Source of the DNA: Bacteroidales bacterium
GTDB taxonomy: Bacteria; Bacteroidota; Bacteroidia; Bacteroidales; Prolixibacteraceae
DNA length: 64,000 bases
NCBI GenBank assembly: GCA_012729335.1
Contig: JAAYDJ010000017.1
Location: 62,001-126,000, forward strand
Direction of reading: 5' to 3'
The translations under genes were made by a program, and so were the position numbers. Each line of letters begins with the position of its first letter. Within the stretch, counting starts at the first letter, position 1. Under the pieces are notes generated by a model. That model had not been told where the DNA came from, made no database searches, and worked only from the letters and a program-made list of their open reading frames with translations. Of the stretch, positions 1-64,000 are shown one piece after another.

Positions 1-1
1 C

Positions 2-466
2 AATAATGCCGACATGGCCGAAGCCCTCGAATACGGAAAGGTGTTCCGTTATGTCACCGACTTCCCCAACGAGGAAACCCTGAGGATGAAAAACGCCATC
101 TGCATTCCCCATCTGGGTGCCTCCACCGAAGAGTCGGAGACCAACTGCGCCATCATGGCGGTCGACCAGCTGAGGGAGTACTTCGAACGGGGCAACATCA
201 TCAACTCGGTGAATTTCCCGAATGTAGAGATGGATCGCACCGGGGGCACCCGTATCGTGGTCGCCAACCGGAATATCCCCAACATGGTCAACCAGATCGC
301 CTCTGTCCTTTCACGTGAAGGGGTGAACATCCTGAACATGCTCAACAAAAACAAGAAAGATATTGCCTATAACATCATCGACATCGACAAAACAGACCTG
401 CGACCCGGGATAGAGGAGGATCTCCGGACCATTGAAGGGGTATTCATGGCCAGGATCCTGGGCTGA
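2..466 (+). CDS. serA: D-3-phosphoglycerate dehydrogenase, C-terminal part (cut by window start)
   Basis: The reading frame is open from base 2, so the gene starts outside the window. Visible are the end of the NAD-dependent 2-hydroxyacid dehydrogenase fold, with the HLGASTEES motif that carries the catalytic His, and then a C-terminal ACT domain (about the last 75 residues, from TRIVVANRN). The enzyme oxidises 3-phosphoglycerate to phosphohydroxypyruvate, the first step of serine synthesis; ACT domains in this family usually bind serine for feedback control. The stop lies 53 bp before the transketolase start, so the two may be co-transcribed. Family assignment is firm; allosteric control is inferred from the domain. 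Confidence 0.93.
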   Translation, partial: NNADMAEALEYGKVFRYVTDFPNEETLRMKNAICIPHLGASTEESETNCAIMAVDQLREYFERGNIINSVNFPNVEMDRTGGTRIVVANRNIPNMVNQIASVLSREGVNILNMLNKNKKDIAYNIIDIDKTDLRPGIEEDLRTIEGVFMARILG

Positions 467-519
467 GCCACCCGAAGGGGCATCCCGAATTGATTATTAA
501 CCAATTATATATATTAACA

Positions 520-2550
520 ATGAAGAGTTTAGCGGTAAAAGCTGCCGACAACATCCGGATTCTGGCTGCGGCCATGGTGGAGAAAGCCCGTTCGGGCCAT
601 CCGGGGGGTGCCATGGGAGGCGCCGATTTCATTCACATTTTATACAGTGAGTTTCTGCGTTATGATCCGGAGGATATGGGCTGGAAGAACCGGGACCGTT
701 TTTTCCTTGATCCGGGGCATATGTCGCCCATGTTGTATGGGGTACTGGCGTGCGCGGGGTATTATAGCATGGATGACCTGAAAGCCTTCCGCCAATGGGG
801 GAGCAATACGCCGGGGCATCCGGAGGCAGATGTGAGCCGTGGGGTGGAAAACACCTCGGGTCCCCTGGGGCAGGGGCATACCATGGCCGTAGGGGCCGCC
901 ATTGCCGAGAGGTTCCTGGCTTCCCGCTTCGGCGAGTGGATGGCACATAAAACCTACACCTTTATTTCCGACGGGGGCATCCAGGAGGAGGTTTCCCAGG
1001 GCGCGGGGCGTATCGCCGGCCACCTGGGATTGAGCAACCTCATCATGTTTTATGATTCCAACGACATTCAGTTGTCGACGACCACCTCGGAGGTCACCAC
1101 CGAGGATACGGCCCGCAAGTATGAAGCCTGGGGATGGCGGGTGACCGTCATTGACGGCCATGATACGGACCAGATCAGGGGTGCCCTGAAGGCCGCACAG
1201 GAGGAGAAGGAGAAACCCACGCTGATCATCGGGAAGACCATCATGGGCAAGGGGGCACTGAAGGAAGACGGCAGCAGCTATGAAAGGCAGACGGCCACCC
1301 ATGGGATGCCCCTGGGTGAAGCAGGCGCCTCTTTTCAAAAGTCGATCCGCCACCTGGGCGGGGATCCTGAGAATCCCTTTGTGATTTTCGATGAGGTGGC
1401 AGAGCTTTATGCCAGCAGGCGCAGGGAGCTGAAAACCCTGGCCGCCGCCGCAAAGGCAGAGGAAGCCCGTTGGGCCGCCGCCCATCCGGAGCTGGCCTCA
1501 CAACTGGAGACCTTTTTCTCAGGGAAGGCTCCTGCCTTCGACTATGCCGGAGTCACCCAGAAAGACCACCAGGCTACCCGCGCCGCCTCCAGCACCGTCC
1601 TGGCCAGTTTCGCCGGCCAGATCGGCAACCTCATCGTGGCTTCGGCCGACCTCTCCAATTCCGATAAAACCGATGGATTCCTGAAGAAAACCAAGGCCTT
1701 CAGAAAGGGAGACTTCTCGGGATCATTCCTGCAAGCCGGAGTGGCCGAACTGACCATGGCCTGCCTGATGAACGGAATGGCCCTCCACGGAGGCGTCATC
1801 GTCGCCGGCGGCACCTTTTTTGTCTTCTCCGACTACATGAAGCCGGCAGTGAGACTGGCCGCCCTCATGGAACTCCCGGTGAAGTACGTCTGGACACACG
1901 ACGCCTTCCGCGTGGGTGAAGACGGTCCCACCCACCAGCCCGTGGAACAGGAAGCCCAGATCAGGCTGATGGAAAAACTACAGAACCACAAGGGAGACAA
2001 CAGCATGCTGGTGCTCCGGCCTGCCGACGTCCATGAGACCACCGTCGCCTGGCAGCTGGCCATGGAAAATACCGCCACCCCCACGGCGCTGATCCTCTCG
2101 CGGCAGAACATCACCAACCTCCCGGTCACAGGCGACGCCTATTTCTCAGCCCTCCGGTCGGCCCGCGGCGCGTATATCGTTCAGGACGACGACGGCACCC
2201 CCGATGTGGTCCTGCTGGCCAGCGGCTCCGAAGTGGCGACCCTGGTCGAGGGAGCAAACCTCCTGCGCCAAAGGGAAAACCTGCGTGTCAGGGTGGTCTC
2301 CGTACCCTCCGAAGGACGCTTCCGCAATCAATCCGCCTCATACCAGCAGGAAATCCTGCCTCCGGGTATCCCCCGTTTCGGGATGACGGCCGGACTACCG
2401 GTCACACTGGCCCAACTGGTGGGTGAAAACGGAGCCATCTGGGGCATGAATTCCTTCGGCTATTCCGCCCCCTATAAAGTCCTCGACGAAAAAATGGGCT
2501 TCAACGGGGAAAATGTCTGTACCCAGGTGCTCAAACTGCTGAAAAGGTGA
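520..2550 (+). CDS. tkt: Transketolase
   Basis: A full-length, single-chain transketolase of 676 residues. It transfers two-carbon units between ketose and aldose phosphates in the pentose phosphate pathway, using thiamine diphosphate and a divalent metal. The N-terminal part shows the SGHPGG motif and the cofactor loop (SDGGIQEEVSQGAG, near residue 155); the pyrimidine-binding middle domain contains the DAFRVGEDGPTHQPVEQ motif, followed by the C-terminal domain with a GENGAIWGMNSFG stretch. The frame is open upstream to a TTG at 490, but the ATG at 520 begins where family members begin (MKSLAVKAADNIR), so I prefer it. A strong terminator follows at 2653. Confidence 0.95.
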   Translation: MKSLAVKAADNIRILAAAMVEKARSGHPGGAMGGADFIHILYSEFLRYDPEDMGWKNRDRFFLDPGHMSPMLYGVLACAGYYSMDDLKAFRQWGSNTPGHPEADVSRGVENTSGPLGQGHTMAVGAAIAERFLASRFGEWMAHKTYTFISDGGIQEEVSQGAGRIAGHLGLSNLIMFYDSNDIQLSTTTSEVTTEDTARKYEAWGWRVTVIDGHDTDQIRGALKAAQEEKEKPTLIIGKTIMGKGALKEDGSSYERQTATHGMPLGEAGASFQKSIRHLGGDPENPFVIFDEVAELYASRRRELKTLAAAAKAEEARWAAAHPELASQLETFFSGKAPAFDYAGVTQKDHQATRAASSTVLASFAGQIGNLIVASADLSNSDKTDGFLKKTKAFRKGDFSGSFLQAGVAELTMACLMNGMALHGGVIVAGGTFFVFSDYMKPAVRLAALMELPVKYVWTHDAFRVGEDGPTHQPVEQEAQIRLMEKLQNHKGDNSMLVLRPADVHETTVAWQLAMENTATPTALILSRQNITNLPVTGDAYFSALRSARGAYIVQDDDGTPDVVLLASGSEVATLVEGANLLRQRENLRVRVVSVPSEGRFRNQSASYQQEILPPGIPRFGMTAGLPVTLAQLVGENGAIWGMNSFGYSAPYKVLDEKMGFNGENVCTQVLKLLKR

Positions 2551-2652
2551 CCCGGGGCACCGGAAGCAGCCGGAGCAGGGAAACCTGTATGTTAATGCAA
2601 TCTTAATTCGGAGCGGGGAATCAGACCCCGGTTTGAAAGAATGTATAGATTT

Positions 2653-2685
2653 GCAGCCGTTTTGAAAAAAGCGGCTGCTTTTTTT
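2653..2685 (+). terminator. Rho-independent terminator after transketolase
   Basis: A 7 bp perfect GC-rich stem (GCAGCCG at 2653-2659 with CGGCTGC at 2672-2678) is followed directly by seven T. It lies about 100 bp past the transketolase stop on the same strand. Confidence 0.88.
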
Positions 2686-2749
2686 ATAGTTTGTTCAGAA
2701 AACCATAGCAGAAAAAAAATGTGGGCCGGTCAGTGGGCCGGCAATCCCA

Positions 2750-3139
2750 ATGAGATTAAAGTACAAAGATATTGTCATCATGGTGTTTCTCGGGGGGGTG
2801 TTGATATACGCCGCCTGCCGCAGGACCAGCCTCCTGCCGCTCAGGGAAGGCCACCCGCAGGAGAGCGCCGCCACGGGCGGCTTTTACTGGCAGGACACGA
2901 TCCGGCACGGCCAGTTGCACATCATTGCCCACCCGCAGGAGGGGATCAAGGTCTGCCGCCTCAATGGGGAAGAGCTCCCGGGGCATCCTGACCTCAAACC
3001 GGAGGCCCTCCATCTGGAAACCGGATTTGTTTCCGGGGGCGACACCCTCGACCTCATTTATTGTCTGACTGCAGAAAAGGGAAAGTATCCCTGTTTCAGA
3101 ATTACAGCCGACGGCACGCTGGCAGTGGTGGAAATCTGA
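2750..3139 (+). CDS. Small membrane-anchored or secreted protein, unknown
   Basis: I do not recognise this 129-residue protein. Its first 25 residues have a basic start (MRLKYK) and one hydrophobic segment (IVIMVFLGGVLIYAA) followed by Cys-Arg-Arg, so it is probably membrane-anchored or exported; the Cys is not in a convincing lipobox. The rest is predicted to be a small, mostly beta, polar domain. It lies after the transketolase terminator and is followed, convergently, by the SGNH hydrolase gene. An overlapping frame at 2641-2991 is less likely because it begins inside the terminator. No function proposed. Confidence 0.55.
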   Translation: MRLKYKDIVIMVFLGGVLIYAACRRTSLLPLREGHPQESAATGGFYWQDTIRHGQLHIIAHPQEGIKVCRLNGEELPGHPDLKPEALHLETGFVSGGDTLDLIYCLTAEKGKYPCFRITADGTLAVVEI

Positions 3140-3206
3140 AAAGAAAGGGAAGAGCAGGCCACCTCAGGTGGCGGGCAGAATATCCGCAGGATGGGCTCAG
3201 CAGCTC

Positions 3207-3968
3207 CTAAATGCCGAAGACGGTTCTGAGCCATGCGGCCGCCATGAGATGGCTTCCGGCCAGCGAGGGATGCACCCCATCGGCCGACCACCACGAAGCG
3301 GGGGCGTGCAGGATGGCTTCATCAAAGAACCGCTGGAAGGGAACCCACACAGCCCCGAACTCGCGGCTCAGCTTCAGGGCCACCTCCCGGTATCCCCCGA
3401 CAGGCTCCACCCAGCTTTCATCCACCGCCGTGGTCCCCGGCAGGGCAAAAGGCTCACATACCACCAGCCTCACCCCTGGCAAGGCCTGGCGCGTCTGGTC
3501 AAGCAACGCCCGGTAATCGGCTTCATACTTTTCAAGGGTACCGTCATACTGGCCGTTGCGCATATGCCAATAGTCGTTGATCCCGATCAGAATGCTCAGC
3601 ACATCGGGTTTAAGCTCCAGGCAATCCTTCTGCCAGCGGGCCGCCAGCTGATATACCTTGTTACCGCTGATCCCCCGGTTGTACACCACCGGCTCCAGGG
3701 CAGCAAAATGGTCAAGGAGCGCCGTGGCCGCCAGAAAGGCATACCCCCCTCCCAGGGAACTCCCGTTATTGGGCAACTCCCTGCTCTTTTCCCTGCCCGC
3801 ATCGGTGATCGAATCACCCTGAAACAGCACCACCCCCTTCGCGGGAATCGCATAAACCCGTTTCTTCTTCGGAGCAGACGACACCGCCTCCACCACCCCC
3901 GGTACCAGGGCTGCCGCTGCCGCCATCGTTGCCGCCCGGCCTAAAAAAACTCTTCTTGAATGACTCAT
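3207..3968 (-). CDS. SGNH/GDSL-family hydrolase with Tat-type signal
   Basis: A 253-residue esterase/lipase-like SGNH hydrolase. The blocks are in order: block I GDSIT (about residue 51, nucleophile Ser), block II Gly in GISGNK, block III GIND (Asn), and block V DGVHPS near the C terminus (Asp and His). The N terminus reads SRRVFLG followed by an Ala-rich hydrophobic segment, which fits a twin-arginine signal. Enzymes of this type in polysaccharide loci often remove acetyl or other acyl groups from sugars; that substrate is only inferred from the neighbouring glycan genes. It is divergent from the ROK regulator gene. Confidence 0.88.
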   Translation of the reverse strand: MSHSRRVFLGRAATMAAAAALVPGVVEAVSSAPKKKRVYAIPAKGVVLFQGDSITDAGREKSRELPNNGSSLGGGYAFLAATALLDHFAALEPVVYNRGISGNKVYQLAARWQKDCLELKPDVLSILIGINDYWHMRNGQYDGTLEKYEADYRALLDQTRQALPGVRLVVCEPFALPGTTAVDESWVEPVGGYREVALKLSREFGAVWVPFQRFFDEAILHAPASWWSADGVHPSLAGSHLMAAAWLRTVFGI

Positions 3969-4062
3969 TATCCTATGATTTAAACATATTAATAGTACAA
4001 TTTAAAAGTACTGACAGGCTCGATCCGGAGGTATCGCCATGCTCCTCCCGACAAAATTAATC

Positions 4063-4086
4063 AATTGACGTGAATAGAAGTCAATT
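4063..4086. promoter_or_regulatory. Inverted repeat, candidate ROK operator
   Basis: Perfect 7 bp inverted arms AATTGAC (4063-4069) and GTCAATT (4080-4086) are separated by 10 bases, giving 17 bp centre-to-centre spacing. It lies in the AT-rich spacer between the divergent SGNH hydrolase and ROK genes. That the ROK protein binds here is inference. Confidence 0.4.
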
Positions 4087-4141
4087 TTACTCTTAAAGAA
4101 ATCCCACACAAACTTTTCACACTTCTTAAAATTTTTTAATT

Positions 4142-4149
4142 TATATTTG
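4142..4149 (+). promoter_or_regulatory. Bacteroidota-type -7 box upstream of the ROK gene
   Basis: TATATTTG matches the Bacteroidota TAnnTTTG consensus. A 10 bp perfect palindrome, TTATCGATAA (4164-4173), lies just past the expected transcription start and could be a second operator. No clear -33 TTG box is visible. Confidence 0.5.
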
Positions 4150-4234
4150 GAGTTGTCGAAAATTTATCGATAACTTAGCGTTATAAATCAAGCCTTACGG
4201 GATGATACCAGCAGCGTTGGCCGGTGAGCCGAAG

Positions 4235-5566
4235 ATGACGGTGAATGAACTGAAGAAGTACCGGCTAAAGAAGAAGATACTCAGGCTTTTGTACGAGGAG
4301 GGTTCCTGCTCGGGGCCTGAGTTGGGCAAGCAGTTGGGGATAAGTTTACCCACGGCCCTGATATTGGTGAACGATCTGATCGGGGAAAAATTGGTGGTTC
4401 CGCGGGGAGCCGGGGTTTCGACGGGTGGACGGAAACCCTCGATGTACGGGCTTTCGGGTGATTCCCTCTATGTGATTGCCTGCGACATGGGGCGTTATTC
4501 GGCCAAGATGGCCCTTTTCAATGTCCATAACCAAAGGGTGAGTGCCCTGAGGTCAGTCGACACGCACATTGATGATCCGGAGCTGGTTGAGAAGCTCTAC
4601 CGGGCGGCCGAAGCGCTGGTGGCAGAGACGGGGATTCCCGCAGAGAAGATTGCCGGGGTGGGGGTAGACATGCCGGGGTTGGTCGACGCACACCAGGGCA
4701 TCAACTTCACCATTAAGGACCAGGCCAGGCAGCCGGTCAGGGATCTGTTGGGCAGGAGGTTTCAGAAACTGGTCTATGTTGACAACGATGCCCGGATGCA
4801 GGCCTTCGGGGAATACACTTTCGGAAAGGCACGCGGATGCCGGAATGCACTGATTGTCAACTGGAGCTGGGGTCTCGGTCTGGGAATGATACTAAACGGG
4901 AGGCTCTACGGCGGGACTACGGGTTTTGCCGGAGAGTTGTCCCACATCAGAATGGCTGACGACGGAGAGTTGTGCATTTGTGGCAAAAGGGGGTGCCTCG
5001 AAACCCTGGCCTCTTCCAATGCGATTCTGCGTCTGGCCCGCAAAGGCATTGCCGAAGGAAGAATCTCGCAGCTCACCCGTCAGTTTGCAGGCCGGCCAGG
5101 GGAACTCACCGTGGAACAGGTGATCGCCGCTGCCCGCCTTGGCGATGAATTTTCCATCTCTGTACTCTCGGAAACAGGCCTCGCCTTCGGGAAAGGCCTC
5201 TCCTACCTTATCCAGCTCCTCAATCCCGAGGTGATCGTACTGGGCGGCCCCGTTTCCAAGGCCAACCAATTTGTGCTCACCCCCATTCAGCAGGCCCTAA
5301 ACCGGTATTGCCTGGAACATATCCTGGGAAACACCACCGTAGTCACCTCCGACATGGACGAGGACTCGGGTCTTCTGGGAACGGCTTCCATGCTTTACCA
5401 GTTCCTCTTCTGTGACTTCCAAACGGCGGCTCCTCAGGGGTTGCCTGAAGGAATGTCCCTGCCGCCTCCTTCGGAAACCCCGTACAACCTCCCCGGTGCG
5501 CCCCTGGCGGTTCCGGAGGAGCATAAAGAGGCGATATCTTATATGAATACAGACATTCAACTCTAA
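4235..5566 (+). CDS. ROK-family transcriptional regulator
   Basis: A winged helix-turn-helix (roughly the first 70 residues) is followed by a ROK sugar-kinase-like domain. Visible are the VDNDARMQAFGE segment around the usual catalytic Asp and the zinc motif CICGKRGCLE (about residue 247). ROK repressors of the NagC/XylR type sense sugars or sugar phosphates. The gene ends 24 bp before the susC-like gene with no terminator between, so it probably heads the ROK-susC-susD operon and may regulate itself. The frame also allows an ATG at 4202; I prefer 4235 (MTVNELKKYR) because homologous HTH regions start close to this point. Its last 60 residues are a Pro-rich tail of unknown use. Confidence 0.88.
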   Translation: MTVNELKKYRLKKKILRLLYEEGSCSGPELGKQLGISLPTALILVNDLIGEKLVVPRGAGVSTGGRKPSMYGLSGDSLYVIACDMGRYSAKMALFNVHNQRVSALRSVDTHIDDPELVEKLYRAAEALVAETGIPAEKIAGVGVDMPGLVDAHQGINFTIKDQARQPVRDLLGRRFQKLVYVDNDARMQAFGEYTFGKARGCRNALIVNWSWGLGLGMILNGRLYGGTTGFAGELSHIRMADDGELCICGKRGCLETLASSNAILRLARKGIAEGRISQLTRQFAGRPGELTVEQVIAAARLGDEFSISVLSETGLAFGKGLSYLIQLLNPEVIVLGGPVSKANQFVLTPIQQALNRYCLEHILGNTTVVTSDMDEDSGLLGTASMLYQFLFCDFQTAAPQGLPEGMSLPPPSETPYNLPGAPLAVPEEHKEAISYMNTDIQL

Positions 5567-5590
5567 TCAATCACTAATTATTAATTTTCT

Positions 5591-8500
5591 ATGCGAAAGG
5601 TTTTATTTATGCTGACCTTGTGCCTGGCCTTCTCAGTGAGTGCCATGGCGCAGTTTACCGTAACGGGAAAGGTTACGGATTCTGACGGGATGGGGATTCC
5701 GGGAGCCTCCATCCTTGAGAAGGGGACCACCAACGGCACTATTACGAGTGTGGATGGGGATTACACCCTTCGGATCTCTTCAGCCAACGCCACGCTGGTT
5801 TTCTCCTTTGTGGGCATGGAAACCCAGGAGGTGGCCGTTGCCGGCCGGCCTTCGATCGATGTCACCCTCAAGACCAGCGCCATTGGCCTGGGAGAGGTAG
5901 TGGTGACCGCCATGGGGGTGACCAAGGAAGCCAAGAAGCTAGGTTATGCTGTGACCCAGGTCGATGGGGAGAAGCTGGCCGAGTCGACGGTGGTCAATCC
6001 CGTGAATGCCCTCCAGGGGCGTGCCGCTGGGGTGGAAATCGCCCCCAGTGAAGGGGGGGCCTTCTCAGGTTCCAAGATCACCATCCGTGGTAATTCTACC
6101 CTGAAAGGCAACAACATGCCCATTTTTGTGGTAGACGGGGTCATCATGGACAACAACACCTCCGGGGGTTCCCAGTGGGGTGGTGTCGACTGGGGCAATG
6201 AACTCAAGAACCTGAATGCCGACGAATTTGAATCGGTGTCGGTGCTCAAAGGAGCTGCCGCTACTGCGCTTTACGGATCACGCGCCCTCAACGGGGCCAT
6301 CGTCATCACCACCAAGAAAGGGAAAGCCCGCAAGGACCTGGGAATTAAAATCAGCCAGCGTTTCAACGTAAAAAGCGTGTATGACGGTCCCGCTTTCCAG
6401 AATGTCTACGGGGAAGGTCCCATGCCGGGGTATGACACCAGCATGCCCGACGTCTTTGCACCCCAGCGCGACTTTGTCAAGAATGCCCAGGGTGAGAATA
6501 TCCTGCTCGGGTATTACGACGGCTGGGCCCCGTACAGTTATGGCCATAAGATGGACGGCAGCCAGGTGCGCGACTGGGAAGGCAACTGGATCAGCTACGA
6601 TCCCCAGCCCAACAACGCCATCGACGCCTATGAGACCGGGTATCAGTCCAACACGAACGTCACCCTCGACGGGGGTGGCGACAACTCCACCTTTATCATT
6701 TCCCTCTCCCATTTCGGGGAAAAAGGGACCTACCCCGGGAACAACTTCACCCGTGAGTCGGTTTATTCGAAGGTCACCCGTGACTTCGGCAATTTCCTGA
6801 CCACCGAACTGGGGATCAGCTATGCCAATTCGGCCCCGAAGAACCCGCCACAGGACCTGCTCAAATATTTCCTCGACCCGTGGCCCCGGAACTACAACAC
6901 CTCTTACTGGCGCACCCGCTACAAGGCAGCCCACGGCGGGATCCCGCAAAGCAACTACAACGATCCCGGCGTCAACATCCCGGGGGCCAATATCTGGTTC
7001 AGCATTTATGAGAACAGCTACACCCAGATCGAAGAGTCGCTCCGCCTCACCGGCAAGATGACCTTTAAGATCACCCCCTGGTTCAATGCCGTCCTCGACG
7101 GTTATGTCAACAACTATTACATCAAGTCAGAAACCAAGGAACTGGGGAACGGCTACCGCAATGCCGGCGGATATTACTCCCTGGGCCATACCCGCAAACA
7201 GCAGTATGACGGGAAACTGTGGCTCAACTTCTTCAAGAACTTCGACAACGGACTGGATGTCACCTTTTCCACGGTGGCCGAACACTGGGAGTCGGGCGAC
7301 AGCTACACCAGTGCCTGGACCAGTGGCGGGCTGATTGTTCCCGGCCAGTATTCGCTGTCCAACAGCAAAAACGAACCCGGCCAGAGCGCTTCCATCAGCA
7401 ATACCCGCATCCTCCAGTCGCTGATGTTCTTCTCTGACATCTCCTGGAAGGACCAGCTCTTTTTAAGCATCACCGGCCGTAACGACTGGTCGTCGACGCT
7501 CACCTATGCCAATGGCAGCGGAAACTTCAGCTACTTCTATCCTTCGGTCTCCCTGTCGTGGCTCTTCACCGAAACCTTCGAAATGCCCGAGTGGTTCGAC
7601 TATGGCAAGGTGCGTGCCTCCTGGGCCCATGTGGGTAACGACTATGCGCCCTATGCCATCAACCCCGGATTCAGCCGCACGGGAACCGTCCAGAGCTACA
7701 ACGGCGACCTGCCACGTTACAGCTTCAAGAACGAGCAGATGCCCAACCTCAACATCCGTCCCGAAGACAAAAAATCAATCGAGGTGGGCTTCGAGACCAA
7801 GTTCTTCAAGAACCGTCTGGGCCTTGACTTTGCCTATTACAAGGACAACACCTACAACCAGATCCTGGGCATTCCCGAGAACTACTACACGGGGGTTTCC
7901 AGCCAGCTGATCAATGCCGGGAACATCCAGAACCAGGGGATCGAAATCATGCTGAACACGGTGCCCGTGAAGGTCAACAACTTCAGCTGGTTCTTCAATG
8001 TGAATTTCGCCCGCAACCGCAACACCATCATTGACCTCTATGAGGGGATCACCGAGTACAACCTCTATGAAAGCTGGAACTACGGGAACACCCGTATTGG
8101 AACCCTGGCCATCGTAGGAGGCAACTGGGGAGAACTCTATTCCGACTCTGCCCCGGCCAAATGGAACAACACCGATGATCCCAACGATCCGCGTAACGGG
8201 CAGCCCATTCTCCGCTGGAATGCCTCACAGAGGGGTGGATATTACATCCGCAGCAATGTGAAGGAGAAAGTGGGTGACATGAACGCCGACTTCACCGGCA
8301 GCGTGCTGACTGGTTTCGAATGGAAAAACTTCCGCTTTGAAACCCTCTTCGATGTGAAAATCGGTGGCGACATCTCAACCTACACCGGCCGTTACGGCGT
8401 TGCCTATGGTTTGCTGGAATCGACCCTCGACAACCGCGACAAGGAACATGGCGGTTTCGAATGGACCACCAACTGGAACGGCAAAACCTATGACGACGGT

Positions 8501-8950
8501 TTCCTTCCCGAAGGGATCTTTGAAAAGGGGACCAAAGTGCAGATGAAAGACGCCAACGGCAATATTGTCACCAACGACATCAGCGGGATGACCTACCAGG
8601 AAGCTTACAGCAAAGGACTGGTAGACCCGGCACACGGCGCCTGGTGGCATTTCAAGAACAACTCCTGGGGTGGTGGCGTGATCAATGAGCATGTTCTCCA
8701 GGAAAACTCCTACATCGGCATCCGCCAGATGTCCCTCACCTACAGGGTACCCCAGAAATTCTGCTCCAAACTGAAACTGACCGGTGCCGACGTCTCCCTC
8801 TTTGGCCGTGACCTGGGATTCGTCTACAAAACGCTGGAAAACAACCTGCACCCCTTCAGCGTCAGAAGCAACGAAGCCGGTTCTGCCCACGAATGGAACC
8901 AGATTCCCTACACCCGCACACTGGGTTTCAGCGTCAACCTTTCCTTGTAA
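5591..8950 (+). CDS. SusC-like TonB-dependent outer-membrane transporter
   Basis: A 1119-residue SusC/RagA-family protein. A signal peptide ends near AMAQ (residue 21). Then come a carboxypeptidase-regulatory-like beta domain (about 22-105), a TonB-box-like stretch (LGEVVVTAMG), the plug domain (about 115-230, with the family signature SVSVLKGAAATALYGSRALNGAIVI), and a long beta barrel ending LGFSVNLSL. It imports oligosaccharides across the outer membrane using TonB energy, together with the SusD-like lipoprotein encoded 27 bp downstream. The glycan is not readable from the sequence; the neighbouring GH29, GH20 and PNGase suggest host-type glycans. Confidence 0.95.
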   Translation: MRKVLFMLTLCLAFSVSAMAQFTVTGKVTDSDGMGIPGASILEKGTTNGTITSVDGDYTLRISSANATLVFSFVGMETQEVAVAGRPSIDVTLKTSAIGLGEVVVTAMGVTKEAKKLGYAVTQVDGEKLAESTVVNPVNALQGRAAGVEIAPSEGGAFSGSKITIRGNSTLKGNNMPIFVVDGVIMDNNTSGGSQWGGVDWGNELKNLNADEFESVSVLKGAAATALYGSRALNGAIVITTKKGKARKDLGIKISQRFNVKSVYDGPAFQNVYGEGPMPGYDTSMPDVFAPQRDFVKNAQGENILLGYYDGWAPYSYGHKMDGSQVRDWEGNWISYDPQPNNAIDAYETGYQSNTNVTLDGGGDNSTFIISLSHFGEKGTYPGNNFTRESVYSKVTRDFGNFLTTELGISYANSAPKNPPQDLLKYFLDPWPRNYNTSYWRTRYKAAHGGIPQSNYNDPGVNIPGANIWFSIYENSYTQIEESLRLTGKMTFKITPWFNAVLDGYVNNYYIKSETKELGNGYRNAGGYYSLGHTRKQQYDGKLWLNFFKNFDNGLDVTFSTVAEHWESGDSYTSAWTSGGLIVPGQYSLSNSKNEPGQSASISNTRILQSLMFFSDISWKDQLFLSITGRNDWSSTLTYANGSGNFSYFYPSVSLSWLFTETFEMPEWFDYGKVRASWAHVGNDYAPYAINPGFSRTGTVQSYNGDLPRYSFKNEQMPNLNIRPEDKKSIEVGFETKFFKNRLGLDFAYYKDNTYNQILGIPENYYTGVSSQLINAGNIQNQGIEIMLNTVPVKVNNFSWFFNVNFARNRNTIIDLYEGITEYNLYESWNYGNTRIGTLAIVGGNWGELYSDSAPAKWNNTDDPNDPRNGQPILRWNASQRGGYYIRSNVKEKVGDMNADFTGSVLTGFEWKNFRFETLFDVKIGGDISTYTGRYGVAYGLLESTLDNRDKEHGGFEWTTNWNGKTYDDGFLPEGIFEKGTKVQMKDANGNIVTNDISGMTYQEAYSKGLVDPAHGAWWHFKNNSWGGGVINEHVLQENSYIGIRQMSLTYRVPQKFCSKLKLTGADVSLFGRDLGFVYKTLENNLHPFSVRSNEAGSAHEWNQIPYTRTLGFSVNLSL

Positions 8951-8977
8951 CATGTGGCAAAACCCTAGATAAATAAT

Positions 8978-10723
8978 ATGAGAAATATGAAAAACAGATT
9001 GTTTAAAATATGCACGGTATTCACCTTAACCGCATTGTTACTGGTTAACTGTACCGACCGGTTCGCTGAGAAGAACCTCAATCCGAACGACATCAATGAT
9101 CCCGACCTTTCCCATCTCTTCACCAACGCGCTCTACAATACCGCCGGTGACGAGTATCTGCAATGGTTTTACAACAACAGCGTCTATTTCTGGAGGTTTG
9201 CCCAGATGACGGTTTCCCGTTCCGGGACCTCGGCCGACTTCAACAACACCGGCGCCCTGGGAGGCATTCCGCTTTACAAGGTGATGATTGACATGAAGGA
9301 GATCCAGAACCGGATCGACAACATGAAACCCGAAGACAAGGCGGTTTACCAGGCCTTCAGGGCGGTGACCGTCATTCCGGTGATTGAGCTGGCCATCAGG
9401 GCTGCCGACTGGCAGGGGAGTATGGTCTATTCCGAGGCGATCGATGCCCGCTACGGAGGCAACCTGACCCCGAAATTTGACACCCAGCAGGAGCTGTACG
9501 ATCTCTGGATCCAGCAACTTGACGAAGCCATCAACGTGCTGACCACGGCCAGCTCCGATCAGGTGAAACTGGGCAACCAGGATTTCATGTTCAAGGGCGA
9601 CTGGGAACTCTGGGCCCGTTATGCCAACAGTCTGAAGCTGCGTATTGCTGCCAGGCTTGAAGTGGCCGACAATGCGAAGATGAAGACCGTGCTCACATCC
9701 ATTGTAAACAAAAAAGGGAGTGATGGCAAACCGTTGCTGATCACCGAAGAAGCCCACCAGGCCATCTGGGCCCCGGGAGCCAGCGAAATGGGACCCGGCG
9801 GCACCAACTCGCTGTGGGTAGAGAACTATGCCCCCTCCAAGAACTTCTCGGCCTTCATGCGCCGGAACCAGGATCCCCGGTTGAGGTTATACTTCAGGGT
9901 CAATTCGCTGAGTGATGCCGCCATTGCTGCGCTGCAGGCCACCCCGGGGGTTAAGATCCCGAAATTTGCCAAGACCCCGGTCAACGAACCGTGGGACCGT
10001 TTGGTAGGTGGGCCGGTAGCCCCCGACAGCATGGGCATTGAGGACTTTTTCGGACCCACTCTGGTAGACGCGACCAACACCCAGTACAGCCGCCTCCCCA
10101 GAGTCGAGTACAATTTCATCAAACCTAAACAGGACGGCCGCGTGGGTGAATACCGCAATGTCGTGCTGGGAGCTCCTGAAGTGTGCCTCTATCTGGCCGA
10201 ATTCATCGAAAAAGGATATGTCTCCGGCGCCGGCACTGCGAAAGAGTGGTATGAAAAGGGGGTGACCCTTTCCCTCAAGAACATGGATAAGAAAGCCTCC
10301 CTGGCACAGATCCCCGATTACAGCACCCGCGGACTCAAAGCTGGTGAAACGGAAGCCCTCATGGCCAAAGATGATGTGAAATACATCGCCGGCGATGCCA
10401 AAAATAAAGAGAAAATCATTCTCCAGCAGATGGTGAACCTCTTTGACAACCCCTACGAAATGGTGGCCGTTGCCCGCCGCACAGGGTATCCCAAGAAAAC
10501 CAGCACGATCTGGGCCTGGGAACCCTACATGGCCGGCAATCAGGAGCTTAAGCTCCCGCGCCGTTTCCCCTGGGGCACCCCTTCCATCGAAAGCAACAAA
10601 GCCAACTGGGACGCCGCCACGGCCGCCCAGGGCTTCAAAGCCGACGACAACTACGGGACCGTACTCAACAGCCAGCGCGTATGGTGGGACAAAAACGCCC
10701 CCGATTACGGCCAGGGCAACTAA
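8978..10723 (+). CDS. SusD/RagB-like nutrient-binding lipoprotein
   Basis: A 581-residue lipoprotein whose signal ends in a lipobox (LLLVNC), so the mature protein starts at Cys near residue 25. The body resembles the SusD-like_2 group: an early NPNDIN motif, helical N-terminal part (TPR-like), and a C-terminal region with YEMVAVARRTGYPKK. It sits over the SusC-like barrel and captures glycan at the cell surface. ATGs at 8978 and 8987 are both possible; the first is given. A strong terminator closes the operon at 10741. Confidence 0.93.
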   Translation: MRNMKNRLFKICTVFTLTALLLVNCTDRFAEKNLNPNDINDPDLSHLFTNALYNTAGDEYLQWFYNNSVYFWRFAQMTVSRSGTSADFNNTGALGGIPLYKVMIDMKEIQNRIDNMKPEDKAVYQAFRAVTVIPVIELAIRAADWQGSMVYSEAIDARYGGNLTPKFDTQQELYDLWIQQLDEAINVLTTASSDQVKLGNQDFMFKGDWELWARYANSLKLRIAARLEVADNAKMKTVLTSIVNKKGSDGKPLLITEEAHQAIWAPGASEMGPGGTNSLWVENYAPSKNFSAFMRRNQDPRLRLYFRVNSLSDAAIAALQATPGVKIPKFAKTPVNEPWDRLVGGPVAPDSMGIEDFFGPTLVDATNTQYSRLPRVEYNFIKPKQDGRVGEYRNVVLGAPEVCLYLAEFIEKGYVSGAGTAKEWYEKGVTLSLKNMDKKASLAQIPDYSTRGLKAGETEALMAKDDVKYIAGDAKNKEKIILQQMVNLFDNPYEMVAVARRTGYPKKTSTIWAWEPYMAGNQELKLPRRFPWGTPSIESNKANWDAATAAQGFKADDNYGTVLNSQRVWWDKNAPDYGQGN

Positions 10724-10740
10724 ACACCGAATCATCGTTA

Positions 10741-10777
10741 AAAATGGCGGCCGCAAGCCGCCATTTTTTTTATTTTT
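10741..10777 (+). terminator. Terminator of the ROK-susC-susD operon
   Basis: An 11 bp perfect stem (10741-10751 with 10757-10767) and a 5-base loop are followed by a T-rich tract. It lies 18 bp after the SusD-like stop. Confidence 0.92.
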
Positions 10778-10919
10778 ACTCCCGGAGAGCCGGCATCCCT
10801 GTTCCCCGCCGGGAGGAGTCCTTCCCGGCCGGCCCGCAGGGCCTGCGCCATCTCAATGGCTTTCCGGTTTGTCACATGCGTAAATCACACATCTGTTTCC
10901 ACTATTTATACCATACCCA

Positions 10920-12401
10920 ATGATGATTAAAAAAAGACTCACCCTGCTCCTGCTGCTGTTCTCTCTGGGGGTCCAGGCCCAGTTGGAACATGAAATGACC
11001 CCTTACACCTGGCCTGCCGATGAAAAAGTCTTGCAGAAACTGGAGGAGTGGCAGGATCTGAAATTCGGACTGCTCATGCACTGGGGAGCTTACAGCCAGT
11101 GGGGCATCGTCGAATCATGGTCCATTTGCCCCGAAGATTACGGCTGGTGCGAGCGAAAAAAGGGCTCTGATCCGGGCAATTACTTCACCTATAAAAAGGA
11201 GTATGAGAATTTGCAGCTCACCTTCAATCCGGTGGGATTCGAACCGGAGCGGTGGGCCAATGCCGCCCGGAATGCAGGCATGAAATATGTCGTGTTTACC
11301 ACCAAACACCACGATGGATTCTGTATGTTCGACTCCAAATACACCTCCTATAAGGTCACCAGTCCTGCCTGTCCCTTTCATGTGAATCCCAGGGCAAACC
11401 TCGCCCTGGAGATCTTCAATGCCTTTCGCGCCAAAGGCCTCTGGGCCGGGGCTTATTTCTCCAAGCCCGACTGGCATTCGGAGTACTATTGGGATCCTGT
11501 GTTCCCTCCGCTCGACCGCAATGTCAACTATGATCCGGAGACCTATCCCGAAAAATGGGAGAAATTTGTGGAGTTCACCCATAATCAGATCCTGGAACTC
11601 ATGACGGATTATGGGAAAATCGACATTTTATGGCTTGACGGGGGGTGGGTGAGCAAAAAGTCACCTGAGCAGGTCAGGAACAGTTATGCAGGCAAAGCCG
11701 GGGAAGCCAGGGGGGGGTTTCTCCGGAGCCGGACGGTTAACCAGGACATCCGTATGGATGAGTTGGCGGCGAAAGCCCGGGAGAAGCAGCCGGGGTTGAT
11801 TGTGGTCGACCGGGCAGTGGAAGGCCCCAATCAAAACTACCTGACTCCGGAAAATACCGTTCCGGAGAAGATGCTCCCCTACCCCTGGGAATCATGCATC
11901 ATCGCCGGAGGCGGCTGGTCATGGGTTCCCGATGCCCGTTTCATGACACCCCGGCAAGCCATCCACCTGCTCATCGACATCGTGGCCAAGGGGGGCAACC
12001 TCCTCTATAACATCGCCCCCGGGCCCGACGGCAAATGGCCCGAAGGGGCCTATACCCTTCTGGAAGCCATGGGCAACTGGATACAGGTAAATGGGAAAGC
12101 CATCTACGCTACCCGGGCTATGGCCCCGTACAAGTCAGGAAACATCTGCTTCACCCGCACCAAGGATTCCAAAACGGTATTTGCCTTTTACCTTCCCGGG
12201 AAAGAAGAGAACGCCCTTCCGGAGGAAGTGTCCATTGAGGGGTTCACCCCTGCTGAGGGCGCCAGGGTCTCCTTGCTGGGAGCCAAAGAATCCCTGAAAT
12301 GGAAGAAAACCTCAGAAGGATGCCGCATCTCCATTCCTGCGTCCCTGCGGAACAACCTCCCTTGCAGGGAAGCATGGACCTTCGCCTTTACGGTGAAATA
12401 A
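10920..12401 (+). CDS. GH29 alpha-L-fucosidase, secreted
   Basis: A 493-residue protein with a cleavable signal peptide (ends near VQAQ). The GH29 signature is clear: FGLLMHWG near the N terminus, KYVVFTTKHHDGFCMFDS, and the nucleophile Asp240 in DILWLDGGW. The C-terminal part (from about residue 400) is a beta-sandwich-like domain. It hydrolyses terminal alpha-linked fucose from glycans, probably in the periplasm or at the outer membrane. It follows the susCD terminator, so it needs its own promoter, which I could not identify; its position still ties it to the same utilisation locus. The acid/base residue is variable in GH29 and I cannot place it. Confidence 0.94.
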   Translation: MMIKKRLTLLLLLFSLGVQAQLEHEMTPYTWPADEKVLQKLEEWQDLKFGLLMHWGAYSQWGIVESWSICPEDYGWCERKKGSDPGNYFTYKKEYENLQLTFNPVGFEPERWANAARNAGMKYVVFTTKHHDGFCMFDSKYTSYKVTSPACPFHVNPRANLALEIFNAFRAKGLWAGAYFSKPDWHSEYYWDPVFPPLDRNVNYDPETYPEKWEKFVEFTHNQILELMTDYGKIDILWLDGGWVSKKSPEQVRNSYAGKAGEARGGFLRSRTVNQDIRMDELAAKAREKQPGLIVVDRAVEGPNQNYLTPENTVPEKMLPYPWESCIIAGGGWSWVPDARFMTPRQAIHLLIDIVAKGGNLLYNIAPGPDGKWPEGAYTLLEAMGNWIQVNGKAIYATRAMAPYKSGNICFTRTKDSKTVFAFYLPGKEENALPEEVSIEGFTPAEGARVSLLGAKESLKWKKTSEGCRISIPASLRNNLPCREAWTFAFTVK

Positions 12402-12434
12402 GCCTATAAGAGTTCCCGAATTATTCTGTAAAGG

Positions 12435-12472
12435 AAAGAGGCTGTTCCGGAATTCTGAAACAGCCTCTTTTC
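12435..12472. terminator. Bidirectional terminator between fucosidase and TPR gene
   Basis: A 12 bp perfect stem (12435-12446 with 12459-12470) has T-rich sequence on both strands. It lies between the convergent fucosidase and TPR genes. Confidence 0.85.
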
Positions 12473-12543
12473 TCACTTGGGGTCATCCTCCCTTCCGGCT
12501 TCCCTGTCCTGAAAGGCGGTTTGCTCCTGACAAACTACCGTCG

Positions 12544-14064
12544 TTACTCTTCGGGCAGCACGGCCATTCTTTTCAGGTAGCTTTGTGACATTTTCACAAA
12601 ATCAGGAAGGTAATTGGAGGTAAACGCACAAACCGACACATCCTTCATCAGTTCCTCGGCCTTTTCAAATTCCCCGATCTGATCATACGCCAGGGCCAGG
12701 TCGAACTTTACGCATTGATTGGAGAGATCCGACTTCTGAAAATGGTTAACTGCACGCTGATACTGTTTTTGCCGGTAGCTGATGACGCCCATCAGGTAGT
12801 GGTAAACCTGTGACTTTCCCGGCTTCACACCGGGTTGAAGCAATAGGGCGTGTTCCTCTGCCATTTGGGAGGCCAGCGGGAAATTTTCAGAATTGATGGC
12901 CCTAATGCTTTTCACAAAGGCAAACATGGCGTCGACCGTTTCCGGGTCAGGGGGAAAGGATTCCAGGGTAAAATCCTTCTGCAGGCAGCAGCATTCATCC
13001 TCTCCGGCAAAGGGAGCGGTATATAAACCATGGCTATGTGCAATCATGGAGCAGCAGAAGCGGTGGTTGCCGTTCTTCCCCTTTGACGCCGCATTTTGGG
13101 CATCCAGGCCACTCGGGAGAGAAGCATGCATTTCCTGAAGTTCTTCCGCGGCCAGTTTCACATTACCAGAGAAAAAGAAGGAGACCAGGTTGTTGTTGGG
13201 CGACCCGATGAGTGATCCGCCGCCGTTAAAGCTCCTGGCCGTTTCAAAATCGCTGAGGGCATCGTCAAATTGTCCCAGATAGGAATTGATATACCCTCTT
13301 TTGGAAAATCCAATACCCGAGAGTGGATCCAGATGAATTGCAGCCGTGTAAGCCTTCAGGGCTTTATGAAAATCAATTTTTGCACGGCATACATCTCCCA
13401 CGGAGAGCAAGGCGATGGCTTCACCGGGCCGCAGCTTTGCAAACTCCTGCATGTTACTCTCAGCCAGGTCAAAGTCAATGGGCAGGTTGAAGAGCCAGGA
13501 AACAGCCAAAGCCCGGTATCCCAGAGGTGAACGGGGATCGGTCAGAATAGCACGGTGTGCCATCTCCCGGTAGAGATTAACCTGTTTCCGGAGCTGGTAT
13601 TCCCCCGCCAGGAGCAACAGTGCCCTGACATCCCCGGGATACAGGCCGGCCAGGGTTTTCACCAGTTCAAACCGCGTTTCAGGATTTTTGGTCAGCCAAG
13701 CCTGTTCAATCTCAATCAGCAGGTTTTCACCTTCACTGACGCTGGAACGGCGCTGAAAGGCCAGTTCCAGGTTGCTTTTCCATTCAGCGGCAGAACCGGC
13801 CAGATACGCCTTGTAAAGATAACCCAGAGCAAAACCGGGATCGGCTTTAAGTGCCTTATCCATCAGGCTACGGGCATCATCGACCCTGCCCATTTCATAG
13901 GCCTCCCGGCCTTCCGTAAAAGCCAGGTAAGCCTCTTGTGAAGAAGTCGTCACCGGGATTTCACCCTTTTTCTCTCCGGCCTCGAGGGAAAAAGGCAATA
14001 CCCACGCAAACAACAATGCCAGAGGCAAAACATACCACAGACAAATCAAATGTTTTCTGAACAT
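12544..14064 (-). CDS. TPR-repeat protein with a Cys/His cluster, exported
   Basis: A 506-residue protein with an N-terminal hydrophobic signal or anchor (about residues 7-28) and tetratricopeptide-like helices throughout. The clearest TPRs are at about residues 45-80, 235-290 and 420-460. In the middle (residues 337-360) is an unusual stretch with CC at 337-338, His at 343 and 345, and CCC at 358-360, which could bind a metal. The rest resembles protein-interaction scaffolds; no enzyme motif is seen. It lies between two glycosidase genes on the same strand as the GH20 gene, 339 bp downstream of it. A role in the glycan locus is only suggested by position. Confidence 0.8.
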   Translation of the reverse strand: MFRKHLICLWYVLPLALLFAWVLPFSLEAGEKKGEIPVTTSSQEAYLAFTEGREAYEMGRVDDARSLMDKALKADPGFALGYLYKAYLAGSAAEWKSNLELAFQRRSSVSEGENLLIEIEQAWLTKNPETRFELVKTLAGLYPGDVRALLLLAGEYQLRKQVNLYREMAHRAILTDPRSPLGYRALAVSWLFNLPIDFDLAESNMQEFAKLRPGEAIALLSVGDVCRAKIDFHKALKAYTAAIHLDPLSGIGFSKRGYINSYLGQFDDALSDFETARSFNGGGSLIGSPNNNLVSFFFSGNVKLAAEELQEMHASLPSGLDAQNAASKGKNGNHRFCCSMIAHSHGLYTAPFAGEDECCCLQKDFTLESFPPDPETVDAMFAFVKSIRAINSENFPLASQMAEEHALLLQPGVKPGKSQVYHYLMGVISYRQKQYQRAVNHFQKSDLSNQCVKFDLALAYDQIGEFEKAEELMKDVSVCAFTSNYLPDFVKMSQSYLKRMAVLPEE

Positions 14065-14403
14065 AACTTTTGTTTTGAGAATTACACTTCATTCTTCAGA
14101 AATCAAAGGGATTACTGAGCACCTATTTCAATGCTTATCCCTTTCCTTATCACAGAGAGCACCAGATAGTCGGGGGGCTTGCCATTGTCCCGATAAAAGC
14201 ACGCTTACAATGCTTTTTGAACATGTTCTCAATTTTTCTGATATAAAGGTAACCTCCGCCGGCCCCCGGTGGGTAGTAAAATTCCACCAAATGATTGCAA
14301 ATAATCACCAATTATTTCCAATCTGGTTTCACGGAAACCAGAAATGCCAGAACCAGGTGGTGATGATCTGTGGTATGACCCGCAGGAGCCGGGTTCCTCC
14401 TGC
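14065..14403. other. Intergenic spacer between GH20 and TPR genes
   Basis: I see no gene in this 339 bp. It holds an inverted repeat at 14322-14342 (listed separately), a weaker 5 bp hairpin just past the GH20 stop (about 14378-14395), and AT-rich sequence that may contain the TPR gene promoter, but no clean TAnnTTTG box on the minus strand. Confidence 0.5.
14322..14342 (-). terminator. Perfect hairpin after the GH20 gene
   Basis: TCTGGTTTC and GAAACCAGA form perfect 9 bp arms with a 3-base loop, about 60 bp past the GH20 stop on the minus strand. There is no long T run, so it could be a weak terminator or a protein-binding site for the TPR gene. Confidence 0.4.
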
Positions 14404-16710
14404 TTAGTTCACGACAATCTCGCTCACGAAGAGGTGAGCGCCCTGGCCTGCGCCTGCGTGTCCTTCGGGGCAGGTACCCAGATTGCGGGCCGTAACCCTG
14501 ACGTACCTCACATTTTCAGCTCTCTTTTTAACCCTGAAATCGTAGAGGATTCTTTCGGCCGCGGTGACGGGAATGGCATGGGTAGCCGATCCCAGCCGCC
14601 GGAAATGCTCCCCGTCGGGTGACACCTCGACCACTACCCCGGCAGGCATGAAGATCCAGGATCCGATATCCTGTATCGCATGGGTTTCCACCGCTCTGAC
14701 GGAGGTGGGTTGCCCCAGGTCAATGGTGGCCACCAGGTCGTCCTTATAATAGCCTTTCCAGTTGCCGTCGTTGAAATTGGTGGATCCTTTCACGCCGTCG
14801 ACGAGGGTATAGGCTCCGCTGCCGTCGTAGCGGCTGCTGTTGGGATAGCGGGTGTTCACCGGGCAGGCTACAGCCTTATGGAGAAAAAACGGTCTGCTGA
14901 GGGGGGTAGTCACACTTTTCCCATCGACAAAAACGGCCGCCCGGGCGGTAACGCTCCGGGTCACGGCCACAGGCCCGGTGTAAAGAGGTGATACGGGGCC
15001 CGGAACGGATCCGTCAAGGGTATAGCGGATCTCGGGATGGCTCACCTCAGTGGTGAATTCGACCTCCAGGCTTTTGGTCTCAGGGATCAGCCGGGGATGG
15101 GCTTTCACCTGGAAGGCGCTGCGGGCATAGGGAATGCCGGCTAGCGCATAGCGGGCATACTGGGTTTTCATCCGGGAGGAGAAATCGTCCCAATCGCGGC
15201 TCTCCTTCGGAGACCAGACCACCTCAGCCAGGGCCGCCAGCCGCGGGAACATCATGTATTGAAGGTGTTCGGGCGTGGAGATGAACTCGCTCCAGTGGTT
15301 GGCCTGTGCCCCCAGGATATATTGGGCTTCCTCCCCGGTCAATGCCGCCGGCACGGGCTCAAAATCATACACCTTCTTCAGGGTGATGTTCCCGCCGAAT
15401 GCCGGTGGCTCCAGGGAGGGATCCCCCTGGTAGTAATCAAAATAGCAGTGTGAAGTCGGGGTCATCACCGCGTAATGCCCCGATCTGGCGGCTGCAATGG
15501 CCCCATCCTCACCCCGCCACGACATCACCGACGCCTCCGGGGCCAGTCCGCCCTCCAGGATCTCATCCCACCCTAAAAGCTTCCGGTTATGCTTGTTCAG
15601 GAACTTCTCCATCCGCGTGATGAAATAGCTCTGGAGTTCATGTTCGTCCTTTAAACCCTCCTCTTTTATTCTATTTTGACAAAGCGGGCATCGCTTCCAT
15701 TCGGTTTTATCGGCCTCATCCCCGCCCACATGAATAAAAGTGGAAGGGAAAAGTTCCATGGTTTCGGTCAGGACATCTTCGAGAAAATGAAAAGTCTCCT
15801 CTTTCCCGGCACAGAAAATATGGGTGATGGGCCATACGCCGCCAGGGGATACCCCCAGGTTTTCACCTGTGCAGGAAAGCGCGGGATAGGCGGCCAGGGC
15901 AGCCATCGCATGAGCAGGCATTTCAATTTCGGGGATGATGGTCACATGGCGCTCCTGCGCATATTTCACCAGCTCACGCACCTGTTCCTGGGTGTAAAAA
16001 CCACCGTAAGTGGCTTTCTCCCCCGGCTTCTGCAAAGGCCGGCTGTTCCAGTGGAGATCTTCACGATCAACGCGCCAGGCTCCCACTTCGGTGAGCCTGG
16101 GGTACTTTTTAATTTCGAGCCGCCACCCCTGGTCGTCGACGAGATGCCAATGGAAGACATTGATCTTATGGGCGGCCATCTGGTCAATCAGCGGAAAAAG
16201 GGATGCAAAGGGCATAAAATGGCGTGACACATCCACATGAACACCGCGGTAAGGAAACCGGGGATAGTCGATGATCACAGCCGCAGGTACTGCTGCGGGG
16301 CTCTCCCCGGCCATCTGCCGCAGGGTCTGCACCCCATAGAAGATCCCGGCAGCGGTATTGGCCGATATGAGTATCTTCTGGGGAGTAATCTTCAGAAGAT
16401 ACCCCTCGGTTCCGGTCAACCGGTCATTAGGCTGGTTGAGCTGCAACCTGATCACACCGTTCTCGGGAGCGGAACCCGACACCTCCGTCTCCAGGGCAAA
16501 CCCCAACACCGGTTCCAGCATTTTCACCGCCATCACGGCTTCCTGTGCCAGGGCACCATCATATCGGATAACCGTTTTCCGGCTGAGGGAAAACTGCCCT
16601 TCCCCTCTGACCACCGACGCAGGCAGGGGAACCAGATCAAACGGTCCTGCCATCAACGGACCACCCATGATGAGAAGCCCTATTATCCAGAATAACAATC
16701 GGAATTTCAT
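14404..16710 (-). CDS. GH20 beta-N-acetylhexosaminidase with discoidin-like tail
   Basis: A 768-residue secreted exo-enzyme that removes terminal beta-GlcNAc or beta-GalNAc. After a signal peptide (about 1-21) come the GH20b accessory domain (about 25-150) and the catalytic barrel (about 155-510), with the catalytic Asp331-Glu332 pair in HVGGDEADK. A chitobiase C-terminal-like domain (about 535-605, RYTLDGSVPG) and an F5/8 type C (discoidin-like) domain (about 625-768) follow; the last probably binds glycan. The substrate-assisted mechanism using the N-acetyl group is known for GH20. It fits with the fucosidase and PNGase nearby. Confidence 0.94.
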   Translation of the reverse strand: MKFRLLFWIIGLLIMGGPLMAGPFDLVPLPASVVRGEGQFSLSRKTVIRYDGALAQEAVMAVKMLEPVLGFALETEVSGSAPENGVIRLQLNQPNDRLTGTEGYLLKITPQKILISANTAAGIFYGVQTLRQMAGESPAAVPAAVIIDYPRFPYRGVHVDVSRHFMPFASLFPLIDQMAAHKINVFHWHLVDDQGWRLEIKKYPRLTEVGAWRVDREDLHWNSRPLQKPGEKATYGGFYTQEQVRELVKYAQERHVTIIPEIEMPAHAMAALAAYPALSCTGENLGVSPGGVWPITHIFCAGKEETFHFLEDVLTETMELFPSTFIHVGGDEADKTEWKRCPLCQNRIKEEGLKDEHELQSYFITRMEKFLNKHNRKLLGWDEILEGGLAPEASVMSWRGEDGAIAAARSGHYAVMTPTSHCYFDYYQGDPSLEPPAFGGNITLKKVYDFEPVPAALTGEEAQYILGAQANHWSEFISTPEHLQYMMFPRLAALAEVVWSPKESRDWDDFSSRMKTQYARYALAGIPYARSAFQVKAHPRLIPETKSLEVEFTTEVSHPEIRYTLDGSVPGPVSPLYTGPVAVTRSVTARAAVFVDGKSVTTPLSRPFFLHKAVACPVNTRYPNSSRYDGSGAYTLVDGVKGSTNFNDGNWKGYYKDDLVATIDLGQPTSVRAVETHAIQDIGSWIFMPAGVVVEVSPDGEHFRRLGSATHAIPVTAAERILYDFRVKKRAENVRYVRVTARNLGTCPEGHAGAGQGAHLFVSEIVVN

Positions 16711-17480
16711 GGTATGTATTTTTTTAGTTGAAAAATTCCTTATCCTTTATCACATCGGTCCCTCCGCGAATCTTAAGCTTCCAGACGCCCCAGGTTCCGG
16801 GAAGGTATTTCTCATGTACAATCTTGTCAGGCCAGGACCACATGTTTCAAGCCATCGTGCCGCTCATATCAGCCAAGCGTCATTTGTCTCAAGCCAGCGT
16901 ATCAGGAATCAAACCAAACGTATACTTATGGCAGGCCAGCGTCACAGTGTTAAGCCTGGCTCACCCTTATGGCAGGCCCGCGTCCCGCTCATGTCAGTCC
17001 ACCGTCACCGTGTTAAGCCTGGCTCAACCGTATTTCTGGCCAGCGTCCCGCACATCAAAGAGCAGTGGCTAAATGTAGGAAAATTAAAAGGATCAGGCAA
17101 TGACCAGGCTCCTTCCCTGTGGCCTGGAAAATGAGTATCTTGGCCCTCCGTTCCGGGCCGCAGGGAGCGCGTGTGCGTCACCGGAGAGCGCAGGGTGGTC
17201 CTCAGCGGCTCCATCCTGCAGGAGGATTTTTCAGGAAAGAAGTATGCGGGGGATCTTACGGCTTCGATGATGTGGGAAAACGAATTAACGGCACCAAAGG
17301 CGATACAAAACAATGGAAAGTCGCATGGTGCTTCGACCACATAAGGACATGCATATTTGCTCCATGCGAAACGAAGTTCGGCGGAGCACCGCGGAGCCAA
17401 TTCCATGGGCGTGAAGCACATCAACTGGCTTCATCTTGAAATACAATTGAAGAGCAGGTCATAAACAAACAACTATACAA
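16711..17480. other. 770 bp gene-free spacer between GH20 and PNGase genes
   Basis: The first part (16836-17066) is a degenerate 62-63 bp repeat array, listed separately. The rest (17067-17480) shows no convincing gene. One frame from about 17137 to 17342 reads like protein (for example VVLSGSILQEDFSGKKYAGD) but has no start and is closed upstream by a stop, so it may be a relic or chance. The PNGase promoter should lie near 17400-17480 but I find no clear box. Confidence 0.5.
16836..17066. repeat. Degenerate tandem array, ~62 bp unit, about four copies
   Basis: Copies begin near 16836, 16879, 16941 and 17004. The last two are the most alike, sharing GTGTTAAGCCTGGCTCA and a GCGTCCCGC segment, with a 63 bp offset; the step from 16879 to 16941 is 62 bp; the first copy lacks about 20 bp. 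Copies have many substitutions, so the array is old or loosely constrained. It codes for nothing convincing. Confidence 0.7.
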
Positions 17481-19286
17481 ATGAATCTTATGAGAACAAG
17501 CGTGGTGAAAACGGTGCTCCTTGTGGTGCTGTGGGTATACGGATATACGGGAGCCGGTCAGTCCCGGGTCAAAGGGGACGCCGTAAGGGTGACCTACCGG
17601 CAGGTGGTCAATGGCCAGGATGGGCGTCGCGGGGCTAGTGCAGTGCTGCTGGCCGGCAGGGAGATCTCGGAAGTGCGCAGTGGCCGTCAGGGGCAGCCGG
17701 GATCGGGGCGCCCCCCGGAAGAGAAGGAAATTCTCGACCACCGCAACAAAATGGCCTATCAGATGGCCACCATAGCGGCTGAAGCCAGCGCATCATCAGG
17801 AGCAAATGATCTGGAAACCGCCGCGAATGGGGGTGGCCAGAGGGGCGCTACCCGTTTCCACATCAAAACCCCTTTCAGCGGTTTTCCTGAGCTCACCCTC
17901 ACCGGGGAGAAAGAGACCATTCTGGGCTATGCCTGTGAAAAGGCGACCACTACCCTGCGGAGCAACAGCATTGAAATCTGGTTTACGCGTGACCTTCCTT
18001 TCCGGGGAACTCCCCAGATGGCTTATGGGATCCCCGACGGACTGGTCCTGAAGATCGTCCGTAACCGGAATTTTGCCCTGGAGGCCGACACGCTGGTTTT
18101 TACCGGCGAGGAGGATGTTCCCGTGCTGCCCGAAGATCCGGGGAGGGAAGTCGATCAGGCCCTTTACCGCCATCTCATCACCGAGAACCTGATCACCACC
18201 ATCGACATCTTCCAGGATGAACAGATCAGCTGGGGCAACGAGATCCGCAATCCGGAGGGGGAGGTGCTGAATGAGACCTATAAATATGCCGGAGGAACGG
18301 TCATTCTCAAAAAGGTGGCGCTTCCCGAAGCCGCCCCGTGGGACCAGGTTTTCGCCGAACTCCTTCAGTACTCCAACGGAGATGCCTATGACCGCACCGG
18401 GACAGTTTTCATGATTCCGGAGGGGGGAAAAACCTCCTTCCTGGAGGCTCTGCGTGACGGCATTGACATGGTCCCCTACTTCACGGCGCGCAACGGCAAG
18501 AGCTACCAGGGGATGACCGCCACCGGGGATTACCTTCCCCCGGTGGAGCTGGTCCGGTTTTTCACACCCTTCGGAGTCAGCCATTTCAATGAGCAGGTGA
18601 AGGTCTACGGCCAGGTATGGGAGGAAGCCGCCTGGTATAAGCAGGAGGTCACCGACCTGCAACCCCTTCTGAAGGGAGAGGTGTGGATGGGTGTCTTCAT
18701 CGGCAACTATGACAAAGGAGGGCATAAGGTCAGCCTGAGGCTGAAGTATTACCCCGGGTCGCCGCAACCCCGGGAGGAACGGGAAAACCGGGGTCCCGCC
18801 CTCTGGGTGAAGCCCCTTTTCAACACCTTGAATATCATGGAGATGGCAGGCCAGAACTACGGCACGCTCTTTGACACCGACTCCCTCACTGTAGAATTTG
18901 AAGTTCCGGAGGGGGTCAAAAGCCTGAAACTGCGCTATCTCACTACGGGTCATGGCGGCTGGGGCGGCGGCGATGAATTCAACCAGAAGGAAAACCGCAT
19001 CTTCATCGACGGGAAGCAGGTATTTCAGATCACCCCCTGGCGCACCGACTGTGGAACCTGGAGGAAGTACAATCCTGCTTCGGGCAATTTCTGGAACGGA
19101 ATCACCTCCAGCGATTACAGCCGGTCAGGGTGGTGCCCCGGCAGCGCCACCGATCCCTATTTCGTGCCGTTGGAAAACCTGAGCCCCGGGCGGCACACCC
19201 TGAAAGTGGCCATCCCTCAGGGTGCCCCCGAAGGAGGCAGCTTCAGCGCCTGGTGCATCTCGGGCCTCCTGACAGGAGAATACTAA
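17481..19286 (+). CDS. PNGase F-type peptide:N-glycanase with GLPGLI-like N-terminal domain
   Basis: A 601-residue exported protein (signal about 1-27). Residues about 30-225 resemble a GLPGLI-family domain (GYACEKATTTL, then an IWFT motif and GIPDGLVLKI in place of GLPGLI). Residues about 265-600 match the two jelly-roll halves of peptide-N4-(N-acetyl-beta-glucosaminyl)asparagine amidase F, including SRSGWCPG and TPWRTDCG. Asp304 in AYDRTG aligns with catalytic Asp60 of PNGase F, and Glu499 in GGGDEF with Glu206; I could not confirm an equivalent of Glu118. The enzyme cleaves whole N-glycans from asparagine. An extra N-terminal bowl-like domain is known in PNGase F-II/BF0811-type enzymes, and this front half may be that. 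No type IX sorting tail is visible. Confidence 0.87.
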   Translation: MNLMRTSVVKTVLLVVLWVYGYTGAGQSRVKGDAVRVTYRQVVNGQDGRRGASAVLLAGREISEVRSGRQGQPGSGRPPEEKEILDHRNKMAYQMATIAAEASASSGANDLETAANGGGQRGATRFHIKTPFSGFPELTLTGEKETILGYACEKATTTLRSNSIEIWFTRDLPFRGTPQMAYGIPDGLVLKIVRNRNFALEADTLVFTGEEDVPVLPEDPGREVDQALYRHLITENLITTIDIFQDEQISWGNEIRNPEGEVLNETYKYAGGTVILKKVALPEAAPWDQVFAELLQYSNGDAYDRTGTVFMIPEGGKTSFLEALRDGIDMVPYFTARNGKSYQGMTATGDYLPPVELVRFFTPFGVSHFNEQVKVYGQVWEEAAWYKQEVTDLQPLLKGEVWMGVFIGNYDKGGHKVSLRLKYYPGSPQPREERENRGPALWVKPLFNTLNIMEMAGQNYGTLFDTDSLTVEFEVPEGVKSLKLRYLTTGHGGWGGGDEFNQKENRIFIDGKQVFQITPWRTDCGTWRKYNPASGNFWNGITSSDYSRSGWCPGSATDPYFVPLENLSPGRHTLKVAIPQGAPEGGSFSAWCISGLLTGEY

Positions 19287-19338
19287 CGCAGGCTGGAGAT
19301 TGCTTTCAGCCCGGGAAGAACTGTGGCCCTGTGGGGCG

Positions 19339-19755
19339 TCACTCAGGGGATTCCATCCATGCGGAGAGGATCTCTCTGACCCGCACCGACAGTAGTGACG
19401 CCTTTCCATCCTCTTTCCGGGCACACCCTACCCTGATGACTGCACGGTTGACCGTCAGCCCCTTCTCCTCCCTCATCTCCCCCTCAAAGGTGATGCGTGC
19501 ACCGGTCACCATTTTGATCCGGATGACCACCACCACCTCCTGATCATAACGCAACGGATGAAGATAACGGAGCGTAGCCTCCGTGACCGGGAAGATAAAC
19601 CCTTCCCGCTCCACTTCGACGTAAGGTATACCCAGATGACGGAAGAGTTCCCAGCGTGCATTCTCATACCACCTCAGATAGTTGGAATGGTGCATCAGAC
19701 CCATCTGGTCGGTCTCGGCATAGGTTACCCGCTGGCGGGTCTCAAAAATGGCCAT
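19339..19755 (-). CDS. Acyl-CoA thioesterase, YbgC/FadM-like hotdog fold
   Basis: A 138-residue single hotdog domain. The signature of 4-hydroxybenzoyl-CoA thioesterase-like enzymes is near the N terminus: YAETDQMGLMHHSNYLRWYENAR-type motif at about residues 11-33, with the catalytic Asp in ETDQMG. These cytoplasmic enzymes hydrolyse acyl-CoA or acyl-ACP thioesters; the exact acyl chain cannot be read. It is monocistronic, convergent with the PNGase gene and divergent from the Omp85-type gene. Length is normal for the family. Confidence 0.9.
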   Translation of the reverse strand: MAIFETRQRVTYAETDQMGLMHHSNYLRWYENARWELFRHLGIPYVEVEREGFIFPVTEATLRYLHPLRYDQEVVVVIRIKMVTGARITFEGEMREEKGLTVNRAVIRVGCARKEDGKASLLSVRVREILSAWMESPE

Positions 19756-19783
19756 GGTATTTTATCATCTGCGTTTCACCCCA

Positions 19784-19791
19784 CAAAGGTA
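19784..19791 (-). promoter_or_regulatory. -7 box of the thioesterase gene
   Basis: On the minus strand this reads TACCTTTG, a full match to TAnnTTTG, 28 bp before the ATG. No clear -33 element. Confidence 0.5.
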
Positions 19792-19885
19792 ATCGCTTTC
19801 GCCCTTCGCAGAATGATGAACCTTGGGTAGGATTCCCTTTTAAGGGTTGAAAAGTGCGGCATGTTCCAATGGATTGTTTTTTTTC

Positions 19886-19893
19886 TATCTTCG
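19886..19893 (+). promoter_or_regulatory. Possible -7 box of the Omp85-type gene
   Basis: TATCTTCG differs at one position from TAnnTTTG and lies 67 bp before the ATG, just after a run of eight T. Confidence 0.35.
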
Positions 19894-19960
19894 GAAGCAA
19901 TAAAACCAAAGGCAATTCTTTCACAAACGGCCTGTAAAAAGCCACTAATTCTTTAAAATT

Positions 19961-21289
19961 ATGAAGAAAACAGTCGTTTTTTCGATGCTCATGCTGATAT
20001 TCTTTGGGGTGGGTGCCCAGGAGAAGGAGATGGTGACCAAGACAGGGTGGAATTTCGGCGCCCTTCCGACCATCACCTTCGACACCGACCTGGGGTTCCA
20101 GTACGGTGCCCTGGTCAATCTGTACAATTATGGAGATGGAAGCCGGTTCCCGTCTTACAACCACTCCCTCTATTTTGAAGTTTCCCGGTTCACCAAGGGA
20201 AGCGGCATCAACCGTTTCTACTACGATTCCGACAGGTTGATCAAGGGGTTGCAAACCTCAGTCGATGTGAGTTTTCTCTCCGACCAGGCTTATGACTTCT
20301 TCGGCTTCAACGGGTACGATGCCGTCTACCAACCCGACTGGATCGACGATGAGTTGGAAACACCTCCTTACAAAACAAGGATGTTTTATAAGTATGACCG
20401 GAAATTATTCCGCTTCAAGGTCGACCTCCAGGGGAAACTGGCCGGAGACCATTTCCGCTGGATCACCGGCTGGAATTTCCAGAATTTCAAAATCGCGGAA
20501 GTCAATCTGGACAAACTCAATAAGAACAAGGAGGGTGACGAGGTTTTACCTGAAGTCGACGGCTTGTATCAGCTTTACCAGGACTGGGGCCTGATCAGCG
20601 GTGACGAGGTTGACGGCGGTTTTGTACCCACCTTCAAGGGGGGACTCGTTTTTGACACCCGTGACAACCGGCCCAATCCCATGAAGGGAATGTGGACCGA
20701 AGCCGTGGTGGAAGCCTCCCCGAAAATTCTCGGGGCCGAGAGTTCCTTCGCCAAGCTGAGCCTGATCCACCGGCAGTATTTCACACTGGTGCCCCGCAAC
20801 CTCTCCCTGGTATACCGGCTGGCATACCAGACTACCCTCGCCGGAGACGTGCCCTTCTATTACCAATCACAGGTGATTACCTCGATTCTGACGGGGGCCC
20901 TCTCTGAAGGGCTGGGCGGCGCCAAAACCCTGCGCGGAGTGCTCCGCAACCGCGTCGTGGGCGACGGTTTCTTTTACGGAAACCTGGAAGCCCGCTGGAA
21001 ATTCGTCCGCTTCAACTTCATTAAAAACAACTTCTACCTGGGTCTTAACGGTTTCGCCGACTTTGGCCGCGTCACCAAAAAGATAGATTTTACCTTGCCT
21101 GCAAATCTCGGGACCTACAGCAAAGCCGATTTCTTCAAGGACGACGCCGAGAAATTCCATACTTCCGTGGGGGCCGGGTTGCGTATCGCCATGAATGAGA
21201 ATTTCGTGATTGCCGTCGACTACGGCCGCGCCCTTAACGATCAGGATGGCAAGTCAGGCATGTATATCGGCCTGAACTACCTATTCTAG
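19961..21289 (+). CDS. Omp85/BamA-family outer-membrane barrel protein
   Basis: A 442-residue protein with a signal peptide (ends near GVGAQ) and a surface-antigen (D15/Omp85) beta-barrel domain. The late GGAKTLRGVLRNRVVGDGFFYGNLEARWKF-type region (about 310-345) corresponds to the conserved LRGY/VGG and EYR motifs of the family, and the chain ends in Phe, typical of outer-membrane proteins. There are no POTRA repeats before the barrel, so it is not BamA itself; it resembles the short two-to-no-POTRA Omp85 proteins of Bacteroidota whose role is unclear. It stands alone, and its stop codon overlaps the first unit of the 8 bp repeat array. Confidence 0.85.
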   Translation: MKKTVVFSMLMLIFFGVGAQEKEMVTKTGWNFGALPTITFDTDLGFQYGALVNLYNYGDGSRFPSYNHSLYFEVSRFTKGSGINRFYYDSDRLIKGLQTSVDVSFLSDQAYDFFGFNGYDAVYQPDWIDDELETPPYKTRMFYKYDRKLFRFKVDLQGKLAGDHFRWITGWNFQNFKIAEVNLDKLNKNKEGDEVLPEVDGLYQLYQDWGLISGDEVDGGFVPTFKGGLVFDTRDNRPNPMKGMWTEAVVEASPKILGAESSFAKLSLIHRQYFTLVPRNLSLVYRLAYQTTLAGDVPFYYQSQVITSILTGALSEGLGGAKTLRGVLRNRVVGDGFFYGNLEARWKFVRFNFIKNNFYLGLNGFADFGRVTKKIDFTLPANLGTYSKADFFKDDAEKFHTSVGAGLRIAMNENFVIAVDYGRALNDQDGKSGMYIGLNYLF

Positions 21290-21367
21290 AAGATCAGAAG
21301 GTCAGAAGGCTAGAAGGCTAGAAGGTCAGAAGGACAGAAGGCCAGAAGATCAGAAGATCAGAAGATC
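21288..21367. repeat. Perfect-period 8 bp array, 10 units (AGAAGNNY)
   Basis: Ten contiguous octamers, each starting AGAAG and then varying (ATC, GTC, GCT, GAC, GCC). The phase never slips. The first unit begins within the stop codon of the Omp85-type gene. Confidence 0.92.
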
Positions 21368-21383
21368 AGTATGTCGATTACGA

Positions 21384-21479
21384 TTTCTAAGTCCCTAATT
21401 CTCTTAGTCTCTTAGTCCCTAAGTCTCTTAGTCTCTAAGTCCCTAAGTCCCTAAGTCTCCAAGTCCCTAAGTCCCTGCG
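21384..21479. repeat. Perfect-period 8 bp array, 12 units (TCYCTWAG)
   Basis: Twelve contiguous octamers of the type TCCCTAAG, TCTCTTAG and TCTCTAAG, ending 7 bp before the stop of the convergent sdaA gene. Only 16 bp separate it from the preceding, unrelated 8 bp array. Confidence 0.92.
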
Positions 21480-21486
21480 TTCCGGA

Positions 21487-22686
21487 TCAGGGCATAGCGT
21501 CGCGCAGTGCCAGTCCGCCCAGGGAGGTTTCCCGGTAGGGGCTCTGGATGTTGACGCCGGTTTCGTACATGGTTTGCACCACTTCGTCGAAGCTGATGCG
21601 GTGGCGGCCATCCGACATCAGGGCATAGGTATTATGGGCCAGGGCCCGCTGGGCCCCGAAGGCGTTCCGCTCGATGCAGGGAATCTGCACCAGTCCGGCC
21701 ACCGGGTCGCAGGTGAGCCCCAGGTGGTGTTCCAGTCCCATTTCTGCGGAATATTCGATCTGGTTGATGGTGCCGCCCATCATCTGGCTGGCAGCGGCCG
21801 AAGCCATGGCACAGGCGGTGCCCACCTCGCCCTGGCATCCCACTTCCGCCCCGGAGATGGAAGCGTTGGTTTTCACCAGTGTCCCGATCAGCCCCGCTGT
21901 GGCCAATGCCCTGATGATCTGATCGTCGGTGATTTTATACACCCTTTTGTGGTAATAGAGGACAGCCGGCAGCACCCCGCTGGCCCCGCAGGTGGGAGCC
22001 GTCACGATGATCCCTCCGGAGGCGTTTTCCTCGGAAACCGCCAGGGCATAGGCAAAGATCTGAGCCCTCCGCTTGAAAGGACCTGAATAGCTGCGGGCTT
22101 TGGCCTTGATCTCCCCGGCCTTCCGCGGCAGCTTCAGCACCCCTGGAAGGGTCCCCTCCGATTCAAGTCCCCGCCTGATGGACTGCTGCATCACCTTCCA
22201 GATCTCCTCCAGAAACTCCCAGATGCCGGCGCCCTCATGCCGCTCGATATACTCCCAAAAACGGAGTCCGTTCTCATGGCAATAGTCCAGGATGGCCTCC
22301 ATCGTCGAATGGGGATATACATGCACCGTTTCTGAAACGGTCTGGTCATCAACGACCGACCCACCGCCTACACTGTAGGCCGTCCACTCCCCTGCCGGTT
22401 CTCCGGAAGCACCGAATGCCTCAAACTTCAGGGCATTGGGATGCCGTGGCAGGAAGACCGCAGGCTCCCACGCCAGCTCCGTTTTCCGGCCGTGAAAAGC
22501 CCTCAGCACCGCCTCATCGGTGAGGTGTCCTTTTCCTGTGGCCGCCAAACTCCCGTAAAGAGTAACCCGGTAATGATCCGCCGCAGGATACTTCTCCAGA
22601 AACATCCGGGAAGCCTTGGCAGGCCCCATGGTATGGCTGCTCGAAGGCCCCTGCCCTACCCTATATATCTCCCTGATCGATTCCAT
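21487..22686 (-). CDS. sdaA: L-serine ammonia-lyase, iron-sulfur type
   Basis: A 399-residue single-chain enzyme joining the beta (about 1-150) and alpha (about 160-399) parts. It deaminates L-serine to pyruvate and ammonia. Three cysteines match the 4Fe-4S ligands of the family by motif and spacing: Cys284 in GCQGEVG, Cys326 in LTCDPVAG and Cys337 in IPCIERN. The N terminus carries the SSSHTMGP motif. It is convergent with the Omp85-type gene and divergent from pepD (184 bp spacer). The single-chain enzyme is oxygen sensitive in known cases, which suits an anaerobe. Confidence 0.95.
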   Translation of the reverse strand: MESIREIYRVGQGPSSSHTMGPAKASRMFLEKYPAADHYRVTLYGSLAATGKGHLTDEAVLRAFHGRKTELAWEPAVFLPRHPNALKFEAFGASGEPAGEWTAYSVGGGSVVDDQTVSETVHVYPHSTMEAILDYCHENGLRFWEYIERHEGAGIWEFLEEIWKVMQQSIRRGLESEGTLPGVLKLPRKAGEIKAKARSYSGPFKRRAQIFAYALAVSEENASGGIIVTAPTCGASGVLPAVLYYHKRVYKITDDQIIRALATAGLIGTLVKTNASISGAEVGCQGEVGTACAMASAAASQMMGGTINQIEYSAEMGLEHHLGLTCDPVAGLVQIPCIERNAFGAQRALAHNTYALMSDGRHRISFDEVVQTMYETGVNIQSPYRETSLGGLALRDAMP

Positions 22687-22870
22687 GTCCGTAAAAATAT
22701 ACTAATTTTGTAAAGATTGTTATTTGAAAAGATGCAGATTATTTGCACTGGAACAGGATGACATGGCCTGATCTGGACGAAGATCTGTCCATTTCCGGTA
22801 TCATGGAATGCCGGTTTGGACAATAGAAAAATTTTAGATTCATATTTCCAATCATTACGAAGAATATCCT

Positions 22871-24325
22871 ATGCGTTCATTTTCTGATTTAAAACCCCAG
22901 CCCCTGTGGAGCTATTTCTCCGACATTTTGAAAATTCCGCGGCCTTCGAAAGACGAAGGAAAGATCATTGCCTGGTTGCTGGATTTTGCGGCCCGCCAGG
23001 GTCTCGCAGCCAGGAAGGATGAAGCCGGCAACGTGCTGATCGCCAAGCCTGCCTTTCCCGGAAAGGAGAAGGTTCCGGTGGTGGTTCTGCAGACCCACCT
23101 CGACATGGTATGCGAGAAAAACAGCGACAAGGTATTTGATTTCACCACAGATCCCATTGAGGGAGTGATTGGCGAGGAGTGGGTTTCGGCCAACGGGACT
23201 ACCCTGGGGGCTGACGACGGCATCGGAATTGCTGCTCAGCTTGCGGTGCTCACTGCCCGTGACATCGCCCACGGGCCTGTAGAGTGTCTCTTTACGGTCG
23301 ACGAGGAGACCGGACTGACCGGTGCCAACGCCCTCCAACCCGGTTTCTTCAGCGGTAAAATCCTCCTCAACCTCGATTCGGAAGATGAAGGGGAGATTTT
23401 CATCGGTTGTGCCGGCGGCATCGATACGGTTGCCGAATTCAAGTATCAGGAGGAGGCCGTCCCTGCCGGAGATCTGGGGCTGCAGCTATCGGTATCGGGA
23501 TTGACAGGCGGGCATTCGGGCGACGATATCCACAAGGGGCTCGGCAATGCCAACAAAATCCTGGCCCGTTTCCTGCGCAGTGCCCAGGCCCGGTACGGAA
23601 TATCCCTGGCCCGCTTCGACGGGGGCAACCTGCGTAACGCCATCGCCCGTGAAGCCCGGGTGGACATCACCGTTCCGGCTCGCCTGAAATCCTTGCTGAC
23701 TGCTGATTTTGAAGCCTATACGGCCCTGGTGAAATTCGAATTTGAAAAGACAGAGCCCGGGCTCACCCTGGGTGTGGAAACCATTCCGACCCCGGCGGCG
23801 GTCATTGACAAAAGCACGCAATCACGCCTTCTCCATGCCCTGGTGGCTGCCCCTCACGGGGTCCTCGAATGGAGCACCCGCATGCCCGGCATGGTGGAGA
23901 CCTCCACCAACCTGGCCTCCGTGAAATGCCCCGGCAACGGCCTCATCGTGGTCACCACCAGCCAGCGCAGCGAAATCGACAGCCGTAAAAACATGGCCGC
24001 CGCCATGATCGAATCGGTATTCGAACTGGCAGGTGCCACGGTCACCCACTCCGACGGCTACCCCGGCTGGGCTCCCGATCCCGATTCACAGATCCTGAAA
24101 GTGGCTGTTGCCTCCTACCGGCAGCTATTCCATACAGAACCTGTCGTCCGCTCCATCCATGCCGGGCTCGAATGCGGCCTTTTTCTGGAGAAGTACCCCG
24201 GGCTCGACATGATCAGTATCGGTCCTACCATCAAGGGAGCCCACTCCCCCGGAGAACGCATCAACATTGAAACCACGGAGAAATTCTGGAAGCATCTGGT
24301 CGACATCCTGGAAAAGGTAAAGTGA
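22871..24325 (+). CDS. pepD: Aminoacyl-histidine dipeptidase (M20 family)
   Basis: A 484-residue cytosolic Xaa-His dipeptidase with two domains: a catalytic metallopeptidase domain (residues about 1-195 and 390-484) with a lid domain between. Zinc-site motifs are visible: QTHLDMV (His near 77), ADDGIG (Asp near 118), and DEETGL with the general base and metal-binding Glu pair (near 148). It cleaves dipeptides such as carnosine-type substrates and other X-His. The length is normal for PepD. It stands alone, divergent from sdaA. Confidence 0.95.
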   Translation: MRSFSDLKPQPLWSYFSDILKIPRPSKDEGKIIAWLLDFAARQGLAARKDEAGNVLIAKPAFPGKEKVPVVVLQTHLDMVCEKNSDKVFDFTTDPIEGVIGEEWVSANGTTLGADDGIGIAAQLAVLTARDIAHGPVECLFTVDEETGLTGANALQPGFFSGKILLNLDSEDEGEIFIGCAGGIDTVAEFKYQEEAVPAGDLGLQLSVSGLTGGHSGDDIHKGLGNANKILARFLRSAQARYGISLARFDGGNLRNAIAREARVDITVPARLKSLLTADFEAYTALVKFEFEKTEPGLTLGVETIPTPAAVIDKSTQSRLLHALVAAPHGVLEWSTRMPGMVETSTNLASVKCPGNGLIVVTTSQRSEIDSRKNMAAAMIESVFELAGATVTHSDGYPGWAPDPDSQILKVAVASYRQLFHTEPVVRSIHAGLECGLFLEKYPGLDMISIGPTIKGAHSPGERINIETTEKFWKHLVDILEKVK

Positions 24326-24412
24326 TCCCCTTCCGGTCATTCTGAGGAGGGTCAGGGCTCTGGCACACCTCCGGGGAGAGATTCGATATTCAAAACCACA
24401 TATTATCCGAGC

Positions 24413-25525
24413 ATGGATCAAGTGAACATAGGTTTTCTGGGTGCGGGGGGCATCGCCCGGGCCCATGCATATGCGTTAAAAGCCCTGGCCTTTTATTACC
24501 CTGAAACACCTGCCATCGGTCTGGTTTCCGTTGCCTCGGCCCGGCCGGAAAGCCGCGAAGCTTTCGCCACCCGCTTTGGATTCTCTCATGCCGAATCGCC
24601 GGAGGCGCTGACCAGCCGGACTGATATAGACACGGTTTTCATTATGGGGCCCAACCACACCCATTTCGGTCATTTCCGGGCGGCCCTTGCCATGAAAGGC
24701 ATAAGGCGCATTTATCTGGAAAAACCGGTATGTTCCTCGCAGGAAGAAGAAGTGGCGATGGTCGGGCTGGCGGCTTCCGCAAGAGGGAGGGTAGACATCC
24801 AGGTGGGGTTTCAGTATCTGCAGACGCCGGCGGTCAGGGAGGCTCTGGCTTTCTGGAAATCGGGTATCCTGGGAAAGCCTGTCCATTTTGACCTGAAATA
24901 CTACCACGGCGACTACCTCCGGAAGAGTTACCGGGAGAAACGGGTGACACGGCTCACCCCTGCCCCCGACGGAGGGGCCATGGCCGACCTGGGTTCCCAT
25001 GGCCTCAGCCTGCTCATCGCTTTCCTGGGCAACGGGCTGCAGATGGTCCACGCCCTCCAGGCAGGCACATTCCCCGATGTGCCCGCAGGCTCCGACCTCT
25101 TCTCTTCCGTAGCCCTGACCGACCCCATGACCGGAGCCGCAGGCCACCTCTCGGCAAGCCGCATCACCGCCGGCTCGGGTGACCTCGTCCTCCTCGAGAT
25201 CTTCGCCGAAAAGGGGGCTCTGCGCTTCTCTTCCCAAAACCCCGACTATTTCGAATACTTCCTGGAAGAACAGGAACATTGGGTGCGACAACCCGTGGGA
25301 AGCCACTACCGCGGCATCACCGCCTTCCCCTCGGGGCACGTCCCCGCAGGATGGCTCCGATCCATGGTCCACGCCCATTACCTCTTCCTGGGAGGCAGCG
25401 ACCCCGCAGCTTTTGTTCCCACCCTCACACATGGACTCGAAGTGCAGCGCCTGGTCAGGGAAACCGCCTTCCACCTCACCCGGTACAGGGAACAGATCCT
25501 GCAGATAAAGAAAAATCATCCCTGA
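24413..25525 (+). CDS. Gfo/Idh/MocA-family oxidoreductase
   Basis: A 370-residue NAD(P)-dependent dehydrogenase. An N-terminal Rossmann fold begins GFLGAGGIARAHA, and EKPVCSSQEE (about residue 103) carries the conserved Glu-Lys-Pro motif. The C-terminal alpha/beta domain (about 130-335) contains DGGAMADLGSHGLSLL, with the His expected to act in catalysis. Members oxidise or reduce sugars, inositols or similar compounds; the substrate cannot be told. It is 87 bp after pepD and 88 bp before malQ, all on the plus strand, so co-transcription is possible. Confidence 0.88.
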   Translation: MDQVNIGFLGAGGIARAHAYALKALAFYYPETPAIGLVSVASARPESREAFATRFGFSHAESPEALTSRTDIDTVFIMGPNHTHFGHFRAALAMKGIRRIYLEKPVCSSQEEEVAMVGLAASARGRVDIQVGFQYLQTPAVREALAFWKSGILGKPVHFDLKYYHGDYLRKSYREKRVTRLTPAPDGGAMADLGSHGLSLLIAFLGNGLQMVHALQAGTFPDVPAGSDLFSSVALTDPMTGAAGHLSASRITAGSGDLVLLEIFAEKGALRFSSQNPDYFEYFLEEQEHWVRQPVGSHYRGITAFPSGHVPAGWLRSMVHAHYLFLGGSDPAAFVPTLTHGLEVQRLVRETAFHLTRYREQILQIKKNHP

Positions 25526-25613
25526 ATAGAGGCCCGGCAAGCCTCCCCACCATACCAAACATATCTCAACTTATTTCCGGCAATAACCCATCGCGAAGTA
25601 ATTTTCTGAACAG

Positions 25614-27104
25614 ATGAATAAAAGAAGCAGCGGCATTCTCCTGCACATCACCTCCCTTCCGGGAAAGGAAGGATCGGGGACCCTGGGAAGCCCCGCACGG
25701 GCATGGATCGACTTCCTGCATGAAACGGGGCAACAATTGTGGCAGATCCTTCCCCTGGGACCGGTAAGCCTGGGCAATTGCCCTTACCAGTGTTTTTCGG
25801 CCTTTGCAGGCAACCCCATGATGATTGATCTCCATCAGCTTATGGAGGAGGGACTCCTGGAGGAGCAGGCACTGCGCAACATTCCCCGCTTTGATATCCG
25901 CCAGGTGGAATTCAACAGGGTTACCGAATGGAAAACAGGACAACTGAGAAAGGCATTCGGAAAGTTCGTTGCCGGTGCGCATCATCGCTATCAGGCAGAA
26001 TATAACCGTTTCAGGGAGGAACATGGCTGGTGGCTGTCAGACTATGCCCTTTTCATGGCGGCCCGCAGGGAGTTCGGAGAGATCCCCTGGCAACAGTGGC
26101 CCGGAGATATCATGAGAAGAGATCCTTCCGCACTGGCCGGAACCAGGGAAAAGCTGGCCGGGGAGATCTCCTTTGAGGAGTTTCAGCAATTTTTCTTTTT
26201 CAGGCAGTGGAACGCCCTTCACGATTACGCCCGCAGCAAAGGAGTCAGCATCATCGGCGATGCCCCGCTCTATGTGGCGGGTGACAGCGTAGATGTATGG
26301 GCCAACACAGACATTTTCATGCTCGACGAGGAGCTGAAACCGATTAAAGTGGCCGGCGTGCCCCCCGATTATTTCAGTGCCACCGGTCAGTTATGGGGAT
26401 CACCGGTTTACGACTGGGAAAGCCTCCGGAAGCAGGAATACCATTGGTGGCTCGCCCGGATCCATTTCAACCTGCGGATGTTCGACCAGGTCAGAATCGA
26501 CCATTTTCGCGGACTGGAGGCTTTCTGGTCGGTGCCTGCCGGGGAGGAGACCGCCATCCATGGCGAATGGGTTCCCGCACGGGGGGCCGAAATGCTCGAC
26601 ATCCTCCGTAAACAACTGGGCAGATTCCCCCTGATCGCCGAAGACCTCGGCATCATTACCCCCGAAGTGGAAAACCTGCGCGACCTCTTTCACATGCCGG
26701 GAATGAAAGTCCTGCAGTTCGCCTTCTCCGGAGACGAAGCCAACGAACATCTTCCCCATAATTACACCGTCAACTCAGTGGTTTATACGGGTACCCACGA
26801 CAACGACACCGCCTGGGCCTGGCTCCACGCCGCCCCCGAAAAGGAGAAGAAGTTTGCCATGAAATACCTGCAGCACTACCAGTGGCAACCGGTATGGGGA
26901 CTCATTGAAATGGCCTGGGCATCGGTAGCCGCCAAGGCGGTGGCGCCCCTGCAAGACCTCCTGGAACTGGGCGCCGAAGCCCGCATGAACATCCCCGGCA
27001 TCGCCCATGGCAACTGGAGCTGGCGCTTCCGCTGGGACCAGATCCGGGGCAAACACCGCCGGTTCCTCAGGGAAATCACCGCCAAATACAACAGAAAACC
27101 ATAA
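25614..27104 (+). CDS. malQ: 4-alpha-glucanotransferase (amylomaltase, GH77)
   Basis: A 496-residue bacterial amylomaltase of the short form. It transfers alpha-1,4-glucan segments between maltooligosaccharides. Catalytic residues can be placed: nucleophile Asp296 in RIDHFRG, acid/base Glu343 in IAEDLGII, and Asp396 in GTHDND. The N terminus (RSSGILLHITSLPG) is typical. It sits away from the glycogen cluster at 50-61 kb but belongs to the same metabolism, recycling short glucans released by debranching and phosphorylase. Confidence 0.95.
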   Translation: MNKRSSGILLHITSLPGKEGSGTLGSPARAWIDFLHETGQQLWQILPLGPVSLGNCPYQCFSAFAGNPMMIDLHQLMEEGLLEEQALRNIPRFDIRQVEFNRVTEWKTGQLRKAFGKFVAGAHHRYQAEYNRFREEHGWWLSDYALFMAARREFGEIPWQQWPGDIMRRDPSALAGTREKLAGEISFEEFQQFFFFRQWNALHDYARSKGVSIIGDAPLYVAGDSVDVWANTDIFMLDEELKPIKVAGVPPDYFSATGQLWGSPVYDWESLRKQEYHWWLARIHFNLRMFDQVRIDHFRGLEAFWSVPAGEETAIHGEWVPARGAEMLDILRKQLGRFPLIAEDLGIITPEVENLRDLFHMPGMKVLQFAFSGDEANEHLPHNYTVNSVVYTGTHDNDTAWAWLHAAPEKEKKFAMKYLQHYQWQPVWGLIEMAWASVAAKAVAPLQDLLELGAEARMNIPGIAHGNWSWRFRWDQIRGKHRRFLREITAKYNRKP

Positions 27105-27175
27105 AGGGCGGAAATACCGCAGGTCTTGATATGATTGAAGGTCTGATCGCTTTGTGAAGGATTCAGGGTAAAGGT

Positions 27176-27607
27176 TCAGGGCAACTTCCACTTCAGGAAT
27201 TGAGAGAGGATATGGGCGTGGTCGAAGGCGAGCGGGGGCAGGTCATTCAGGGGGAACCACCCGGCAGCGGAAGCGTCATCGCCGCCTTTCACCGCACCAA
27301 CCTCAGGCAGGAAAGCATAAAAAACCACGGAGATGGTCCGGTGACGGGGATCTCTGCCCGGGGCATCAAAAACCCGGAACTGCTCCATGGCGGTCAGCTT
27401 CAGACCGGTCTCCTCTTCCAGTTCCCGAAGAGAGGCCCGCTCCAGGGTCTCCTCCATGTCCACAAATCCTCCCGGGAAAGCCCACATGCCGGCAAAGGGC
27501 TCCCGGCCCCTGCGGATCAGCAGGATTTTCCACTCCTCCCCCGCTCCTGCCAGCACCAAAGCGTCAACAGTCAGCGCCGGCCGTGGGTATGCATATGTGT
27601 AAGCCAA
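27176..27607 (-). CDS. Nudix hydrolase
   Basis: A 143-residue protein with one complete Nudix box, GFVDMEETLERASLRELEEETGL-like, at about residues 46-68 (Gly, Glu, then REL-EE-TG). It probably hydrolyses a nucleoside diphosphate derivative; the N-terminal pattern resembles ADP-ribose pyrophosphatase-like or NUDIX regulators of Bacteroidota, but the substrate is not determined. It is convergent with malQ and lies 128 bp downstream of the small membrane ORF. Confidence 0.9.
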   Translation of the reverse strand: MAYTYAYPRPALTVDALVLAGAGEEWKILLIRRGREPFAGMWAFPGGFVDMEETLERASLRELEEETGLKLTAMEQFRVFDAPGRDPRHRTISVVFYAFLPEVGAVKGGDDASAAGWFPLNDLPPLAFDHAHILSQFLKWKLP

Positions 27608-27735
27608 AACAAAAAATATCAGTAATCAGATTGCTATGAATAGTATGAAGTCTCCACATAAGGCCTACCTAAACCACTCTCTTTGCCTGCCGCGGTCAGG
27701 GCAAAGGCTCCGCTGGCGTGTACAGGGTGTGGGTC

Positions 27736-27828
27736 CTACTCCTGCTTTTTACGCCAGTAGCGCAGCATGATGACCACCACAGCCAGAATGATCAGCAGGG
27801 ATATGAGCAGTTCAGTTCTTTCAATCAT
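27736..27828 (-). CDS. 30-residue single-span membrane peptide, coupled to NlpC/P60 gene
   Basis: A short frame reads MIERTELLISLLIILAVVVI and continues MLRYWRKKQE: an acidic start, a hydrophobic helix of about 17-18 residues, and a strongly basic tail, which suggests an inner-membrane peptide with its C terminus in the cytoplasm. Its ATG overlaps the stop of the upstream NlpC/P60 gene as ATGA, so translation is probably coupled. It is too short for normal gene finders. The composition is unlike chance sequence in a GC-rich spacer, but no homologue is known to me. Confidence 0.6.
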   Translation of the reverse strand: MIERTELLISLLIILAVVVIMLRYWRKKQE

Positions 27829-28733
27829 GGCAGCAGCTTTTTCATGACCCTCATCTTATGGGTATAGCGCCTGGTATCCACATTAAAGATACCATATTGG
27901 TCGACATTGTCGATGCGCACTTTTCCGGAGGCATGGATGATTTTGTTTCTTTTCCAGAGGAGTCCCACATGTACAATATTTCCCTCCTCGTCGTCAAAGA
28001 AGGCCAGGTCTCCCGGGGAGGTCTCCTCAACGAAGCTCAGGGAGGTACCCATTTTGACCTGGAGAGAGGCATCACGGGGGATGGGAAGGCCGGCCATTTT
28101 GTAAATAATCTGGGTGAATCCGCTGCAATCGATCCCGAAGGGGCTTCGTCCCCCCCAGAGATAGGGGGCGTTGAAATATTTCAGGGCCTGGGTGACCATA
28201 AAAGTTCTGACGTCGGCGGGGGCGCCGCACTGCACGTGGCCTTCAAACCTGACCGGCGGGCCATCCAGGGAGAACTGCTTTTTATAAGGGCGCCACAAGG
28301 GCAGGGAACTGCCCGCCACCAGCATCAGGTTTTGATCCTGGTCGATGGGAATCAGCGAGAAGATGTCGGTGGTCACCGCCGGAGTGCTCTTCCTGATCCT
28401 TTCATACCGGCGCTGCGCAAGTGGCGTCGACATCTTCTGGTCTATCCACCCCTCATACCCGTCAAAATCAAGACGCACCTGCAACCACCCGGGCAGGAAT
28501 CCCGTCACTTCATAGGTTTCTCCGTAGAGAATCTGCGTGACCATCTCACTTCTTTCTGAGGGTTCCCTGCGTACCGGGATCAGACTCAACCCGGCAATAC
28601 CGTAGTTCAGGGGTTTTTGGAGATCCCTTCTGGGAAGGTCATATTCCGCCCGTGCCGGGGAGGACTCCTCACGCCCACGGAACAACACTCCGGACGGGGA
28701 TGCCCCTGCCGGTATTTCACCAGACATGCTCAA
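27825..28733 (-). CDS. NlpC/P60 cell-wall peptidase with SH3-like domains
   Basis: A 302-residue protein. After an unusual Ser/Pro-rich leader (about 1-40) come SH3-like modules (about 42-165, containing SEMVTQILYGETYEV and WLQVRLDFDGYEGWI) and then an NlpC/P60 domain (about 180-302). The catalytic Cys is in GIDCSGFTQ, the His in IVHVGLL, and a later HASGKV gives the third polar residue. Such enzymes cut gamma-D-Glu-diamino acid bonds in peptidoglycan peptides. No typical signal peptide is seen, so it may act on imported peptides in the cytoplasm or be exported otherwise. A -7 box 30 bp upstream supports this start. Confidence 0.9.
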   Translation of the reverse strand: MSMSGEIPAGASPSGVLFRGREESSPARAEYDLPRRDLQKPLNYGIAGLSLIPVRREPSERSEMVTQILYGETYEVTGFLPGWLQVRLDFDGYEGWIDQKMSTPLAQRRYERIRKSTPAVTTDIFSLIPIDQDQNLMLVAGSSLPLWRPYKKQFSLDGPPVRFEGHVQCGAPADVRTFMVTQALKYFNAPYLWGGRSPFGIDCSGFTQIIYKMAGLPIPRDASLQVKMGTSLSFVEETSPGDLAFFDDEEGNIVHVGLLWKRNKIIHASGKVRIDNVDQYGIFNVDTRRYTHKMRVMKKLLP

Positions 28734-28762
28734 TTCACAAAAATTTAGTTACTTTAGGAAAC

Positions 28763-28770
28763 CAAATATA
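28763..28770 (-). promoter_or_regulatory. -7 box of the NlpC/P60 gene
   Basis: Minus strand reads TATATTTG, a full TAnnTTTG match, 30 bp before the ATG. On the other strand a near match TACTTTAG (28750-28757) may serve the divergent HD-hydrolase gene. Confidence 0.55.
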
Positions 28771-28824
28771 GGGTTTCCTGCAAAGATTCCGGCATCCTTG
28801 CACGCCTAATTCAAACGGAAAAAT

Positions 28825-30903
28825 ATGAAAACTTTTCTACAAAAGGTTTCAGCCTATTCGCAAATCATTTTCAGGGCGCTGGTCTTTATCGCAGCCGCGC
28901 TTTTATTACACCAGATCCTTCCATCCGATGCCCGCTTCAAATATGAATACCAGCGGGGAGCCCCCTGGAAACACAACAACCTGGTTGCTCCTTTTGATTT
29001 TGCCGTATTGAAGTCCCCCTCGGAAATCGAGGCCGAGAAGAGGGAGGTCACCCAAGGCTTCGCCCCCTACTTCGTCAGGGACACCTCGGTGGTGGCCACC
29101 GAGAAGGAGCAACTGAGGAATGACCTTCTGCAAGCGCTGGAGGAGGATATCCCCCGCAGGGAACAGATCATCGCCGACTTCATGCGGGCCCTGGATGAAG
29201 TGTACGCTCCAGGCATCCTGACCTCTGCCCCCCGGTCTCTGGGTATCCTTGAAAACAAAACGGAAATCGCCCAGATCACCGGCAATGAGGTGGAAAAAAT
29301 TCCCATTGACACCCTTCTGTCTGAAAAATCAGCCTACAACCTCTTTACCGGAAGAGTGACCGAAATCAGAAGGACCTACCCCGGGGCTGCCCTCAGACTG
29401 AGCAACATCGACCCGGGGAAATACATCCACAGCAACCTGAAATTCGACGAGAAATACACCCAGGAGGAAATCCACCAGCTCGAAGCCAGCGTTTCCCCAT
29501 CGAGAGGCATGATGCAGGAGGGGGAAAGGATCATCCTGGAAGGGGAGATCGTAGATGACCAAAAATTCCAGGTCCTGGAATCCCTGAAACAAAACTACGA
29601 AATCCGCAAGGGCGAAGGGATCAACAGCCGTTTGGTCGCTTTCGGGAAGATGTTGCTGATCACCGTGTTCCTCACCCTGTTGTTCAGCTATATGTACACC
29701 TACAAGAGGTTTATCCTCCACGATGCGCGTAAACTGCTTTTCCTGCTCTCCTTTCTTATTCTCATTGTTTTTCTGGCCCTCACCATCAACTCGTTTGAGG
29801 GGTTGCACATCTACATGTTTCCGCTGGCCATACTTCCGGTGGTGATCAGAACTTTTTACGATCCGCGGACAGCCATCTTCACGCTGATCGTCACATCACT
29901 GCTCATCGGCTTTTATGCCCCCAACAACTACGAGTTTGTGCTTCTGGAGGTTTCCGCGGGGATGATTGCCGTATTCAGCCTCAACAAAATGCACCGCAGG
30001 GTTCATGTGGTGGTGGCCTCGCTCCTGGTGGGACTCACCTATGGGGTGGTGTACACGGCGGTCACCCTCATCCAGGAGGGAACCCTGGCCACCTACAATG
30101 TGAGAATGCTCCAGTGGTTCGCCTGGAGCAGCCTTCTGGTGCTGGTGGTCTACCCGCTGATCTTCATTTTTGAGAAAATCTTCGGTTTTGTCTCCGATGT
30201 GACCCTGATTGAACTCTCGAACACCAACCAGCCCCTGTTGCGCAAACTGGCGGAGGAAGCGCCCGGCACTTTCCAACACTCCATGCAGATCGCCAACCTG
30301 GCCGAAGAGGTCATCCTTAAAATCGGGGGCAATCCCTTTCTGGTCAGGGCCGGCGCCCTATACCACGATATCGGCAAGGCAGCGCAACCCACTTTCTTCA
30401 TCGAAAACCAGGAGATCGGCATGAACCCCCACGACCAGATGAGTTATCTTAAAAGCGCTGAGATCATCATCGACCATGTGAGGAACGGCATTAAAACCGC
30501 CAGAAAATACAAACTCCCCGAAAGCATCGTTGAATTCATCGCCACCCATCACGGCACCTCCAAGGCCAAGTACTTTTTTCTGAAGCAGCAACAGGAAAAC
30601 CCCGGCGAATCTTTTAACGAGAAAAATTTCGCCTATCCGGGCCCCCTCCCCCGCTCCCGCGAAGCCACCGTGGTCATGCTCATCGACGGCATTGAAGCCG
30701 CCTCACGCAGTATGAAGGAAAAAACCTATGACAACCTCAGGAACCTGATCTCCGACATGATCGACCAGAAGATGCATGACCGCCAGCTCGACAACTCCGA
30801 CCTGACCTTCGCCGACATCGACAAAATCAAGGATATCCTCCTGCGGAAACTGGTTAACATCTACCATGTAAGAATCGAATATCCTCAGGAGAAAAAGGGG
30901 TAG
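28825..30903 (+). CDS. pgpH: 7TM-HD cyclic-di-AMP phosphodiesterase, PgpH type
   Basis: A 692-residue membrane enzyme. Order: one N-terminal membrane span (about 12-32), a long extracytoplasmic 7TMR-HDED-type domain (about 33-265), about seven membrane segments (about 270-450), then a cytoplasmic HD domain (about 470-690). His514-Asp515 are the HD pair in YHDIGKA, with upstream FQHSM and downstream HHGTSKAKYF motifs completing the metal site. By homology with Listeria PgpH it hydrolyses c-di-AMP to pApA; the nucleotide has not been shown here. It is divergent from the NlpC/P60 gene. Confidence 0.9.
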   Translation: MKTFLQKVSAYSQIIFRALVFIAAALLLHQILPSDARFKYEYQRGAPWKHNNLVAPFDFAVLKSPSEIEAEKREVTQGFAPYFVRDTSVVATEKEQLRNDLLQALEEDIPRREQIIADFMRALDEVYAPGILTSAPRSLGILENKTEIAQITGNEVEKIPIDTLLSEKSAYNLFTGRVTEIRRTYPGAALRLSNIDPGKYIHSNLKFDEKYTQEEIHQLEASVSPSRGMMQEGERIILEGEIVDDQKFQVLESLKQNYEIRKGEGINSRLVAFGKMLLITVFLTLLFSYMYTYKRFILHDARKLLFLLSFLILIVFLALTINSFEGLHIYMFPLAILPVVIRTFYDPRTAIFTLIVTSLLIGFYAPNNYEFVLLEVSAGMIAVFSLNKMHRRVHVVVASLLVGLTYGVVYTAVTLIQEGTLATYNVRMLQWFAWSSLLVLVVYPLIFIFEKIFGFVSDVTLIELSNTNQPLLRKLAEEAPGTFQHSMQIANLAEEVILKIGGNPFLVRAGALYHDIGKAAQPTFFIENQEIGMNPHDQMSYLKSAEIIIDHVRNGIKTARKYKLPESIVEFIATHHGTSKAKYFFLKQQQENPGESFNEKNFAYPGPLPRSREATVVMLIDGIEAASRSMKEKTYDNLRNLISDMIDQKMHDRQLDNSDLTFADIDKIKDILLRKLVNIYHVRIEYPQEKKG

Positions 30904-30981
30904 AGAGGACCAACGACCACCTGGGCCCTTACCTTCTGTCACCGTGGCCCCGATGATAAAACAATTAATGTAAAATTCCGT

Positions 30982-30989
30982 TATTTTTG
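30982..30989 (+). promoter_or_regulatory. -7 box of the S41 protease gene
   Basis: TATTTTTG matches TAnnTTTG and lies 58 bp before the ATG at 31047. Confidence 0.5.
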
Positions 30990-31046
30990 CATGGTTATTG
31001 AAAGAATACCTCTTTGGAGTCGAAACCTCTTAAATATTTTTACAAT

Positions 31047-32510
31047 ATGAAGTTATTCAAATACTGGCTTTTCGCCATCATGCTGGCAGGAGCAGTGCTT
31101 TCGGGATGCGGCAAGGATGATCCGGAACCTGAACCTGAGCCCGAGGGTCCCGATCCCAACGAAGCTCCTGTGCTGACCCAGAAAATCAACGGGTTCATTA
31201 AGGCGGCCATGACGGACATCTATCTCTGGTACAGCACCCTTCCCACGATCGACATCAGGTATGAGACCGATTCCAAGGCCTATTTCAAGAAACTGCTGAA
31301 TGCCGAAGACAAATGGTCCTACATCACCGACGACATCACCGCCTTTGAGAACAGTCTGGAAGGGAAAGAAAAAGCCTATGGTTACTCTCTGACCTTTGGC
31401 AGGTTTGTCGATGGTACCGGTGCTCCCACGGGCAACTATTTCGGCATCGTGGAGTATGTCTATCCCAACACGCCGGCGGCGAGAGCTGGGTTCCAGCGCG
31501 GTGACCTGCTGATCAAAATCAATGACGGCAACATCACCGCCACCAACTACATGGATCTGTTGTCAGGCAATCAGATCAGCGTCACCAAGGGGATCCTCAC
31601 CACCACGGGCATCGCCACCGGCACCAGCATCAGCATGGTGGCCGAGGAACTCGAACTCGATCCGGTCCTGATCAAAAAGGTGATCGAAAAGGAAGGCCAT
31701 AAGATAGGATACCTCTTATACACCCAGTACATCGCCAACTACAACACCACCAGTCTGGCCGAAGCCATGCAATTTTTCCGGGATCAGCAGATCACCGATC
31801 TGGTGCTTGACCTGCGTTACAATCCCGGGGGTCAGACTACAGCCGCCCAGTACCTGTGCAGTTCCATCGCCCCGGCCTCCATTGTGGAGGTGAACAGTCC
31901 GCTGGTAACTTACCAGTGGAACGACAAATACCAGGCGGTCATCAACACCAATCCCGCGTATGCCGGCTGGAAAGGAATCAACTTCCAGTCGACCGTGCCG
32001 GTGAAGCTTAACCTGAACAAGGTGCACATCCTGACGGGAAGTGGCAGCGCCAGTGCTTCGGAACTCACCATCTGCGGATTGCAGCCTTACATGAATGTGG
32101 TGATGGTGGGCGACACCACCTATGGAAAATATACGGGGTCCATCACCCTCAAACCGGAAGACTATTATGAAAATCCCACGGCCTATGCCGATTACAAAAA
32201 CTGGGGGATCCAGCCCATTGTTTTCAGGTTTGCCAACGCCCAGGGATTGACCAATTTCAAGAATGGATTTGCCCCCAATTACCGGGTGGCCGATGAACTC
32301 CTTCCCGCCTTTCCCTTGGGTGACCTTTCTGAACCCCTGTTGAAAAAGGCCGTTGAAGACATCACCGGTGTGCCCATCGCCGCCCTGAAGCGCGCCGGAC
32401 TGCCCTTCAGGTATGAGGTGGTCGACAGAGCCTCCTCCCGCTTCGATCCCCTGAAGCGGAACCTTTACCTTGACAAGGAGATGAAACTTCCCGGAATCCT
32501 CACGGAATAA
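31047..32510 (+). CDS. S41-family C-terminal-processing-type protease, lipoprotein
   Basis: A 487-residue lipoprotein: signal with lipobox LSGC, then an acidic Asp/Glu/Pro linker. A PDZ domain follows (about 120-200; YVYPNTPAARAGFQRGDLLIKI), then the S41 protease core with YNPGGQTT and the GSASASE catalytic Ser motif (about 333-339). It should degrade or process proteins at the periplasmic or outer surface. The frame is open to an ATG at 31014, but the ATG at 31047 starts the signal peptide. A hairpin at 32526 follows; it is separate from the exporter operon. Confidence 0.9.
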   Translation: MKLFKYWLFAIMLAGAVLSGCGKDDPEPEPEPEGPDPNEAPVLTQKINGFIKAAMTDIYLWYSTLPTIDIRYETDSKAYFKKLLNAEDKWSYITDDITAFENSLEGKEKAYGYSLTFGRFVDGTGAPTGNYFGIVEYVYPNTPAARAGFQRGDLLIKINDGNITATNYMDLLSGNQISVTKGILTTTGIATGTSISMVAEELELDPVLIKKVIEKEGHKIGYLLYTQYIANYNTTSLAEAMQFFRDQQITDLVLDLRYNPGGQTTAAQYLCSSIAPASIVEVNSPLVTYQWNDKYQAVINTNPAYAGWKGINFQSTVPVKLNLNKVHILTGSGSASASELTICGLQPYMNVVMVGDTTYGKYTGSITLKPEDYYENPTAYADYKNWGIQPIVFRFANAQGLTNFKNGFAPNYRVADELLPAFPLGDLSEPLLKKAVEDITGVPIAALKRAGLPFRYEVVDRASSRFDPLKRNLYLDKEMKLPGILTE

Positions 32511-32525
32511 GCGGGTTTTACCGAC

Positions 32526-32544
32526 AAACCGCTCTGGCGGTTTT
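32526..32544 (+). terminator. Hairpin after the S41 protease gene
   Basis: AAACCGC (32526-32532) and GCGGTTT (32537-32543) form a perfect 7 bp stem with a 4-base loop, beginning 15 bp past the stop. The T run is short. Confidence 0.5.
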
Positions 32545-32564
32545 CATATCCGGCTGAAAAATGG

Positions 32565-32572
32565 TACTTTTG
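32565..32572 (+). promoter_or_regulatory. -7 box of the exporter operon
   Basis: TACTTTTG matches TAnnTTTG, 53 bp before the first adaptor gene. A TTTT at 32541-32544 lies at roughly the -33 distance. Confidence 0.5.
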
Positions 32573-32624
32573 CCGGATATTTTTTGCCGGGTCGGGAAAC
32601 CGGCCGGCAGCCTGAAGCGGACAT

Positions 32625-34079
32625 ATGAAAAAAAAATATATCTACATCGGTGCAGCCGTGGCTGCCCTTCTTGTGTTGGTGATTCTGCTGACCGGCACCC
32701 GGGAGAAAGAACCTCCTGTCACAGCAGAGGCCAGGCAGGGCACCTTTGAAGTGCTGGTATATACCAGTGGAACCCTCGAAGCCGAGAATTCGGAGAAAAT
32801 CGTGATTCCGGAGGAACTGGGAGGCCGCAATGTGCGCATCTACGAAATCAAAATCACCGACATTGTGGAGGAGGGCACCGTGGTGCAGGAGGGGGATTAT
32901 GTGGCTTCGCTTGACCACAAGGCCGTGGAGGAGGTGCTGGTGCAGGCCCGGGAAGAGATGGAGCAAGCCCTGAGCGATTTCGAGGACGCCAAAATGGACT
33001 CCAACCTCAACCTGAGCAACAACCGCGACCAGATCATCAACGCCCGCGAACAGGTCGAACAGATGAAAATCATCCTGGACGAATCGGTGTATGAATCGCC
33101 GTCGGTCATCAGAAAAGCGGAGATGGACCTGGAAAAGGCGCACCGCACCCTGGAGCAGGAACTCTCGGCCTATACACTGAGGGTTCAGCAGGCAGCCGCA
33201 CGTGTGAACCGCAGGGTGGTCATCCTCAACCAGCATGAAAACAGGGTAAAGGAACTGGAAGAGGCCTACCGGGTACTGAATATCCACGCACCCAAACCGG
33301 GCATGGTGATCTATGCCAAGGACCGCTTCGGGGACAAGATCAAATCGGGGTCCACGGTCAGCCGCTGGATGCCTGTGATCGCCACCCTCCCCGACCTCTC
33401 CAGGATGATCTCGGTGACCTGGGTCAATGAAATCGACATCTCAAAGGTGAAAGCGGGTCAGAAAGTCACCCTGGGAACCGATGCCTTTCCGGAGAAACAA
33501 CTGGAAGGGGAAGTGATCACCGTGGCCAACATCGGGCAGCCGATGCCGCGGAGTGACGCCAAGGTATTTGAGGTAAGGATCCGGGTGTTCGGAAGCGACC
33601 CTGACCTGCGCCCGGCCATGACCACCAGTAACGTCATCCAGACCGGCGTTTACACCGAGGAGGTGTACATCCCCACCGATGCCATTTTCGGCAACGATTC
33701 GCTGCGCTATGTTTACATGTATGGGAAGTCCCCCTTCAGGCAGGTAGTGGAAGCCGGCGACGAGAACGAGAACTTCACCATCATCAAAAAGGGATTGAAG
33801 GCCGGAGACCGGGTGCTGATGGCCCCTCCTGAGAATGAGAAGGATCTGCCCCTGCGGGGCATGGAGATCTACGAGGAGATCAGGGCCCGTGAAGCCGCTC
33901 AAAGAAGCGGTACGGGGGGAGCTTCCTCTCCGGCAGAAGGGGAAGCAGCCGCGGAAGCCGGGGAAACCCCGCTCCCGGAAGTGCAGGGCCAGCCCGGAAC
34001 GACCCCGGGCACGGCTTCCTCTCCAGGGCCATCGGGAAATCCCCGGCAATCAGGATCCCAGGACCAAAACCGGAGGTAG
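32625..34079 (+). CDS. HlyD/MacA-type periplasmic adaptor (first of two)
   Basis: A 484-residue adaptor: one N-terminal membrane anchor (about 5-24), barrel-sandwich halves, a long coiled-coil hairpin (about 105-220, rich in Glu/Gln/Arg), then beta-barrel domain (PVIATLPDLSRMISVTWVNEIDISKVKAGQKV region) and a membrane-proximal domain. The last 60 residues are Gly/Pro/Ser-rich and look disordered. It joins an inner-membrane permease to TolC. The next gene, the permease, starts 3 bp after its stop. Confidence 0.92.
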   Translation: MKKKYIYIGAAVAALLVLVILLTGTREKEPPVTAEARQGTFEVLVYTSGTLEAENSEKIVIPEELGGRNVRIYEIKITDIVEEGTVVQEGDYVASLDHKAVEEVLVQAREEMEQALSDFEDAKMDSNLNLSNNRDQIINAREQVEQMKIILDESVYESPSVIRKAEMDLEKAHRTLEQELSAYTLRVQQAAARVNRRVVILNQHENRVKELEEAYRVLNIHAPKPGMVIYAKDRFGDKIKSGSTVSRWMPVIATLPDLSRMISVTWVNEIDISKVKAGQKVTLGTDAFPEKQLEGEVITVANIGQPMPRSDAKVFEVRIRVFGSDPDLRPAMTTSNVIQTGVYTEEVYIPTDAIFGNDSLRYVYMYGKSPFRQVVEAGDENENFTIIKKGLKAGDRVLMAPPENEKDLPLRGMEIYEEIRAREAAQRSGTGGASSPAEGEAAAEAGETPLPEVQGQPGTTPGTASSPGPSGNPRQSGSQDQNRR

Positions 34080-34082
34080 CCG

Positions 34083-35423
34083 ATGAAGAGACTCATCCAA
34101 CGTTACCTGCACGACATCCACATTGGGATTGAAGCGATTCAAACCAATAAAATCAAATCCCTGCTCACCGCCCTGGGGATCATTTTCGGGGTGGCTGCCG
34201 TGATCAGTATGCTGGCCATCGGCAACGGGGCCGAACATGAGATCCTGGAGCAGATAAAGATGGTTGGGGTGAACAACATCATCATCTCACCATCGACCAC
34301 CACCGTGGAAGGGGATGGCGACACCAGCCAGCCTGCCGGTGAAGAAACCGCCGCCGGGAAAAAGAAGTTCTCACGGGGGCTCACCCTGCTCGACGCCGAG
34401 GCCATTGCCGAAGTAGTGCCCACCGTGGCCAGGGTCTGCCCTGTCATCTCCATCAATTACTCGGCGATCCTCAACGGCCGGAGCAAGCCCGTTACCCTCG
34501 AGGGCACCAACAACCATTATTTTGACCTCTTCAACATTTCGCTTCAGGCCGGGCAGGTCTTCAATGAAAGACAGCAGGAAAAGGGATACCCGGTGTGCAT
34601 CATCGGCGACAACATCAAAACCCTCTTTTTCGGGCAGGACGACCCCGTAGGGAAATACATCAAGGCAGGCGAGGTATGGCTGCAGGTCATCGGCGTTGTG
34701 GAGAGACGCGATTTTACCGCCTCGGCAAGCGATGAGATGGGCATCAGCAGTACCGACAACAAAATCTTCATTCCCGTAAAGACCATGTTGCTGCGTTTCA
34801 GAAACCGCTCCCTGGTCAGGGCCGATGAGATCGAAAGGCAGAGCAGCCAGAGCTCCGCCACTGGCAACGAAAACCGGCAGCAACTCGACAAAATCATCGT
34901 CCAGGTGAAGGAAACCGAACAGCTGACGGTCACCTCCCAGATCTTGAGCCGGCTGATGCTCCGCCGCCACAATAACCTCTACGACTTCGAGGTCACCATT
35001 CCCGAGCTGTTGCTCAAGCAGCAACAACGGACCAAGAATATCTTCAACATTGTGCTGGGGGTGATTGCCGGGATTTCGCTGATCGTCGGAGGGATCGGCA
35101 TCATGAACATCATGCTTTCGAGCGTGATGGAGCGTATCCGCGAGATCGGGCTGCGCCAGGCCATCGGCGCTTCCCGCAAGGATATTATCGTCCAGTTTCT
35201 GGCTGAATCTACCCTGATCAGTGTGGTGGGGGGCATCGCGGGAATCATCCTGGGAGTCGCTCTCTCCATGATCATCACCGTCGTATTTGACATCAAAACC
35301 ATCGTTTCCCTGTTTTCCATCGTCATTGCCTTCGGGGTGTCGGCGCTGGTGGGCATCACATTCGGATACCTGCCCGCAAAGAGAGCTTCCGACCAGGATC
35401 CCGTGGAATCACTGCGGCAATAA
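34083..35423 (+). CDS. MacB-type ABC transporter permease without ATPase domain
   Basis: A 446-residue permease with four membrane spans: one near residues 20-40, then three in the C-terminal FtsX domain (about 325-440). Between them is a MacB_PCD-type periplasmic domain (about 45-300). MacB proper carries an N-terminal ABC ATPase; this protein has none and begins directly at the first membrane helix, and no ATPase is encoded next to it. It probably needs an ATPase from elsewhere in the genome. Expected role: extrusion of peptides, lipids or small molecules from the periplasm. Second gene of the operon. Confidence 0.92.
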   Translation: MKRLIQRYLHDIHIGIEAIQTNKIKSLLTALGIIFGVAAVISMLAIGNGAEHEILEQIKMVGVNNIIISPSTTTVEGDGDTSQPAGEETAAGKKKFSRGLTLLDAEAIAEVVPTVARVCPVISINYSAILNGRSKPVTLEGTNNHYFDLFNISLQAGQVFNERQQEKGYPVCIIGDNIKTLFFGQDDPVGKYIKAGEVWLQVIGVVERRDFTASASDEMGISSTDNKIFIPVKTMLLRFRNRSLVRADEIERQSSQSSATGNENRQQLDKIIVQVKETEQLTVTSQILSRLMLRRHNNLYDFEVTIPELLLKQQQRTKNIFNIVLGVIAGISLIVGGIGIMNIMLSSVMERIREIGLRQAIGASRKDIIVQFLAESTLISVVGGIAGIILGVALSMIITVVFDIKTIVSLFSIVIAFGVSALVGITFGYLPAKRASDQDPVESLRQ

Positions 35424-35441
35424 CCGTTTGAACTACCCGAC

Positions 35442-36926
35442 ATGAAAGCATCCAGAATATTGTTCATGATCCCTCTGCTGGCCGTCCTATCTGGTTTTGC
35501 CCAGCAGGAGACCAGGGCCCTGACCCTGCAGGAAGTGATCGACATCGCTTCCCGCCAGTCGCTCGACGCCTTCAGAAACAAAAACATGTTCCTCTATAAT
35601 TACTGGGAATTCAGGAATTTCAAGGCCGACAGGCTGCCCTCGCTCAGCTTCGAAGCCACTCCCTTCGACTTCAACCGGTCGATGCAGAAGGTTTACAATT
35701 ATGACCTGAACCGCGATGAGTACAAGCCCAGGGAGTTTTTCAACTCGGACATGGCGCTGGCCCTTTCCCAGAATGTGGGATTCACGGGGGGGCGTATATT
35801 TGCCCAGTCGGAGCTGAACTTCACCCGCAACTGGGGTGGTGATGACATCACCTCCTTCAGTTCCACGCCGGTGAGCATCGGGTACAGCCAGTCATTGAAC
35901 GGCTACAACGCGCAGAAATGGCTGGCCCGCATCGAGCCCGTCAAGTTTGAAAAGGCCAAAAAGGAGTTTATCCAGGCCCGGGAGGAGCTGGCCCTGAAAG
36001 CCACGCGCCGCTTTTTCGACCTGGTCGACGCCCAGATAGAAGTGACCATTGCCACCACCAATCTGGCCAATGCCGATACCCTTTACCGCATTGGGCAGGG
36101 GCGGTTCCAGGCGGGAACGGTCACCCAGGATGAGTTGCTCAACCTGGAACTGGGCTTTATGAATGCCAAGCTGGCCCTGAACCGCTCCAACCTCGGCCTG
36201 GAACGGGCCCGCGCCGACCTCAACTCCTTTCTGGGATTCGAGAAAAACGCCCGCATCGAATGCATCGTACCGGCCTCCCTGCCCGAACTCCGCATCGACG
36301 CCCCGGAAGCCCTGGGCATGGCCATCGCCAACAACCCCGACATCATCAACCATACCCAGCGGCTCCTCGAGGAAGACCGCAGAGTCAAGCAGGCCGAAGC
36401 CCAAAGCGGCTTCAACGCCGACCTTTACGCCCTCTATGGCCTGAACCAGAACGCCGAGAAATTCAGCGAAGTATACCTCGACCCCCTCGAAAGGCAACGC
36501 CTCAGGGTCGGCGTGAACATCCCCATCCTCGACTGGGGAAGACGCAAGGGACAACTCTCCATGGCCAGATCCAACCGCGAGGTGGTCCGTATCAGCATCA
36601 ACCAGGAACGGATCGATTTCGAGCAGAACATCATCATGAACGTCATGGAGTTCAACCTTCAGGGAGAACAGGTCAAGAATACCGCCAAAGCCGACACCAT
36701 CGCCAAAATGGGATTCGAGGTGACCAAACAGCGGTTTCTCATCGGCAAACTCGACGTGACCAAACTCAACCTGGCCCGCAACGACCAGGAACAGGCCCGC
36801 CGCGCATATATCAATGCCCTGCGCTCCTACTGGTCCTATTTCTACACCCTGCGGCAACTCACCCTCTTCGACTTTGAAAAAAGAATCACCCTGGCCGAAG
36901 ATTTTGACAAACTGATCAACGACTAA
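35442..36926 (+). CDS. TolC-family outer-membrane channel
   Basis: A 494-residue protein with a signal peptide (ends near SGFAQ) and the doubled outer-membrane efflux repeat pattern (about 55-260 and 290-480), with long helices such as ELNFTRNW and AQAGTVTQDELLNLELGFMNAKLALNRS. Trimeric TolC forms the exit duct of tripartite exporters. It starts 18 bp after the permease and ends 3 bp before the second adaptor, which supports a single operon. Confidence 0.92.
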   Translation: MKASRILFMIPLLAVLSGFAQQETRALTLQEVIDIASRQSLDAFRNKNMFLYNYWEFRNFKADRLPSLSFEATPFDFNRSMQKVYNYDLNRDEYKPREFFNSDMALALSQNVGFTGGRIFAQSELNFTRNWGGDDITSFSSTPVSIGYSQSLNGYNAQKWLARIEPVKFEKAKKEFIQAREELALKATRRFFDLVDAQIEVTIATTNLANADTLYRIGQGRFQAGTVTQDELLNLELGFMNAKLALNRSNLGLERARADLNSFLGFEKNARIECIVPASLPELRIDAPEALGMAIANNPDIINHTQRLLEEDRRVKQAEAQSGFNADLYALYGLNQNAEKFSEVYLDPLERQRLRVGVNIPILDWGRRKGQLSMARSNREVVRISINQERIDFEQNIIMNVMEFNLQGEQVKNTAKADTIAKMGFEVTKQRFLIGKLDVTKLNLARNDQEQARRAYINALRSYWSYFYTLRQLTLFDFEKRITLAEDFDKLIND

Positions 36927-36929
36927 GGC

Positions 36930-38186
36930 ATGAAGCATATTCTACATAAATACAGGTGGGTCTTCGGGGTGGCCCTTCTGCTCCTGGTGGCGGGAACCGG
37001 CTGGTTCATCCACCGCTCCCGGATCATGCAGTCGGTTTACGTGGTCAAAAAGGGGAATTTTGAAAAAATCATCGAAACCAAAGGGGAGATTCACGGGAAG
37101 AAGGCCATCAACATCGTCCTTGACGATATCTTCAAGGATTCCGACCTCCAGGTATGGGAATTCAGAATCAAGGATATGGTCCCTGAGGGGACCATCGTAA
37201 AAAAGGGGGATTGGGTGGCCACCCTCGACCAGGTGAACCTCAACCAGCGGATACAGATCAACAGGGAACAGATGGATGTGAGGCAGGCCCAGCTCAATGA
37301 TGCCCGAATCGACTCGGCACTTACCCTTTCACAGATCAGACAGCGGATCGCCCAGCTCGAATTCGACCTCCGTTACCGGGATCTCGACCTGCAGCAATCC
37401 AAATACGAATCCCCCGCCTACCAGCGGAAGATGCAAACCGCGTACAACCAGACCCTGCGGCAGATTGAAAGGCAGAAACGGGATTATGAACTCAGGAAGA
37501 TGGATTTGGAAGCACGCACACGCAGGAACGAAGACCGGTATAATTATCACCGCGACACCGATGTCAAGTTGCAGAAGGCGCTGGAGGCCACCAACATCAC
37601 CGCCCCCGAGGCGGGAATGGTCATCTATGCCCGGGTTCGCGGAAACCGCAAGATCCGCATCGGCGACGAAGTGGGTCCCTGGAGGCCGGTGATCGCCACC
37701 CTTCCTGACCTCTCTGTACTGATTTCGGAAACCTTTGTCGCGGAAATAGACATTGCCAAGGTAAAACCTGGCGACAGCGCCCGCATCACCGTTGACGCCC
37801 TGCCGGGTCTTACCTTCCCCGGAACAGTCAGTACCATCGCCAACATCGGGCAGGAACTCCAGGGCGCCGATTCAAAGGTTTTTGCCGTGACCATCGACCT
37901 CTCCCACAGTGATAAGAAACTGCTCCCCGGCATGACCAGCAACAACCAGATCATCGTCGAACAGGTCCCCGACCAGCTCCTCATCCCCAGGAAATGCCTC
38001 TTCCTCGAAGAGGGCCAAACGATCGTTTATCTGAAAAGCGAAGGGAAGATCTGGAAGAAAAGGGTCACCACAGGCCCCGAGAACGACGAAATGGTGGTGA
38101 TCACCCATGGGCTGAGCGATAAGGACCGGATTCTGAATCACCCGCCAGGGGAGGGCGAAAAGGTGGAAGGATTCTACGGAGGTTAA
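36930..38186 (+). CDS. HlyD/MacA-type periplasmic adaptor (second of two)
   Basis: A 418-residue adaptor, paralogous to the first: membrane anchor (about 9-28), long coiled-coil hairpin (about 105-205), and the same APEAGMVIYA and PVIATLPDLS motifs in the lipoyl-like and barrel domains, but without the disordered C-terminal tail. Two different adaptors in one operon may form a mixed hexamer or serve different partners. It is the last gene of the operon. Confidence 0.92.
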   Translation: MKHILHKYRWVFGVALLLLVAGTGWFIHRSRIMQSVYVVKKGNFEKIIETKGEIHGKKAINIVLDDIFKDSDLQVWEFRIKDMVPEGTIVKKGDWVATLDQVNLNQRIQINREQMDVRQAQLNDARIDSALTLSQIRQRIAQLEFDLRYRDLDLQQSKYESPAYQRKMQTAYNQTLRQIERQKRDYELRKMDLEARTRRNEDRYNYHRDTDVKLQKALEATNITAPEAGMVIYARVRGNRKIRIGDEVGPWRPVIATLPDLSVLISETFVAEIDIAKVKPGDSARITVDALPGLTFPGTVSTIANIGQELQGADSKVFAVTIDLSHSDKKLLPGMTSNNQIIVEQVPDQLLIPRKCLFLEEGQTIVYLKSEGKIWKKRVTTGPENDEMVVITHGLSDKDRILNHPPGEGEKVEGFYGG

Positions 38187-38301
38187 CTTCCCGGAGTGTC
38201 ATTCCCTGCTTCGATGGAGTCAAACCTGACGCCCATCCCAGGGTCCCCCTGCAGCTGGAAGGATTATTCTGTTAAAGGAGAAAACGACCTCCATTTACTG
38301 A

Positions 38302-38631
38302 TCATGGCAGCATTGCGCAGAGCCTCGCGATTTCCGACTGCAACTCATCCAGTCCAAAGCTGCGGCTTTTTCGGATATATTCCCTCCCTTCAAAAAAAAC
38401 AAGAAGGGTGGGCACCGTAAACACCCGGTAACGTGCGGCCAGAGCAGGATGGGCATTGATCTCCACAAACACCCGTTCCATCTGCGGGAAGTGCGCGGCC
38501 GCCATCTCTCCCACCCTGGGCTTCAGCACCTTGCATACCTGACACTCCTCCGTGCTGAAATAGGCCAGCAGGGCAGGCTTCTGCTCAAGGAGGGCGTCGA
38601 ATGCCTCGTGGGAGGTGATGGTTCTGAACAT
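38302..38631 (-). CDS. Thioredoxin-like protein, CQVC active site
   Basis: A 109-residue single thioredoxin fold. The active-site pair is Cys30-Gln-Val-Cys33, unlike the classic CGPC, and the cis-Pro appears in FTVPTLLVF. There is no signal peptide, so it works in the cytoplasm, probably as a thiol reductase. It is the last gene of the tight porV-ispF-CoA-binding-thioredoxin run, one base after the CoA-binding gene. Confidence 0.88.
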   Translation of the reverse strand: MFRTITSHEAFDALLEQKPALLAYFSTEECQVCKVLKPRVGEMAAAHFPQMERVFVEINAHPALAARYRVFTVPTLLVFFEGREYIRKSRSFGLDELQSEIARLCAMLP

Positions 38632-38632
38632 C

Positions 38633-38995
38633 TTAGTACTGGTTTGTTGCCAGCAGCACCAGGGTGCATGCTTCTTCGGTCATTATTCCCGCATGGTTCA
38701 GCAAACGGGCAAATTCAGGATTTTCGGTGCCCGGGTTGAAGATGACCCGCCGGGGCTTCAACGTCGCAACATAGTCGTAATAACCGGGCTGGTGCCGGGA
38801 TCCGACATAGAAGGTCACCGTGTCAAAATCATGGTCTCCGGGCCGTTCTGTGACAATCGGGGTATCGCCGGCCTTACCCGGCCTCAGGCCGAGGGCGGTA
38901 ACAGGATGCCCATGGTGGCTGAGCGCCAGCACGGCCTTGTGGGCATACCGCTCGGGATTGGGGGAAGCCCCGATGACCAGGGTCTTTTTCTTCAT
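38633..38995 (-). CDS. CoA-binding domain protein (YccU-like)
   Basis: A 120-residue single Rossmann-type CoA-binding domain: LVIGASPNPERYAHKAV at the start and FNPGTENPEFARLLNHAGI in the second half, both typical of the CoA_binding_2 family. The fold is that of the N-terminal part of succinyl-CoA synthetase alpha. Function is not known. It sits 3 bp after ispF and one base before the thioredoxin gene. Confidence 0.87.
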   Translation of the reverse strand: MKKKTLVIGASPNPERYAHKAVLALSHHGHPVTALGLRPGKAGDTPIVTERPGDHDFDTVTFYVGSRHQPGYYDYVATLKPRRVIFNPGTENPEFARLLNHAGIMTEEACTLVLLATNQY

Positions 38996-38998
38996 CCT

Positions 38999-39478
38999 TT
39001 ACCTATTTTCAAGAAGGACCACGGCATAGGCGGTCACCCCTTCGCGGCGCCCCTCATACCCCAGTTTTTCCGTGGTGGTGGCCTTCACCGACACCCGGTC
39101 GGCAGAAATGCCCAGGATGCCCGCCATCACCTCCTCCATCCGGGCAATGTAAGGTCTTATCCTGGGTTGCTGAAGACATAGGGTCATGTCCGCATTGACC
39201 ACCGACCACCCCTGTCCGGCAATCAGCCGGCCACAGCGACCTAGAAGTTCCTTCGAGTCAATATCCTTGAATTCACCTGAGGTATCGGGAAAATTGGAAC
39301 CGATGTCGCCCAGCTTGGCTGCCCCCAAAAGGGCATCGCACAGGGCGTGCAACAACACATCGCCATCGGAGTGGGCAACCGTTCCCAGATCGGAAGGGAT
39401 CAGGATCCCTCCCAGCCAGAGGGTCTCCCCCGGAGCCAGCCGGTGCACATCCACTCCAAAACCAATCCGCTGTCCCAT
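38999..39478 (-). CDS. ispF: 2-C-methyl-D-erythritol 2,4-cyclodiphosphate synthase
   Basis: A 159-residue enzyme of the MEP isoprenoid pathway that cyclises CDP-ME 2-phosphate with loss of CMP. It shows GFGVDVHRL (zinc ligands Asp and His) and HSDGDVLLHALCDALLGA near residues 32-50. The frame extends 63 bp further upstream, but that would run into porV; the ATG at 39478 gives the family's normal start and length and leaves a one-base gap to the porV stop. Confidence 0.95.
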   Translation of the reverse strand: MGQRIGFGVDVHRLAPGETLWLGGILIPSDLGTVAHSDGDVLLHALCDALLGAAKLGDIGSNFPDTSGEFKDIDSKELLGRCGRLIAGQGWSVVNADMTLCLQQPRIRPYIARMEEVMAGILGISADRVSVKATTTEKLGYEGRREGVTAYAVVLLENR

Positions 39479-39479
39479 C

Positions 39480-40664
39480 CTATTTCTGTCCGCTGAAGGC
39501 ATCCACATCAAATGAGAGCGTAAACCTGAGCGTATTCTCAAGCGGATGGTTTCTCACAATAGGTAAGAGATAGGCAAAATCAAGGGAAAAAACGTTCAGT
39601 TTCAATCCGGCGCCGGCCGTCATGAACTTACGGTTACCCTTGTTCTCATGCTCATAAAAATAGCCGGCACGCAACGCAAACTGCTTGTTGTACCAGTACT
39701 CGACACCGGCAGAAAGGGTCACCTCCTGCAGCTCTTCCTTAAAGCCGCCGGGAGCGTCAGTGAATGAGGAGAACATTCCCCCCACCACCGATTTGTCGGA
39801 GTTAATGCCCCCGGGGAAAAGGATGGCGTCAGGATCGTAGTAGGTCGCTGAATCGTGGGGTGGCGTGGGTACGAGCAACTTGTTGATATCGGCCGCAAAG
39901 GTAAACGTGTTGTAATCGTCAAGTTCAGTGGTATAGGCGATCCCCAGCTTCATGTTGGTGGGAATGAAATCCTTGATTTCCCCGTCGGTATAGGAGATCT
40001 TGGCCCCGATATTCTGGATGTTGATCCCTGCCGAGAAGATGTTTTCTGACCGGTTCATCTGGAATTCATTCCGGTAATAAAAAGAAACGTCGGCGGCATA
40101 GGAGTTTCCGGCATGAGATTCCACACCGTTGATAAGTTGTCCGCCGGTCAGGTCAGAACGGATGTAGCGGATGGCCACGGCGCCTGCCCATCGGTCGGAG
40201 AGCAGCCTGGTGTACCCCAGGTCAAAGGCAAACTCATTGGGACTCTGCTGACCGATATAGGTGGCGTATTCATCGGTAAAGACGATGTCGCCCAGAGCGA
40301 AATAACGGAGGGAGGCGCTGACGGTCTGGTACTCGTCAAGCTTCTTATAGCCCACCAGGTAGGCCAGGTTGATGTCGTTGACCAGTGACCTGAGCCAGGG
40401 GGAGTAAGAAAGGGCGACCCCCATATCGCTTTCAATAAAGGCATACTTGGCGGGGTTCCAGTGCTGTGCGTTCACGTCAGGGGAGGTGGCCACCCCTGCA
40501 TCACCCAGTCCGGCAGCCCGGGAATCAGGGGCGATGGTCAGAAAAGGAACCCCCGTGGTGATCACATTGGCCCCGGTATAGGTATACTGCTGGGCATTCA
40601 GGCTTCCGGCACTTACGGCAACCCACACTGCCAACAGTGCGGCGAATCTCAATAATCTGGTCAT
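39480..40664 (-). CDS. porV: Type IX secretion outer-membrane shuttle protein PorV
   Basis: A 394-residue FadL-like barrel with signal peptide (ends SLNAQ). PorV features include TGVPFLTIAPDSRAAGLGDAGVATSPDVNAQHWNPAKYAF near the N terminus of the mature protein and ADFGAYL-like barrel end (TLRFTLSF). PorV delivers cargo with C-terminal signals from the SprA/Sov translocon to the PorU sortase. The frame allows an ATG at 40688, but the -7 box at 40686-40693 would overlap it, so the start is set at 40664. It heads a four-gene run with ispF. Confidence 0.93.
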   Translation of the reverse strand: MTRLLRFAALLAVWVAVSAGSLNAQQYTYTGANVITTGVPFLTIAPDSRAAGLGDAGVATSPDVNAQHWNPAKYAFIESDMGVALSYSPWLRSLVNDINLAYLVGYKKLDEYQTVSASLRYFALGDIVFTDEYATYIGQQSPNEFAFDLGYTRLLSDRWAGAVAIRYIRSDLTGGQLINGVESHAGNSYAADVSFYYRNEFQMNRSENIFSAGINIQNIGAKISYTDGEIKDFIPTNMKLGIAYTTELDDYNTFTFAADINKLLVPTPPHDSATYYDPDAILFPGGINSDKSVVGGMFSSFTDAPGGFKEELQEVTLSAGVEYWYNKQFALRAGYFYEHENKGNRKFMTAGAGLKLNVFSLDFAYLLPIVRNHPLENTLRFTLSFDVDAFSGQK

Positions 40665-40685
40665 ATTCCGAAATTTCAAAGGGTG

Positions 40686-40693
40686 CAAAGATA
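40686..40693 (-). promoter_or_regulatory. -7 box of the porV-ispF operon
   Basis: Minus strand reads TATCTTTG, a full TAnnTTTG match. Transcription would start near 40679, which excludes the longer porV start. Confidence 0.6.
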
Positions 40694-40765
40694 AACTTTA
40701 TTTATTTCCGTTTTAAATACTGACTAAACGGACCGGCCGGAGAAAAATTATCTTCCGGCGCCAAA

Positions 40766-43700
40766 TTACCGGGAAAGAAACATCTTTCCGGCCCTGGAAG
40801 CGAGCTGCCCCGCGGAGGAACGGATCGTAATCCGGTAGAGATAAATGCCGCTGCGCAGGGAGAGACCCCTTTCCCGGGGATTCCACCGCAGGGGATTGCT
40901 GCTGGTACCCACCGAGGATACCGAGGTCTGGTAACTGTCGACCCGCGTACCGGTCACGTCAAACACCTCAACAAGTGTCTTGAAAACCCCGTCGGGTTGG
41001 TTATGGGTAAAGATGAAATTGGTATGATCGTAAACCGGATTGGGGAAATTACTGAGGGTGCCGATATAGAAGTCACCGGAAACGACAAATTTGATTTCTG
41101 CGGCAGTGGCGTTGTTGGCCACATCCCACACCCTGAGCTGAAGGGTATGTTCGCCTACGGAAAGGTTCCGGAAGGGATAACGGATGATCCCCTTTGTGAA
41201 GTCATCCTTTGCCGCCTGGTAATAATCGTTAAGGATGATCACGTTGGAGAAATCGCCGTCGAGGATGGCCGTGATATCATGGCCGACGCCGGTGCCCACG
41301 GTATTAATGCCGTTCTCATCGGAAATCTCGGCAATCATCAGGGGGTTCTGGCTGGTTTCCCCGCCGTCGGCAAACCCGGGATCATCCATATAAAGCCTGA
41401 CTTCCGGCCCTTTCCTGTCGTCGACCTGGGTGGCCTGTGACCCTCCGATGACAAAATCCTCAAATGCCCCGTGGGCGTCACTTTCTCCGTTCTGGGCATA
41501 ATAAAGGATCTTTCCTGCCCCCAGGTTGTAGGAGATATCCTTGGGCACCACAAAACCGAAGGAAAACTCTCCGGCGGTCACCGTGGCCTCCCCCTTGTAA
41601 ATGATGCTGTTCTGAACCTTATAGCTGAAAGGGGAGGCTCCCCCATTGCCCAGGGTCTGCTGGCTCACCGCCTTGTCATAGACTACGGCGGTCACCACCC
41701 CGTTGAAGCCGGTGAGTTTCCTGCCCTGGTGGTCACTGACCTCCCCCCTGACGGTCACCCGGCTCAGGGCCTTCAGCGTATCGGTCACCGCTCCCGCGGT
41801 TTTCCCATTGAGGGCTGTGGTCACTACCTTGTACTTAGGGTAACTTAACCGCAGGGCCGGATCAGCCAACAGGGAAAAGTTACGCTTGTTCAGGGTGTTC
41901 AGGGTGTTGATTTTGGCAAGACGCATGATATCCCCCATCCTGAAATTCTCCCCCTGCTGATCCTTCTGAAACACATACTGATAAAAACTCCGGCTCAGCA
42001 GAAAATTGGAGTAGGCGTACACCACCCGTGTGGTGGAGAATAAGCCGATGCCGCCCCCGTTGGGATTCAGAAGAATATACTCCCCCGCCGAGGTTTCGGT
42101 ATCGTCAAACCGGCTGAACTCACAGGTGGCTGTCACAAAAATCGGCAGATTATTGGCATTGGACCAGGAATTGATCGCCGACACGTCAATGACCCTTTCA
42201 TCGGCCAGAAACCGGGCGTTGGCGTGCCCCACATAGTTGAGGATCAGCACACCGTTTTTGACCTGCCGGTTGATGGCCTCCACCACGCCAGGATACCGCT
42301 CTCCACCGGTGGTGGCCTGTTGGGGCCAGGCATCAAAATAAACCTTCTCGGTCTGAAACTCGCGGTGAAAGGCGTTGACCTGGTTGGCCAGCGCTTCCGA
42401 GTCTGACATGTGCAGGTTCCCGTCCTCATCATCCCCGATAAAGCAGAGGTTGGTACGCCAGATACCCAGCGATTCCGGGGAGTTGTATCCGAGGATCTTC
42501 CCGGTCACAATACCCGCCTCGTATACCGACGAAACCGGAAGCCGCCCGATGCCGATGTCGACCAAACCATTATACACACTCTCCCCCTCGTCAAGGATCA
42601 CAAAATAATCATCCGACACAAAAGAGGCGGTAGGCACCAGGGAGTTGTCGGACTGAAATGTGGGTATAAAGGCTTTATTGGCCCCGGTGATGTTCCGGTT
42701 GTCATAGCATCCGTCGCCGAAAAGAAGGACGTATTTTATCTTTTTGCTCCGGTCGTAGAACATTCTGATGAAGTTCCGGATAGCCGATGCGTCGGGGTTT
42801 CCCGACCCGAATTCATGATACACCTGGGAAGTGGTGACCACTTCCACCTGCATGCCGTCGGTGGTGCGGTGGAAATCGGCCACTTTGGTGGCATCACTGA
42901 GAAAATCGGGGTGGGTGATGATCACAAAATCGGGCACCGCCAGGCCATGGAGGTTCTGGTTGGGGATTTCCCCGGCCAGTACGGGCTCGGGAAAATTCCC
43001 GTCGGGCTTGAAAGCCAGGTATTCGCGAAGGCTTCCTGCCGGGCGGGTAAAGGAGAGCTGGGAACCCTGCAGTGTCGCGGGAATTTCAAACGGCTGCAGG
43101 GGATCGGTGATGTCAAAAATCCGGGCAGAGGCCGGGGCATTCTCGACGACAAACCGGGCCACCCGACCGGCGCCCATGCTTTGGGTATCTCTGAACAGGA
43201 GCTCATCGCCCGTCATCCTGAGCTGCCTGCGCCAGTTGACGGTGATGTGATCGAGGTAGCCCTCCGAAAGGGCGTTGGTGGCGCTATAGGTCAGGGAAAC
43301 CACCAGCGAGGCAGAGCCCGGAACCAGGGTATAGACCTTTTGCCGCTCGTCGGCATACAGGGAAGTTTCATTTTCCAGGCTGACGGCGTTGAAAGCCAGC
43401 GATTCCTGCCTGACCTGATTCAGGGTCACCTCAAAAGAGGAGACCAGCGGACTGCGCCCGACGCCCCTGACCAGCACCCTGGCCTGTTCGCCCGCAACGG
43501 GTTGATCCAGGGTCAGGGTAAAACTCCGGGTAGCCCCCGGTCCAAACTTCTCCCCAAACCACTGCTGACCCGACCTGATCAGATTGACCTTTTCGCTTTC
43601 ATAGCGCACCACATCATCAAAGGCGGTCACCGTATGGGTCACCTCTCCCGCCCCGGGAGCACCCGGTTCCACCTGAAAGGAAGTGCTCTCCTGCGTCAGA

Positions 43701-44125
43701 AAATAAAAACAGTCGTCGGAATAGGGATTCACGGTATGACGGAACAATCCCGCCCCAAGATCGTAACTCCACTTAACCGTTCCTGTGCTGAAGAAAAAAA
43801 GGCAGTCCCTGCCCGAAGAGTCCTTGCCACGCCAGATACGGTTCCGCGTCAGGTCGTCGGGTGGGGTCTCACCCAGATATTCGGTGATTTTAAATCCCCC
43901 GTTACCATAAACACTCACCTGCTCGGGAGAAGAAAACCCCCAGCTCCTGAGCTTTTCAAAAGTGATCTTGTGGATGCCCCTTTGGGTGGTTTTTATCTTC
44001 ACCCATTTCCCGCTGTTCAACACGGAACTCTCCTTCCAGGCCAACCCCTGCGGCGCAGTCCGGGCCTGCGGGGCCTTCCCCGGAAAGGGGATAAAAAGCA
44101 AAATGAGAAGTATAATCCTGTACAT
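40766..44125 (-). CDS. porU: Type IX secretion sortase PorU
   Basis: A 1119-residue gingipain-like (C25) cysteine transpeptidase. The signal peptide is MYRIILLILLFIPFPGKAPQA. The catalytic pair is His634 in NYVGHANARF and Cys668 in VTATCEFSRF; the spacing is nearly that of P. gingivalis PorU (His657, Cys690). The C terminus is a Por-tail-like domain ending GKMFLSR, as in known PorU. It removes C-terminal signals from type IX cargo and attaches A-LPS at the outer surface. The frame runs upstream to 44242 but the ATG at 44125 gives the signal peptide. It is 77 bp upstream of porV's promoter region. Confidence 0.94.
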   Translation of the reverse strand: MYRIILLILLFIPFPGKAPQARTAPQGLAWKESSVLNSGKWVKIKTTQRGIHKITFEKLRSWGFSSPEQVSVYGNGGFKITEYLGETPPDDLTRNRIWRGKDSSGRDCLFFFSTGTVKWSYDLGAGLFRHTVNPYSDDCFYFLTQESTSFQVEPGAPGAGEVTHTVTAFDDVVRYESEKVNLIRSGQQWFGEKFGPGATRSFTLTLDQPVAGEQARVLVRGVGRSPLVSSFEVTLNQVRQESLAFNAVSLENETSLYADERQKVYTLVPGSASLVVSLTYSATNALSEGYLDHITVNWRRQLRMTGDELLFRDTQSMGAGRVARFVVENAPASARIFDITDPLQPFEIPATLQGSQLSFTRPAGSLREYLAFKPDGNFPEPVLAGEIPNQNLHGLAVPDFVIITHPDFLSDATKVADFHRTTDGMQVEVVTTSQVYHEFGSGNPDASAIRNFIRMFYDRSKKIKYVLLFGDGCYDNRNITGANKAFIPTFQSDNSLVPTASFVSDDYFVILDEGESVYNGLVDIGIGRLPVSSVYEAGIVTGKILGYNSPESLGIWRTNLCFIGDDEDGNLHMSDSEALANQVNAFHREFQTEKVYFDAWPQQATTGGERYPGVVEAINRQVKNGVLILNYVGHANARFLADERVIDVSAINSWSNANNLPIFVTATCEFSRFDDTETSAGEYILLNPNGGGIGLFSTTRVVYAYSNFLLSRSFYQYVFQKDQQGENFRMGDIMRLAKINTLNTLNKRNFSLLADPALRLSYPKYKVVTTALNGKTAGAVTDTLKALSRVTVRGEVSDHQGRKLTGFNGVVTAVVYDKAVSQQTLGNGGASPFSYKVQNSIIYKGEATVTAGEFSFGFVVPKDISYNLGAGKILYYAQNGESDAHGAFEDFVIGGSQATQVDDRKGPEVRLYMDDPGFADGGETSQNPLMIAEISDENGINTVGTGVGHDITAILDGDFSNVIILNDYYQAAKDDFTKGIIRYPFRNLSVGEHTLQLRVWDVANNATAAEIKFVVSGDFYIGTLSNFPNPVYDHTNFIFTHNQPDGVFKTLVEVFDVTGTRVDSYQTSVSSVGTSSNPLRWNPRERGLSLRSGIYLYRITIRSSAGQLASRAGKMFLSR

Positions 44126-44285
44126 GCGCGTGTTCTGATGAATAACAAACGGTAAGATCCCCGGAATATTGCAGCCTGCTGAAAGCCCCCGGAGCGTGCC
44201 CACCATCCCTGCAAATTTAAAAGGAATTGGAATGGAACGCATTAAAATATGAATATCCTGAACAATAATGATCGGCCGAATTAGT

Positions 44286-44293
44286 TATATTTG
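44286..44293 (+). promoter_or_regulatory. -7 box of the gldJ-like gene
   Basis: TATATTTG matches TAnnTTTG and lies 28 bp before the ATG at 44322, in the spacer shared with divergent porU. Confidence 0.55.
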
Positions 44294-44321
44294 TGACGTT
44301 TAAATTTCCATATTTAAATCA

Positions 44322-45761
44322 ATGCTGAACATGAATCGCAAATTACTGGTATTCATACTCATCGTTCTGACCGTGGTGGGGTGCACCACCAGGAAACAAA
44401 ACAGTTCCAGGACGACCGGGTGGAAATACAACGATCCGGAGACGGGAAATATTCCCTATTTATCAGGGTATGAACAGGAAGCCGGGCCTGGTCTGATTTT
44501 TATAGAAGGGGGTACTTTCACAATGGGCCGGGTAGAAGAAGATGTGATGTCGAAGTGGGACAATGTTCCCCGCAGGGTGACCGTGGCCTCTTTCTATATG
44601 GATGAGACAGAAGTCTCCAACCAGGATTACCGCGAGTTTGTCTACTGGGTAGAGCGGGTATATCCGGGTGACCGGGACAAGAAGGAGTCGGTTCTTCCCG
44701 ACACCCTGACCTGGCGGGAGGAGCTGGCCTACAATGAGCCTTATATCCAGAACTATTTCCGGCATCCTGCCTATTCCGATTATCCTGTGGTAGGGGTTTC
44801 CTGGGTTCAGGCCAATGCTTACTGCCAGTGGCGCACCGACCGGGTGAACGAGCAGATTCTGGTCGACAAGGGTATTCTGACACACGATCCTGCACAGAAC
44901 GGGCAGAACATTTTCACCACCGACACCTATCTGGCGGGGATGTATGAAGGGACTTCAGGCCGCAGGCCGCAGGAGAACACCGACGGCACGGCCCGCAGGG
45001 TCAGGTGGGAAGATGGGATTCTGCTGCCCACCTACCGGTTGCCTACCGAAGCCGAATGGGAATATGCCGCCCTGGGCCTGATCGGAAATGCCGACAACGA
45101 ACTCCTTTCCGACCGCAAGATGTACCCCTGGAACGGCACCTATATGCGTGAAGCCGACAAGAAAAACAAAGGCAGGATGCAAGCCAACTTCACCCGCGGC
45201 CGCGGTGACCTGATGGGGATGGCCGGCGCCCTCAACGACCGCGCCGATATTGCTTCCACCATCAAGTCCTATCAGCCCAACGACTATGGCCTTTACTGCA
45301 TGGCCGGAAATGTCAACGAATGGGTCTATGATGTCTACCGCCCCCTCTCCAACCGGGATGTCGCCGAATTCCAGCCCTTCCGTGGGAACATTTTCACCGT
45401 TCCCAAAAAAGATGCTGACGGCAACATCATGCGCGATGAATACGGCGTCATGCGCCTCGACACCCTGGCCGACTACCGCAATTTCAAGGACGGAGATCCC
45501 AATTCCCAGATTATCGACGGGGACCAGTGGACCGCCGCACAGAATAACACCACCCAAAACATGTACATCCAGGATGACCGCCCGGGAGCCTTCTCCTCGC
45601 TGGTGGGCGACGATGTACGCGTATACAAGGGAGGATCCTGGATAGACCGCCCCTACTGGCTGACCCCGGGTACGCGCCGCTATCTCCAGGAAACAAAATC
45701 ACAGCGGGACCTGGGCTTCCGTTGCGCCATGACCCGCGTGGGCAGCCCCGGAGGATTCTGA
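44322..45761 (+). CDS. gldJ: GldJ/GldK-type lipoprotein with sulfatase-modifying-factor domain
   Basis: A 479-residue lipoprotein (lipobox VVGC near residue 21). The body is an FGE-sulfatase (SUMF1-like) domain, from FIEGGTFTMGRVEEDVM (about 60) to RDLGFRCAMTRV (about 465), with YRLPTEAEWEYAALG and GLYCMAGNVNEWVYD. GldJ and GldK lack FGE activity and support gliding or type IX secretion. The location next to porU and porV matches the gldJ position in Flavobacteriia. It could instead be a second GldK. A bidirectional terminator follows. A second ATG (44331) is also possible. Confidence 0.85.
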   Translation: MLNMNRKLLVFILIVLTVVGCTTRKQNSSRTTGWKYNDPETGNIPYLSGYEQEAGPGLIFIEGGTFTMGRVEEDVMSKWDNVPRRVTVASFYMDETEVSNQDYREFVYWVERVYPGDRDKKESVLPDTLTWREELAYNEPYIQNYFRHPAYSDYPVVGVSWVQANAYCQWRTDRVNEQILVDKGILTHDPAQNGQNIFTTDTYLAGMYEGTSGRRPQENTDGTARRVRWEDGILLPTYRLPTEAEWEYAALGLIGNADNELLSDRKMYPWNGTYMREADKKNKGRMQANFTRGRGDLMGMAGALNDRADIASTIKSYQPNDYGLYCMAGNVNEWVYDVYRPLSNRDVAEFQPFRGNIFTVPKKDADGNIMRDEYGVMRLDTLADYRNFKDGDPNSQIIDGDQWTAAQNNTTQNMYIQDDRPGAFSSLVGDDVRVYKGGSWIDRPYWLTPGTRRYLQETKSQRDLGFRCAMTRVGSPGGF

Positions 45762-45786
45762 TTCTACCTGGAACCCACTACCTGCA

Positions 45787-45828
45787 AAAAGGCGGGCAGC
45801 CGGTGATTTCACCTTCTGCCCGCCTTTT
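45787..45828. terminator. Bidirectional terminator between gldJ-like and DPSL genes
   Basis: A 13 bp perfect stem (AAAAGGCGGGCAG, 45787-45799, with its complement at 45816-45828) has A and T tails on both sides. Confidence 0.85.
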
Positions 45829-45879
45829 GCATTTCCGTTGGTGCCCATCCCTGCAGATGGACGCAGATGAAAGAAAGGG

Positions 45880-46392
45880 TCAGAACCTGATCTTTTTCCA
45901 CTCCTCCTTCATCCGTTCCAGATCGGCCAGCCAGTCTTCGATGTCGTTCTCGTGCTCCACCTCCTCATTGAGGATCTGCACCGCCATCTGATGGGTGGTA
46001 TGGTCCTTGCCCGAGGTGAAATCGGCAATCTCCTTGTAGCGCTCAATGGCACACCGCTCCCCTTTGAGATTTTGTTCGAGGATCACCTCAATATAGGGAT
46101 CAGCGGGCTCATCATATGCACACCGTGCCCAATTGGTCCACTCCTTCGGATTGATGACAGGGGTGCCTCCGAGCTGGATAATCCTGTCCACCACCATGAC
46201 CGCATGGTTGAGCTCCTGGTCGGCATGCAGCAGCAACTCAGGTTCCACCTCGCTCCGCATAGGCCCTTCCATCAGCCGGGCACCAATCCAATACTGGTAA
46301 TAGGCCAGCCATTCCTCCGACAACGCGGCGTTGAGCATTTCCAATAACTTGTCCACATCGACCGATGCGACTTTAATCGCTTGTTTTCCCAT
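45880..46392 (-). CDS. DPS-like ferritin (DPSL type)
   Basis: A 170-residue four-helix ferritin-like protein. Putative di-iron ligands include Glu26/27 in LSEEWLAYYQY, Glu60 and His63 in DQELNHAV, Glu106 in LEQNLKGE and EEVEHEND near 140-148. Cys91 and Cys114 are the pair expected close to the metal site in DPSL proteins such as that of Bacteroides fragilis. It probably stores or detoxifies iron with peroxide. It lies next to the RIC gene region, suggesting an oxidative-stress neighbourhood. It is convergent with the gldJ-like gene. Confidence 0.85.
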   Translation of the reverse strand: MGKQAIKVASVDVDKLLEMLNAALSEEWLAYYQYWIGARLMEGPMRSEVEPELLLHADQELNHAVMVVDRIIQLGGTPVINPKEWTNWARCAYDEPADPYIEVILEQNLKGERCAIERYKEIADFTSGKDHTTHQMAVQILNEEVEHENDIEDWLADLERMKEEWKKIRF

Positions 46393-46412
46393 GATCGTTT
46401 TTTTTAGTGGGT

Positions 46413-46420
46413 TAAAGATA
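46413..46420 (-). promoter_or_regulatory. Possible -7 box of the DPSL gene
   Basis: Minus strand reads TATCTTTA, one mismatch from TAnnTTTG, 21 bp before the ATG. Confidence 0.35.
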
Positions 46421-46462
46421 AATAATTATCGGATTTCGGCTAAGAGGTGGTGGGAGGTGATT

Positions 46463-48520
46463 TCACAAGGAAGGCCAATCCTGTTCAAAGGAGATCCCGC
46501 CACTGAGCCAGAAGCCGGGCTGGCGGAGGCCTCCGAAGTCCATCCATTCCTCATCGAAGAGGTTGGAGGCCGATACGAAAAGGTTCAGCAGGCGTCCTTT
46601 GCGGGTGATTTTGGCATCGGTGAGGGAGATGGGACGGTAGGAAACCACTTCACCTGCGGGGCCTGGCCAGGCGCCGTTTCTGTCGCGCCAGGTCCAGCGC
46701 AGGGAAAGCACCGTTTTGGGGCCGAGGCCTATATCGGCCGAGGCCATAATCTGATGGCGGAGATAGTCGGCGGTATAGCGTGAAAGGAGTTCTCCGGCCG
46801 TCGACCGGCCACGGAGGGCCGTCCAGGCCAGGGAGCCGCTCTCCAGCCATATAAATCGGCGGGTCCAGGGGCGCAACTCCCCCGGACGATATCGCAAAGA
46901 TCCCTCCACCCCTCTGAAATCAACCTGAGAATGGTTCATACTCCTCCATATCAGGGAATCGGGATGGGGATCCTTCACCCAGTCGATCATTTCCCGGCCT
47001 TTCCGGCTGAATACGGCAAGAGTACCCCTGACTCCGGGGCTGTGCAACCGGAGCCCCCCCTCCGCCGAAACAGCTTTTTCAGGCTTCAACCGCGGATTGG
47101 CCTGCTGAATGGGGCTCGTGTAGTACAGATCGGTGAAGGTGGGCATGCGCAGGGTCTTGTTGAGGGATCCGTAAAGGGAAAATGCAGGGTGGATCCTGAA
47201 AGCTGCGTCGGCTCCGGGGTAAAACCCGATTTTCCTGCTGCCCGAAACCAGATGGGCCATGGCCCCCGCGGCAAGAATCAGCCGGCGTCGCTCCATGCGG
47301 TGCTCACCGTATAATGCCGTGTTCAAACGCCCCGCCGACCGTGTGAAGTAAAGGGCTTCCCCGCCACGCACCGCCACAGGAGAGGCCAAAGGTTCCCCCA
47401 ATACAGTGCTCAGAATATGTTCCCCCCTTATATCTACCCCTAAGGAACTCTTCCCGGCGATCCCCCCCAGAATATAATTCAGGTTCACCCCTGAAGTGGT
47501 AGAACGATGAACATTGAAAGGAATTGCCGGATTGTCCCTGATCAGTTCAAACCGGTCATGGTGACGCCTCACATAAGCCGAAGCGGAAAATCCTTCCGGC
47601 GATCGGCTTACGAATCCCGCACTGAGGAAGCGTGTTTTTGTAGCCTCAAACTGGTCGGGATAACGGAGGGAATAAAAACTGTTGGCCCCGAAGCGGCGGT
47701 CTCCCACACCTGCCTGGAAAGAGAGGGTCCCCGCGCGAAAGAGGCTTTCTGCACGATAGAAAAGGGTGGTGCCCCTGAAATCCGTGTTAGGGAGGTATCC
47801 TGCAGAAGTGGTGTACCCCGGGGAGAGGAAATGGCTTGTTTTACGTGTGCCCAGGGCAAGGTGGCCGCTGACCCTGAAAAGGCCGTAGGCCCCGGCCGAT
47901 GCCGACAGGCGGAGGTGGTTTTTGGAGGGAGGCCCGGTGATCAGGTTGATCACCCCGTTGAAGGCATTGGGACCGAAGGCGCGCGCTGCCGGCCCGGTAA
48001 GGAACTCCACCCGCGAGATGCTTTCAGGATCTACCGGAAGATTCAGGTGATGATGGCCGGTCTGGGGATCACTGACGTTGATGCCATTGAGCAGAACGAG
48101 GGTCTGGTCAAAGGAGCCTCCGCGGACGGAGATGTCGGCCTGCGCCCCCAGGGGTCCCCGCTGCCTGATGTCGGCCGACGGGAGAACCCGCAACAGTTCG
48201 GAAATACTCTGGGCCGGAACCCGCTCTACTTCCACACGGGAGAGCGTCGTCACCATCCGGGCGACCTGCTGCGCCCCCACCGGCGTCCTCCCCGCCGTCA
48301 CCACCACCTCCTCCAGGTCTACCTCCCTCATCCGGAGGGTGTCGGCAGACGTCTGCGCCCATACAGCTCCCGGAACAACCACAATGGAATACACCACCGA
48401 GAGAACAGCAATCCTGACCTCCCTCCCCAGCGACCGGAATACCGCATATCCCTTGCGCATCCATCTGCTGAAGGAAAAGAGCGCCCTCTTCTTACCGGTT
48501 ACCTGCATCATGTTTCTCAA
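46463..48520 (-). CDS. TonB-dependent outer-membrane receptor, BtuB-like group
   Basis: A 685-residue receptor. After a signal peptide (ends VWAQ, about residue 55) comes a TonB-box-like stretch (EEVVVTAGRTP), the plug (about 75-190: SISELLRVLPSADIRQRGP, then GSFDQTLVLLNGINVSDPQTGHHHLNLPVD and the NAFNGVINLIT motif), and the barrel (about 200-685). The leader is longer than usual; an internal ATG at 48460 may be the true start. The ligand is unknown: the BtuB-like plug suggests a cobalamin-like or metal-complex substrate, but I see no riboswitch upstream. The upstream spacer is repetitive. Confidence 0.88.
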   Translation of the reverse strand: MRNMMQVTGKKRALFSFSRWMRKGYAVFRSLGREVRIAVLSVVYSIVVVPGAVWAQTSADTLRMREVDLEEVVVTAGRTPVGAQQVARMVTTLSRVEVERVPAQSISELLRVLPSADIRQRGPLGAQADISVRGGSFDQTLVLLNGINVSDPQTGHHHLNLPVDPESISRVEFLTGPAARAFGPNAFNGVINLITGPPSKNHLRLSASAGAYGLFRVSGHLALGTRKTSHFLSPGYTTSAGYLPNTDFRGTTLFYRAESLFRAGTLSFQAGVGDRRFGANSFYSLRYPDQFEATKTRFLSAGFVSRSPEGFSASAYVRRHHDRFELIRDNPAIPFNVHRSTTSGVNLNYILGGIAGKSSLGVDIRGEHILSTVLGEPLASPVAVRGGEALYFTRSAGRLNTALYGEHRMERRRLILAAGAMAHLVSGSRKIGFYPGADAAFRIHPAFSLYGSLNKTLRMPTFTDLYYTSPIQQANPRLKPEKAVSAEGGLRLHSPGVRGTLAVFSRKGREMIDWVKDPHPDSLIWRSMNHSQVDFRGVEGSLRYRPGELRPWTRRFIWLESGSLAWTALRGRSTAGELLSRYTADYLRHQIMASADIGLGPKTVLSLRWTWRDRNGAWPGPAGEVVSYRPISLTDAKITRKGRLLNLFVSASNLFDEEWMDFGGLRQPGFWLSGGISFEQDWPSL

Positions 48521-48602
48521 TTTCCGGATTTCTCTTCAAACTCCAAGTATTCCTTTTCCCATCCATTCCACTCCTGCCCGGTCTCACATAACTCCGTTAC
48601 AC

Positions 48603-48846
48603 TGCCCGCAGTCCGCATTCCCGATGCCCGCTGTCGCCTTTCATTCCTGGTGCCCGCTGTCGCCTTTCATTCCCGGTGCCCGCTGCCCGTCTTTCATTCC
48701 CGCTGCCCGCAGTCCGCATTCCCGGTGCCCGCTGTCGCCTTTCATTCCCGCTGCCCGCTGTCCGCATTCCCGGTGCCCGCTGCCCGTCTTTCATACCCGC
48801 TGCCCGCAGTCCGCATTCCCGGTGCCCGCAGTCCGCATTCCCGGTG
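48603..48846. repeat. GC-rich modular repeat array, about 10 copies of a shared core
   Basis: The core TGCCCGC occurs ten times, mostly after CATTCCCG-G or -C. Three modules alternate: an AGTCCGCATTCC type (about 24 bp), a TGTCGCCTTTCATTCC type (about 27 bp) and a TGCCCGTCTTTCATTCC type (about 27 bp). Copies are nearly identical, so duplication is recent. It lies just upstream of the divergent TonB receptor and TauE genes. Confidence 0.85.
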
Positions 48847-48943
48847 TTGCCAGATTCGTCAGCATGGAAAAAGGCAAGTGACAGGCAAATATAGAAAGAG
48901 GAAGCTTCCGGAAAGTAATTATTCCGTGAAACAGGCCAATTGT

Positions 48944-48951
48944 TATCTTTA
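48944..48951 (+). promoter_or_regulatory. Possible -7 box of the TauE/SafE gene
   Basis: TATCTTTA, one mismatch from TAnnTTTG, lies 67 bp before the ATG, with TTG directly upstream. Confidence 0.35.
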
Positions 48952-49017
48952 CGCTATGGAAAAGCGGTGATCTCCGTTCATATGAGCAGGCGACACTGCA
49001 GAAAAAAACGGTACAAC

Positions 49018-49386
49018 ATGAACATTTATACGCTTCTGCTGCTGATACTCGTCGGACTGATGACGGGTGCCTTTGCCGGAATCATGGGTCTGGGGGGAGG
49101 AATCATCCTGATCCCCGCCCTGATCTTTATATTTGGGTTCTCACAGCACCAGGCCAACGGAACCAGTCTGGCCGTCATGCTCCCTCCCATCGGGCTTTTC
49201 GCCGCCTGGAACTACTACAAGGCCGGCCATGCCAACCTCAAATACGCCCTGATCCTGGCCGTGGCCTTCATGATAGGGAGCTACTTCACCTCCCAATGGG
49301 CCACAAAAATCCCGGAAGTCACCCTGCGCAAAATCTTCAGCGTGTTCCTGCTGTTGGTGGCCATCAAAATGTTTTTTTCCAAATAG
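49018..49386 (+). CDS. Half-size TauE/SafE-family permease
   Basis: A 122-residue membrane protein with about four spans, beginning with a TauE/SafE signature (LMTGAFAGIMGLGGGIILIPAL, about 11-33, Gly-rich) and an FSQHQANGTSLAVML stretch. Usual family members are about 250 residues with two such halves, so this is one half-repeat and should work as a dimer or with a partner. TauE/SafE proteins export or import sulfonates, sulfite or other anions. Translation starts at the ATG at 49018; the frame is open upstream, but only with poor-quality sequence. The next gene is convergent. Confidence 0.82.
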   Translation: MNIYTLLLLILVGLMTGAFAGIMGLGGGIILIPALIFIFGFSQHQANGTSLAVMLPPIGLFAAWNYYKAGHANLKYALILAVAFMIGSYFTSQWATKIPEVTLRKIFSVFLLLVAIKMFFSK

Positions 49387-49428
49387 CCGGCAGATCTTAC
49401 GCCATTTAAATGCATACCCGGGCCCGAT

Positions 49429-50154
49429 TCAGACCGAAAGTGCGGCCTCCAGCTCTATAGCCTTCGGAAACAGAATGTTGTTTTCAAGGTGAATATGCCG
49501 GTGCAGATCGTTCTCAAACTCCTGCAGCACCTGAAGGGTGGTCCTGTAAGTCGTGCAGGCATCGGAAGGGATCCTGTAATTCCCCGAAATGGTGGCCATC
49601 CGGTCAAACCTTCCCCCCTCGGTTTCATGTTCAGCAATCATCGCCCCAATGGGATTGGTGACCGGTCCGAACATCGCCGGAGTCACTCCTGTCCCCTCTT
49701 TTTTTGCCCTGGCCATCTTCTGAATGTATGGGAACAGCATCAATTCCTCCTTCTGCATGTGCATGGTCAGATCACCTGCCGAGGCTCCGAACAACTGCCT
49801 CATCCCGAAAAGCTCCGGATGATTCGCCCCATGGACATCACACAACTTCTCCAGACTCGCCGTCAGGAAAGGAATATTCTTCCTCACATAGGAATGGTGC
49901 CTCCTGACAATGTAATCGCACAATTCATCGAGGGAGAGACTCATGATGTATTCCGAATCCGGATCACTGCTCCCGGTAATTTCCTCGAGTTGCGCAATGA
50001 GCTGTTCAGGCTCCACCCCCGCCTCCTGACATGCCTGCAACAGGGTTCTGTTCCCGCCACAGCAGTAATCAATATGGTTCGACTGAAAAAGGGGAGCCGT
50101 CTTGAAATTCAGCTTCACCACCTCCCCTACCCTGGTATCTAATGATATGGACAT
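49429..50154 (-). CDS. ric: RIC iron-sulfur cluster repair di-iron protein (ScdA/YtfE)
   Basis: A 241-residue RIC protein. The N-terminal ScdA_N domain has the IDYCCGGNRTL motif (about residues 28-38); the hemerythrin-like domain (about 80-240) has the His/Glu set RRHHSYVR, MHMQKEE, AEHETEG and HRHIHLENNILFP. RIC repairs iron-sulfur centres damaged by nitric oxide or oxidants. A Bacteroidota -7 box precedes it. It is convergent with the TauE gene. Confidence 0.94.
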   Translation of the reverse strand: MSISLDTRVGEVVKLNFKTAPLFQSNHIDYCCGGNRTLLQACQEAGVEPEQLIAQLEEITGSSDPDSEYIMSLSLDELCDYIVRRHHSYVRKNIPFLTASLEKLCDVHGANHPELFGMRQLFGASAGDLTMHMQKEELMLFPYIQKMARAKKEGTGVTPAMFGPVTNPIGAMIAEHETEGGRFDRMATISGNYRIPSDACTTYRTTLQVLQEFENDLHRHIHLENNILFPKAIELEAALSV

Positions 50155-50177
50155 ATTGGTTTTATTTTTGTGTTCTG

Positions 50178-50185
50178 CAAAGATA
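50178..50185 (-). promoter_or_regulatory. -7 box of the ric gene
   Basis: Minus strand reads TATCTTTG, a full TAnnTTTG match, 24 bp before the ATG, within a long AT-rich tract. Confidence 0.6.
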
Positions 50186-50370
50186 TAAAAATATATAATG
50201 ATATTATGGTCTTTTTATAATCTTTTAAGCTGCGCAGAATATTACAAAAAGGCACATGGCAAGTAGTTTCTAAGAGGAGAATATGACCGATTGCCATTTG
50301 CATTAAACCATCTTTGCACAATCAGGTTAAAAAGCAGGCGACAGAAAGGCTCAAGTGCAAGAAATAAAGA

Positions 50371-50394
50371 AGGGGTCTCAACTCTGAAACCCCT
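50371..50394 (-). terminator. Terminator after tRNA-Lys
   Basis: On the minus strand, AGGGGT...ACCCCT arms with an inner TCA/TGA extension are followed by a T-rich stretch (TTCTTTATTTCTT). It lies 22 bp past the tRNA 3' end. Confidence 0.65.
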
Positions 50395-50416
50395 GTATTT
50401 GCTTGATTTTCCTTTG

Positions 50417-50489
<73 letters not shown>

Positions 50490-50860
50490 AAAGCGGCGCA
50501 AAATTAAGGAAAAAATCTTTTCACCAAACCTTTTTTTTCATTTTTCAGACCACCCCTCCGGAATTCCCGGGTATCCTGCTGGGCGTAAATACTTTTACCG
50601 GCACCGCGGCTGACAAAGGAACTCTTGTCACAACCACATCCACCTCAGTCCGAAGCCATTTCCGGCCCCGATTGAACGGCCGGATCTGATTTACCCGGGG
50701 GCTCATGCTGACCAGCCAGAACGGAGGGTTCTGATCAGACTCAACCAGTAATTATCACCTGCCAACGGTAAAAAATTTTATTCTTCCTTAAGATGTCAGG
50801 GGATTTTTTACCTTTATCGGAAAACCGGAACAGTCCATTTAAAAACAATACCCAAGACCT
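50490..50860. other. 371 bp spacer before glgB
   Basis: I see no gene, no RNA and no full TAnnTTTG box; TACCTTTA near 50807 is a near match that could serve glgB. There is no repeat here. Confidence 0.4.
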
Positions 50861-52873
50861 ATGAAATACCCTCTGCTGATAAAGAACGATCCCTGGCTGG
50901 AGCCTTTTGCCGAGACGATTATGCGCCGGCAGGAACAGGCCGCCCAAAAGAAGGAGACCCTGACCCGGAAGGGGAGTCTGTCTGATTTTGCCACCGGCTA
51001 TCTCTATTTCGGACTCCACCGCACCGATGACGGGTGGGTCATCAGGGAATGGGCTCCCCATGCCTCCATGATTTACCTGATGGGCACCTTCAATGACTGG
51101 AAGATCGACGAGAGTTATGAATTTGTTCCGCTGGCCCATGGGGTGTGGGAGTTGCGGCTTCCGCCCGGGAAGCTTCACCACGGTGACCTGTATGCGCTGA
51201 TGATGCACTGGCCGGGGGGATCGGGAAAACGGATTCCCGCCTGGGCCTTCCGGACTGTCCAGGACGAGAAGACGTATATTTTTAACGCCCAGGTGTGGGC
51301 TCCGGAAAACCCCTACCTTTGGAAGCACCCTGCTTTCCGCCGTGAACAGGAACCCCCTTTGATTTATGAAGCCCACGTGGGCATGGCCGGCGAAGAGGAA
51401 CGGGTACATACCTACAATGAGTTCCGGGAGCAGATGCTCCCCCGCATCAAAGCCAACGGCTACAACACCATCCAGCTGATGGCCATTCCCGAACACCCCT
51501 ACTATGGCAGTTTCGGATACCACGTCTCCAGTTTCTTTGCCCCCTCTTCCCGCTTCGGCACCCCCGACGAGCTGAAACAGCTCATCGATGAAGCACATGG
51601 CTTGGGTCTCTCGGTGATTATGGACCTGGTCCACTCTCACGCCGTGCGCAATGAAACCGAAGGCCTGGGCAAATACGACGGCTCCCGGTACCAGTTTTTC
51701 CACGACGGCGGACGCGGCGAACATCCCGCCTGGGACTCCTATTGCTTTAACTACAACAAAAACGAGGTACTCCATTTCCTCCTTTCCAACATCAAGTACT
51801 GGCTCGATGTTTTCAAATTCGACGGATTCCGCTTCGACGGAGTCACCAGCATGCTCTACTTCGACCATGGCCTGGGCAAGGCTTTCACCAGCTACAGCGA
51901 CTATTTCGATGCCAATTGCGACGAGGAGGCGGTCACTTACTTCATCCTGGCCAATCAACTCATGAAGGAGATCGACCCCCATTCCATATCCATTGCAGAA
52001 GACATGAGCGGCATGCCCGGACTGGCCGTGCCGGTGGCCGAGGGCGGCATGGGATTTGACTTCCGCCTGGCCATGGGCGTCCCCGACTACTGGATCAAAA
52101 TCATCAAGGAGAAAAAAGACGACGAGTGGCAGATGGGCGACATCTTTTACCAGCTGACCTCCAAGCGGATGGACGAAAAGGTGGTCAGCTACGCCGAATC
52201 GCACGACCAGGCCCTGGTGGGTGACAAAACCATCATTTTCAGGCTCATCGACAAGGAGATGTACTTCAGCATGCGGAAAGACCAGCCCAACCTGATCGTC
52301 GACCGGGGCATCGCCCTGCATAAAATGATCCGCCTGGCGACGCTCTCCTGTGCAGGGGGGTCCTATCTTAACTTCATGGGGAATGAATTCGGCCACCCCG
52401 AATGGATCGACTTCCCCCGCGAAGGTAACAGCTGGTCCTACCGCCATGCCCGCCGTATCTGGAGCATCGCCACCGACCCGGAACTCAGATTCCACTGGCT
52501 CCTCGATTTTGACTATGACCTGGTAGGCCTGGTCAGAAACCACCGCATCCTCGATATCCCCCCGGTCCACCTGGTCTGGGAAAAAAACGACGACCAGGTG
52601 CTCGCCTACCATCGCGGCCCGTGGCTCTTCGTATTCAACTTCAACCCGGTGAAGTCGTTCACCGACTACGGCATCCCCCTGGGAGCCGGAAAGTACAGGG
52701 TGGCCCTGAGTACCGACAACGGCCGCTATGGCGGCCAGGACCGCATCGATGAGGCACTCACCTACTACACCCTCCCCGCAGGCGGGAAAGAAAGCCAGCA
52801 TTTCCTGCGTCTTTACCTGCCGGCACGCACCGCCGTGGTACTGCTCCGCGAAGAACTGCCCCGGAAAGAATGA
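50861..52873 (+). CDS. glgB: 1,4-alpha-glucan branching enzyme (GH13)
   Basis: A 670-residue enzyme of the eukaryote-like GH13_8 group. A CBM48-like N domain (about 45-140) precedes the barrel, with nucleophile Asp326 in FRFDGVTSM, acid/base Glu380 in AEDMSG and Asp449 in SHDQ. It makes alpha-1,6 branches in glycogen. The long open frame on the opposite strand (50741-52876) is a codon-bias shadow. It leads the glycogen cluster, 101 bp before the GSCFA gene. Confidence 0.96.
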   Translation: MKYPLLIKNDPWLEPFAETIMRRQEQAAQKKETLTRKGSLSDFATGYLYFGLHRTDDGWVIREWAPHASMIYLMGTFNDWKIDESYEFVPLAHGVWELRLPPGKLHHGDLYALMMHWPGGSGKRIPAWAFRTVQDEKTYIFNAQVWAPENPYLWKHPAFRREQEPPLIYEAHVGMAGEEERVHTYNEFREQMLPRIKANGYNTIQLMAIPEHPYYGSFGYHVSSFFAPSSRFGTPDELKQLIDEAHGLGLSVIMDLVHSHAVRNETEGLGKYDGSRYQFFHDGGRGEHPAWDSYCFNYNKNEVLHFLLSNIKYWLDVFKFDGFRFDGVTSMLYFDHGLGKAFTSYSDYFDANCDEEAVTYFILANQLMKEIDPHSISIAEDMSGMPGLAVPVAEGGMGFDFRLAMGVPDYWIKIIKEKKDDEWQMGDIFYQLTSKRMDEKVVSYAESHDQALVGDKTIIFRLIDKEMYFSMRKDQPNLIVDRGIALHKMIRLATLSCAGGSYLNFMGNEFGHPEWIDFPREGNSWSYRHARRIWSIATDPELRFHWLLDFDYDLVGLVRNHRILDIPPVHLVWEKNDDQVLAYHRGPWLFVFNFNPVKSFTDYGIPLGAGKYRVALSTDNGRYGGQDRIDEALTYYTLPAGGKESQHFLRLYLPARTAVVLLREELPRKE

Positions 52874-52974
52874 CACGCAAAGTTGACACGAAAGAACAAT
52901 TGAAAAGAACCTGGCATAAAGGAGTCGCCCGGAATAGAAGAGTTTGAAAAAGAACCGCTTGCCGAAGTAAATTT

Positions 52975-53970
52975 ATGAGCCTTTTCACCACACCGGTAGA
53001 GGTCACGCCCTTTCCCTGGAGATCAGACCATGCGAGGCACCATGTCCTGATCGGATCCTGTTTCACGGAACATGTGGGAACCCTGATGACAGAACTCAAG
53101 TTTCCGGTCACCGTCAATCCCTCCGGGATCCTGTACAACCCGGTATCGGTAGCCAGTTGTCTGCGCAGGTTGGTATCGGGGCAGCCCTTCACACGGGATG
53201 AGCTATTTGAACATGACGGTTTATGGCACAGTTACAGCCATCACGGCCGTTTCTCGGCACCCGATGCCGGGGAGGCCCTGGAAAACATCAACAGAGCCCT
53301 TACCCTGGGTGCAGTTTCCCTCCGGAATGCAGGTTTCCTGCTGATCACCCTGGGCACAGCCCGGGTCTATGAGCACCGCGCCACAGGAGAAACCGTCGCC
53401 AACTGTCACAAAGTGCCGGCACGCGAATTCCGCCCCTACCGGCTGACTGTGGCCCACGCCGTGGCTTCCCTGAGGGAAGCCCTGGAGGCATGCTGGCAGG
53501 CCAATCCCTCCCTGAAGGTCATCCTCACCGTCAGCCCCGTCAGACACAACCAGGATGGCCCCACCGAAAACCAACTGAGCAAGGCGGTCCTTTTACTGGC
53601 CGCCGACGCCCTGGTCAGCGGCTACGGGAGTGAGCGGTGCGCTTACTTCCCCGCCTACGAAATCATGATGGACGAACTCCGTGATTACCGCTTCTACCAG
53701 CCCGATATGGTCCATCCTTCCCCCCTGGCGGTGGAGGTCATCTGGGAGAAGTTCAGCACATCCTTCTTCACCCCGGAGGCCCTCCGCCTCGCGCGTGAAA
53801 TTGCCCGCCTCCGCCAGGCTGTGGACCACCGGCCACTCCACCCCGCCACCAAAGCCTACCGCCTCTTCCTCACCAGGGCTCTCGAAAATGCCACCCGCCT
53901 GGCAAAAAACCACCCGGGACTTGATTTTTCCGCCGAAATTGACTATTTTTCAAAACAAATAGGGGACTAA
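52975..53970 (+). CDS. GSCFA-family protein
   Basis: A 331-residue protein named for its LIGSCFTEHVG motif (about residues 25-35). GSCFA proteins resemble SGNH hydrolases; TVSPVRHNQDG and MVHPSPLAVEVIW could supply late catalytic residues. The function is unknown. It has no signal peptide, so it is probably cytoplasmic. It lies inside the glycogen gene run, which suggests but does not show a link with glycogen. Confidence 0.88.
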   Translation: MSLFTTPVEVTPFPWRSDHARHHVLIGSCFTEHVGTLMTELKFPVTVNPSGILYNPVSVASCLRRLVSGQPFTRDELFEHDGLWHSYSHHGRFSAPDAGEALENINRALTLGAVSLRNAGFLLITLGTARVYEHRATGETVANCHKVPAREFRPYRLTVAHAVASLREALEACWQANPSLKVILTVSPVRHNQDGPTENQLSKAVLLLAADALVSGYGSERCAYFPAYEIMMDELRDYRFYQPDMVHPSPLAVEVIWEKFSTSFFTPEALRLAREIARLRQAVDHRPLHPATKAYRLFLTRALENATRLAKNHPGLDFSAEIDYFSKQIGD

Positions 53971-54039
53971 CCGGCTGACCACCCCGGCACGGAGGTCGAC
54001 TTGCCTGCCCCCGTTCTCTACACTGAAAAATACCTGACC

Positions 54040-55989
54040 ATGAGTTATATCAATTTCAATCCGGCAAAACTGACCAATCCGGAGTTTACCTCCCGCAGGG
54101 AAATCATCCGTTCCAACCATGCAGGATCCTATATCTCCACAACCCTAAACGGCTGCAACACACGCAAATACCACGGATTGCTCATCTGCCCGGTGGCGGG
54201 TTTGGGGGGAACCAAACATCTCCTGCTTTCGGCCCTCGATGAAAGCCTCATCATGAAAGGCTCTGTTTTTAACCTGGCTGTGAGAAGATACATGGGAGGT
54301 TACATGGAACCCAAAGGCCATAAATACCTTCAGAAATTCGATTTCGAGAAGATTCCGAAGTTTACCTTCCGCGTGGGAAATGTCATTCTCACCAAGGAGA
54401 GGCTCCTGGTGGAAAAAGAGCAGCAGTTGCTGGTCAGGTACACCCTGGAGGAGGCCTCCGCACCTGTGACCATGCAGTTCAGGCCTTTCCTGGCCTTCAG
54501 AAATATCCACGAACTCAGCAAATGCAATCTGTATGCCCACACCCGCTACAACAATGAACCCCATGGGATCAGCCTGGCCCTTTATGACGGATATCCCTCC
54601 CTTTACATGCAGTTCAGCAGGGATCCCGAATTCATTCCCGCACCCGACTGGCATTACAATATCGAGTATGTGAAGGAGATGAACAGGGGCTATGACTGCC
54701 ACGAGGATCTGTACACGCCGGGGTATTTCGAGTTTACCCTGAAAGAGGGGGAATCGCTGGTCTTTTCGGCAGCGACTTCTCAGGGAACGCCTTCCACCTT
54801 CAAGCAACGCTTCAGCCGTGAGGTGAGCAAGAGAATCAGCCGTGACTCCTTTGCGGGATGCCTGAAGAACGCCGCCAACCAGTTTATCCAGTACCAGGAG
54901 GATACCGCCGTAGACATCATCGCCGGCTATCCCTGGTACAACAGCCTCAGCAGACAGACTTTCGTGGCCCTTCCGGGATTGCGCCACGCCCAGAGCGAAA
55001 GGCGACTCGCCCTGGAAGTCCTCTCCACCTACCTTCCGCACCTCAAAAACGGGTTGTTCCCCGGCTCTATCGCCGACCCGCAACCTGTCTATAACAATGC
55101 CGACGCCTCCCTCTGGTTCATCTGGACCCTCCAGCAACTCAAAAGACAGGGATCGCGCTTCAAAGAGTTCGGTACTCCTTTCTACCAGGCCATCAAAGAG
55201 ATCCTGGAGAGCTACAGACGGGGAACCTCAGTGGTCACCATGATGGAAGACGGCCTCCTTTTTGCTGCGGAACAGGGCATGGCCCTGACCTGGATGAACG
55301 GCACCGCCTACGGGCGGCCCGTAACCCCCCGCTATGGCAAACCCGTTGAACTCAACGCCCTCTGGTATAACGCCGTCTGCTTCGGACTCGAAATGGCCCG
55401 CAGCGAAAAAGACACCGAATTCCTGGATGCCTGGAAAAACCTGCCGGAAGATATCGCCGAGGCTTTCCGCAGGGCCTACTGGAACGAAGAGAAAGGGTAC
55501 CTGGCCGATGTCGAGAACGGCCTGTATACCGATTGGTCGGTGCGCCCCAATATGGTCATCGCCGCCGCGATGCCCTTCACTCCCCTTGAAAAAGAGGAAA
55601 TCCGCCACATCCTGGAGGCAGCCCGCCAGCAACTACTCACACCCAGGGGTTTGCGCACACTCTCCCCCGACGACCCCGCCTACCGCGAAAGGGTGGAAGG
55701 AGACACCCACCAGCGGGAAGAGGCCGCTTACAATGGCGCAGCCTTCCCCTGGCTGCTCCAGTTCTTCGCCGAGGCCTGGCTCTCCATCTATGGGAAAGGA
55801 GGCCTCCCCGTAATCCGGAAAATCCTCCAGGGCTTTGAAGGAGAAATGAGCGAAAACTGCATCGGCACCCTCTCTGAAATGTATAACGGCACCCCGCCCC
55901 ACACCGGCAAGGGTGCCATCTCCCAGGCCTGGAACGTGGCCGCCCTGCTCTATATCCAACACCTGGTCTACGATACGGAAAACGAATGA
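54040..55989 (+). CDS. Glycogen debranching enzyme (amylo-alpha-1,6-glucosidase type)
   Basis: A 649-residue protein with an N-terminal GDE_N-type domain (about 1-240: TSRREIIRSNHAGSYISTTLNGCNTRKYHGLL) and a C-terminal (alpha/alpha)6 GDE_C domain (about 280-645), with GYPWYN and DASLWFIW and a late ISQAWN motif. It hydrolyses alpha-1,6 branch points. The frame allows a TTG at 54001, but the ATG at 54040 (MSYINFNPAKL) begins the conserved region. A 7 bp array follows before the glycosyltransferase gene. Confidence 0.92.
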   Translation: MSYINFNPAKLTNPEFTSRREIIRSNHAGSYISTTLNGCNTRKYHGLLICPVAGLGGTKHLLLSALDESLIMKGSVFNLAVRRYMGGYMEPKGHKYLQKFDFEKIPKFTFRVGNVILTKERLLVEKEQQLLVRYTLEEASAPVTMQFRPFLAFRNIHELSKCNLYAHTRYNNEPHGISLALYDGYPSLYMQFSRDPEFIPAPDWHYNIEYVKEMNRGYDCHEDLYTPGYFEFTLKEGESLVFSAATSQGTPSTFKQRFSREVSKRISRDSFAGCLKNAANQFIQYQEDTAVDIIAGYPWYNSLSRQTFVALPGLRHAQSERRLALEVLSTYLPHLKNGLFPGSIADPQPVYNNADASLWFIWTLQQLKRQGSRFKEFGTPFYQAIKEILESYRRGTSVVTMMEDGLLFAAEQGMALTWMNGTAYGRPVTPRYGKPVELNALWYNAVCFGLEMARSEKDTEFLDAWKNLPEDIAEAFRRAYWNEEKGYLADVENGLYTDWSVRPNMVIAAAMPFTPLEKEEIRHILEAARQQLLTPRGLRTLSPDDPAYRERVEGDTHQREEAAYNGAAFPWLLQFFAEAWLSIYGKGGLPVIRKILQGFEGEMSENCIGTLSEMYNGTPPHTGKGAISQAWNVAALLYIQHLVYDTENE

Positions 55990-56042
55990 ATCAGTCATAA
56001 TATATTTAATCTTCTGATATTCCGACATCCTGATCTTCCATC

Positions 56043-56161
56043 ATTCAAGATTCAGGATTCAAGACTCCAGATTCAAGATTCCCGACTCAAGACTCAATAT
56101 TCAAGACTCAAGACTCAAGATTCAAGACCCAAGATTTAAGATTTAAGATTTAAGATTCAAG
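56043..56161. repeat. Exact 7 bp tandem array, 17 units (ATTCAAG and variants)
   Basis: Seventeen heptamers run with no slip from 56043 to 56161: ATTCAAG, ACTCAAG, ATTTAAG and rarer ATTCAGG, ATTCCCG, ACTCCAG, ACTCAAT and ACCCAAG. The last unit ends 10 bp before the glycosyltransferase ATG. Confidence 0.93.
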
Positions 56162-56171
56162 ACTTTTAGGT

Positions 56172-57488
56172 ATGAGGGTACTCATGTTTGGATGGGAATT
56201 TCCCCCGCACATTTCCGGTGGACTCGGTACGGCCTGTTGCGGGCTGACCCGGGGGCTGACGGAGGTGGGCGGTGTGAGCCTCCTCTTCGTGGTGCCCCGC
56301 GCCTGGGGCGACGAGGAAACCGCCGGCATCAGCCTGATGGGCGCCAACCAGATTCCCGTGGTCTATACCCGGAGTGTCGAAAAAGAGACATGGGAAACAG
56401 TCACGGAACAGATCAGGGTCAACTCCCCCCTCCTTCCCTACCAGTCCCCTGAGGAGTTCTGGGCACTTAAAAGCCGCTCCTACCCGAAAGGAACCCGGTT
56501 TGTGGAAGTCACCGAAGCGGGAACCATACCCTTTACCGGTTCCTATGGCCCGACCCTTTTCGAGGAGATCCGCAGGTATGCCCTCGTCGCCGGCCAGATC
56601 GCCATCAGCAACGACTTTGAAGTGATCCACGCCCACGACTGGATGGCTTACCCCGCGGGAATCGAAGCCAGCCGCCGCTCCGGAAAACCGCTGGTCATCC
56701 ATGTCCATGCCACCGAATTCGACCGCAGCGGCGGAAACATCAACTCGATCGTCTACAACATTGAACGGGAAGGGATGGAAGCCGCCGGCAGAATCATCGC
56801 CGTGAGCAACCTCACCCGGCACACCATTATCGAAAAATACAGAATCCCTCCCCGGAAGGTGGTCACTGTCTACAACGCCGCAGAACCCCTGACCGAAGAA
56901 GAAAAAAAGGGCATAAAAAAGGGGATCACCGAGAAGATCGTCACCTTCATGGGAAGGATCACCTACCAGAAGGGCCCTGAGTACTTCGTGGAGGCAGCCG
57001 CACTGGTTCTCTCCCGGATGGAAAATGTCAGGTTTGTCATGGCCGGCAGCGGTGACATGATGGAGGCCATGATCGGGCATGCCGCCCGTCTGGGAATCAC
57101 CGGTCATTTTCACTTCACCGGCTTCCTCAGGGGCGACGACGCCTACAGGATGCTCCGCATGAGCGACGTGTTTGTGATGCCCTCCGTCTCGGAACCCTTC
57201 GGCATCGTTCCCCTGGAAGCCATGCTCGCCAATGTGCCGGTCATCATCTCCCGCCAGTCGGGCGTGGCAGAGGTACTCCGCTATGCCATCAAAACCGACT
57301 TCTGGGATACCTACGCCCTGGCCGACGCCATCTACGGCCTGCTGAACTACCCGGTTCTGGCCCACCTCTTCACCGAAAGGGGCAAGGTAGAAGCCGGGAA
57401 CCTCAAATGGAAAAACGCCGCAGAAGAGGTTCTTAAAGTTTACCGGAGCCTCCTGGAAGAAACCTTTACAAAAACTGACCGCACATGA
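56172..57488 (+). CDS. GT4-family glycosyltransferase, probable glycogen synthase
   Basis: A 438-residue glycosyltransferase with a GT-B fold. The N-terminal half starts RVLMFGWEFPPHISGGLGTAC (glycogen-synthase-like donor loop) and has VIHAHDWMAYPAG; the C-terminal half has the donor-site motif SVSEPFGIVPLEAML. It resembles the Bacteroides protein paired with debranching and GH57 genes. It probably elongates glycogen, using UDP- or ADP-glucose. It overlaps the next gene by ATGA, so translation is coupled. The start directly follows the repeat array. Confidence 0.88.
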   Translation: MRVLMFGWEFPPHISGGLGTACCGLTRGLTEVGGVSLLFVVPRAWGDEETAGISLMGANQIPVVYTRSVEKETWETVTEQIRVNSPLLPYQSPEEFWALKSRSYPKGTRFVEVTEAGTIPFTGSYGPTLFEEIRRYALVAGQIAISNDFEVIHAHDWMAYPAGIEASRRSGKPLVIHVHATEFDRSGGNINSIVYNIEREGMEAAGRIIAVSNLTRHTIIEKYRIPPRKVVTVYNAAEPLTEEEKKGIKKGITEKIVTFMGRITYQKGPEYFVEAAALVLSRMENVRFVMAGSGDMMEAMIGHAARLGITGHFHFTGFLRGDDAYRMLRMSDVFVMPSVSEPFGIVPLEAMLANVPVIISRQSGVAEVLRYAIKTDFWDTYALADAIYGLLNYPVLAHLFTERGKVEAGNLKWKNAAEEVLKVYRSLLEETFTKTDRT

Positions 57489-58789
57489 AGTCCCTCTGTC
57501 TGATATTCCGCGTGCATCAGCCGTTGCCCCTCCGGAAATACCGGTTCTTTGACATCGGTGCCGATCACGGCTATTATGACGACTATACCCTGGAAAACCA
57601 CATGAAAAAGCTGGCCGTGGAGTGTTACCTGCCGGCAACCGACCTGTTGCTGAACCAGGTCAGCCGTTACGGCGGGGCCATGAAAGCCGCCATCTACCTT
57701 TCAGGATCGACGCTGGAACTCTTCAACCGTTACACGCCTGGGGTCACCGCACGCTTCCGGGAACTGGCTTCCACCGGCCAGATCGAGTTCCTCGGGGGCA
57801 CCTGGTCCCACTCCCTGGCCTGCCTGGCCAGCGAACAAGCCCTGGCTCTCCAGGCCGGAAACCACCAGGCCGCCATCAGGGATCTTACAGGGCAAACCAC
57901 CGAAGTCTTCCTCAATCCCGGCCTCCTCTATTCCGACGAGATCGGCCAAATGGCCGCCAACCTGGGCTACAAAGGCATCATCACCGAAGGAGCCCGCCAT
58001 ATCCTGGGCTGGAAAAGCCCCGGATTCCTTTACTGCAACCCCCTGCAACCCCGGCTGAAGGTCCTCATGCGCCATTACAAACTCAGCGAAGACCTCGAAT
58101 GCCGCTTTTCAGACCCCCATTGGGAAGGATTCCCCCTGACCGCCGATAAATACTTCGGATGGCTCCTCAATGGCGGCCAACCCGCTGAATCCATCCACCT
58201 CTGCCTCGACCTGGAAACCTTCGGCCATTACCACCCGGCATCCTCCGGAATCTTCCGCTTCTTAGACCACCTCCTCTACCTGATCAACCACTCAGGTGAA
58301 ATCAGCCTCTCCACCCCCTCCGAAATTCTGAACAGCCTCCAGCCCGTCTCCATGATCAACGTCCCCAATCCCCTCTCCCAGGCCGGAGAGGAAAGAGACG
58401 CTTCCCTCTGGATCGGCAACGACCTCCAGAATGAAGCCCTCAACCTGCTCTATGGAATCGCAGACATGGTCACCGCCACACAAGACCCCCGCATCCTCTG
58501 CGACTGGCACCAACTCCAGGATAGCGACCACTTCCGGTTTATGTCGGAAAACACCCCCGCCCCACCCCTCCACCACCGCAAATCACCCTACAACTCCCCC
58601 TACGAGGCCTTCCTTAACTACATGAACATTCTAAACGACCTGACCATCAGAGTAAAATCACACTTTTCCGGCCCTTCTCCCGAAGAAATCATCAGAAACC
58701 TTAAAAACAGGGTGAATGACCTCGAAAAAGAAATTGAAAAATCAAAAGAGGAAATCCATCGCCTCCGGAAACGCAAAAAAGGCCACTGA
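57485..58789 (+). CDS. GH57 alpha-amylase-like protein lacking the nucleophile
   Basis: A 434-residue GH57-type protein. The N terminus LCLIFRVHQPLPLRKYRFF and GADHGYY match family region 1, and LDLETFGHYHP matches region 4, with Asp242 at the general acid position. In region 3 active relatives have a Glu (NTELIY pattern), but here the sequence is NPGLLYSDE, with Gly at residue 146. This fits the alpha-amylase-like GH57 homologues known in Bacteroidota, and it may be inactive. The C terminus (about 390-434) is a coiled coil. Genes upstream and downstream are glycogen genes. Confidence 0.88.
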   Translation: MKSLCLIFRVHQPLPLRKYRFFDIGADHGYYDDYTLENHMKKLAVECYLPATDLLLNQVSRYGGAMKAAIYLSGSTLELFNRYTPGVTARFRELASTGQIEFLGGTWSHSLACLASEQALALQAGNHQAAIRDLTGQTTEVFLNPGLLYSDEIGQMAANLGYKGIITEGARHILGWKSPGFLYCNPLQPRLKVLMRHYKLSEDLECRFSDPHWEGFPLTADKYFGWLLNGGQPAESIHLCLDLETFGHYHPASSGIFRFLDHLLYLINHSGEISLSTPSEILNSLQPVSMINVPNPLSQAGEERDASLWIGNDLQNEALNLLYGIADMVTATQDPRILCDWHQLQDSDHFRFMSENTPAPPLHHRKSPYNSPYEAFLNYMNILNDLTIRVKSHFSGPSPEEIIRNLKNRVNDLEKEIEKSKEEIHRLRKRKKGH

Positions 58790-58879
58790 TTCCTGCGCTC
58801 CCCACGCCTTATATATTAAGAATCACCCCTTGCAGAGTAGTTATTGTGCATAAAACAATGTTCGTATGGAGATAGACCT

Positions 58880-58887
58880 TATTTTTG
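58880..58887 (+). promoter_or_regulatory. -7 box of the glycogen phosphorylase gene
   Basis: TATTTTTG matches TAnnTTTG, 84 bp before the ATG. A long leader of about 75 nt follows. Confidence 0.55.
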
Positions 58888-58971
58888 CAGCCTGAATTAA
58901 TTGTTAAAATGACTATTATTGCAAGCCACCCCGCACAGGGGTGACACCGATATTAAAGCGAGGAGTGAATT

Positions 58972-61551
58972 ATGGATAACAATCAAGGAATCAGATACAT
59001 AAAACCCACACAGGTCGAAATGCCCCAATGGAGAAAATTCATCGTGGAATCGGATCTCCCGGCCAGGCTTACCCCCCTGCGGGAGCTTTCAAGAAACCTC
59101 TGGTGGGTATGGAACCACGAAGCCAGGGAACTTTTTCAGTACATCGATGCGAAAATGTGGGAAGTGGTGGAACACAATCCCATTATGCTTCTTGAGCAGG
59201 TGACCTTCCAGCGTTTCAGAGAACTGGAGAAAGATCCGGTGTTCACCAGGATGATGGACGCCACCTACGGGAAGTTCACCCGGTACCTGAAGGAGAGGGA
59301 GACGCTGAGTCAGCCGCTGGTGGCCTATTTCAGCATGGAATACGGCCTTCACGACAGCCTGAAGATTTTCTCAGGCGGACTGGGTGTTCTGGCAGGAGAC
59401 TACCTCAAGGAAGCCAGCGACTCCAAAGTGAGTTTGGTGGGCATCGGCCTGCTCTACCGTTTCGGATATTTCCGGCAGACCATCAACATGTACGGAGAGC
59501 AGATGGCCAATTACATCCCCGAGCATTTTTCCAAGATTCCGGTACAGCCCACCTATAATGCCCACGGCGAGTGGCTGACCATAGAAGTGGAGTATCCGGG
59601 GAGAAACCTGAAGGCGCATGTATGGGAAGTCAACGTAGGGGCTGTCAAGCTTTATCTGCTCGATGCCGACACCGACCTCAACCAGGATTTTGACCGTTCG
59701 GTGACCCACAATCTCTATGGCGGCGACAACGAAAACAGGCTTAAACAGGAAATCCTCCTGGGCATCGGGGGCATCAGGCTGCTGCGCGCCCTGGGTTACC
59801 AGCCCGACATCTATCATTGCAACGAAGGGCACGCCGCACTCATCGGCATTGAAAGGCTGGTGAACCTGGTAGAGGAGCAGAAACTCACCTATGCCGAAGC
59901 CCGCGAGGTGGTCAGGGCTTCCACCCTGTTCACTACCCACACCCCGGTCCCGGCAGGGCACGACGCCTTCCACAACGACCTCTTCAGGGCCTACATGAAC
60001 CATTACCCCGAAAAGGTGGGTCTCACCTGGGACGAATTCATATTGCTCGGGAAAGCCCGCCCCGAAGAAGACCACTTCAACATGAGTTACCTGGCCTGCA
60101 GCCTCTCTCATGGCATCAACGGGGTCAGCTGGCTCCACGGAAAGGTCAGCAAGCAAATCCTCAAAGGCCTTTATCCCGGGTACATGGAAGAGGAAATCGA
60201 GGTGGGGTATGTCACCAATGGGGTCCATTACTCTACCTGGACCGCCAGAGAATGGAAAGACATCCACAATGAATTTATGGGGGCCGATTTCGTGGAAAAC
60301 CAACTGGATCCCGACCGCTGGGACCGCATCTACCAGGTACCCGACGAGAGGATATGGTCGCTGCGCCAGGAACTGCGCTTCAAATTGTTCACCTACATCA
60401 AACAGCGCTTCTCCGACATGTGGATCCAGCGGAATGAAAACCCGCGCTACATCACCGACCTGATCGACATCCTCGACCCGAATGCCCTGACCATCGGCTT
60501 CGCCCGCCGGTTCGCCACCTATAAGAGAGCGCACCTCATCTTCCGCGACCTGGAACGGCTCGACCGGATCGTCAACAACCCGCACCGGCCCGTACAGTTT
60601 ATCTTCGCCGGGAAAGCCCATCCCGCCGACAAAATGGGACAGGATCTCATCAAGCACATCGTGGAGATCTCCAAGATGCCCCAGTTCAAGGGAAAGATCC
60701 TTTTCGTGCAGAATTACGACATGAACCTGGCCAAGATGCTCCTCCAGGGCGTCGACATATGGCTTAACACCCCTACCCGCCCCCTGGAAGCCTCAGGTAC
60801 CTCCGGTGAAAAGGGCGTCATGAACGGCACCCTCCACTTCTCGGTCCTCGACGGCTGGTGGGTTGAAGGTTACAAAAAAGACGCCGGATGGGCCCTGCCC
60901 ATGGAAAGATCCTATGACGTACAGGACTTCCAGGATGAACTCGACGCCGGCACCATCTACAACACCCTCGAAGATGAGATCGTCCCCGCCTTTTATGAAC
61001 GCAACCAGAATGGCGTGCCCGAAAAATGGGTAGGCTATATCAAGAATACCATCGCCAAGGTGGCTTCCAACTTCACCACCAGCAGGATGATCCGCGACTA
61101 CCAGGACCGCTTCTACCTGCCCCAGCACCAGAGAACCCAAAGGCTCACCGCCGACAACTTCCGCGTGGCCAGGGATCTGGCCGCCTGGAAATTCTGGGTC
61201 AGCTCGGTCTGGGACCAGATCGAGGTCAAAGAGGTACAAATGGCCCACGGCATCACCAACCTGATGAAGATTGGCCAGTATTACCCTGCCAGGGTCACCG
61301 TCGATCTCAAAGGTCTTACCAGCAAGGATGTGGGCCTTGAACTGGTCATTGCCCTCAATGGCAACAACCAGCCCCTGAAAATGGTGGAAAAACATGAATT
61401 CACGGTCGAGAAATGCGAAGGAAGCATCGCCACCTTCTTCCTCGACGTCCATATCCAGAAATCAGGAACTTACAGCTACGGGCTGCGCCTCTTCCCGAAA
61501 AACGAAAACCTCGGCCACCGTCAGGATTTCAGGTACGTGAAATGGCTCTGA
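58972..61551 (+). CDS. glgP: Alpha-glucan (glycogen) phosphorylase, short form
   Basis: An 859-residue GT35 enzyme of the type that begins with an extra N-terminal domain (DUF3417, about 30-130: LSRNLWWVWNHEARELF). Core motifs include YHCNEGHAAL, THTPVPAGHDAF and the PLP-binding lysine, Lys614 in EASGTSGEKGVMNG. It releases glucose 1-phosphate from glycogen with phosphate. It closes the glycogen cluster, separate from GH57 by 182 bp with its own promoter, and is followed by a hairpin. Confidence 0.95.
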   Translation: MDNNQGIRYIKPTQVEMPQWRKFIVESDLPARLTPLRELSRNLWWVWNHEARELFQYIDAKMWEVVEHNPIMLLEQVTFQRFRELEKDPVFTRMMDATYGKFTRYLKERETLSQPLVAYFSMEYGLHDSLKIFSGGLGVLAGDYLKEASDSKVSLVGIGLLYRFGYFRQTINMYGEQMANYIPEHFSKIPVQPTYNAHGEWLTIEVEYPGRNLKAHVWEVNVGAVKLYLLDADTDLNQDFDRSVTHNLYGGDNENRLKQEILLGIGGIRLLRALGYQPDIYHCNEGHAALIGIERLVNLVEEQKLTYAEAREVVRASTLFTTHTPVPAGHDAFHNDLFRAYMNHYPEKVGLTWDEFILLGKARPEEDHFNMSYLACSLSHGINGVSWLHGKVSKQILKGLYPGYMEEEIEVGYVTNGVHYSTWTAREWKDIHNEFMGADFVENQLDPDRWDRIYQVPDERIWSLRQELRFKLFTYIKQRFSDMWIQRNENPRYITDLIDILDPNALTIGFARRFATYKRAHLIFRDLERLDRIVNNPHRPVQFIFAGKAHPADKMGQDLIKHIVEISKMPQFKGKILFVQNYDMNLAKMLLQGVDIWLNTPTRPLEASGTSGEKGVMNGTLHFSVLDGWWVEGYKKDAGWALPMERSYDVQDFQDELDAGTIYNTLEDEIVPAFYERNQNGVPEKWVGYIKNTIAKVASNFTTSRMIRDYQDRFYLPQHQRTQRLTADNFRVARDLAAWKFWVSSVWDQIEVKEVQMAHGITNLMKIGQYYPARVTVDLKGLTSKDVGLELVIALNGNNQPLKMVEKHEFTVEKCEGSIATFFLDVHIQKSGTYSYGLRLFPKNENLGHRQDFRYVKWL

Positions 61552-61568
61552 TCCGTTGACACAGCTGC

Positions 61569-61608
61569 GGCTGCCATGGCGAGGCAGCCCCGCCATGCCT
61601 TTGTTTTT
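61569..61608 (+). terminator. Hairpin after glycogen phosphorylase
   Basis: Two alternative 7 bp stems overlap here (GGCTGCC/GGCAGCC and CATGGCG/CGCCATG), followed by TTTGTTTTT. It lies 17 bp past the stop. Confidence 0.55.
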
Positions 61609-61632
61609 GCATAACCATAAAACCATATCCGC

Positions 61633-62205
61633 ATGCAAAAGAGCAACATCGGAGAGAAAATAAAGCAATTCCGTGAAATGCGGATGATTGCCCGTGAAGA
61701 GCTGGCCCTGAACGCCAACCTCAGTGTGGAGCAGCTCAGGGTCATTGAGGAAGAAGGGGTGGTTCCCTCCCTGGGGCCCCTGATCAGAATTGCCCGTGCC
61801 CTGGGCGTGCGCATCGGCACATTCCTTGATGATGCCGACCAGGTAGGGCCCGTTATGGTCAGGGCCGGCGCCGAGAAAAGCAGCGTCAGCTTCTCGTCAA
61901 GCGACCCCTCCTCACGCCAGCACCTCAACTTTTTCTCCCTGGCCGCCGACAAAACCGGTCGCCACATGGAACCGTTCATCGTCGACATCGAACCGGCACA
62001 GGCCTCCGACTATAAACTCTCCTCCCACGAGGGGGAAGAGTTCATTTATGTCATGGAGGGCTGCGTAGAAATCAACTACGGCCGTGAAACCTACCGACTC
62101 GAACAGGGCGACTCCATCTATTACGATTCCATCGTTCTTCATAACGTCCATGCAGGGTGCTCCCGGCCCGCCAAGATTCTGGCTGTCGTTTACACCCCTT
62201 ACTGA
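61633..62205 (+). CDS. XRE-cupin transcriptional regulator
   Basis: A 190-residue protein with an XRE helix-turn-helix (about 6-65) and a C-terminal cupin_2 domain (about 115-188; [21 protein letters not shown] and [15 protein letters not shown]). Such regulators usually sense a small ligand through the cupin. It starts 82 bp after the phosphorylase stop and lies 38 bp before the acyl-CoA synthetase gene, so the two are probably co-transcribed and it may control it. Confidence 0.92.
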
Positions 62206-62243
62206 TTTCCGGTTACCATCCGTACTCCGCAAATTCCCGTACC

Positions 62244-63896
62244 ATGCAGCTCATCGATTACACACTGGGCGAAATCCTGGAAAAATGGGCCCTGGAAACC
62301 CCTGACCAGGAATTCATCGTTTACCCCGACCGCAACCTCCGCTTCACCTATGCCGGGTTCAACGACCGCGTCGACAGGTTGGCCAAGGGGCTGCTGTACA
62401 TCGGCCTTCAGCCCGGCGACAAGGTCGGCATTTGGGCTAAGAATGTGCCCGACTGGCTCACCTTCATGTTTGCTACCGCCAAAATCGGAGCCATCCTGGT
62501 GACCATCAATACCAGTTATAAAAAAGCGGAGCTCGAATACATCCTCCACAACGCCGATATCCATACCCTCTGCATGGTCGATGGATACAAGGAGAGCGAT
62601 TACCTGCAAATGATCTTTGATCTGGTGCCCGAACTCCGGGAACAACCCCGGGGGGAACTCCGTAGCCCCCGTTTCCCTGAACTGCGGAATGTGGTTTTCA
62701 TTGGCCAGCAGAAACACCGGGGAATGTACAATACCCAGGAACTGCTTCTGATGGGGAGCCATGTCGACGACTTCGAAGTGGAAACCATCCGCGGAAGCCT
62801 CAGCTGCCACGATGTGGTCAATATGCAATACACATCGGGAACCACCGGCTTCCCCAAAGGGGTCATGCTTTCCCATCATAATATCCTCAACAACGGTTTT
62901 TCTGTGGGCGAATGCATGAAGTTCACCTCCGCCGAGAGGGTGATGACCCCGGTGCCGCTCTTCCACTGCTTCGGATGTGTCCTCTCCCTGTGCGCCGTGA
63001 TCACCCACGGAGCCACCATGGTCCTGGTAGAGGAGTTCGACCCCCTGATGGTCCTGGCTTCGGTACAACGCGAAAAATGCACCGCCCTCTATGGTGTCCC
63101 CACAATGTTCATCGCCGAGCTGCACCACCCCATGTTTGACATGTTCGACCTGAGCAGCCTCCGCACCGGCATCATGGCGGGTTCGCTCTGCCCCATCGAA
63201 ACCATGAACCAGGTGATGACCAAGATGCACGCCAAAGACATCATCATCGTATATGGCCTCACGGAAACCTCTCCGGGGATGACGGCCACCCGTACCCACA
63301 ACCCCCCTGAAGTGAGGGCCACCACCGTGGGCTTCGAACTTCCCAATGTGGAGGTGAAAATCGTCCACCCCGAAACAGGCAGGGAATGCGCTGCCGGCGA
63401 ACAGGGCGAAATCTGCTGTCGCGGCTATAACGTCATGAAAGGATACTACAAAAACGATGAAGCCACCCGTAAGGCCATAGACGCCGACGGATTCCTTCAC
63501 TCGGGCGATCTGGCCGTGAAAACCGAAGAAGGATTTTACCGCATCACCGGAAGAATCAAGGACATGATCATCCGTGGAGGAGAGAACATCTACCCCCGTG
63601 AAATTGAGAACTACCTCTATAAAATGGAGCAGATCGAGGCCGTGGAGGTGGCGGCCGTCCCCAGCCCCAAATACGGGGAGCAGGTGGGCGCCTTCATCAG
63701 GGTGAAGAAAGGGTTTACCCTCACCGAGGAGGAGGTCACCGACTTCTGCCGCGGCCAGATCGCCCGCTACAAAGTACCGAAATACATCTTCTTTGTGTCG
63801 GAATTTCCCATGACAGCCAGCGGGAAAATCCAGAAATACAAACTGACCCAGATGAGCACCCGCCTCCTGGAAGAAGCCGGAAAAGAGATCATCTGA
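62244..63896 (+). CDS. AMP-forming acyl-CoA synthetase
   Basis: A 550-residue ligase of the ANL superfamily. The AMP-binding P-loop is [13 protein letters not shown], followed by GLTETSPG (about 345), the GDL motif in [32 protein letters not shown], and the C-terminal catalytic Lys in TASGKIQK. It activates a fatty or other organic acid with ATP and CoA; the substrate is unknown. The frame is open from 62157 but the ATG at 62244 begins the conserved region. A hairpin follows the stop. Confidence 0.93.
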
Positions 63897-63907
63897 TGGT
63901 TTGAATG

Positions 63908-63936
63908 ACCCTGAGGGTAACCCTTAGGGTGTACTT
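63908..63936 (+). terminator. Hairpin after the acyl-CoA synthetase gene
   Basis: ACCCTGAGGG (63908-63917) pairs with CCCTTAGGGT (63921-63930) through a TAA loop, with one G-U wobble, then TTTT. Each arm is itself nearly palindromic, so a binding-site role is also possible. Confidence 0.55.
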
Positions 63937-64000
63937 TTCCTGACGGCTCCGGCGGGATCCCTGGCCGCTCAAGCCGGTGGCAACCCTGCGGTCATACTCC

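Follow-up and report, generated by a model that had tools for sequence, protein, structure and literature searches.

This locus raises the question of which enzyme its 601-residue protein represents and what the domain in front of the catalytic part does. The window, namely the whole 64,000-nucleotide stretch that was analysed, derives from a Bacteroidales bacterium of the Prolixibacteraceae (assembly GCA_012729335.1, contig JAAYDJ010000017.1). The gene is a genuine single open frame with an ATG start (Table 1), and the ORFs in alternative frames were taken as chance. In Pfam, PF09112 at residues 240–423 (E 7e-53), PF09113 at 459–597 (E 2e-49) and PF22252 PNGase_F-II_N at 137–204 (E 4e-20) all match above their curated cut-offs. 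PF09697 Porph_ging (E 0.12) and DUF4412 (21.1 bits for a cut-off of 21.6) remain below theirs. NCBIfam yields a single match with E up to 1, namely GLPGLI (TIGR01200, residues 137–206, 52.7 bits for a cut-off of 50). The best PDB sequence match is 7zgn (E 5e-146), whose PDB name is "Glpgli family protein", and the PNGF-II entries 4r4z/4r4x match at E ~1e-136. An AlphaFold2 model of the protein, made from 41 sequences (mean pLDDT 81.5), superposes from residues 28/32 to 599/601 on 4r4z (Z 42.5, rmsd 4.8, 521 residues) and 7zgn (Z 42.3, rmsd 3.8, 520 residues). 3ks7 aligns, structurally or by sequence, only from residue 237 or 266; in the PDB sequence search the matches of 3ks7 and 4qhb start no earlier than residue 266 or 268. 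The catalytic domain matches and the full-length superposition thus bear out the reading as a PNGase F-type enzyme made in an earlier note. PF22252, TIGR01200 and PF09113 have one match each in the window's genome, all of them this gene, so that no further copy was found with these profiles. The protein is a new one within a known enzyme family; the enzyme itself was to be expected and the fold assignment of its front domain is the useful part.

The active site identifies the subgroup. Asp304 and Glu499, which the earlier note had named as catalytic acids at the right positions, are invariant in a 54-protein alignment that comprises the window protein, all 12 other NBL-PNGase loci from the PF22252 search and 41 of the 43 relative loci (L067 was left out for its broken frame and L068 for its uncertain start). 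According to passages of PMC9522356, type II PNGases carry a glycine at the position of Glu118 of PNGase F, creating a pocket that accommodates core alpha1,3-fucose, and a second glutamate replaces Glu118 (E419 of PNGF-II in a legend, Glu418 in the text). The window protein has both residues: Gly408 and Glu454 map to chain residues 351 and 390 of 4r4z, which with an offset of 29 become exactly 380 and 419. The only one of the 54 proteins without the glycine is L080. Since this signature is present, the protein is assigned by its sequence to type II PNGase F (PNGase F-II family). The third catalytic acid had been missed in the earlier reading because Gly408 sits at its place and Glu454 takes its role. 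Two close homologues that have no bowl-like domain, L091 and L096 (2 of the 39 PF09113 matches without a PF22252 match), display Asp at position 408 and Tyr at 454.

Table 1. Features of the window (positions of the whole stretch) and fusion genes of other loci (positions within each locus)
Feature	Position	Strand	Basis
ROK-family regulator (NagC/Mlc-like)	4202..5566	+	NCBIfam, neighbour profile search
SusC/RagA-type TonB-dependent transporter	5591..8950	+	NCBIfam, neighbour profile search
SusD-like lipoprotein	8978..10723	+	Neighbour profile search
Alpha-L-fucosidase, GH29 type	10920..12401	+	PF01120
TPR protein	12544-14064	-	
GH20 beta-hexosaminidase, in divergent orientation to the PNGase gene	14404..16710	-	PF00728
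Type II PNGase F gene (601 aa; coordinates include the stop codon)	17481..19286	+	Pfam, NCBIfam, PDB matches
Signal-peptide-like start, residues ~1-26, without Cys	17481..17558	+	Sequence; helix 3-25 in model
Bowl-like/GLPGLI domain, residues ~32-226, predicted LolA-superfamily-like fold	17574..18158	+	Profiles, model
GLPGLI profile match, residues 137-206 (GIPDGLVLK 183-191)	17889..18098	+	TIGR01200; PF22252 137-204
Linker helix, residues 226-237	18156..18191	+	Model
Catalytic part, residues 240-597	18198..19271	+	PF09112, PF09113, structure superposition
Asp304, catalytic acid, 54/54; aligns with D246 of the 4r4z chain	18390..18392	+	Alignment, structure
Gly408 = G380 of PNGF-II, core alpha1,3-fucose pocket, 53/54	18702..18704	+	Alignment, 4r4z mapping, passages of PMC9522356
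Glu454 = E419 of PNGF-II, replaces E118 of PNGase F, 54/54	18840..18842	+	Alignment, 4r4z mapping, passages of PMC9522356
Glu499, catalytic acid, 54/54; aligns with E436 of the 4r4z chain	18975..18977	+	Alignment, structure
Omp85-family protein, downstream of the PNGase gene	19961-21289		
GLPGLI-like + redoxin/AhpC-TSA fusion	L099:1059-2267		
GLPGLI-like + redoxin/AhpC-TSA fusion, paralogue in the genome of L099	L124:1441-2718		
GLPGLI-like + redoxin/AhpC-TSA fusion, further genome	L125:1069-2286	-	

The front half had been read as GLPGLI-like and tentatively equated with the bowl-like domain of PNGase F-II. The first point agrees with the TIGR01200 score of the window protein and the second with its PF22252 match and with the superposition of its predicted structure on 4r4z and 7zgn. 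The comparator put forward for the bowl, BF0811, was not the right one: it belongs to the group 1 PNGases (3ks7), which have no bowl-like domain according to a passage of PMC9522356, the right ones being PNGF-II (4r4x, 4r4z) and B035DRAFT_03341 (7zgn). In the model of the window protein, blocks of residues 121–220 reach pLDDT 84–96 and the loops 72–75 and 106–120 are partly below 50. The curated profiles cross over between enzymes and unfused proteins. Among the matches listed from 296 genomes of the phylum, PF22252 recognizes both PNGases and stand-alone frames, mostly of ~220–330 aa; neither PF22252 nor TIGR01200 has a match in 14 control genomes. The two stand-alone proteins that were scanned, from L067 and L088, exceed the cut-offs of PF09697, PF22252 and TIGR01200 alike. 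Four homologues scored with TIGR01200 straddle its cut-off of 50, with L040 (55.2) and L072 (68.8) passing and L043 (49.1) and L075 (43.7) below. The literal letters GLPGLI are absent from the window protein, where another motif is found instead (Table 1), but the curated score does not need them, and the namesake motif also varies in some of the stand-alone members scored with TIGR01200, e.g., L019 and L029.

For an independent test, ten sequences without any PNGase among them served to model L088, a stand-alone GLPGLI protein of 235 aa. The model is moderate (mean pLDDT 57.8, residues 63–119 and 198–235 below 50) and AlphaFold2, with which it was built, may have learned 4r4z. Its top PDB match is the PNGF-II bowl domain (Foldseek E 4e-6; Z 12.0, rmsd 4.1, 140 residues, chain 1–177), and the comparison with 7zgn gives Z 11.1, rmsd 4.7 over 143 residues. 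A home-made profile of 24 stand-alone GLPGLI sequences picks up the front domain of 53 of the 54 PNGases (not L071), and a bowl-domain profile picks up 23 of the 24 stand-alone proteins. Note that there is some circularity in the home-made profile, since 16 of the 24 sequences in it (L015–L031 without L017) had come from the PF22252 search; the case for domain identity rests instead on the cross-over of curated profiles and on the structure test. Because these profiles cross over and the L088 model best matches the PNGF-II bowl, the bowl-like domain of PNGase F-II and GLPGLI are, by profiles and predicted structure, one domain of which the bowl is a divergent form.

The nearest fold relative of this domain is predicted to be the half-barrel of the LolA superfamily. 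The front domain of the window protein (residues ~32–226 of the model) matches 2yzy (Z 9.2, rmsd 5.1, 140 residues), VioE (Z 8.9, rmsd 7.1, 154 residues), EPDR1 (Z 8.6, rmsd 6.1, 154 residues), RseB (Z 8.4, rmsd 5.2, 127 residues) and LolA of six species (Z 7.2–8.1, rmsd 4.9–7.5, 130–143 residues). Individual Z values are 8.1 for LolA of H. pylori, 8.0 for LolA-LolB of X. campestris, 7.8 for LolA of P. aeruginosa, 7.5 for LolA of E. coli and 7.4 for MucB; these structures, together with 2yzy, VioE, EPDR1 and RseB, cover 123–154 aligned residues at rmsd 4.9–7.1. With the L088 model, the matches that follow the bowl domains include VioE (Z 8.6, rmsd 4.9, 126 residues), 2yzy (Z 8.4), RseB (Z 8.1, rmsd 3.7, 117 residues), MucB (Z 8.1), P. 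gingivalis LolA (Z 7.0, rmsd 4.7, 127 residues) and LprG (Z 6.0). 2yzy is termed only "uncharacterized" in its PDB entry and we take it to be a member of the superfamily. Values of Z 5–9 and rmsd up to 7.5, obtained with predicted models only, are middling by the tool's own scale and single matches of this order are unconvincing alone; the argument comes from the coherence of the match list. No LolA-type model is among the sequence matches of the window protein (Pfam E up to 10, NCBIfam E up to 1), and members of the superfamily share very low identity with each other. The top non-PNGase Foldseek match of the L088 model is LolA3 of P. gingivalis (9tp6, E 9e-4), a protein whose function is still open according to a passage of PMC13103446.

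A connection between GLPGLI, the bowl and LolA was not found in the literature searched. GLPGLI occurs in the passages found there only as an annotation or domain name. The 2015 PNGF-II structure paper of Sun et al. lies outside that search. In a passage of PMC9522356 (2022) the bowl-like domain is called structurally unique, known from two proteins and of unknown function, and in one of PMC12381499 (2025) its role is still called unknown. LolA, VioE and EPDR1 are described as a common fold with a hydrophobic pocket in passages of PMC6363788 and PMC6608618, two EPDR1 papers in which terms for PNGase F-II do not occur.

The generality of the module among enzymes was assessed with PF22252 in 296 genomes, with at most 11 candidates scored per genome; 150 matches were listed and more exist. 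Frames under 340 aa account for 135 of those listed and are, judged on frame length only, too short for a second enzyme domain. The other 15 frames, of at least 340 aa, are 13 PNGases (559–611 aa, all also matching PF09113), an unfused GLPGLI protein whose 367-aa frame is extended upstream (L100) and a GLPGLI-like/redoxin fusion (L099). The TIGR01200 matches listed include no frame above 351 aa, the PNGases scoring too low to appear there. GLPGLI as a frequent enzyme module was rejected on these counts: judging from the sequences, its enzyme fusions are rare among the matches listed and consist of PNGases and the weakly matching redoxin fusion. The proposal of the earlier note that GLPGLI is a general carrier for secreted enzymes consequently survives weakly, with the 13 PNGases and the one redoxin fusion speaking for it and the 135 short frames against. 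A second enzyme class, redoxin/AhpC-TSA, is nevertheless joined to a GLPGLI-like module in three genes from 2 of the 244 genomes of the bacterial family searched (Table 1). Their redoxin or AhpC-TSA domains are found at E 5e-17 to 2e-21 and carry CGPC or CAPC motifs. PF22252 is weak in the fusions (20.1, 17.5 and 27.8 bits for a cut-off of 27.6), and TIGR01200 gives 21 bits in L099 for a cut-off of 50.

The surroundings of stand-alone GLPGLI genes were inspected in 18 regions taken around high-scoring TIGR01200 matches (L101–L118). In 13 of them a gene on the same strand, 10–241 bp away, codes for an outer-membrane-type protein of ~890 aa that is related to the outer-membrane-type protein of L067; the five regions that have no such gene all come from one genus. 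Its length and CarboxypepD_reg-like start (27.3 bits for a cut-off of 32.2) suggest an outer-membrane barrel, and no barrel model matched it in the Pfam/NCBIfam scan. In a control with the PNGase loci, L067 set aside, the partner gene was found at none of the 42, nor near the PNGase of the window, and it accompanies one of the seven GLPGLI genes on viral contigs, some of which are short. Its absence near the PNGase in the window and in 42 of the 43 relatives, from five of the 18 regions and from six of the seven viral cases weakens the idea of docking at the outer membrane.

Several further observations concern these genes. Eight consecutive GLPGLI frames, two of them short, lie beside an outer-membrane-type gene at L108:4807-12077, a local amplification of the family. 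In Candidatus Limimorpha caballi the PNGase homologue frame ends after 293 aa and a stand-alone GLPGLI gene is present in the same locus (L067:9674-10552 and 19596-20450); a zinc-finger Pfam match in this locus was taken as chance. Distant GLPGLI/DUF4412-like proteins are encoded a few kb from the PNGase genes of two ruminant-gut Bacteroidales (L044:16056-16763 and L046:17360-18085; home-made profile E 3e-7 and 1e-6). GLPGLI genes also occur on IMG/VR contigs (L083–L086, L088–L090), either as prophage cargo or as host flanks of prophage calls. A search of the viral contigs with three single stand-alone GLPGLI proteins gave nothing. Of seven stretches located with a motif pattern, six encode GLPGLI proteins; a second pattern brought no further stretch, whereas L090 came from a third.

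The PNGase gene of the window has its nearest relatives in Prolixibacteraceae, the closest being that of UBA1413 (L040), 67% identical in the best segment. Gene context was compared in two of the 43 relatives. L040 has the order ROK-SusC-SusD-GH20-PNGase-Omp85, with no fucosidase gene between SusD and GH20, and L043 has, of the window's neighbour set, only the Omp85 gene among the seven neighbours searched. A 63-bp tandem repeat in two copies (83% matches) is found between the GH20 and PNGase genes of the window, at 16928-17055. A Peptidase C25 protein of 1158 aa, encoded at 40766-44242 on the minus strand, is presumably of the gingipain/PorU kind and would then suggest a type IX secretion system in the genome. 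In some Bacteroides, according to passages of PMC9522356, group 2 PNGase genes also have SusC/D pairs and GH29 genes in their vicinity, which makes an N-glycan utilisation locus the natural reading here as well: from its gene content, the PNGase is probably part of a small locus of this kind, together with the ROK regulator, SusC/SusD, the fucosidase and GH20.

Taken together, the protein is very probably an exported type II PNGase F whose GLPGLI front domain, LolA-like by predicted fold, is dispensable for catalysis and most likely serves for anchoring at the outer membrane. The catalytic part would cleave the first GlcNAc-asparagine bond of N-glycopeptides by means of Asp304, Glu454 and Glu499. 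Gly408 would leave room for core alpha1,3-fucose, so that core alpha1,3-fucosylated N-glycans of plant or invertebrate type would be likely substrates. The signal-peptide-like start points to export, with no sorting-signal match in NCBIfam for export beyond the periplasm, and the enzyme would be periplasmic. The front domain would hold it there at the outer membrane through a hydrophobic ligand or a barrel partner. This is the weakest step of the proposal; the predicted fold and, by analogy, the neighbourhood of the stand-alone genes would be compatible with a domain that anchors the enzyme or binds a ligand at the outer membrane. Dispensability for catalysis agrees with the truncation of the PNGF-II bowl domain, which according to a passage of PMC9522356 (citing its reference 11) changed neither activity nor specificity. 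The bowl domain is usual but not universal in type II PNGases: the group 2 PNGase of B. coprophilus is reported to have none (same source), which speaks against the proposal. It is conceivable, if rather speculative, that GLPGLI proteins at large, a family of Bacteroidota, belong to the LolA superfamily as one of its branches and bind, in the periplasm, either a hydrophobic ligand or the outer-membrane protein of the adjacent gene. Type II PNGases and the rarer redoxin fusion would then have captured the module, which would bring a soluble enzyme to the outer membrane on its inner face, the site at which glycopeptides enter after import.

Alternatively, the front domain may bind no ligand and aid folding or export, or keep the catalytic face outward. 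The unchanged activity of truncated PNGF-II speaks for this possibility, as does the suggestion by the authors of PMC12381499, in a passage of that paper, that accessory modules could orient the catalytic module. The carrier-like half-barrel and the recurrent partner gene of the stand-alone members suggest binding, although not in the PNGase itself, and leave this explanation a minority one that deserves to be kept in mind. It is improbable that the front domain binds carbohydrate or glycopeptide and feeds substrate to the active site, a role akin to the substrate binding evoked in the earlier note; the same truncation speaks against it. For other PNGases, a passage of PMC12381499 proposes modules that lie over the active site and bind substrate, but another has the bowl-like module of PNGaseRz modelled away from the active site; in addition, the five Pfam matches of the window protein (E up to 10) include no carbohydrate-binding family, and the pocket of the fold relatives is hydrophobic. 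Type I specificity, with no room for core alpha1,3-fucose, is highly improbable. In its favour, the substrate range within type II varies, since EMTypeII is reported to act also on mammalian N-glycans (passage of PMC9522356) or to require core fucose (passage of PMC12381499). Against it stand the type II signature, Gly408 with Glu454, and the homologues without front domain (L091 and L096, 2 of 39), which carry Asp and Tyr instead.

The main interest lies in the link between two poorly understood entities, the bowl domain of PNGase F-II and the GLPGLI family, which are one domain by profiles and predicted structure and LolA-carrier-like by predicted shape. If true, the GLPGLI family gains roles that can be tested, namely lipid binding, a function of the groove and contact with the neighbouring outer-membrane-type protein.

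Among known systems, the LolA superfamily (LolA, LolB, RseB/MucB, VioE, EPDR1, LprG) resembles the front domain in its predicted half-barrel over ~105–155 aligned residues (Z 5–9), a likeness drawn from predicted models and without sequence match. Within the GLPGLI (TIGR01200)/Porph_ging (PF09697) family, the window protein exceeds the cut-off of the former but not of the latter, and its 601 residues contrast with the ~220–330 aa of most stand-alone frames among the matches listed. The PNGase B035DRAFT_03341 of Phocaeicola (Bacteroides) massiliensis (7zgn) is a group 2/type II enzyme with bowl domain, 44% identical over 520 residues; its gene is adjacent to one for a GH92 mannosidase (passage of PMC9522356), whereas the neighbourhood in the window holds SusC/D, fucosidase and GH20. 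PNGF-II of Elizabethkingia meningoseptica (4r4x, 4r4z) differs in that the front part of the window protein is longer, the catalytic part being preceded by 236 residues (the median of the homologue set is 201), and has the low-confidence loops mentioned above. The two enzymes share the same architecture, the Gly380/Glu419 pair and the bowl-like domain, with 40% identity over 521 aligned residues.
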